Virus record (IMG/VR): IMGVR_UViG_3300017963_002072
Span: 1-23,606 of that record
DNA: 23,606 nucleotides
Strand: one strand, 5' to 3'
Source of the DNA: a virus
In this document: piece by piece, positions 1-23,606 of the stretch
How the letters are laid out: every line of letters starts with the position of its first letter
Position numbering within the stretch: the first letter of the stretch is position 1
Notes under the pieces: generated by a model
The model's database searches: none
What the model was told of the DNA's origin: nothing
The model's input: the letters and a program-made list of their open reading frames with translations, nothing else
Made by a program: the position numbers and the translations under genes

Positions 1-883
1 CTGCAACTTCTGTTGCACCCATGCTCGTTAAAGATCCAAGTAAAACAGGTAATCCAAGTGTTGCAGATAGTCCTAAATGTGAAAGTGTTTCCCCAATACC
101 TTTACCGGTTTCTCCACCAACCATTTCGCCAACTTCACCACCAAGATACATTGCCGGTTCAGATGCAGCATTTAGGATCATAACCTTTGGTATCAAACTG
201 ATTCCTATCTGTGTTGTTGCCAATAGATCTTCTGAGATCCTTCTATATAATGGCTTATCAGTATTGATTTTTATTTTTTCAAGTTCCTGATCATAGTAAG
301 ATACATCACCACCTGTTTCTTCAACTTTATTTCTTTGTTCCTGCAACTTCTGTTCTCTCAACTTATCAACTGTTAATTGATATTGAGTGTTGCCCATGAG
401 TGTTTCAATACCTTGTTTGATTGGTGCAACAACAGGATTTTCAAGCAGCTTACCAAGCTCTTCACCAACACCTTGCTGTTGAAGTGTTTTCATAATATCA
501 ACTGATGTTTCAATTCCACCTGCCTGATCATATTCTTTTCTTAGTTCAGCAATTTCTTTCTGCTGCTGCTCAACCATCTTCATAAAATCAGTTTGTTCCG
601 GTGTGGTTTTAGTATAGATCTTTCCATCCTGGACAACTTTAACATCACCTGCTGTTTCCAAACTATCAACAATTCTTTTTCTCTGCTGCTTAGTCCGTTC
701 CTGTTCGGATTTCATAAATGCTTCAAGTTCTGAATCAACAACACCGGTTTCAAGATCTCTCTGGATCTTCTGCTGATTTTCTTCATCACGTTGTTTGATC
801 AGAAGTTCATCATCCAGGTATCGTTTTCGATTTTTACGGATTCTTTCTAAAAGTTTTTGTGTTGGATCTTTTCCATTTGCCAT
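1..883 (-). CDS. Partial putative internal virion/ejection-type protein (3' end beyond window)
   Basis: An open frame starts at ATG 881-883 (N-terminus MANGKDPTQKLLERIRKNRK) and runs 294 codons off the left edge without a stop. The start lies directly after the stop of the preceding gene (TAA, 884-886); AGATCAACAGTAA gives only a weak ribosome site, so coupling is likely. The first ~205 residues are very hydrophilic, rich in Q, K and E and probably helical or coiled coil (for example MVEQQQKEIAELRKEYD). From about residue 215 the character changes to hydrophobic and glycine-rich, with GGEVGEMVGGETGKGIGE and flanking small-residue stretches. A long helical protein with a late Gly/Ala membrane-active segment at the end of a podovirus-like structural operon suggests a protein ejected with the DNA, but no family was recognised. 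A tail-associated scaffold-like protein is the alternative. Confidence 0.7.
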   Translation of the reverse strand, partial: MANGKDPTQKLLERIRKNRKRYLDDELLIKQRDEENQQKIQRDLETGVVDSELEAFMKSEQERTKQQRKRIVDSLETAGDVKVVQDGKIYTKTTPEQTDFMKMVEQQQKEIAELRKEYDQAGGIETSVDIMKTLQQQGVGEELGKLLENPVVAPIKQGIETLMGNTQYQLTVDKLREQKLQEQRNKVEETGGDVSYYDQELEKIKINTDKPLYRRISEDLLATTQIGISLIPKVMILNAASEPAMYLGGEVGEMVGGETGKGIGETLSHLGLSATLGLPVLLGSLTSMGATEVA

Positions 884-2002
884 TTACTGTTGATCTCCTT
901 CTTCCGTTGCTTTAACGGATTCGATTAGTTCATCATAAATGAATGGTCTGAATTCATTATAATCAAGCAGATCTTGTGCTTCTTCTGCTGATAGTTCACC
1001 AGAAAGTAAACCTTCCTCAATTTCAGCTTCAAAGTCTGCCTGGCTCATGTTCTCTCTGTTCCATGCATTCCATATCCTGGTTCTCATAAAATCAACTGAT
1101 CCTGGAAGCATGTTCCCAAGTGCCATGTTCTGAGCAACTTCATATAGTTGCTTCTTTTCCTGCGGTGTGGTTTCAACCAGGTTTCCATCTTTATCAGTTT
1201 TGTAACTGATCATATTAATAACGGATCCAAAATCTTTCCACTTCTGCGGTTCCGGATAATCAATTTTGATTGTGGTTCCTTTCGGTGGTCTAACAGGTTG
1301 ATCAGATTTAATTTCCTGAACTGTTCCGGTGATTGGATCATACAACTTAGTATAATGGTATCCATCTTTGCCGATATAAGATCCAATTGTTTTATCTTTT
1401 CTCTGCTGCACACCTTCCTGGATCATCTTGATATTACCTTCACTATCAATTTCAAACAGATCTTTGGTTGGATCAAATTGCTTGAATTCTTTGGTGATCT
1501 TTTCCGGTGTGTATCCTTTACCAAATATATCCAACAATTGTGTTCCTCTTTCAAGCATACCAGGTTTCAAGTTTTTCAACTGAGAACTCTGCATCAATGC
1601 ATCAGCAATGGATCTCTGGATCTTCATTCTTTGTTCATCAGCAGTAAGTGTTCCATACTTCCTGCCTTTAACATCACCAAGAATAAGATCTTCCGGTTCA
1701 TCCAAAATATCAATTCCTTTTTTAGTTGGATCATCAACAACACCACCTTGCTGTGTTGGTAACTGCATCCCTAATTGTGGAATGAAATCACCTAACCTGG
1801 TTTGTGCATTTGGCATAAAGGAAATATCTTCTTCCGGTTGTTCAGAATAAGTTTTGCGAATGTTAGTAACTGCCTGGTTCATTATTTGATTGAATGCATC
1901 CTGATCAGCTTCTTCCCTTCGTTTACGGATGAACTCCTGCAATCCTGTTGCTAATGGATTAAGGTATCCTGCTTTCTCCAATGATTTTCTTAATGATCCC
2001 AT
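884..2002 (-). CDS. Uncharacterised virion-cluster protein, 372 aa
   Basis: Start ATG 2000-2002 is preceded by GGAAAGGAGTAATC, a strong Shine-Dalgarno at good spacing; stop is TAA. The protein is hydrophilic, without a signal peptide or membrane span. It is acidic and Q-rich at the N-terminus (LQEFIRKRREEADQDAFNQ), has a charged middle and a distinctly acidic C-terminus (EAEIEEGLLSGELSAEEAQ). No family was recognised. It sits between a small Gly/Ala-rich protein and the partial ejection-type protein in the last part of the late operon, where short-tailed phages keep internal virion or tail-tip components. That placement is the only functional hint. The 204-codon open frame on the opposite strand over the same bases is a shadow: it lacks a ribosome site and opposes the operon. 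Confidence 0.8.
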   Translation of the reverse strand: MGSLRKSLEKAGYLNPLATGLQEFIRKRREEADQDAFNQIMNQAVTNIRKTYSEQPEEDISFMPNAQTRLGDFIPQLGMQLPTQQGGVVDDPTKKGIDILDEPEDLILGDVKGRKYGTLTADEQRMKIQRSIADALMQSSQLKNLKPGMLERGTQLLDIFGKGYTPEKITKEFKQFDPTKDLFEIDSEGNIKMIQEGVQQRKDKTIGSYIGKDGYHYTKLYDPITGTVQEIKSDQPVRPPKGTTIKIDYPEPQKWKDFGSVINMISYKTDKDGNLVETTPQEKKQLYEVAQNMALGNMLPGSVDFMRTRIWNAWNRENMSQADFEAEIEEGLLSGELSAEEAQDLLDYNEFRPFIYDELIESVKATEEGDQQ

Positions 2003-2017
2003 GATTACTCCTTTCCT

Positions 2018-2566
2018 TTAACCGAACAATGGAATGAATCCACCTGCTGTATTACCAAGTGCTAACAGATCATCCAGGAGTGTATCATCACTCAATCCAC
2101 CAATGGCACCCATCTGTGCACCAAATTTATTGAACATATTTGCTATGTTACTGAAATCAACATTCTGCTGTGCACCTGTTAATCCAAGTTGTGTTCGATT
2201 AGCAAGATCCATCACACCTGGTTCCTGTCCTAATCTGGAAGTAAGGAATCTCTGAATAGCATTGGTTCCTGTTTCAGATTCACGTGCTCTTGCTTTTGCA
2301 ATAGCATCTTCCAGGATAGATCCACCAAATCCACGTGATTGTAATCCTGCTGCTGTGGATTTCTGTGCTTGTTTAACATTGGTTCCGGTCTGTTTCCTGA
2401 GATCTCTAACACCGGATGTTGTTCCTTTTTTGAATGCAGGTAATAATGATTCCGGTGCAAACGGAAGATTCAAACCTTCAAACCGGTTTCTTACTCTCGG
2501 ATCAAATGCACTCACCTGTTGGTATTGACGTTTGGCAGCTTTTTCCTGTTCTGATTCTCCGCCCAT
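2018..2566 (-). CDS. Small virion-cluster protein, Gly/Ala/Gln-rich, 182 aa
   Basis: ATG at 2564-2566 follows AAAGGAGAACCGTC, a strong ribosome site located just after the stop of the preceding gene. The protein starts MGGESEQEKAAKRQYQQ. It has a basic, Q- and A-rich helical middle (GTNVKQAQKSTAAGLQSRGF, then AKARARESETG) and ends in a small-residue, moderately hydrophobic tail (ALGNTAGGFIPLFG). It has no cysteine and no signal peptide. Small Gly/Ala/Gln-rich proteins next to ejection proteins are common in podovirus late operons as internal virion proteins, but this is inference from position and composition only; no family was recognised. The next gene starts 16 bases downstream of its stop. 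Confidence 0.75.
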   Translation of the reverse strand: MGGESEQEKAAKRQYQQVSAFDPRVRNRFEGLNLPFAPESLLPAFKKGTTSGVRDLRKQTGTNVKQAQKSTAAGLQSRGFGGSILEDAIAKARARESETGTNAIQRFLTSRLGQEPGVMDLANRTQLGLTGAQQNVDFSNIANMFNKFGAQMGAIGGLSDDTLLDDLLALGNTAGGFIPLFG

Positions 2567-2579
2567 GACGGTTCTCCTT

Positions 2580-2993
2580 TCAATTTATTTTAGGATTTTT
2601 CAATAAACTTTTTTCTCTCAACCTTTTTAATTCACCATCAGTCAATGGTGGAATAAACTTTTCAACTATGTGTTTACCTTCAAACACATGTTCAAATCCA
2701 TCTTTGATTGCAAGATCTTTTACTTCATCACCTACAATACCTCTGATGATCTGAGATCTTACTGTTTTCAAATGCATAATTGCTTCATCCATCAGCTTCT
2801 TAGATACGATTGGATTTTCAGAAATCAATGGCTCAATCATTGGAACAGTTCTGATGTTTATGTATCCAACAATCCTTCCATCACTATCTTCTGCAATTAA
2901 CATATAGCCATCATCCGGAAGAAGAATGCCATGCTTCTTTGCAAGTTCCTGGATCTGTTCTTCATCTGTGTTTTTGTAAGTCCTGATTATCAT
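2580..2993 (-). CDS. Degenerate GNAT-fold N-acetyltransferase-like protein, 137 aa
   Basis: The N-terminus MIIRTYKNTDEEQIQELAKKHG is a typical GNAT beta1-alpha1 start. Next come a strand-turn-strand stretch (YMLIAEDSDGRIVGYINIRT) matching GNAT beta2-beta4, a helix, and VRSQIIRGIVGDEVKDLAIKDGFEHV, which resembles the beta5-alpha4 region ending in the familiar GF. The canonical acetyl-CoA pyrophosphate loop (Q/R-x-x-G-x-G/A) is not visible; PIVSKKLMDEAIMHL occupies its place. Catalytic activity is therefore doubtful. The start ATG 2991-2993 overlaps the preceding TGA stop (ATGA), indicating translational coupling. GNAT-like proteins embedded in the tail region are known in several podoviruses, where their role is mostly unknown; modification of a virion or host-surface component is possible. 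Confidence 0.7.
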   Translation of the reverse strand: MIIRTYKNTDEEQIQELAKKHGILLPDDGYMLIAEDSDGRIVGYINIRTVPMIEPLISENPIVSKKLMDEAIMHLKTVRSQIIRGIVGDEVKDLAIKDGFEHVFEGKHIVEKFIPPLTDGELKRLREKSLLKNPKIN

Positions 2994-3517
2994 AAAATTT
3001 CCACTAAGTTAAAGTTAATATGATTGATTGTAATTGTGCCTGTTTTATCTGCTTTGAATCTAACATCAATTTTATCACTTGCTTTTAGTGCGATCAATCC
3101 GGTGAAACTCATAGCACCATAATCACCTGCTGTTCCAATCTTCCGTTCTGTTTCAAGTTTCTCGTTTTCAACATCATTTATAAATAATGAGCAATGGCAA
3201 ATTGTATTGTTAGTATCGTGTGTGAAACTAACTGCAACATTAACAGCATAATATCCTGCTTCCTTAGATCTAAGATCCTTTGTGCTCAATTCAAATTTAT
3301 TGCCTAAACCTTTTTGAAATCCTGTTGCCTGGTAATAAGTAGAAGCGACAGAAATTGTAACTGTGATTGCTGCATCAGCATAACTATACAGTTCACCATA
3401 AGCAGCATCAGAAGATCCAACCTGATCCAAGATCTGCCTGATGATTATATCAAGTTCCTTATCCATACCAGGAATTTCAGGAAACTTCTTAAACCTTTTA
3501 ATTTGCTGCTTTGCCAT
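2990..3517 (-). CDS. C1q/TNF-like jelly-roll virion protein, 175 aa
   Basis: I place the start at ATG 3515-3517 because it overlaps the preceding TAA (TAATG) and has GGAGATCGTT upstream. The longer frame up to 3610 only reads back into the neighbouring gene. Residues 1-45 are an N-terminal helical/linker part (MAKQQIKRFKKFPEIPGMDK). Residues 85-175 carry a C1q/TNF-like jelly roll: GYYAVNVAVSFTH (strand), CSLFINDVENEKLETERKIG, GDYGAMSFTGLIALKASDKI, then DVRFKADKTGTITINHINFN and LVEIL at the end. This alternation, ending in an N-F-x-L-V strand, is typical of trimeric jelly rolls on phage spikes and capsid surfaces. A receptor- or glycan-contacting role next to the fibre-like gene is likely but inferred. 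Confidence 0.8.
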   Translation of the reverse strand: MAKQQIKRFKKFPEIPGMDKELDIIIRQILDQVGSSDAAYGELYSYADAAITVTISVASTYYQATGFQKGLGNKFELSTKDLRSKEAGYYAVNVAVSFTHDTNNTICHCSLFINDVENEKLETERKIGTAGDYGAMSFTGLIALKASDKIDVRFKADKTGTITINHINFNLVEIL

Positions 3518-3876
3518 TAACGATCTCCAACTCTGATTGGTATCCACAAAACTTCTAATGATCCGATCTCTGCTTCTGTTAATTCGGTTCCAACAATTCT
3601 TAACTTCCATTCACGTGCAACTATTGCAGGTGGAAGTTTCTGCTTAAACCAGGTATCATCTTTATCCAAAGTATAATTCAAACTGAACTCAGTATCATCA
3701 TAAAGATTTTTATAAATTAAATAAACTGTGCAATTGGCATCAATGGTGTATGGTGCAATGCTTATAAATTTTAACAGGAATCTATGTGTTGATCTTATCT
3801 TTTCAGGTAATGTGTGAAGATCAATTTTCTCTGTTTCAATATCAATTGAAATTGGTTGATTATAATCAAGTGCCAT
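3517..3876 (-). CDS. Small beta-rich virion-cluster protein, 119 aa
   Basis: ATG 3874-3876 has AAGGAAATAAT upstream and follows the stop of the 903-residue gene by one base. Its own TAA overlaps the start of the jelly-roll gene. The protein consists almost wholly of alternating hydrophobic/polar stretches suggestive of beta strands: ISIDIETEKIDL, FLLKFISIAPYTI, CTVYLIYKNLY, WKLRIVGTELTEAE, LEVLWIPIRVG. It has no signal peptide, membrane segment or recognised motif. Between a fibre-like protein and a jelly-roll protein, it is plausibly an accessory tail/fibre component such as an adaptor or chaperone. I could not recognise a family. Confidence 0.75.
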   Translation of the reverse strand: MALDYNQPISIDIETEKIDLHTLPEKIRSTHRFLLKFISIAPYTIDANCTVYLIYKNLYDDTEFSLNYTLDKDDTWFKQKLPPAIVAREWKLRIVGTELTEAEIGSLEVLWIPIRVGDR

Positions 3877-3877
3877 A

Positions 3878-6589
3878 TTATTTCCTTGATGTCATTTCTA
3901 AAATTGCTTCCGGATAGATCCCCCTGAAATATGCTCTGTATTGTCCACTAATTATTGTTGTTGAAGTAATATCATAAGCAAAACTGTATGGTGCACTCAG
4001 CAATGGTGCTGTGTAAACTATTTCATATGGTGGAATTGTTAATGGTGGAATTCCATAAGGATCCAAAACTCCTTTGTGATCACTATTTGAGATAAACAAC
4101 AATGAATCATATGCAAAGATCTCAACACGATTTCCATCCAGGTAAGTAACTGAATCAAGATCCAATAGATAAAAATCAATTGTTGTTTCTGTATTCACAA
4201 GATCCTTTGCCCAAACCTGATCACCATATAAATAATATCTCCAACCATCTGAATCAGTAGAATCATTCTGATATGGATATGTTGATGCACTTATACCTGC
4301 CTGTGATAAAGTCTGTTCTGTTGCAGCAGTTAATGGTAAAGTAAGTGAAGGTGGAAGATTAACATCCCAAGCACATTCTTTTGTTTTAGATATTCCATAA
4401 TTTTCATTGTGCATAAGCATTCTCGGAACAGATCCCAAATGATAAACTCTTAATCCTGGATAGAATGCTTGTCCTGGTGCACCAAAGAAAACTGAACTCC
4501 AACTGTTTGTAAGTGTGTTCCAATAGAACAGGTAAACAGCATCATAATAATCATACCATCCCCAAACGAATGCAAAGTATCCGGAAGTATAAAGATTATC
4601 ATTCAGCTTGAAGAAATTACTCCACCTGTAAATACCTTGTGCAACCTGTTGTCTGCCTCGTTGTCCAACATTAGTTAAAGTATCATTATCATAATATGGT
4701 TGTCCTGCAATCGGATTTCCTGTTACCAGGTTTGAATCACCTGCTGTTGCAACTTTATAATAGATCTCCTGTGCTAAACTGATTGATGCATTCCACCAAT
4801 AGGTTGTTGTATCCGGTGGAGATCCATCACCTGCACCAACAGGAATTTCATCACTAACCAGGTTGTAATTAGATCCACCATCAGTTGAAAAGTAAAATGC
4901 AAGTGTATCAACCAAATATGATTCAACCAGGATCTTCAAAAGATTTCCTGATAGTGTATATGTAGATCCATCCGGTTCTAATATGTTTATTGCTGCACCT
5001 GTTGGTAAGATTGAAAAACTGTTATCACTCTGATCTTCTGCTGCACCAAAAACATCAACCAATCTGATCCTTCCTTTTGATGTCAATACATCCGGAACAA
5101 TCCAATCATAAGTTGATTCACCTGTTGAATCAACCAGGATCCAGGAAGATCCTGCATTTGTTGAATAATAAATGTAAATAGAATCAACACCTGCTGCTGT
5201 CCAGGTAACTGTAACAGTATCTTCACCGGAAGTAAATGTTTCACCACCATTTGGATATGTAACTTCTAATTCAATTGATGCACTCAACCAACCTGAAATT
5301 GAAACAGATGAAGGATCATGTGATGTAGTGCTATCTTCATGCAATATTTCTGATGGAGTCCAATGAACAAAACAGGAATCACCAACTGCTTTTATTTGGA
5401 ATGGTGCATATCCGATTGTATTACTCCACAATGCTGTTGCAGGATTGCTTTCCATTCTTTTCCAGGATCCTGATCCTGGTGAATAACGATAGATCCTGCT
5501 TGATGTTGTGTTTGTATCAATTATATCACCTGCACTCATCCATAAAATTCCATCTTCACTTGCACTAATCATATTTATTGCAACTGTTGAATTTGTTAAT
5601 CCTGTGATTGTGGCTGCATCACCAATTTGAGTAATAACATCAGTATCAATATTGTATTTATATATCCTTGCACCAATCTTCTTAGGTGATTGAGCATATA
5701 CATACAATATCTTTTGTCCTGATCCATTTGTGTATCCTGTTATTCCACCTCTCCAGGAAAGTGAATCATCAATTAACTCTAAGAATGTTAATTGTCCTGT
5801 TGTGGATTCTCTTTTTGCTATGAATGATGAATCATAGATCCCTGATGAAACTGAAAAGGATCCCAAACCATAATGAGTATATACAAAGAAAACATCTTCA
5901 TCATCATCAAACTTGAAATTATCAACAGGTGATCCGGAATAACTTTTATAGCTTTCACTTCCCCAACTTGCAGATCCCCACTTAGTCTTTTGAAAAGATC
6001 CGGATACAGGGCAAAACATAGTGTCGTTTTGCATAAATAATCTTCCTGCATATCCATTGGTTCCTATTGTTGGTGCTGTTAATGCTGTTTCAGAAGATCC
6101 ATCCAATGGTGATCTATACCATATTTCAGATACTCCATTAGACCTCTGTGAAAATCTGAATAGTGAATCACCACGTATAATGTAATTAAAAGTGTTGTGT
6201 GTGAATGCAGCTTGAAAAGTTGATGCTTTGAATCTTGTAATTGAATCCTGTCCAGGAATCCAAATTGCTGCAAATTCACCAACTGTCGAAACTGCCTGTG
6301 TTGCAATTATTAAAGTATCACCATGAAAAACAGGTTTTGATATTCCTGTGCTTAAAAGATCTGTTGATGCAACACCATCATATTCAGGATAAGTCCAGGT
6401 AGTTGCAATTTCTTCAACCTGTGCAAAACTTATTCTGCTCATTAACCAGGCAAAAAGGATCACCAGGATCCACTTGTAAATTGATTTTGCTCGATCAGAT
6501 GTAATCATACCAGGTTCCCTATATCTGTAACATTCTTCATCCGGTTGTGTTGTTAAACATCCACAATATTTACAGATGTGTTCTTTCAT
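3878..6589 (-). CDS. Large signal-peptide beta-protein with Kre9/KNH-type Ig repeats (fibre/receptor-binding candidate), 903 aa
   Basis: The start ATG 6587-6589 directly follows the previous TAA and has AAGGAGATATTAA upstream. A second in-frame ATG (6506-6508, residue 28) also has an AGGGA 7 bases upstream and may be used. Residues 6-20 contain four cysteines (C6, C9, C11, C20; CKYCGC start). Residues 35-56 form a basic-hydrophobic signal sequence (KSIYKWILVILFAWLMSRIS) ending FA|Q. Residues ~60-430 contain repeated beta-blade-like segments resembling a propeller (DTLIIAT, DSLFRFS, GILWMSAGD, GSWKRME). Residues ~440-528 match a Kre9/KNH-like Ig domain (TYPNGGETFTSGEDTVTVTW, IYIYYSTNAGSSW, TYDWIVPD), and residues ~533-625 are a related, diverged copy (LAFYFSTDGGSNYNL). 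The rest is beta-rich and unassigned. A host-contacting or periplasm/surface-exported phage protein is inferred. Confidence 0.8.
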   Translation of the reverse strand: MKEHICKYCGCLTTQPDEECYRYREPGMITSDRAKSIYKWILVILFAWLMSRISFAQVEEIATTWTYPEYDGVASTDLLSTGISKPVFHGDTLIIATQAVSTVGEFAAIWIPGQDSITRFKASTFQAAFTHNTFNYIIRGDSLFRFSQRSNGVSEIWYRSPLDGSSETALTAPTIGTNGYAGRLFMQNDTMFCPVSGSFQKTKWGSASWGSESYKSYSGSPVDNFKFDDDEDVFFVYTHYGLGSFSVSSGIYDSSFIAKRESTTGQLTFLELIDDSLSWRGGITGYTNGSGQKILYVYAQSPKKIGARIYKYNIDTDVITQIGDAATITGLTNSTVAINMISASEDGILWMSAGDIIDTNTTSSRIYRYSPGSGSWKRMESNPATALWSNTIGYAPFQIKAVGDSCFVHWTPSEILHEDSTTSHDPSSVSISGWLSASIELEVTYPNGGETFTSGEDTVTVTWTAAGVDSIYIYYSTNAGSSWILVDSTGESTYDWIVPDVLTSKGRIRLVDVFGAAEDQSDNSFSILPTGAAINILEPDGSTYTLSGNLLKILVESYLVDTLAFYFSTDGGSNYNLVSDEIPVGAGDGSPPDTTTYWWNASISLAQEIYYKVATAGDSNLVTGNPIAGQPYYDNDTLTNVGQRGRQQVAQGIYRWSNFFKLNDNLYTSGYFAFVWGWYDYYDAVYLFYWNTLTNSWSSVFFGAPGQAFYPGLRVYHLGSVPRMLMHNENYGISKTKECAWDVNLPPSLTLPLTAATEQTLSQAGISASTYPYQNDSTDSDGWRYYLYGDQVWAKDLVNTETTIDFYLLDLDSVTYLDGNRVEIFAYDSLLFISNSDHKGVLDPYGIPPLTIPPYEIVYTAPLLSAPYSFAYDITSTTIISGQYRAYFRGIYPEAILEMTSRK

Positions 6590-7099
6590 TTAATATCTCC
6601 TTATCATTCTCCAAACATACTTCAATCCGGATGTTCCGGATGCCGGTCTTGTTACTATTACTTTATTTGGAGAAAGTATAGTATAAATGAATTGATCATT
6701 TGCTGTGATTGAAGTTCCACCACGTGCCTGGATCCAAAACAGATCTTCATATGCATTTAATGTGTCCACACCGGATACTGTAAATGTATCTGCTGTGAGT
6801 GTTGTTGTGAATGAATCAATCCCTGTTGCATAATTAGAGATCTTTAACACATAGTGCCCTGTTGGTGCAATCTCTGCATCAGTAACTAAGATGTGTTGTG
6901 TTGTATCAGTCCATACAATTAAAGCATAGATAAGAGAATCAATTTTCTCTTTATCTTCATTTAATATGGTGTATGGAACACGTGCACTTTGAGCATACAA
7001 TCTGAAATTATAATGTGTGGTTGAATCAATCGGTTCATCAAACACCTGTGCTGCTGTTGTTGCAGCAAAAAAGATCAGAAGCAAAAAAAGTTTTTTCAT
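6590..7099 (-). CDS. Secreted-type small protein in tail gene cluster, 169 aa
   Basis: ATG 7097-7099 follows GGAGAAATAAA, a strong ribosome site. The first 18 residues are a textbook Sec signal peptide: KK, then LFLLLIFFAATTAA, then a likely cut before QVFDEP. The mature part is beta-rich: YNFRLYAQSARVPY, HILVTDAEIAPTGHYVLKI, FTVSGVDTLNAYEDLFWIQA, ending VIVTRPASGTSGLKYVWRMI. It has no cysteines and no further membrane segment, so a soluble exported or surface protein is expected. It lies immediately upstream of the large signal-peptide gene (TAA directly abutting ATG), so the two are probably co-translated and may work as a pair. No family was recognised. Confidence 0.8.
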   Translation of the reverse strand: MKKLFLLLIFFAATTAAQVFDEPIDSTTHYNFRLYAQSARVPYTILNEDKEKIDSLIYALIVWTDTTQHILVTDAEIAPTGHYVLKISNYATGIDSFTTTLTADTFTVSGVDTLNAYEDLFWIQARGGTSITANDQFIYTILSPNKVIVTRPASGTSGLKYVWRMIRRY

Positions 7100-7121
7100 T
7101 TTATTTCTCCATTAGTTTTTG

Positions 7122-9665
7122 TTACCAACCTGAATCATAATTACCATAAACATCAGCGTAACCAATGAAAGCATCTTCATCAAAAGGAAATGCATATATA
7201 TCACCTTCGTTCATAAACCAAACCCTTCCACCAAGTCCGTTTCGATATACTTCCGGATGATGGTATCTTTCCTGGTTTTCCCAACCACGTGAATGCAACA
7301 GCAGTTCCGGAAACTCAACACCCTCTTTATCATCAACCAATGCAATTCTATATGCACCATATTTATCTAATACTGCATGTGCTGTTGTTTTGTCTGTGAT
7401 CTGATTCAATATATCTCTCACGTAACGATCACTAATAGGTTCAGCAATGTAACCTGTTGATGCTGCCATCTTCAAAACATCTTCATTCGATTGCCAATAT
7501 AAAGTGTTCCGGATTACCAGGATAGTGTTTTTAATTACACAACCATCACCAATTGCTGTTTCATACTTTTGCCCTGTATCCGGATCCAAAATAATTATTG
7601 CACCATCTTTAAGTGCAACAATACTATTATTTGATAGAACTGCAATGCCAACTATAACTTCACCCTTATATCTATCAACATCTAAAACTGTTTGTGCAGG
7701 AACAACATCATGCATATTTGCACCAAGTCCTGAGATCTGAGATCCGAAAAGTTTATTATCATATCTTCCATCATCTTTTATGTAGGATCCTGCTAACCAG
7801 GTAATTCCATTTAATATCACTCCCTGTATCCAATCTCTAACAATATTGAATGTTGGTTGGTAGCCAAGTTCAGTAAGCATTGAAGATCCAAGTTCAGTGT
7901 CTGCATCAACATATGGTGTGTCTGTTTCTTTCCAATTAAGTTCTTCCAATTCAAAATAATCTCCTGTGGCGATGGTTCCATTTTCTCTTGTGAGATCAAA
8001 ATAAAAAAATGTTGCTGATGATGCTCTGTTGGTAAAATCATCCCTAACTGTAATATTAACATCCTGTGATGCATAACTGGTTCCAATTGAAATTGATGGT
8101 AAGTATTGGATCTGCCCAACATCATTTATATCAAAATATCTTAATGCCAACTGTGCTTTCATTGCAACAGAGGCTTTTGCATTTATTGTTAGTGTGTATT
8201 TTCCACCTGCTTTAATCAATGGAGAAAATTGCAGCATATCATAATTCAGATTTAACCAATCATTCCCATTGGCTGTGGTTCTGATTGCAAAGTTTGATGC
8301 CGCTACAACTGCAACTGTTGGTGGAGGAAAGTGTCCACCAAAAGCGCCCCAAGATCCAACTGCATTTGTATCTGCACTACTCGCAGCATTTGATTCAACG
8401 TGTTGATCTGCTGCTGCTGCAACTGATTCTGTTTGGATCCATCCATTTTCCAACAAAGTCCAATCCGGTGAATTGATGAATGCACCACCATCAACTTCAT
8501 TTGGGAGTGAAACTGCTTTTTCTTCTATCAGATAGTAATCATCCAGGCTCACACTAAAATAAAATTTAACTGCTGTGATTCTTCTGTTGAAAGATCCTAA
8601 CCGGATCTGTCCTTTAACTATAAACTTGTATGGATCCTGAGTTACTTCTTCATGGTCAACCACCATAATTTCATCCGTTCCATCCAAGACAACTGTCATT
8701 CTGAATCCATATGTTCCTGCAATGAAATTGCCGGTATCGTGATCAACTATGATTCTGTAATTATCTTCATTATCATTGAATGCCGTATAAGGTTGTAGCA
8801 CTACTTTGTTCGTTACTGCATAAATAAATTCATCACCAACTATTGTCGGGTCAACTGCCGTAAAAGAATAATCAGCTAATTGCAATGTTTGTTTTACAAA
8901 CTGGATCCCATATCCCAACCTTCCTTCTTTTCCACCAAAACCAATTCTCATTTTACTCAGGATCCTATGAAATGAAATTTCTTTTCTCAATACATCATAG
9001 TTCTGGATCTGATAAGATAATGGAATATAGTTTCTCATAAGGACCACAATATCATCAACATCCCATTGCGGATCCCAATCACTCAACCAACAATCGGTGT
9101 TGGTTCCGTTTTCTTCCGTTCTAATAACAGCAGCAGGAACACGTGTATCTTTAGTTACGTTAAGAATTGTCCATTGAGTAAGATTGCCAAAATAACCTTC
9201 AAACTGAATCTTGTTTTTATATGTAGCATCCGGTGCAACTGTGATGTTAGTAATGAAAGATTCATTCAACCATTGCCATGCATCTAACCAATAGGTTCCA
9301 TTCCAATAAGGTCTGATCCACACGTTTGCTGATCTGTATTTATAACTATTCAGTTTAGATCCGGAAACTGTTGGTGCAACAACTTCACTCTTTTCAACCA
9401 ATACAGTAATTTCCGTTCCCTGCCCTGCGGTTCGTTCAAAGAAGTTATCAAAGGAAACATACTCAGTATTCTCTAATCTTGAATAATCATCATCAACAGG
9501 TTTTGGATACCTCAGTTCATATCCTTCACGTAAAGTAAGTGTTCCTGGTTTATGATGTGTATCCATATTTTTTATCCGCAACAGATTCGATTGCCTGTCC
9601 GGTTGATTAGAATTTCTTTCCAATCCTTTGAAGTCTAAAAATTTTGTTGGAATTAAATTTGCCAT
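7122..9665 (-). CDS. Tail hub/nozzle-like protein with inserted carbohydrate-binding-like jelly roll, 847 aa
   Basis: ATG 9663-9665 is preceded by AGGTGGATAA and abuts the upstream TAA. The N-terminus (FKGLERNSNQPDRQSN, then LLRIKNMD and PGTLTLREGYEL) resembles the opening of phage stabilisation/nozzle proteins (P22 gp10-like, T7 gp12-like), which start with a list of variables and a G-x-L-x-x-R-x-G-Y/W motif. Residues ~640-847 look like propeller blades (NSIVALKDGAIIILDPDTGQ, NTLYWQSNEDVLKMAASTGY, YRIALVDDKEG, GGRVWFMNEGDIYAFPF). Residues ~400-580 look like an inserted CBM4/9-type jelly roll (GGKYTLTINAKASVAMKAQL, then ALRYFD, and SATFFYFDLTRENGT). Position after two adaptor-type genes fits a tail-tube terminal hub. 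Family assignment is from pattern only. Confidence 0.75.
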   Translation of the reverse strand: MANLIPTKFLDFKGLERNSNQPDRQSNLLRIKNMDTHHKPGTLTLREGYELRYPKPVDDDYSRLENTEYVSFDNFFERTAGQGTEITVLVEKSEVVAPTVSGSKLNSYKYRSANVWIRPYWNGTYWLDAWQWLNESFITNITVAPDATYKNKIQFEGYFGNLTQWTILNVTKDTRVPAAVIRTEENGTNTDCWLSDWDPQWDVDDIVVLMRNYIPLSYQIQNYDVLRKEISFHRILSKMRIGFGGKEGRLGYGIQFVKQTLQLADYSFTAVDPTIVGDEFIYAVTNKVVLQPYTAFNDNEDNYRIIVDHDTGNFIAGTYGFRMTVVLDGTDEIMVVDHEEVTQDPYKFIVKGQIRLGSFNRRITAVKFYFSVSLDDYYLIEEKAVSLPNEVDGGAFINSPDWTLLENGWIQTESVAAAADQHVESNAASSADTNAVGSWGAFGGHFPPPTVAVVAASNFAIRTTANGNDWLNLNYDMLQFSPLIKAGGKYTLTINAKASVAMKAQLALRYFDINDVGQIQYLPSISIGTSYASQDVNITVRDDFTNRASSATFFYFDLTRENGTIATGDYFELEELNWKETDTPYVDADTELGSSMLTELGYQPTFNIVRDWIQGVILNGITWLAGSYIKDDGRYDNKLFGSQISGLGANMHDVVPAQTVLDVDRYKGEVIVGIAVLSNNSIVALKDGAIIILDPDTGQKYETAIGDGCVIKNTILVIRNTLYWQSNEDVLKMAASTGYIAEPISDRYVRDILNQITDKTTAHAVLDKYGAYRIALVDDKEGVEFPELLLHSRGWENQERYHHPEVYRNGLGGRVWFMNEGDIYAFPFDEDAFIGYADVYGNYDSGW

Positions 9666-10358
9666 TTATCCACCTGCATCTTCTTGGAAATCATCCTTCT
9701 TATAAATTCCAACTGCGATCTCTGCAATAGCATCAATGTGATGTTCTGAGAAAGGAACATCATAAGTTCCACCACTAACTAAAATTGCACCTGTAATTGG
9801 ATTTTTATTATTCTGGATATAGTTGAGAGTGAATGTGTATCCACCAGGATCCGCAAGATCATTTGGAAATCCATATATGTAAGGATGTGATAAGATCATT
9901 CCTGGTGTGCTGCTGTTTACACGTGGTGGAGAATAAAACGGATCTGATTCAGCAATACAATCTGCAAGTTTTGATGGATCCCAAACTTCGATTAATCCAC
10001 CACCACCCTGTTTAACTGAATCCAGGATCTCAAAAATATCATTATAAACTGTTGATATATCCACACGTGAAACTGCGGATGCATAAGTAAGTGTGATGGA
10101 TCTAAATTTGAATAGTTCAGGAAACATATTAAGAAACTTGTTTTTATGGCTCATAGATCCAGGTGATTCATTCTCAGGTTGTGCAGCATTCCAGGCACCA
10201 TTAAAAAAGATCTGTCCTGCTCTGTGCACATAACTTTCAATTTCAGCAACAGATCTGATCAACTGTCCTGCTGTGATCACACCTGCTGATTCTGTAATCG
10301 GATCCTGGATCCTTTGCATAAATGCAATTGCTAATCTGTTAAGTTTTGGTGTTGCCAT
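9666..10358 (-). CDS. Connector/tail adaptor-type protein, 230 aa
   Basis: ATG 10356-10358 has only a weak ribosome site (GAAAG), eight bases after the previous stop. The N-terminus is helical (LNRLAIAFMQRIQDPITESA), and the middle contains SMSHKNKFLNMFPELFKFRS and a proline-rich loop. The C-terminus FSEHHIDAIAEIAVGIYKKD matches the helix usually seen at the end of phage head-to-tail adaptor proteins, where a His-x-x-I/L-hydrophobic-A-hydrophobic pattern faces the portal. It lies between another adaptor-like gene and the nozzle-like gene, which is where podoviruses keep ring proteins joining portal and tail. A role as second ring or tail connector is inferred; sequence evidence is modest. Confidence 0.7.
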   Translation of the reverse strand: MATPKLNRLAIAFMQRIQDPITESAGVITAGQLIRSVAEIESYVHRAGQIFFNGAWNAAQPENESPGSMSHKNKFLNMFPELFKFRSITLTYASAVSRVDISTVYNDIFEILDSVKQGGGGLIEVWDPSKLADCIAESDPFYSPPRVNSSTPGMILSHPYIYGFPNDLADPGGYTFTLNYIQNNKNPITGAILVSGGTYDVPFSEHHIDAIAEIAVGIYKKDDFQEDAGG

Positions 10359-10365
10359 CTTTCAT

Positions 10366-11148
10366 TTACCATTTTGCTGTTGGAACAATTGGTTTACTTG
10401 TAACATTGTGCAGCTTTCCATATCTATCATCAGAAATCTTTTCATACAACTGATAGAGTGCTGCTTTACTTGGATGATCAATTGGAAGTAAATAATAAAT
10501 AGCATATGCTTCCAATGCAGCATCCATTCCCTGTGGTGTTTCAGGTTCAACAGTTGCAGATGGTTCCAATGTTGGTGAATGCAGATAAGTTTGCAACACA
10601 ACCTGATCACCTGTATCTGTTGGTGCACCATAAAATTCTAATTGATCATTCCGGAAGATCACAAATAATGGTTGAGATATTGTCTGTTCCATTCTAATTA
10701 TATCCATCTGATCATCTGTTTTCCAATATAGCTTATACCAATCGGTTGGTGTTCTCATTGAATAGATCTTTTTCACAACCTTGTGAGCAGCTTTAACAGT
10801 TCCGGTTCCGGTTCCTGCACCTGTTGCTGTAAATACAACACCAATATTATTTGATGCTGCACCAACTGCTGTAAAGTCTGTGTTCCCAACTGATTGGATC
10901 TGATATAGTGTTCCTGTAACAAAAGATCCTGCGGTAATTGCAGATCCGGAAACTGCTACAATATCATATGCTTCCTGATCTTCAATCGTGGTGAGAGTGA
11001 TCTGCTGCTTAATTAGATCAAACCTGGTAGCAATATCTTGCTGTGCTCGGAATAAGGCAAAGAAGATCTGCGGTGAACTGATTGATTTCAGGTGAAGATC
11101 TTCAATGCCCTTCTTAACTAACTGTAATAAGTCTAATGATCTGCTCAT
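10366..11148 (-). CDS. Head-to-tail adaptor-like protein with inserted phage surface-type beta domain, 260 aa
   Basis: ATG 11146-11148 overlaps the preceding TGA (ATGA), so it is translationally coupled; the ribosome site (AAAGAG) is weak. The flanks look like a gp4/gp6-type adaptor: N-terminal helices (LDLLQLVKKGIEDLHL, PQIFFALFRAQQDIATRFDL), a beta pair interrupted by an insertion (TLTTIEDQEAYDI, then KVVKKIYSMRTPTDWYKLYW), RNDQLEFYGAPTDTGDQVVL, and a C-terminal helix with AALEAYAIYYLLPIDHPSK. Residues ~68-120 are an inserted module: AITAGSFVTGTLYQIQSVGN, then TDFTAVGAASN and FTATGAGTGTGT. This repeat is widespread in fibre and surface proteins of environmental phages. It was probably captured as a decoration. 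A role at the portal-tail junction is inferred. Confidence 0.75.
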   Translation of the reverse strand: MSRSLDLLQLVKKGIEDLHLKSISSPQIFFALFRAQQDIATRFDLIKQQITLTTIEDQEAYDIVAVSGSAITAGSFVTGTLYQIQSVGNTDFTAVGAASNNIGVVFTATGAGTGTGTVKAAHKVVKKIYSMRTPTDWYKLYWKTDDQMDIIRMEQTISQPLFVIFRNDQLEFYGAPTDTGDQVVLQTYLHSPTLEPSATVEPETPQGMDAALEAYAIYYLLPIDHPSKAALYQLYEKISDDRYGKLHNVTSKPIVPTAKW

Positions 11149-11921
11149 TTAGTGCTCTTTGGTTTAACTTTGGATAGTTGAATTATGTTCTCGATCAACT
11201 TATCCTTTTTAGTCAAACCTTTGAGCAGATTCTTTTGATATTTTTCATCCTTGCTTTTAACAGCAGGTAAGTTCAACAATATTGCCTGTAACTGATCAGT
11301 TCCCAATGGTTCCAAAGTTTTCTTTGTGTATTTGGTTGGTGCATTAACTTTGGTATCGAAATTCAATTCTTTCTCTTTGAGATCTTTCAGTTCCGGTGTT
11401 CCCTTTTCGGCTTTATCAAGTGCTGCTTCTTCATCAGCTTTTGCTTTTGGTCTTTCTTCATCTTCTTCTGTTTCTTTCATTGATTCAGCCGGTTCAAGAT
11501 CCACACCTTGCGGAACATAATCTTTTGGAATCTGATCTTCAGTCATCATTGCACCTGGCACATAGGATGTATCTTTTTCAACTTCAACATCTTGTATCTC
11601 AATTCCCTGTTCAATTGCTTCCAATACATTATCGAAAGTTGTTTTGGTAACTTTCCCAACAGTTCCACGTATTTTTTCAAATTCTTCTACATCCTTCATT
11701 GTTGTTCCTGGTGGCACCATATCAATAGAAATTCCTTGTGGAAGTTTTTCACCTGGTGCAAGTTTGAATTTATCAGGTTGAACTCTCATTGCTTGTAAAG
11801 CATGGCGTAATTGCCATTCAGACGTTTTCCAGGATCCATCAGCTTGTTTCTCCTGGATACTAATCAAAGTAATCTTACTCTGTTTCCTGGTAAGTTGATC
11901 AAATATTATTTGCTGTCGCAT
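11145..11921 (-). CDS. Charged, lysine/glutamate-rich virion-cluster protein, 258 aa
   Basis: ATG 11919-11921 is preceded by CAGGAGTAATATCC. The first ~95 residues look folded (LTRKQSKITLISIQEKQADG, WKTSEWQLRHALQAMRVQPD), with a long Pro-containing middle. Residues ~140-195 are low-complexity and strongly charged (MKETEEDEERPKAKADEEAA, LKDLKEKELN). The tail is helical and basic (AVKSKDEKYQKNLLKGLTKK) and ends KPKSTK. Position directly after the capsid and decoration genes, behind a terminator-like hairpin, corresponds to where head-completion or capsid-associated proteins lie in related gene orders. I recognise no family. The acidic/basic mix with a C-terminal LxGLTKKDKLIE-type helix resembles SAP/HeH-like C-terminal helices seen in some phage head proteins, but that is tentative. 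Confidence 0.75.
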   Translation of the reverse strand: MRQQIIFDQLTRKQSKITLISIQEKQADGSWKTSEWQLRHALQAMRVQPDKFKLAPGEKLPQGISIDMVPPGTTMKDVEEFEKIRGTVGKVTKTTFDNVLEAIEQGIEIQDVEVEKDTSYVPGAMMTEDQIPKDYVPQGVDLEPAESMKETEEDEERPKAKADEEAALDKAEKGTPELKDLKEKELNFDTKVNAPTKYTKKTLEPLGTDQLQAILLNLPAVKSKDEKYQKNLLKGLTKKDKLIENIIQLSKVKPKSTK

Positions 11922-11939
11922 TGGATATTACTCCTGTTT

Positions 11940-11979
11940 TTGTTTTTAATTAAAGGTGGTGATCTTACTCACCACCATT
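11940..11979 (-). terminator. Hairpin terminator/attenuator after capsid-decoration genes
   Basis: GGTGGTGA (11955-11962) and TCACCACC (11969-11976) form a perfect 8-bp stem with a 6-base loop. Read on the minus strand the hairpin is followed by TTTAATTAAAAAC. It lies between the putative decoration gene and the 258-residue gene. It probably reduces read-through from the highly expressed capsid genes to the tail genes; the T-tract is short, so partial termination is more likely than complete. Confidence 0.55.
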
Positions 11980-11997
11980 GAATTTTGCTTTCACCTA

Positions 11998-12405
11998 TTA
12001 ACTGAATGTTGCAGCTTTCCAGGTGGTTGCAGCATCATGCATATACAGTTTATCAGCTTGAAGATCTACAACCATACTTCCTAATGGAAGTGAGTTATAA
12101 TTAGATGCATTTGAACTGAATGCTGTTGAACTGTTATATACACCAAGAAACCAATCTCCATCTTCACCTGAGATCCATACTCTTTGACGCATCAAAGCAG
12201 CATAAGCAGCAGCAATGCCAAATTTCCGATCCCAACCGGCACCATCAACAACCTGATCATTTCTTTCCAATGATCCACCTGCTGCCATTGCAAATGATAT
12301 TCCTGATGCTGCTGCACCAAGTGCTTGATCAACCAGGAATAACACACCGGCAATTAGGATAAATAAGAGATTGATTAACGGAAATGATTTCAAAACTTGT
12401 TTCAT
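11998..12405 (-). CDS. Small putative capsid decoration protein with N-terminal signal/membrane segment, 135 aa
   Basis: The start is ATG 12403-12405. A TTG-initiated frame from 12420 begins at the ribosome site itself (TTGGAGATAAAAGAAATG) and should not be used. Residues 1-30 are basic then strongly hydrophobic (MKQVLKSFPLINLLFILIAG, VLFLVDQALGA), with candidate cleavage around residues 31-34. The mature part starts Gly/Ala-rich, then contains LERNDQVVDGAGWDRKFGIA, a repeated beta-like WISGEDGDWFLGVY, and ends in LPLGSMVVDLQADKLYMHDA and TTWKA. Small size, position directly after the major capsid gene and high-expression context suggest head decoration or head fibre. The hydrophobic leader is unusual for such a protein and mirrors the one on the neighbouring capsid protein. 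Confidence 0.8.
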   Translation of the reverse strand: MKQVLKSFPLINLLFILIAGVLFLVDQALGAAASGISFAMAAGGSLERNDQVVDGAGWDRKFGIAAAYAALMRQRVWISGEDGDWFLGVYNSSTAFSSNASNYNSLPLGSMVVDLQADKLYMHDAATTWKAATFS

Positions 12406-12418
12406 TTCTTTTATCTCC
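12406..12418 (-). promoter_or_regulatory. Ribosome binding site fixing the decoration-protein start
   Basis: GGAG (complement of 12415-12418) lies nine bases before ATG 12403-12405. The same arrangement precedes the capsid gene. It shows that the apparent upstream residues M-E-I-K-E are the ribosome site read as protein. Confidence 0.8.
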
Positions 12419-12436
12419 AATAATTGTTTAATAAGT

Positions 12437-12458
12437 GTGGATCATATTTCAGATCCAC
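12437..12458 (-). other. Hairpin between capsid and decoration genes
   Basis: GTGGATC (12437-12443) pairs with GATCCAC (12452-12458), a 7-bp stem with an 8-base loop. It lies just after the capsid stop codon and before the decoration-protein ribosome site. There is no T-run directly after it, so an mRNA stabiliser or processing element or weak attenuator is more likely than a full terminator. Confidence 0.4.
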
Positions 12459-12475
12459 GTTAATTATCTGCCTGG

Positions 12476-13849
12476 TTAAATAGCAGTAAGTTGATCTTCT
12501 GCATAAAACCAATATACAAGAGAACTGTTGTTCTCATAGAATGCACCGGCACCATTTCCAAAATAGTTATCATCATCAATTATATCACATCTTTCAAAAC
12601 CGGTGATCATATCAGCAGCATCACCAAGAAACTGCTCATAGTCTGCTGTTTCAGAACTGAATGAAAGTTCAGATCCATAACCTGCGGTGATTGCACCTGC
12701 ACCACAAATGATTGCACATTTCCTGTTTCCTGCATCACGTGGTGTAGCCATGTATGTATCTAAACCATAATTAACAGTTCCCCAATCTGAATCATAACCT
12801 GTATCACCTGAGATCCTTGCACTCGGCATGGTATCATCAACAATCATATAGGCACCTTCAACAAAGGTTCCTTCTAATTGTCCGGTGAAGATTATGTTCT
12901 CATTACCTCTTACACCTGCATCTTTCAGGTAAGTGAGATATTCAGGATCCTGCTTTAACTGCCATGCAAGTGCAGGTGGAATGAAGATCAGATAAAGAAG
13001 TTTGCCTTGAATCATGATTGGTGTTAATTTGTGATAGTTGGCTAAGTAAACCATGTTCTTGATTTTAGCCAAACTAAAATGTTTAGTTGGAACATCACTC
13101 AATGTTGCAAGTGCGTTTGATGCAGCAGTTTCATATGCAGCATTGAACAGATTACTGAATGGCACCTTACCATATCCTGCAACATAGTTGTTAGGATGTG
13201 ATTTAATGCTGAATCCAATTCCATCAACAGGATCAGTTAAGTTGTTGCTGTATCCACCAAGTATTGCATGGTATGGAAACTGTGCCAACCTTCTGCTAAA
13301 CCAATCTTGAAGATCATTTTTACCACGTTCCATAAGTGCCATCTGCACCTGTGGTTTCTTCAAAACTGCTTTTGACATTTTGTTGTCCTGAATTTCAACA
13401 GCATGTCTAACCTGGTTTATTGCAACTTTCTTTGTAAGGATCTTTCGTTTTTCCTCAGATCCTCTAAGTGCTGCAAGTCCAACTTTACCTTTACCGGTCA
13501 ATGGAACTAATACAGGTATATCCATATAGATTCCACCTTCACGTTCAAAATCTTTCACCACGTGGATCAGATTTTTAGGTGTTGGTAAACTCATTGCACC
13601 CGCATACGTTCCTGCTTTCCGATATTTAGCAACATCAATTATATCAGTAAGTTGTGCCCACTTTCCATATCTCCACACCAGCTTTTCCATTTGCTTCGCA
13701 AGTCCTCTGCGAAAAATTTGCATCTGGTCAGTCCAAGTTCCGCCAACTGTTGCAAGTGTGATTGATGTTGCTGAAACGATTGTTGCATCAAGCACAAATG
13801 CAATCGCTGCACTCACTACCATCAGCAACATAAAATATGATTTTCTCAT
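12476..13849 (-). CDS. Major capsid protein, N4-gp56-like, with N-terminal signal sequence, 457 aa
   Basis: The start is ATG 13847-13849, with TTGGAG nine bases upstream; the longer TTG frame to 13864 merely translates that ribosome site. Residues ~105-150 carry the hallmark of the N4-gp56/DUF4043 capsid family: GGIYMDIPVLVPLTGKGKVG, then AALRGSEEKRKIL and VAINQVRHAVEIQ (basic-strand, L-x-G, D/N-Q-x-R-H-A-V). A helix with ERGKNDLQDWFSRRLAQFPY follows, as in the family. The position after an acidic scaffold and portal supports the call. Remarkably, residues 1-27 form a signal-like leader (MRKSYFMLLMVVSAAIAFVL, then DATIVSA) with a plausible V-S-A cut after residue 27. This is not usual for HK97-fold capsid proteins, which are made and assembled in the cytoplasm. 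Confidence 0.85.
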   Translation of the reverse strand: MRKSYFMLLMVVSAAIAFVLDATIVSATSITLATVGGTWTDQMQIFRRGLAKQMEKLVWRYGKWAQLTDIIDVAKYRKAGTYAGAMSLPTPKNLIHVVKDFEREGGIYMDIPVLVPLTGKGKVGLAALRGSEEKRKILTKKVAINQVRHAVEIQDNKMSKAVLKKPQVQMALMERGKNDLQDWFSRRLAQFPYHAILGGYSNNLTDPVDGIGFSIKSHPNNYVAGYGKVPFSNLFNAAYETAASNALATLSDVPTKHFSLAKIKNMVYLANYHKLTPIMIQGKLLYLIFIPPALAWQLKQDPEYLTYLKDAGVRGNENIIFTGQLEGTFVEGAYMIVDDTMPSARISGDTGYDSDWGTVNYGLDTYMATPRDAGNRKCAIICGAGAITAGYGSELSFSSETADYEQFLGDAADMITGFERCDIIDDDNYFGNGAGAFYENNSSLVYWFYAEDQLTAI

Positions 13850-13862
13850 TTCAGTTATCTCC
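13850..13862 (-). promoter_or_regulatory. Ribosome binding site fixing the capsid start
   Basis: GGAG (complement of 13859-13862) sits nine bases before ATG 13847-13849, within TTGGAGATAACTGAAATG. It shows that the hydrophobic leader of the capsid protein is translated. No comparable site precedes the next in-frame ATG (residue 43), which would give a leaderless protein. Confidence 0.8.
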
Positions 13863-13913
13863 AAATATTTGTTAAAGATTTTTAATTACTTCGGGCAATC
13901 AACCTTTTCAAAT

Positions 13914-15395
13914 CTAACTCGTTTTTCTTCCGGATTTTCCTGTTGCACCTGATGCAATACTATTTTTAATCCGGTCTAATTTTTCCTGAATCTGTTCAGG
14001 TGTAAGATCATCATTATCAAAATCTTCCACTTCGATTTCTACTTTATCTCTGTGTTCCTTACCAGGTAAGTTTGAAGTTGAAGGATCTTCCATATTATTA
14101 AGTCCTGTTTTGAATCCCTGCTGTCTTGCTTTGTGTTCTTTGGCTGCGATAATAGCATCCATATTGATTTCCATCAGGTTATTATAAACTTCCTTCGGTT
14201 TAACAATTGGAATTACATCATCCATAAATGTTAGAACATCCGGATTAGGTTTATTAGTATCACCTTCCTGGAAGATCACGTTCTTCCACAAATATTCATT
14301 ATACAGTTGATCATCAAGATCTAAGGATTCAATTCCTATATCCTTCGGTGTAAGGTTGTAACGTGCAAGTTTTGCTTTGAACAATGCAACATCTGTTCTG
14401 ATAGTGCTCTCAGCAATTGATTCCCAATTCTGAGTGATATGAACATAACGATCATATTCATTATCAATTTCACCTGTGGTTTGTTTATAGAAAGCATCAT
14501 ATTCCTGATACTGCCTTCTGCTCAAACCTTCTTCAAACTCAGATAGTGCATCATCATCATCAAATGCTTCATCCGGAAATTCCGGAAATTTAGCTTTCAT
14601 TTTATTGATGATCATCTTCTGCTTTTGTTTGGTAGCTTCCTCAATGTATTTAGGATCACTCACAACCTTTTGATCAGGTTTCCAATCTGAATCAAATGGA
14701 GATCTGATTGTTTTGATATACAACTGAGCATTGATGTAGTTCTTCAATGATTTCTGATCCATTTCAGATCCTTTAATGCCATCAAGTATATCCTGGATTG
14801 CGTTGATCTTTTTATTTAATACATCAGGCGGATCATCCTTCCATTGATCTCTAAAGTTTTGCACCTGCCTGTTGATATAGTTCTCTGTGATTTTGAATGC
14901 TTTGGTTCCGGTCTTATCCTCACCAGGTTTCTGATCAGCCATCTTACCGGTCTGATCATCATCAGCATCCTTTTTATCATCAGGTTTATCATCAGTTTTT
15001 TTGTCGGTCTGATCACCAGGTTTATCTTCTTCATCTTCACCTGGTTTATCTTCTTCATCTTTGAGATCAGTTTCAACCTTACCATCATCATCATCCGTAT
15101 CAGTTTTATCATCAGTATCTTTTTTATCTTTTTCATCTTTAATCAATACAGTTTCCAAAGTCGTTTCTTCATCACGTGTTTTCATCCAATCAAGCAGCTT
15201 ATCACCATCAACATCTTCACGATCAAATAATTGATCAATTGTTTCAAGTTCCATTTCTGCAAGTTTGGATGTTGGATCCAATTCAAGTTCTTCATCTTCC
15301 TTAATGGTTGGATCCGGATCCGGTGGATCTCCACCTTCTCCACCATCTTTCTGGAAGAAGATATTTGGTATTACCCAATTTAATAAGTTGTTCAT
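13914..15395 (-). CDS. Scaffolding protein, acidic, 493 aa
   Basis: ATG 15393-15395 begins MNNLLNWVIPNIFFQKDGGE, with AAGAAAGGTGTAAA upstream; stop is TAG. Residues ~20-165 are extremely acidic and low-complexity, including D-D-D-D-G and repeated EDKPGE/EDKPGD units (encoded by two 19-base copies at 15019-15037 and 15043-15061). Residues ~165-450 are helical and charged (YINRQVQNFRDQWKDDPPDV, KQKQKMIINKMKAKFPEFPD). The C-terminus is basic (GATGKSGRKTS), as expected for a scaffold C-terminal coat-binding helix. Location between portal and major capsid protein, acidic composition and helical content are characteristic of phage scaffolds. It may also contain or be processed by a protease, but I see no catalytic motif. 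Confidence 0.8.
   Translation of the reverse strand: MNNLLNWVIPNIFFQKDGGEGGDPPDPDPTIKEDEELELDPTSKLAEMELETIDQLFDREDVDGDKLLDWMKTRDEETTLETVLIKDEKDKKDTDDKTDTDDDDGKVETDLKDEEDKPGEDEEDKPGDQTDKKTDDKPDDKKDADDDQTGKMADQKPGEDKTGTKAFKITENYINRQVQNFRDQWKDDPPDVLNKKINAIQDILDGIKGSEMDQKSLKNYINAQLYIKTIRSPFDSDWKPDQKVVSDPKYIEEATKQKQKMIINKMKAKFPEFPDEAFDDDDALSEFEEGLSRRQYQEYDAFYKQTTGEIDNEYDRYVHITQNWESIAESTIRTDVALFKAKLARYNLTPKDIGIESLDLDDQLYNEYLWKNVIFQEGDTNKPNPDVLTFMDDVIPIVKPKEVYNNLMEINMDAIIAAKEHKARQQGFKTGLNNMEDPSTSNLPGKEHRDKVEIEVEDFDNDDLTPEQIQEKLDRIKNSIASGATGKSGRKTS
15019..15061. repeat. Short tandem repeat within the scaffold gene
   Basis: Two 19-base copies, GGTTTATCTTCTTCATCTT at 15019-15037 and 15043-15061, with a 24-base period. 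They encode a doubled acidic EDKPG unit in frame, so the repeat can change copy number without breaking the scaffold frame. Confidence 0.7.
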
Positions 15396-15440
15396 TTTAC
15401 ACCTTTCTTCTTAGGGAATAGGTTTATTAAGTTTCCTGGA

Positions 15441-15956
15441 TTACCAGGTATTATCTAACTCTGAAACACGTCTGTGCTCTCTCAATGGTATTGTTACAAC
15501 AGTAACAGCACTTGCATTTCCACCTGTATTAGTAATGGTGAAATAATATGCCGGTGCACTCCAACTGTTCAATGTAAGTGTTGAGAGAGTATCATCCACA
15601 CCCTGATTAGCAGCAGCAACTTGTGCAGTATCTAACGGATACGTGTAAGATCCACCATTGTAAACACCCCAAAGGATGATTTCAAGATTAGCAGTTGTTG
15701 CCGGTGCACCATCAGTTGCCTGATCATGATAAACAGTAATTGGATGTGTAGCGGATATTCCACCATCAAAATCATCTAATGAGAACTGTCTTGTGGTGAG
15801 TGTCTGAGCACTATCAATATCATAGATCATCAATAGTGTTCTTGTATCCGTTCCATTCCAATTCTCTGTTGCATCTGAATCAGTTGCAGACAATTGAGCA
15901 AACATTGTTGAACTGAAAAGCATCAGCATCAACAATGGAAGAATGAATCGTTTCAT
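15441..15956 (-). CDS. Secreted-type small protein between portal and scaffold, 171 aa
   Basis: ATG 15954-15956 is preceded by AAAAGGAGATACCAA, a strong ribosome site. Residues 1-20 are a clear Sec signal peptide (MKRF, then ILPLLMLMLF, ending MFA|Q). The mature part is Thr/Ser/Ala-rich and beta-like (NWNGTDTRTLLMIYDIDSAQ, TANLEIILWGVYNGGSYTY, APAYYFTITNTGGNASAVTV), ending with a charged tail IPLREHRRVSELDNTW. There is no cysteine or second membrane span. It resembles small surface or decoration proteins with an immunoglobulin- or jelly-roll-like fold, but no family was recognised. Its position inside the head-assembly block, between portal and scaffold, suggests a head role despite the export signal. 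The stop codon sits in the loop of a small CCTGG/CCAGG hairpin. Confidence 0.8.
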   Translation of the reverse strand: MKRFILPLLMLMLFSSTMFAQLSATDSDATENWNGTDTRTLLMIYDIDSAQTLTTRQFSLDDFDGGISATHPITVYHDQATDGAPATTANLEIILWGVYNGGSYTYPLDTAQVAAANQGVDDTLSTLTLNSWSAPAYYFTITNTGGNASAVTVVTIPLREHRRVSELDNTW

Positions 15957-15972
15957 TTGGTATCTCCTTTTA

Positions 15973-18120
15973 TTATTGGTTAATTAAGGCACCACGTTGT
16001 GATTGCCCTGCACCACGTGGATTGTTATTTAGAAAATTCTTTTGGAATTGATTATTAACTATCTGATCAGCCATATTATAATTTTCGATATCAGATTTAT
16101 CCATCTGCTGAATAGTTTGTTTTATGTTAAAGTAATTCTGTGCTGCTGTTTGTTGCCTTTGCATCTGTTCTTCAAACTGCATCATTTCAACTTGCTTTGC
16201 AAGATCACCTTCAATAGTCTGAATGTGTGCTAACCATTTATGCTTGTTAATCAATGGTGAAGTTTCAACAACAATCTTAGGATCTACATATGCAGGATTG
16301 AATTGCATCAACCAATTTGCCATTTCAATATTTCTCTGGAATTCTCTATCCTGTGCTTGTCTGCCATATGGTGTTTTAGAGATCCTAACATGATACTTTC
16401 CATAACTAACATCATTCATTACCCTGCCAAGATAGAATTGATTTAATGGCAACCACAATGGATCTTCATCATCACGTAAAATCATAATTGCTCTCGGCAT
16501 GATCAGGAATCTTTGTCCAAGTGATATTGCATTCTTAGCAACCATCACAAGTGATGCCTGTGCATTCTCTGAGATCCATTCCTGCATAACATTTGCCTGT
16601 TCAACTCTGTTCTCAAATAAAATACCTGATTCTTTGCTGCTTTCCTGCCTACCTCTGAAATTAGGTGAAGATCCGGAAATAAGATTAATATCTTCTTTCT
16701 CATTCTCTGCTTCTACTCTTAATCCTTCCGGATATGGTGCAGGTTTAATTTCCTGAATTCTTTTTTCTGCAAGTGCACCATCCCTTACTTTCTTCAATCC
16801 ACCAATTTCATGGTTTTCAAAATCTTCTTCATGTCCTGCAACAGCATTTTCTTCACCAAGATAACCACCATGTGCTGCTCTCATAATATAAGTTAGAATT
16901 GTATTCCTGCGTAAGTTGTAAGAAGAAACAGGATCCACAATGTGATCCATAATAGATTTTGTTTCTAAGATCTCTGGATGAAAATCGAAACATAAAACAG
17001 GAACATATTTGAATTGTTTATTTTGAAATTTTTGCATTCCATCATGCAATACCAGGTTCATTGCAGGAACAACAGATGTTTGCCATATGATCTCACTCCA
17101 TTCCTGTGTAACCTTTGGCTCAATGTATTGCTCTCTGATCATTCCAAGTTTTTCACGATCAAACCATCTGGATGAAAAGCGATCATATTTTTCTGATTTA
17201 ACTTCTTCACTCACATCACGTTTCTCACCTGTTGCAAGATCTTCAATGTTCATTGAAGGAAGCATTCTCTTTTCATACCAATCAATTACTTTGAATCTCC
17301 CATCACCATTATACCAGGTTCCGGAAAATCCATATCTAAGATTATCAACATTAGAATCATAACCTGCTTTTCTTCCACCATATTGGATTGATGCATTCAG
17401 AAATCTTTCAGCCCAAGTGATCAACATCTGTTTCATTCTACCCTTCTTAATTGTTGATTCACCTGCAATCATTAAACCTTTCTCATATACTTCATCCCTG
17501 AGATCCGGTTTTTTCTTACAGAACAAATTTATAATTTCTTCCACGTCATACCATCCACCATCAGATATGAATCTCATGTCGGATGTATCTCTCCTTTGCC
17601 AATTAGTATCAAATTTAATTCTTAATGGATCATACCAGGAAATGTTCACCATTCCTTCATCATCTTTTTGGTGATCATAACCTGTTTTCAACCAACCAAT
17701 CCTTCCAACAATTGCATACAGAAATGCAATAGCAAATTCATAAACAATATCATTTGCCTGGTATAGATAGTGATCCATCAGTTGCGATTGCAATTGAGAT
17801 CCTGTATGATCATCCTGAGTAACACCGGTTATATCTAAACCAGGAATGTTCATTTTGAAATTGCCAATTATGGAAAGCACGATTGGAAGGAAAAGATTCC
17901 ATTCAAAATCCGGTCTGTTTTCAACAGCAAGTTTCTTTAGATCTGCGGATGAATAGATGTGTCCTGCAAGTCTGAAAAAGTTCTGTAAGATCTCTCTGTG
18001 GAATAGCTGAAAATCACTTGCAAGTTTCATCTCAGCAGTTCCGATTCGGGCAACTGCCTCTACATCTTCATATTTGGATCCTGAAACATAACCGTATTGG
18101 TTAAGTTGTCCTTCGGGCAT
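15973..18120 (-). CDS. Portal protein, P22-like, 715 aa
   Basis: ATG 18118-18120 is preceded by AAGGAAGGAATTATC. Length (715) and order after the terminase match the large P22-type portals (~725 residues). The N-terminal part has FFRLAGHIYSSADLKKLAVE, FLPIVLSIIGNFKMNIPGLD (the crown/wing I-x-N-x-x-x-x-x-P motif common to this group), FAIAFLYAIVGRIGWLKTGY, and ISWYDPLRIKFDTNW (acidic/aromatic portal strand). A long stem region, RIQEIKPAPYPEGLRVEAEN, is followed by SGSSPNFRGRQESSKESG, a region like the P22 G-x-G-S/T conserved stretch. The C-terminus is a Q/N-rich helical barrel-like tail (MQRQQTAAQNYFNIKQTIQQ). It forms the dodecameric ring for DNA entry and exit. A small ORF overlaps its first ~60 bases. 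Confidence 0.85.
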   Translation of the reverse strand: MPEGQLNQYGYVSGSKYEDVEAVARIGTAEMKLASDFQLFHREILQNFFRLAGHIYSSADLKKLAVENRPDFEWNLFLPIVLSIIGNFKMNIPGLDITGVTQDDHTGSQLQSQLMDHYLYQANDIVYEFAIAFLYAIVGRIGWLKTGYDHQKDDEGMVNISWYDPLRIKFDTNWQRRDTSDMRFISDGGWYDVEEIINLFCKKKPDLRDEVYEKGLMIAGESTIKKGRMKQMLITWAERFLNASIQYGGRKAGYDSNVDNLRYGFSGTWYNGDGRFKVIDWYEKRMLPSMNIEDLATGEKRDVSEEVKSEKYDRFSSRWFDREKLGMIREQYIEPKVTQEWSEIIWQTSVVPAMNLVLHDGMQKFQNKQFKYVPVLCFDFHPEILETKSIMDHIVDPVSSYNLRRNTILTYIMRAAHGGYLGEENAVAGHEEDFENHEIGGLKKVRDGALAEKRIQEIKPAPYPEGLRVEAENEKEDINLISGSSPNFRGRQESSKESGILFENRVEQANVMQEWISENAQASLVMVAKNAISLGQRFLIMPRAIMILRDDEDPLWLPLNQFYLGRVMNDVSYGKYHVRISKTPYGRQAQDREFQRNIEMANWLMQFNPAYVDPKIVVETSPLINKHKWLAHIQTIEGDLAKQVEMMQFEEQMQRQQTAAQNYFNIKQTIQQMDKSDIENYNMADQIVNNQFQKNFLNNNPRGAGQSQRGALINQ

Positions 18121-18350
18121 GATAATTCCTTCCTTTTGAATTCTTCAAATTTTTCTCTCAACAGATTTTGATGATACTTTAACCTGGTGGAAGGAATGTT
18201 GTGTCCAATTAGAAAAGTCGAATCCCTGTAAATTACTTCACCTTTGTTATTCTTCACTTCAATTTGAAGTTCAGTAACGGGGATATTATTCCCAAGTAAT
18301 CTATCAGGATTAGTGATTGGTGTGGTAGTATTTTCTTCTTTTGTAAACAA
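18060..18350 (-). CDS. Doubtful small ORF upstream of the portal, about 96 codons, TTG start
   Basis: The only available start is TTG 18348-18350 with no ribosome site; an in-frame TAG lies a short distance upstream. It overlaps the portal start by 61 bases. The encoded protein reads reasonably (VTELQIEVKNNKGEVIYRDS, then FLIGHNIPSTRLKYHQNLLR and a charged helix), with a beta-strand pair followed by a helix, and its codon use resembles the neighbours. If not a gene, the region (18121-18412) is a 290-base leader of the portal. It may be translated from an overlooked start or be a decayed gene. No function is suggested. Confidence 0.4.
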   Translation of the reverse strand: MFTKEENTTTPITNPDRLLGNNIPVTELQIEVKNNKGEVIYRDSTFLIGHNIPSTRLKYHQNLLREKFEEFKRKELSCPKDNLTNTVMFQDPNMKM

Positions 18351-18369
18351 GTTTGGTGTTTTGTTTGCA

Positions 18370-18399
18370 AATAAAGTAAAAAAATACTATTACTGTCAA
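18370..18399 (-). promoter_or_regulatory. Candidate promoter ahead of the portal
   Basis: On the minus strand TTGACA (complement of 18394-18399) is a perfect -35 hexamer, followed after 18 bases by TTTATT (18370-18375), a 4/6 match to TATAAT. It lies just after the TerL stop and would transcribe the portal and later genes separately from the terminase genes. The -10 is weak. Confidence 0.4.
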
Positions 18400-18412
18400 G
18401 TGCAGCAGAAAT

Positions 18413-20068
18413 CTATACTCCCATGACTGAGTGTTGTTTTTTCTTTCTTCCCCACTTTTTCAATGCCCAATCAGGAAGATTTTCCTGCCCTGTTGCGAAT
18501 GGTGCAGGTAGTGCCATGATACCATAACGATTACAATCAAGTGCATGATCAATTACTTCCGGATCATTTCCCTGCCCTTGAAGATCTTCCACGTTCTTTT
18601 CATCATGCTGTGCAGCAGTTATTTCATCAAGTAATGGTTCATTGATTCTTTCAAACACAAAATACTTTTGGTTGTGCATATATTGTTTCATTGCCCACCA
18701 ACCAAGCACACGATCTGTTACTGCTTTTTGAAGATACAAACCATTCTCCTGGAAAATATCTGCAAATGATTTATCAGTTCTTTTAACTGAAAAGCGATCC
18801 TTCTTATGGAATGCATCATGCCCTGCAACAATGAAATCAGGCATTCTACCATTAGTATAAGGAAAGTTTGTTATGATCTTGTGAATATTCTTTGCGTGTG
18901 TTTCAGGATCTCTACCTTTAACATAATAAGTGAATAGTGTATAGATCCGATCTTCATGATCACGTGCAATCAATTGAAATGCACATGGTGAACTCCATCC
19001 AGGATCTATGCAGCCAATCAATTGCCAATCTTTTGGAACATCAAATGGTCTGATCACCATTCTTCTTCTATCAAATTCATCAAAGAAATCTCCACCAAAT
19101 GCATCCCAATCACCATGCAATAGTGCTCTTTCCATCTTCCTGCCCATCTGCATAATGTTAGCAGCATAACCAGGATCAGTTTCCATCAGTATTTTGTTAT
19201 CCCTTAATAAACCAGGAATGAATGTTCTGCTTTTAGCTTTTAAGAAATCAGGATGATTAGGTGAAACCATTACACCTGTTGGATTATCTTCTGGATTATC
19301 AACTCTTGGATCAGGAATAAAGAAGTGTGATTTTCCTGGCTTCATTTCCCAAGATCCATTCCTGATGAATCTTTTTCTCACCCAAACTAAACCAATTCCT
19401 GTTGGATTGGTTGTGGATCTTATCCTGGTCGGAAGATTACATCCATCATTTACAACTATTCCTCTACATCTGGAAAAGAGATATAAATATTGCTTCAATG
19501 TGAACTGAGTAAGTTCATCAAAACCAATAAACTGATATTCCAACCCTTGATGGTTTTCCATATCACTTTCCTGTTCCATGTGGCATAAGAAGATCTGTGC
19601 ACCGGAAGGAAATGTGAATGATGCACCTGGTTCACCTTTACGTTGTAATACAAACTGTGCACCAAAATAAGGATACATCATTTTGCCAATATCAATCAGC
19701 TTTTGTAACTGTGTGGTTTTTCTTCTGAATACAACTGCTCTGTATTCCGGATGATCAATTGCTCTCATTCCAAATTCATGACGTGGCAATCCTGTTTTTT
19801 CATCTATACCAAAGTGCAAACCTAATGCATCAAACATAAGCATCCAGGATTTTCCACCACCTGCTGCACCACCATACAATACTTCAAACTCCGGTGCTGT
19901 TTGGAATCTCCTTTGTCCACCTGGTTGTGGTTGAAACTTAATAACATTTAATGTAGGTGTTTCATCAAATCTATCGCCAACAATAATCTGAACTTTCCTT
20001 TTGCTATCAATTTCAGTTTCAGGATCCGGTGGAAATACCCAACTGTGCTTATGTTCGGTTAGGTTCAT
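18413..20068 (-). CDS. terL: Terminase large subunit, 551 aa
   Basis: The start (ATG 20066-20068) overlaps the preceding TAA (TAATG). The ATPase domain has a Walker A variant GGAAGGGKS (residues 66-74), Walker B FIGFDE (180-185, with catalytic E185) and the coupling motif STTNPTG (218-224). The C-terminal RNase-H-fold nuclease shows IGCIDPG (D355), AGHDAF (D418) and EVIDHALD (D507/D511), the expected acidic metal ligands. It packages DNA through the portal. It matches Terminase_6/Terminase_3-type large subunits in length and motif spacing. The protein stops with TAG at 18413-18415. No inteins or disruptions are visible. Confidence 0.92.
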   Translation of the reverse strand: MNLTEHKHSWVFPPDPETEIDSKRKVQIIVGDRFDETPTLNVIKFQPQPGGQRRFQTAPEFEVLYGGAAGGGKSWMLMFDALGLHFGIDEKTGLPRHEFGMRAIDHPEYRAVVFRRKTTQLQKLIDIGKMMYPYFGAQFVLQRKGEPGASFTFPSGAQIFLCHMEQESDMENHQGLEYQFIGFDELTQFTLKQYLYLFSRCRGIVVNDGCNLPTRIRSTTNPTGIGLVWVRKRFIRNGSWEMKPGKSHFFIPDPRVDNPEDNPTGVMVSPNHPDFLKAKSRTFIPGLLRDNKILMETDPGYAANIMQMGRKMERALLHGDWDAFGGDFFDEFDRRRMVIRPFDVPKDWQLIGCIDPGWSSPCAFQLIARDHEDRIYTLFTYYVKGRDPETHAKNIHKIITNFPYTNGRMPDFIVAGHDAFHKKDRFSVKRTDKSFADIFQENGLYLQKAVTDRVLGWWAMKQYMHNQKYFVFERINEPLLDEITAAQHDEKNVEDLQGQGNDPEVIDHALDCNRYGIMALPAPFATGQENLPDWALKKWGRKKKQHSVMGV

Positions 20069-20691
20069 TATTTTCCTTTTTTCATTTTCTCTCTTATGAT
20101 AGTATTCACATCTTCCTGGAAGGATGCATCAACCATATCAATTGGTCTAAGTTCTTCAACAACAAAAACTGCTGCCATCATTCTTCTACCTGCTGAATGT
20201 TCTACTTTTAATTGTGGTGTAGCAAATCCAACTTCATAACCAAAATTTCTTATTGCCTGGTTTGCTGCTGTTGCATTAAAAATATATTCACCTGTTGGTT
20301 TACCTTTTTTATCCAACACCGGAACTGCTGCCATTGCCTGATCCAATACTTGCTTCTGCTTTATCATTAACCAATCTTTTGTTAATTGAAATTTCTCAGC
20401 ATTCTTTTTACCTAAATAATGAATGTATAACTGCACCTTATCGTTCTGCAGCAACCTGAATCCATTCACCTTTGCTGTTGATTCTTTTACTTCGGGATGT
20501 GTTGTGAGATATGCTTTCTTAGCATTCCAACATAATAGATATTCTTCTGCGAATCTTTTATGTTCTTCCGGAAATACTGATAAGAATAATGAAATGTTTT
20601 CATCAGTAATTTCATTCGCTGTAAATTGTGGATGTGATTTCTTCCGGTCTGTCCTGCCGGTTTTCCTGGTTGGTTTTTGTTTCTTCGCCAT
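20068..20691 (-). CDS. terS: Terminase small subunit, 207 aa
   Basis: ATG 20689-20691 with GGAGTAAGATCCA upstream; the TAA overlaps the large-subunit start. Residues 1-20 are a basic tail (MAKKQKPTRKTGRTDRKKSH). Residues ~35-95 contain the Terminase_2 small-subunit DNA-binding helices: EEHKRFAEEYLLCWNAKKAY, then LTTHPEVKESTAKVNGFRLL and QNDKVQLYIHYLGK. Residues ~95-135 continue with LTKDWLMIKQKQVLDQAMAA. The rest includes KKGKPTGEYIFNATAANQAI and the C-terminal VVEELRPIDMVDASFQED, likely contacting the large subunit. It recognises the packaging site, which may lie in the structured region just upstream. The gene opens the late operon. Confidence 0.88.
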   Translation of the reverse strand: MAKKQKPTRKTGRTDRKKSHPQFTANEITDENISLFLSVFPEEHKRFAEEYLLCWNAKKAYLTTHPEVKESTAKVNGFRLLQNDKVQLYIHYLGKKNAEKFQLTKDWLMIKQKQVLDQAMAAVPVLDKKGKPTGEYIFNATAANQAIRNFGYEVGFATPQLKVEHSAGRRMMAAVFVVEELRPIDMVDASFQEDVNTIIREKMKKGK

Positions 20692-20746
20692 TGGATCTTA
20701 CTCCATATTTTGTTTTTGAATGAGAACTTCTTAGGGATCTCAATCG

Positions 20747-20778
20747 CAAAAGTGTGTTTTTATTTCCTGAGAAGCAAA
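20747..20778 (-). promoter_or_regulatory. Candidate FCB-type promoter before terS
   Basis: On the minus strand TTTG (20775-20778) is followed 20 bases later by CACTTTTG (20747-20754), one mismatch from the Bacteroidetes -33/-7 pattern TTTG-N19-21-TAnnTTTG. Expected transcript start is about 50 bases before the terS ATG. A TTGACT just upstream lacks a good -10 at normal spacing. Confidence 0.35.
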
Positions 20779-20810
20779 TTTGGTTAGTCAAGGTTAGTCT
20801 GTTTTGCACA

Positions 20811-20847
20811 AAAAAAAGGATCCTGGAAGGAGGCGTTACCAGGATCC
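20811..20847 (-). terminator. Strong intrinsic terminator upstream of terS
   Basis: GGATCCTGG (20818-20826) and CCAGGATCC (20839-20847) make a perfect 9-bp stem with a 12-base loop. On the minus strand it is followed immediately by seven T (20811-20817), a textbook Rho-independent terminator. The loop carries CCTCCTT, which matches the anti-Shine-Dalgarno sequence of 16S rRNA. It would stop transcription from the right-hand cluster and from the nearby candidate promoter before the late genes. Confidence 0.85.
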
Positions 20848-20893
20848 AAACAACATCATCCACAACCTGAAAGGTTTATGAAGTGATGCTGCA

Positions 20894-20922
20894 AATATCT
20901 GTATTTAATGGTTCCAAGTCAA
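20894..20922 (-). promoter_or_regulatory. Candidate promoter just before the terminator
   Basis: On the minus strand TTGACT (20917-20922; 5/6 match to TTGACA) and GATATT (20894-20899; 4/6 match to TATAAT) are separated by 17 bases. A transcript starting near 20887 would reach the strong terminator after about 75 nucleotides. Confidence 0.35.
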
Positions 20923-20930
20923 TAAATAAA

Positions 20931-21015
20931 GTGCACCAGGATTGGGCTTAACAACTAATGAGTGCTAACTCGTTTCACTTCTTAATTTGCTTTTTAGTTA
21001 GTTGTCCTGGTGCAC
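20931..21015. repeat. 85-nt bulged inverted repeat
   Basis: GTGCACCAGGA (20931-20941) pairs perfectly with TCCTGGTGCAC (21005-21015). After a one-sided 10-base bulge, CAACTAA (20952-20958) pairs with TTAGTTG (20998-21004). The loop has a further small hairpin GAGT-gcta-ACTC (20960-20971). An 18-bp stem with bulge could be a structured RNA, a binding site for packaging or regulatory proteins, or a terminator for the upstream genes (TTTATTTATT follows on the minus strand). Confidence 0.65.
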
Positions 21016-21021
21016 CTGGAT

Positions 21022-21036
21022 AAATAACTGTTATTT
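21022..21036. promoter_or_regulatory. 15-bp palindrome, operator candidate
   Basis: AAATAAC-T-GTTATTT is a perfect 7-bp odd palindrome. It lies just past the end of the small-gene cluster, next to the large inverted repeat, and could bind a dimeric regulator. Confidence 0.4.
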
Positions 21037-21054
21037 CCTAATAGGCATTCTCCT

Positions 21055-21291
21055 TTATTTGTGAATGATATTAAACAAGATCCAACATAATCCTATTCCG
21101 GATCCAACAAACATTGGATCAAAGATTGTAATTAGTAAAATGAATATTAGTATCATACATCCACCATTGTTGTTTAATTTTTTTCTTCTATGGATCTCTT
21201 GTAATGCAAGTTTATGTTCATCTGTGTGTGGTGATTTAACCTTGCAGATCCATTCAAGTTCCCAATCTGGAAGATCTTCATAGTTGTTCAT
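21055..21291 (-). CDS. Small membrane protein, 78 aa
   Basis: The chosen start is ATG 21289-21291, preceded by GGGAAGGAAG. The longer frame (to 21357) would need a TTG start without a ribosome site. Residues 1-40 are soluble and acidic/basic (MNNYEDLPDWELEWICKVKS, then QEIHRRKKL). Residues 44-74 form one or two hydrophobic segments (CMILIFILLITIF, VGSGIGLCWILF). It overlaps the end of the upstream 51-residue membrane gene by 14 bases. The pair could be membrane-active early or lysis-related proteins, but nothing specific identifies them. Stop is TAA at 21055-21057. Confidence 0.6.
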   Translation of the reverse strand: MNNYEDLPDWELEWICKVKSPHTDEHKLALQEIHRRKKLNNNGGCMILIFILLITIFDPMFVGSGIGLCWILFNIIHK

Positions 21292-21433
21292 CTTCCTTCC
21301 CTGCATCATATTTCTGAAAATCTTCCGGATCATATTCATCTTTTGCCTTATGCTCAATCCATATTGACATTAAAAAGAGTGCTACAATAGCAAACACACA
21401 ACCTGCTATAAATATAAGAATGTAAGTAATCAT
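21278..21433 (-). CDS. Very small membrane protein, 51 aa
   Basis: ATG 21431-21433 overlaps the preceding TGA (ATGA) and has TTGGAGTCAGA upstream. The product begins with a 24-residue hydrophobic span (MITYILIFIAGCVFAIVALF), then IWIEHKAKDEYDPEDF and an acidic soluble tail ending GKEDEQL. One N-terminal membrane anchor with a charged tail is typical of many small phage membrane proteins. Coupled starts at both ends and the ribosome site support a real gene. No function recognised. Confidence 0.65.
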   Translation of the reverse strand: MITYILIFIAGCVFAIVALFLMSIWIEHKAKDEYDPEDFQKYDAGKEDEQL

Positions 21434-21705
21434 TCTGACTCCAAGTTTAATTCTTTGAAATGATATGCTTCACCAAACCAGGAAAACATTGCACCACAAC
21501 CTTCACATCTTTTTCCGGATCCTGCAAAACTCCAAACATAGATCTTCTGATCATTATTGCAGAATGGACATTTCGCATAAAAATAAGATCTACCATTTGC
21601 TTGTGAATAATTCCCTATTGCTGTATAGTGTTTTTTTATCAGGTTTTTATTTTTGCCATGAATAAAAGCACTAACATCATCCCAGGTTACTTTTTTATTT
21701 TTCAT
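21430..21705 (-). CDS. Zinc-ribbon protein, 91 aa
   Basis: I choose ATG 21703-21705 (MKNKKVTWDDVSAF) with AAAGG upstream and an 11-base overlap with the previous gene; a longer frame to 21756 overlaps it by 62 bases. Cysteines C46, C49, C67 and C70 form a classical CPFC ... CEGC zinc ribbon. The N-terminal part is basic and helical (IHGKNKNLIKKHYTAIGNY). The ribbon probably binds nucleic acid or a protein partner such as a polymerase. It belongs to the same overlapping gene cluster as the alpha-CTD-like domain, ahead of the late control region, so a transcription-linked role is possible. Confidence 0.7.
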   Translation of the reverse strand: MKNKKVTWDDVSAFIHGKNKNLIKKHYTAIGNYSQANGRSYFYAKCPFCNNDQKIYVWSFAGSGKRCEGCGAMFSWFGEAYHFKELNLESE

Positions 21706-21961
21706 ACTTAAACCATACCTTTCTGTGTTTTTGTCCTGGTGAAACTTGAATCTCATAATACATAAACCAGGAAGGAATCTTTGCTTTACCTGTTCTTTTT
21801 ATTCCAAACTTCGGTTGCAGATTAAAATCAAATAGCTTATCTGCCATATCACCATAATCATGTTTCAGGTTCCGTAAAACTTTATTAGCAAAATCATCTT
21901 GTTCCTTCCTTAGTTCATTCGGTTTCTTATCAGGCACCTTCATACAAAATTTTATTATCAT
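21695..21961 (-). CDS. Uncharacterised small protein, 88 aa
   Basis: ATG 21959-21961 overlaps the preceding TGA (ATGA); there is no separate ribosome site, so translational coupling is likely. An alternative start at residue 7 also lacks a site. The protein is hydrophilic and basic: a helical part (KKPNELRKEQDDFANKVLRN), then NLQPKFGIKRTGKAKIPS and a beta-like end WFMYYEIQVSPGQ. No motif or family was recognised. Confidence 0.65.
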   Translation of the reverse strand: MIIKFCMKVPDKKPNELRKEQDDFANKVLRNLKHDYGDMADKLFDFNLQPKFGIKRTGKAKIPSWFMYYEIQVSPGQKHRKVWFKYEK

Positions 21962-22323
21962 TTTTCTGATTCTTTAATTGTTTTTTTGTAACTGATTCCC
22001 AACCAACGATAAAATCCATCAATCTCATTGAGTGTTACTCTGCCAACATTTCTATACTTTTTCCAATCCATCCTTCGTATATTCAGCAGTTCCCTTCCCT
22101 TAATATTTTTTGGAAATGCACTTCTGATTACGTTATATGCTCTAATGCTGAATACATTCCCTGATTCTTCATATTCATCAGCCAAATCAACAACCGGTTT
22201 ATCCAACTGTGCAACAATTCTTTCAACTATCGGATCCGGTGCTGTCCTGGATCCATTGATTGGATTCTCTTTCCAATCTCGATCTCTTACTTCCATCCAG
22301 GCAAGATCAAATGCTTCCTTCAT
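21958..22323 (-). CDS. RNA polymerase alpha-CTD-like protein or C-terminal part of an interrupted MazG fusion, up to 121 aa
   Basis: ATG 22321-22323 has AGGGATTCACA upstream, so a stand-alone start is possible, but the frame is continuous (after one TAA) with the upstream MazG-like gene. The first ~20 residues (MKEAFDLAWMEVRDRDWKEN) are the usual C-terminal helix of the MazG domain. Residues ~40-112 align by eye with the E. coli alpha-CTD: KPVVDLA, IRAYNVIRSAF, LLNIRRMDWKKYRNVGRVTL and NEIDGF. R61, N64, N92, G94 and T97 correspond to the DNA-contacting R265, N268, N294, G296 and S299, while the K298 position is V96. A DNA- or RNA polymerase-binding role is inferred. Confidence 0.65.
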   Translation of the reverse strand: MKEAFDLAWMEVRDRDWKENPINGSRTAPDPIVERIVAQLDKPVVDLADEYEESGNVFSIRAYNVIRSAFPKNIKGRELLNIRRMDWKKYRNVGRVTLNEIDGFYRWLGISYKKTIKESEK

Positions 22324-22404
22324 TGTGAATCCCTGAGAATCACAATAGTTGATCAGATATATAAGCAGATCTCCAACACCATCTTTAATCCTGTATTCAC
22401 ATTA
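22324..22404 (-). other. In-frame TAA interrupting a MazG-like domain
   Basis: Codon 202 of the frame starting at 23007 is TAA (22402-22404). Codons 203-228 then read CEYRIKDGVGDLLIYLINYC and DSQGFT, the missing second half of the MazG fold, and lead in the same frame to the alpha-CTD-like segment. If read through, the product would be 349 residues. TAA is an ordinary stop for other genes here (terS, decoration protein, nozzle-like gene), so a general code change is ruled out. Confidence 0.75.
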
Positions 22405-23007
22405 TTCTTTATCCCTGCCAATTCTAATTCCCTGCTCTCGTTTTAGGTGAACGTGTGCGATCTCTCCAAGTTCTTCCATCATGCCAAGTAGCAATCTGTA
22501 TCCAACAGTTTTTCCCAATTGATTAATCATTTCTACAATGTTTTGTCCTTTGATTGTTTCTGGATCAGTATTATCCTGGTCGTTTCCTTTTCTATAAACA
22601 TTGAGCATGAATTGCAGATCTGAAATCATCTTAATTGCAGCAATAGGAAAGTGCTCACCAAAGTTTTTCTTATTCCATTGAACAACATCTTCTTCCTGAA
22701 TGCCATCATGAACTGTTACTATTCCATTTGTTCCGTTGTTAAGCATATTCAGCAGCTTTCGATTTTCTTCTTCAAGTTTCCTGTTCTTTTCCATTAACTT
22801 ACCTGCTGCTGTATTAGTTTGATCAAACAATGCTGCTTTCTGATGATCAGTATGAAATTGATCATTCATTCCGATCAGTTCACTTACTCTGTTTTCAAGT
22901 TCCTGATTATCCTTAGTTAATTCATTGATTGTATCCTGTAAGGATCTAACCTTTTCTTCCAGGAAATTGATATACAGTTCACTATCAATATTGATTATTC
23001 CACTCAT
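22402..23007 (-). CDS. Coiled-coil protein with N-terminal half of a MazG-like NTP pyrophosphohydrolase domain, 201 aa
   Basis: ATG 23005-23007 overlaps the previous TGA (ATGA) and has AGGAAGGATAATAAC upstream. Residues ~10-90 are coiled coil (FLEEKVRSLQDTINELTKDN, MEKNRKLEEENRKLL). Residues ~108-195 resemble phage MazG-like proteins: VVQWNKKNFGE, then after a ~45-residue insertion LLLGMMEELGEIAHVHLKRE and QGIR. The EExxE metal motif is E178, E179, E182. The frame stops at TAA 22402-22404 straight after GRDKE. The rest of the domain (IKDGVGDLLIYLINYC, with D209 and D213) follows in the same frame. As it stands the product lacks the second metal site and probably is not an active pyrophosphohydrolase. 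Confidence 0.75.
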   Translation of the reverse strand: MSGIINIDSELYINFLEEKVRSLQDTINELTKDNQELENRVSELIGMNDQFHTDHQKAALFDQTNTAAGKLMEKNRKLEEENRKLLNMLNNGTNGIVTVHDGIQEEDVVQWNKKNFGEHFPIAAIKMISDLQFMLNVYRKGNDQDNTDPETIKGQNIVEMINQLGKTVGYRLLLGMMEELGEIAHVHLKREQGIRIGRDKE

Positions 23008-23606
23008 ATAGTTATTATCCTTCCTTTCTTTTTTGTTTTAACAATTGGATCTTTCCTGCCATCAACAATAACTGAACTCCAAAGGAATCCTTCATCCATT
23101 GTCATGTTTCGTGGATCATACCAAAAAGATCTTTTCACATGTCCATCAATTCTATACCAGGTTGAGATCTGAAAGAATTCTGCATCATTGTATCCTTCCT
23201 TAATCTGTGTTTTGAATCCAACTTTATTCATTAACCTGGCAAGTTTCATTGCTGTCCATTCTGATATGTGGTCCCATTCAGGCAATCTTTGATAATCCAA
23301 ATATTCCTTTTTCGGATGCAGCATATCCGGAACAGCAATCCGGATCCTTCCACCATACACCAAGTATTTATAGATCAGCTTCAATGCAACTTCACAATTC
23401 ATTTCATTCATATGCTCAAACACATGTTCAGCTAAGATCCTGTTTATAACCGGCATTCCTTCAAACTCTCCAAGTGCTACTTCTTCATCATATCTTGGAA
23501 TTTTGTAATCAAAATATTCCTTCCAATGATCTTCATTGGTTATATCAAAATAACTTTGTTCTGTTGAGATCCATCCAGGATAACGATCACCGGATGCACC
23601 AACAAC
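23004..23606 (-). CDS. SAM-dependent methyltransferase, class I (5' end beyond window)
   Basis: The frame is open to the right edge, 200 codons visible; the ATG at 23454-23456 is internal. The visible start VVGASGDRYPGWISTEQSYF, followed by DITNED, corresponds to motif I (V-G-A-S-G) and the acidic end of strand 2 in predicted SAM-dependent methyltransferases of the COG4627-like group. Next comes INRILAEHVFEHMNEMNCE, matching the A/S-H-V-x-E-H motif IV, then LIYKYLVYGGRIRIAVPDML, the post-motif strand with a typical P-D. The C-terminus has YNDAEFFQISTWYRIDGHVK. In these families targets are often sugars or small molecules; the substrate here is unknown. Stop TGA overlaps the next start. Confidence 0.8.
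   Translation of the reverse strand, partial: VVGASGDRYPGWISTEQSYFDITNEDHWKEYFDYKIPRYDEEVALGEFEGMPVINRILAEHVFEHMNEMNCEVALKLIYKYLVYGGRIRIAVPDMLHPKKEYLDYQRLPEWDHISEWTAMKLARLMNKVGFKTQIKEGYNDAEFFQISTWYRIDGHVKRSFWYDPRNMTMDEGFLWSSVIVDGRKDPIVKTKKKGRIITI

What the first reader, a model, noticed from the sequence alone, without database searches (positions are those of the whole stretch)
3878..15956. Five signal-sequence proteins inside one virion operon
Seen: besides the capsid protein, the decoration candidate (11998-12405), the protein between portal and scaffold (15441-15956), the 169-residue protein (6590-7099) and the 903-residue protein (3878-6589) all begin with N-terminal basic residues plus hydrophobic core, and three end in A|Q. 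Known: tail fibres and head proteins usually lack Sec signals; lysis proteins have them. Inference: this set may be a coordinated membrane- or periplasm-linked assembly or surface-display programme, which I have not seen described.
Basis: partly seen in the sequence, partly recalled or inferred. Interest (0 to 1): 0.75.

Follow-up and report, generated by a model that had tools for sequence, protein, structure and literature searches.

The report
Phage capsid carrying a signal-like leader
In a group of uncultivated phages that probably infect Ignavibacteria, the major capsid protein and several neighbouring late proteins begin with export-signal-like leaders; the non-capsid ones look like ordinary exported proteins, while the capsid leader is a separate, unexplained kind that may dock growing heads on the cell membrane.

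Summary
Five genes in this late operon start with a basic-plus-hydrophobic leader: N-terminal 11-residue hydropathy 2.67-3.25 against at most 1.54 for the other 20 genes. The three A|Q sites are as stated. The five are not one programme. (1) The portal-scaffold protein ("P0"), the 169-aa protein and the 903-aa protein are textbook "Q-rule" Sec/SPI substrates. Across six related phage lineages all 16 non-capsid leaders I assembled end in [AGS]|Q, and P0 keeps its leader in every lineage. (2) The capsid leader is an extension placed in front of the normal capsid N-terminus. It is present in six lineages, absent from about 30 distant homologues and from a nearer relative, and has an A|Q site in only one of six. 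It evolves like a targeting peptide: 21-33% identity against 43-77% for the body. (3) The decoration leader exists only in this phage; five homologues lack it. The host is probably an Ignavibacteriales bacterium. Capsid proteins with signal peptides have been reported once, in Porphyromonas prophages (PMC10367356). No evidence shows periplasmic assembly. Most likely: ordinary exported late proteins plus a membrane-docking capsid propeptide.

The parts
12476..13849 (-). Major capsid protein, 457 aa, PF13252 / phrog_334
   Evidence: Pfam E 1e-11, PHROG E 2.3e-22; alignments
13748..13849 (-). Capsid leader: residues 1-34 before the canonical N-terminus (MRKSYFMLLMVVSAAIAFVLDATIVSATSITLAT|VGG)
   Evidence: Hydropathy; homologues without leader start at GG/TNF; leader 21-33% vs body 43-77% identity
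11998..12405 (-). Decoration-protein candidate, 135 aa, with window-specific leader
   Evidence: Homologous to leaderless 88-100 aa proteins in L100, L092, L009, and same-place leaderless proteins in L105, L108
12307..12405 (-). Decoration leader, about residues 1-33
   Evidence: KD11 3.25, the highest N-terminal value in the window; no A|Q site
15441..15956 (-). P0, 171 aa, protein between portal and scaffold, Q-rule signal peptide
   Evidence: Leader and [AGS]|Q in six phage lineages; similar protein in host contig L150
15897..15956 (-). P0 signal peptide MKRFILPLLMLMLFSSTMFA|Q
6590..7099 (-). 169-aa protein with Q-rule signal peptide
   Evidence: 51% identical, leader-bearing homologue in L091/L089
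7049..7099 (-). 169-aa signal peptide MKKLFLLLIFFAATTAA|Q
   Evidence: its DNA collects 33 of 133 short matches to Ignavibacteria genomes
3878..6589 (-). 903-aa Kelch-like / Ig-like protein with internal Q-rule signal sequence
   Evidence: Kelch_6 weak; residues about 427-590 match 66 of 100 Ignavibacteria genomes; positional homologue L091 801 aa with SFG|QT
6422..6589 (-). Cys-rich extension plus signal sequence of the 903-aa protein, residues 1-56, ISFA|QVE
13914..15395 (-). Scaffold candidate, no strong leader
   Evidence: Position between P0 and capsid gene, acidic; KD11 1.54
15973..18120 (-). Portal protein, no leader
   Evidence: P22_portal E 1.6e-51
18413..20068 (-). Large terminase subunit, no leader
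   Evidence: phrog_979 E 3.2e-51

Best explanation
The five leaders are two different things. (A) P0, the 169-aa protein and the 903-aa protein are exported through the host's Sec/signal-peptidase-I route. Cleavage exposes glutamine, which hosts that follow the Q-rule turn into pyroglutamate. They would act in the periplasm or on the surface of the infected cell, or be added to virions after lysis. (B) The capsid leader is a membrane-targeting propeptide placed in front of an otherwise normal HK97-type capsid protein. It brings newly made capsid protein to the inner membrane, where heads assemble (T4 heads are known to start on the membrane), and is then removed or left outside the shell. The window phage has put a similar leader on its decoration protein. 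Shown here: the leaders, their conservation pattern, the Q-rule split, and the extension in front of the canonical N-terminus. Inferred: export of class A, membrane docking of class B, and the host.
For: All 16 non-capsid leaders assembled across six lineages end in [AGS]|Q, against 1 of 7 for capsid and decoration (about 7e-5 by a hand Fisher calculation, selection caveat below). P0 leader in all six phage lineages. Capsid leader in six lineages, missing in L150 and in about 30 distant homologues. The leader drifts much faster than the body, as targeting peptides do. Basic residues (+2 to +5) lie 25-45 residues after the capsid leader core but not after class A leaders. Class A also covers a spike whose pectate-lyase match starts at residue 41 (L105) and an outer-membrane barrel (L098). 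Host link: the same phage clade in an Ignavibacteriales MAG and a capsid relative on a MAG contig with a TonB receptor gene. Ignavibacterium album has a 77% Q-value (PMC5837995). T4 membrane assembly: PMC9958956.
Against: The capsid leader has basic N-in flanks like a real signal peptide, and in L009 it even has A|Q, which would favour export rather than docking. No maturation protease was found to remove it. The portal, the docking part in T4, has no N-terminal membrane segment here. No virion proteomics exists. The class A list left out lysis-type membrane proteins, so the 16 of 16 is not from a blind set. The docking step is analogy only.
Confidence: 0.45

Rival explanations
1. The capsid leader is a cleaved propeptide with a purely internal role, like the removable N-terminal segments of other HK97-type capsids: it delays or guides assembly and a phage or host protease removes it. 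The membrane has no part in it.
For: PMC10367356 proposes cleavage by the prohead protease for Porphyromonas phage capsids with signal peptides; the leader sits where other capsids carry removable segments (gp23 of T4 loses an N-terminal region, PMC9958956); fast drift.
Against: No protease gene recognised in the window, though the record is a fragment; a strongly hydrophobic core is not what coiled delta domains look like (established knowledge); the scaffold is a separate gene.
Confidence: 0.25
2. The capsid protein is truly exported by Sec like the class A proteins, in whole or in part, giving periplasmic capsid protein that acts as decoy or block, or even periplasmic assembly.
For: Basic n-region, hydrophobic core, and A|Q in L009; four short matches to host genomes fall on the capsid leader.
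Against: Portal, terminase, tail and window scaffold genes have no leader and packaging needs cytoplasmic DNA; 5 of 6 capsid leaders break the Q-rule that all class A leaders keep; a basic segment follows the leader.
Confidence: 0.12
3. The capsid leader is not translated; the real start is internal and the leader is an annotation effect.
For: Homologues start at the GG/TNF position.
Against: A Shine-Dalgarno-like site lies directly before the leader ATG in the window and in L009, L100 and L105, with weaker ones elsewhere; the frame is open and hydrophobic in all six lineages; no nearby internal ATG in L105.
Confidence: 0.04
4. All five are virion parts whose leaders stay on in the particle, for example lining the inside of the shell or anchoring a lipid layer.
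For: They lie in one morphogenesis operon; capsid leader kept in six lineages.
Against: Class A leaders carry cleavage sites; the capsid leader drifts much faster than the body; decoration leader absent from five homologues.
Confidence: 0.1

Closest known systems
Signal-peptide-bearing major capsid proteins of Porphyromonas gingivalis 'Nixviridae' prophages (PMC10367356)
   Same: Capsid proteins with predicted signal peptides and separate Q-rule phage proteins in one phage group
   Different: Temperate phages of Bacteroidota; authors assume cleavage by a prohead protease; here the capsid is the PF13252 type with a P22-like portal and no protease was found. Capsid homology between the two was not tested
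Bacteroidetes Q-rule Sec/SPI substrates (PMC5837995, PMC10653852)
   Same: P0, 169-aa, 903-aa and spike leaders: basic start, hydrophobic core, A/G/S then Q at +1; Ignavibacterium album is reported with a high Q-value too
   Different: These are phage late genes; the capsid and decoration leaders do not follow the rule in 6 of 7 cases
T4 head assembly on the inner membrane via portal gp20, gp40 and YidC (PMC9958956)
   Same: Idea of heads built on the membrane and then released after cleavage
   Different: In T4 the portal and a chaperone do the docking; here the hydrophobic segment is on the capsid protein itself
N4 gp56-type capsid family PF13252 (e.g. Acidovorax phage AP1, Pseudomonas phage KPP25)
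   Same: Capsid body, gene order portal-scaffold-capsid-small structural protein
   Different: The members seen outside this group carry no leader, and the genes between portal and scaffold in AP1 and ctwe8250 have no signal sequence

Membership tests
PF13252 / N4 gp56 major capsid family | Profile match over the body of the protein | tested here: met
   E 1e-11, residues 90-421; phrog_334 E 2.3e-22
Leaderless form usual in PF13252 (start at the N-arm, M-x-TNF or GG) | No N-terminal extension before the N-arm (a usual trait, not a defining one) | tested here: not met
   34-residue extension in the window and extensions in five further lineages
Q-rule Sec/SPI substrates (P0, 169-aa, 903-aa) | Basic n-region, hydrophobic core, [AGS]|Q site | tested here: met
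Q-rule Sec/SPI substrates (capsid and decoration protein) | [AGS]|Q site after the hydrophobic core | tested here: not met
   Absent in both window leaders; present in 1 of 7 overall, the L009 capsid
Q-rule Sec/SPI substrates (all) | Host follows the Q-rule | tested here: inconclusive
   Literature value for Ignavibacterium album 77%; own sample of the MAG too small, 2 usable proteins
Q-rule Sec/SPI substrates (all) | Cleavage and pyroglutamate shown | not testable with these tools
   Needs mass spectrometry
Capsid with propeptide removed by a prohead protease | Protease gene in the head operon | tested here: inconclusive
   None matched in the window, but the record is a 23.6-kb fragment
Membrane-docked head assembly (T4 type) | Head precursor bound to the inner membrane | not testable with these tools
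   Needs imaging or fractionation
Membrane-docked head assembly (T4 type) | gp40-like membrane helper of the portal | not tested
   No gp40-like gene was looked for; the portal itself has no N-terminal leader

The most novel reading that the evidence does not exclude
In this phage group the capsid protein itself carries a built-in membrane-targeting leader, so the shell is built from subunits delivered to the inner membrane, while the neighbouring P0 and spike-like proteins are exported ahead of lysis and meet the virion only outside the cytoplasm.
Probability: 0.2. Interest if true: 0.85.

Novelty: new variant of a known kind. Interest (0 to 1): 0.58.

Why it matters
Tailed-phage heads are thought to be built from cytoplasmic subunits. 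A conserved, fast-evolving targeting-like leader on the main shell protein in six lineages, together with exported spike-like proteins in the same operon, gives a testable case for membrane-guided head assembly or for late proteins that act outside the cytoplasm before lysis. It also provides a usable mark (Q at +1) for phages of Ignavibacteria, for which the literature search found no described phage.

Tried and rejected
Single-protein scans of viral contigs with capsid, terminase, portal and tail proteins found nothing; the profile queries A1, A2 and A5 did. The idea that the decoration leader was copied from the capsid gene: their 5' DNA is similar (score 75, all-pair mean 37), but capsid-P0 (76) and capsid-169 (70) are as similar, so it may only reflect shared signal-like coding bias; left open. 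Scaffold N-terminus as a membrane helix: a short amphipathic start also occurs in the leaderless relatives AP1 and KPP25; only the L092 clade has a long hydrophobic start. Structure predictions: 169-aa protein too poor (pLDDT 36); P0 a low-confidence beta-sandwich (pLDDT 56) with only weak, mixed matches. A search of Ignavibacteria genomes with the window DNA gave no clear CRISPR spacer. A Q-rule count on the MAG failed for lack of data. General feature of phages of Bacteroidota: rejected, since the structural proteins of Cellulophaga phi14:2 and phi38:1 lack leaders, apart from one likely misplaced start.

Full report
OBSERVATION. The window is a 23,606-base viral record with a minus-strand late operon: small and large terminase, P22-like portal, P0, scaffold, capsid, decoration, tail genes, the 847-aa protein, the 169-aa and 903-aa proteins, and internal virion candidates. 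Their N-terminal hydropathy maxima (2.67-3.25) are separated from the other 20 genes (at most 1.54), and all five starts have ribosome sites.

RELATIVES. Capsid profile searches found five further lineages in viral contigs: L089-L095 without L093 (65-68% capsid identity), L093/L100-L101 (67%), L009 with L010 and L011 (43%), L105 (44%) and L108 (42%). A seventh, more distant copy (35%) lies on a contig of an Ignavibacteriales MAG. The order portal, P0, scaffold, capsid, decoration is shared where it could be read.

PATTERN BY GENE. P0: leader with [AGS]|Q in all six phage lineages; a 139-aa FA|Q protein sits upstream of the scaffold in L150. Capsid: leader in all six, absent in L150, whose protein starts at the G of the GG where the leader ends, and absent in about 30 more distant homologues that begin M-x-TNFA or similar. 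Decoration: leader in the window only; L100, L092 and L009 have leaderless homologues, and L105 and L108 have leaderless proteins at the same place. 169-aa: present and leader-bearing in the window and in L091/L089. 903-aa: L091 has an 801-aa protein at that place with the same FRGIYP motif near its C-terminus and SFG|Q. L009 and L105 have large beta-helix proteins in the tail region with TEA|Q and TNA|Q. In L105 the pectate-lyase match starts at residue 41, leaving little room for a head-binding part.

TWO CLASSES. The 16 non-capsid leaders I assembled all end in [AGS]|Q; of the seven capsid or decoration leaders only the L009 capsid does. Class A was assembled by me and leaves out lysis-type membrane proteins, so the contrast is strong but not blind; the L105 141-aa protein, with a lipobox-like IHC|Q, was also left out. 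In the stretch 25-45 residues after the leader core, capsid proteins carry +2 to +5 charge (the decoration protein 0), class A proteins -2 to +1. Capsid leaders drift quickly (21-33% identity) beside a body of 43-77%, while keeping hydropathy and place. That is how targeting sequences behave and not how shell structure behaves.

HOST. A terminase profile found the L089-L095 clade in an Ignavibacteriales MAG contig (L113). The seventh capsid relative lies in the same MAG on a contig with a TonB-dependent receptor and a BsuBI/PstI restriction system. The Ig-like part of the 903-aa protein matches 66 of 100 Ignavibacteria genomes. Of 133 short DNA matches to 391 genomes of that class, 50 fall on the five leader segments, which are 3% of the query; in the loci inspected, some of these lie at the 5' ends of genes for proteins with hydrophobic starts. 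A smaller control class gave few matches. Binning and short matches are indirect, so the host is probable, not proven. The Q-rule is reported for Bacteroidetes and, at 77%, for Ignavibacterium album.

MECHANISM. Class A proteins most simply leave the cytoplasm by Sec and are cut by SPI. What they do outside is open: surface or periplasmic action before lysis, polysaccharide cutting by the spike-like ones, or joining virions after lysis. Class B is harder. Export of the capsid protein would defeat packaging. The reading I prefer is a targeting propeptide that brings capsid protein to the membrane. T4 shows that heads can start on the membrane and be let go after cleavage (PMC9958956). This step is analogy. 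A plain assembly propeptide is the main rival, and is close to what PMC10367356 proposed for Porphyromonas phage capsids.

WHAT IS KNOWN. Literature searches found one report of capsid signal peptides and none of spikes with Sec signals. The library lacks most subscription papers, so absence is weak. Two Cellulophaga phages with annotated structural proteins (confirmed by mass spectrometry in phi14:2, by similarity in phi38:1) have no leaders on them, apart from phi38:1 gp69, whose hydrophobic start is probably a misplaced start codon.

VERDICT. The finding is real and more interesting for the capsid leader than for the set of five. It is a variant of something reported once before, with an unproven function.

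Noticed in passing
window 6422-6589 (-): The 903-aa protein has a 39-residue Cys-rich stretch (CKYCGC...C) before its signal core, unusual for an exported protein; an internal Met28 could shorten it.
   Followed up: no
window 2580-2993 (-); similar genes in L098 6262-6624, L108 14852-15214, L100 4937-5293, L099 19297-19653: A small GNAT-like acetyltransferase gene lies at the same place of the late operon in the lineages; role unknown.
   Followed up: no
L092 8589-9953 and equivalents in L089-L095: The scaffold of this clade starts with a long hydrophobic segment (MFNLWVKPLFVLLSFFGLAPLFVIEDD), KD11 2.58, unlike the other lineages.
   Followed up: partly
L150 (G011 contig 131) 1898-5411: Scaffold and leaderless capsid genes of this phage family next to a restriction system and a TonB receptor in an Ignavibacteriales MAG; looks like a prophage remnant.
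   Followed up: partly
L098 17787-18380 (-): Phage-encoded Q-rule protein with an outer-membrane beta-barrel match (PF13505, below its cut-off), possibly a surface-altering protein.
   Followed up: partly
L105 2026-2433 and 10447-11345: Several further small Q-rule or lipobox-like proteins of unknown function in the late region of this lineage.
   Followed up: no
L114 (Calditrichota MAG) 9812-16130: A phage with a 56%-identical terminase but apparently different portal and leaderless head genes: packaging and head genes may have been exchanged.
   Followed up: partly

Follow-up and report, generated by a model that had tools for sequence, protein, structure and literature searches.

A membrane-type leader on the HK97-fold major capsid protein of one phage clade suggests unusual, perhaps membrane-linked, head assembly

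The heads of tailed phages are usually described as self-assembling in the cytoplasm around a scaffold and a portal. In HK97 and T5 the delta domain of the capsid protein replaces the scaffold, and the major coat protein of filamentous phages, pVIII, has a fold and an assembly unrelated to those of the HK97-type capsid. In T4 the inner membrane is where prohead assembly begins, through the portal protein gp20, and once cleavage has taken place the emptied prohead comes free (PMC9958956). The likeness to the phages described here lies in a tie of head assembly to the inner membrane followed by release, both of which are suggested here by sequence; in T4 (gp20, gp40, YidC) the portal is the attached part, and the excerpts of that source do not mention a capsid protein with a comparable hydrophobic leader (PMC9958956). 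An anammox encapsulin carries a Sec-like signal on an HK97-fold shell protein (PMC8346489), but that protein has a cytochrome fused to it, forms a compartment of the cell within the anammoxosome rather than a phage head, and does not package DNA. The pVIII protein forms a membrane helix, and cleavage of its precursor appears in the reference list of the same source (PMC3185693). The delta domain of HK97 and T5 is, like the leader described below, an N-terminal extension before the capsid N-arm, and a helix-loop-helix has been proposed for it (PMC3185693); the present clade differs in having a scaffold-like gene and a leader of membrane-strength hydrophobicity. A signal or membrane leader on the major capsid protein of a tailed phage was not found described in the open-access papers searched, as judged by titles and the starts of abstracts. 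The solved capsids of phages GP4, Pan3, Pam1 and KHP30/KHP40 have the same HK97-type body as the protein analysed here and the same gene order of terminase, portal, scaffold, capsid and small protein.

The stretch of DNA that was analysed, referred to as the window, is a virus record of 23,606 bases. Its major capsid protein gene lies on the minus strand at 12476..13849, with the ATG at 13849 and the stop ending at 12476, and encodes 457 amino acids, as the initial annotation had it. The reading frame is open to an upstream TTG at 13864, which is the start given in the list of open reading frames. A GGAG motif resembling a Shine-Dalgarno sequence (13859..13862, minus strand) precedes the ATG by 9 nt (TTTGGAGATAACTGAAATG), in keeping with the well-placed ribosome site that had been noted. 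Beyond its N-terminal hydrophobic leader the product is an HK97-fold major capsid protein of the N4-gp56/Phage_capsid_3 kind. Residues 52-420 match phrog_334, 'major head protein' (E 2.3e-22, 80.6 bits), and PF13252, Phage_capsid_3, matches from residue 90 (E 1e-11, 44.9 bits against a cut-off of 23), which bears out the earlier remark that the N4-gp56-like core begins only later in the chain. An AlphaFold2 model built with 16 sequences (mean pLDDT 69, pTM 0.70) contains a long helix at 166-198; its best solved match is the GP4 capsid (Z 22.1, rmsd 4.4, 305 residues), and the Pan3, Pam1, KHP40 and KHP30 capsids match as well (Z 20.1-22.1 over 291-309 residues). In all of these the alignment begins only at about model residue 59, and residues 1-44 are barely probed by the fold search.

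The leader comprises residues 1-37 (13739..13849, minus strand) and is recognized by its hydrophobicity, a frame control, its conservation and its occurrence in a single clade. It consists of an n-region, MRKSY, in which residues 2-3 are the two basic residues (R-K) reported earlier, an h-region (6-19), an LDA turn (20-22), a segment of small residues (23-35) and Gly-Gly (36-37). The core had been put at about 20 hydrophobic residues; a hydrophobic core is present, but that length is generous, since the unbroken run, F6-V19, has 14 residues and is closed by L20-D21. The best-19 mean Kyte-Doolittle value of the leader is 2.42, the usual threshold for membrane strength being 1.6, and the other two frames of the same DNA, used as a control, reach 0.68 and 0.88 and contain 4 and 1 stops. 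Type I Sec signal peptides have a basic n-region and an h-region of 7-15 residues, a pattern that MRK and F6-V19 fit. The hydrophobic core, which in the four leaders discussed below is 14-17 residues long, is short for a full membrane span and equally suited to a signal peptide. In the model the leader forms helices at 2-19 and 25-32 with pLDDT of about 40-50, the second, which lies in the segment after the turn, being at about 40.

Relatives with such a leader are rare and were reached only through alignments and motifs. Single-protein searches with the capsid protein against viral and genome contigs, and with the terminase and the portal, returned no close relatives, and tblastn of the portal and of the protein encoded next to the capsid gave no matches in the phage collection. 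An alignment made initially from distant relatives diverged too much to serve as a query, and a two-row alignment led to only two distant loci. A degenerate capsid-core motif recovered 31 viral stretches and 13 genome stretches, most of the latter being chance hits. One of the genome stretches, L040, on a contig binned as Melioribacter roseus (Ignavibacteriota), encodes a capsid protein that is 60% identical to that of the window and has a hydrophobic start. An alignment of the window and L040 proteins yielded seven viral loci (L056-L062), and a further alignment scan yielded the same seven. Genomes related to L040 held one more copy, L054, of the L058 lineage; the genome with L054 also encodes L055, a leaderless relative with 37% identity. 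With L040's own genome included, hits numbered 2 in 164 genomes of the order, 1 in 391 of the class and 1 in 395 of the phylum. A last motif scan gave 21 stretches, of which 17 were read, the other four being records already in the set; several were known already, and the rest are leaderless with about 25-37% identity. Four leader lineages are thereby recognized: the window, L040, L058 (together with L054, L056, L057, L059, L061 and L062) and L060. Two of these lineages were found in genomes from the order to which the Melioribacter bin belongs. The candidate proteins numbered 67, of which 51 match the window capsid by phmmer and collapse to 43 when near-copies are merged. The 16 dropped for want of a phmmer match are mostly short or chance motif hits, and three of them (L018, L028 and L029) have a short conserved stretch in common with the window by blastp and are probably real distant relatives.

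N-termini of membrane strength are present in four of the 43 non-redundant capsid relatives, namely the window and its three sister lineages, with best-19 means of 2.23-2.46. The best-15 Kyte-Doolittle mean of the other 39 is at most 1.15; these include three proteins whose N-terminus is incomplete in the data (L039, L079 and L002), and for L009, L025 and L033 the first ATG, which was used, is probably upstream of the true start. Outside the clade formed by the four lineages no such leader occurs in the 36 relatives with a readable N-terminus. In a tree of the capsid bodies, built with the leaders cut off from 23 rows chosen from the 43, the four leader lineages form one clade with support of 100/100, and a single change in leader presence suffices in 99% of the bootstrap trees. 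In five leaderless relatives (L066, L071, L073, L076 and L078) the residue after the start Met aligns with G37 of the window. Because these closest leaderless relatives start at the residue aligned with the Gly-Gly, the leader is an in-frame addition just ahead of the ancestral start. The simplest reading is that it was gained once, in one phage clade, a reading drawn from the tree and not from the leader sequences. Other N-terminal additions are met with in this capsid family: the distant capsids L033 and L012 have short amphipathic starts (MFKWLKSLSKFLKDERGFA... and MFSWLKLYF...), the former being absent from the near relatives L011, L016 and L020.

The four leaders have a common plan, in which a basic start is followed by 14-17 hydrophobic residues, [D/E]-Ala, 12-14 small or hydrophobic residues and Gly-Gly; beyond this comes the capsid N-arm with M43 and FRRGL. 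Only M1, A22, G36 and G37 are invariant across the four lineages up to the Gly-Gly. The leaders are 11-35% identical to each other, compared with 55-77% for the bodies, yet hydrophobicity is kept, which suggests a constraint on hydrophobicity and not on a specific interface; the pattern is that of signal sequences and membrane anchors. In region-preserving shuffles the L058 and L060 leaders are clearly alike (z 4.1) and that of L040 is moderately like both (z 2.3-2.5), and the window leader is not alignable with the other three above the shuffles (z 0.8, -0.08 and 0.87). The leader frame is real, is restricted to one clade and has kept its hydrophobic architecture.

The head genes of the window lie on the minus strand in this order: the terminase small subunit (20068..20691; PF03592, 5.3e-11), the terminase large subunit (18413..20068; phrog_979, 3.2e-51), a P22-like portal (15973..18120; PF16510, 1.6e-51), a 171-residue protein (15441..15956) and a probable scaffolding protein (13914..15395), the capsid gene being placed after portal and scaffold. 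The last is an acidic protein of 493 residues, assigned by position and composition and without a family match. Neither the terminase large subunit nor the portal carries a leader. A scaffold-like gene lies directly upstream of the capsid gene in all four lineages; that of L058 (5830-7194, plus strand) has a hydrophobic start (MFNLWVKPLFVLLSFFGLAPLF; best-15 2.55). L060 does not share this feature and the window has it only in weak form; the idea that hydrophobic starts of scaffold and capsid generally go together holds in the L058 lineage only and was rejected. The 171-residue protein has an ordinary signal peptide (...STMFAQ), and the window, L058 (5287-5781) and L060 (8183-8656; read-strand positions for both) all have such a gene between those for portal and scaffold, the signal peptides being ordinary-looking and ending in A-Q or S-Q.

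Our preferred reading, put forward tentatively and with the balance falling just on the doubtful side, is that heads are assembled at the inner membrane, to which the leader would draw the capsid protein. From the sequence we infer translation in cells, membrane insertion, a hairpin topology, assembly at the membrane and removal of the leader, and these steps might combine as follows. A membrane-targeting module would have been added in frame, most simply once, to an ordinary HK97-fold capsid protein in one clade. As synthesis of the capsid protein proceeds, the leader would carry either the growing chain or the completed subunit to the inner membrane. Its insertion there would most simply take the form of a short hairpin, the capsid domain staying in the cytoplasm. 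By the positive-inside rule, basic flanks with an acidic loop favour a hairpin with both ends inside; such a hairpin is favoured here because basic residues lie on both flanks of the leader with an acid between them, and the charges would fit a capsid domain in the cytoplasm. Subunits would be concentrated on the membrane surface, where the portal, the scaffold and, in the window phage, the next head protein would meet them to form a prohead. The head would be freed later, the leader being removed, plausibly near the acidic-Ala or the Gly-Gly, or pulled out. The Peptidase_S78 prohead protease was found in none of the 11 relative records searched, which are mostly fragments, and no peptidase family was found in the window proteins scanned. 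A bolder and improbable version would have the head built on or around lipid: hundreds of leader-anchored subunits would bend or gather a patch of membrane, so that proheads would arise as membrane-bound buds, perhaps with a lipid layer until the leaders are cut. If true, an HK97-fold virus would here be assembled by a route based on a membrane.

The main rival, rather unlikely in our estimation, is an internal assembly element comparable to the delta domain, a helix-loop-helix inside the prohead that would bind the scaffold or neighbouring capsid subunits and never be at the membrane. Helix-loop-helix elements are described for the phi29 and P22 scaffolds, and the delta domains of HK97 and T5 have been proposed to contain them too (PMC3185693); helices at 2-19 and 25-32 are drawn in the model, and the scaffold of the L058 lineage also has a hydrophobic N-terminus, but this is lacking in L060 and weak in the window, and each of the four lineages has a separate gene for an acidic scaffold-like protein. 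Moreover, the leader evolves far faster than the body, unlike a specific interface, its sequence is of membrane-strength hydrophobicity and not a charged coiled coil, and a leader is also found on the next protein of the window. The initial annotation had described a Sec-type signal with a plausible cut after residue 27. A genuine cleavable signal, cut by the host signal peptidase after A22 (or A27) with at least partial export of the capsid protein, would account for the resemblance of the n-, h- and c-regions to a signal peptide, and it has a precedent in the anammox encapsulin, an exported HK97-fold shell protein with a Sec-like signal (PMC8346489). The phage uses the Sec pathway, since neighbouring genes carry ordinary signal peptides. 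A22 is invariant, with L, V, L and P at position -3 to it in the window, L058, L060 and L040. An A22 site fits the (-3,-1) rule of signal peptidase in three of the four leaders, the Pro of L040 being the exception. V25-S26-A27 is present in the window, but it is not conserved in the relatives, and cleavage at 27 is without support. A recurrent [A/S/G]-Q motif closes the genuine signal peptides of these phages and is missing from the capsid leaders, and the best-15 means of the capsid leaders are 2.70-2.95 against 2.05-2.36 for two small signal-peptide genes. A cleaved signal would also leave the second hydrophobic stretch and the Gly-Gly unexplained. The packaging proteins have no signals and the filling of heads with DNA must occur in the cytoplasm, with which full export is least compatible. 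Export of the capsid body is unlikely in view of the leaderless terminase and portal and of flanking charges that suit a hairpin whose two ends are in the cytoplasm, and a cleavable Sec signal as a whole is improbable. What stands of the earlier interpretation is a signal-like leader before an HK97 core, for which membrane anchoring or unusual assembly is the most natural inference; the Sec cut after 27 does not.

Two further readings concern synthesis of the leader, and both are given little credence. If the leader were not made, or rarely made, synthesis would start at Met43 (13721..13723, minus strand) or nearby, the upstream frame being open for another cause. Met43, the internal start proposed earlier, is invariant in all four leader lineages, and outside relatives do start at or near there, one part of the situation that had been named as telling against a translated leader; the leader nevertheless recurs in three sister lineages, so the refutation named earlier does not apply. 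The open frame, a ribosome site or translational coupling (the L054/L058 capsid start has an ATGA overlap with the upstream scaffold gene) and the membrane-strength hydrophobicity recur in the four lineages, the other frames contain stops and are not hydrophobic, and no good ribosome site is seen by eye before Met43. A misread start was accordingly rejected, and a leader that is seldom made is very unlikely. Even a shade less probable is a translation-control device, in which the hydrophobic nascent chain would slow or stall ribosomes, or delay folding until partners are ready, without lasting effect on location. Such a device, which includes the delayed folding mentioned in the initial annotation, would fit a fast-evolving hydrophobic leader; no conserved arrest motif was seen, however, and capsid proteins need very high output.

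Recruitment to the inner membrane may be viewed together with the next gene (11998..12405, minus strand), which encodes a small beta protein of 135 amino acids. In the window only, it begins with a membrane-strength leader at about residues 1-44 (best-19 mean 2.56); the L040, L058 and L060 homologues, which begin at about the position of its internal Met40, have no leader. The body is modelled as a small beta protein, for which the fold search turned up nothing strong. A weak match to a small protein in the LME-1 capsid is no more than suggestive (Z 4.2, 66 residues, 21% identity), and the main chain of that entry also matches the capsid model (Z 13.8). The next protein is possibly a capsid accessory protein and, if so, two head proteins of the window phage would have such leaders. 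Its leader, similar to that of the capsid protein and absent in homologues, is as a portable targeting module would show; co-targeting of this protein would not be general, because the homologues in the other three lineages have no leader. Duplication of the leader from the capsid gene to the next gene was considered. The DNA alignment is good, and none of 1000 coding-only codon shuffles scored as high; the duplication is not claimed, because the pair comes only second when all upstream regions of the window are compared two by two (231 pairs), and is outside the top eight listed in a pairwise control on the first 126 bases of coding regions.

The capsid protein thus belongs to a known family, and its membrane-type leader, a feature that relatives outside the clade lack, suggests an unusual and perhaps membrane-linked head assembly. 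A conserved leader of this type would make a role of the membrane in head assembly directly testable. If membrane-type, it would show a localisation signal bolted onto a capsid protein, and it would offer a natural tool for membrane-tethered HK97 shells.

Genes for proteins of about 157-204 amino acids with signal-peptide-like starts are found repeatedly in the head module, on either side of the scaffold or capsid gene, in leader-bearing and leaderless relatives alike; further genes of the kind are L076:312-884, L072:8390-8869, L075:12814-13350, L080:1906-2418 and L083:2164-2778 (read-strand positions). In the tail region of the window, signal peptides are found on a protein of 169 amino acids (6590-7099) and, after an N-terminal tail, on one of 903 amino acids (3878-6589), both on the minus strand, the latter with a weak Kelch match below the cut-off; the L058 counterparts (13998-14507 and 14483-16888) also have signal peptides, and a gene in the same place in L040 (7452-7856) has a lipoprotein-like start (LLTISCNSQ). 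The terminase large subunit of L060 (2584-5316, plus strand) has 910 amino acids, and its Walker A region is interrupted by what, judged by eye, resembles an intein (GGAAGPGK|ECDVHH...PTHN|SWAL), whereas that of L058 has 531 amino acids and no such insert. An endolysin-like gene (Glyco_hydro_108 and PG_binding_3) lies near small membrane proteins in the L059 record (L084:8835-9458, minus strand). The window also encodes a protein of 121 amino acids (21958-22323, minus strand) with a match below the cut-off to the RNA polymerase alpha C-terminal domain (PF03118, E 8e-4, 19.5 bits against a cut-off of 23.8).
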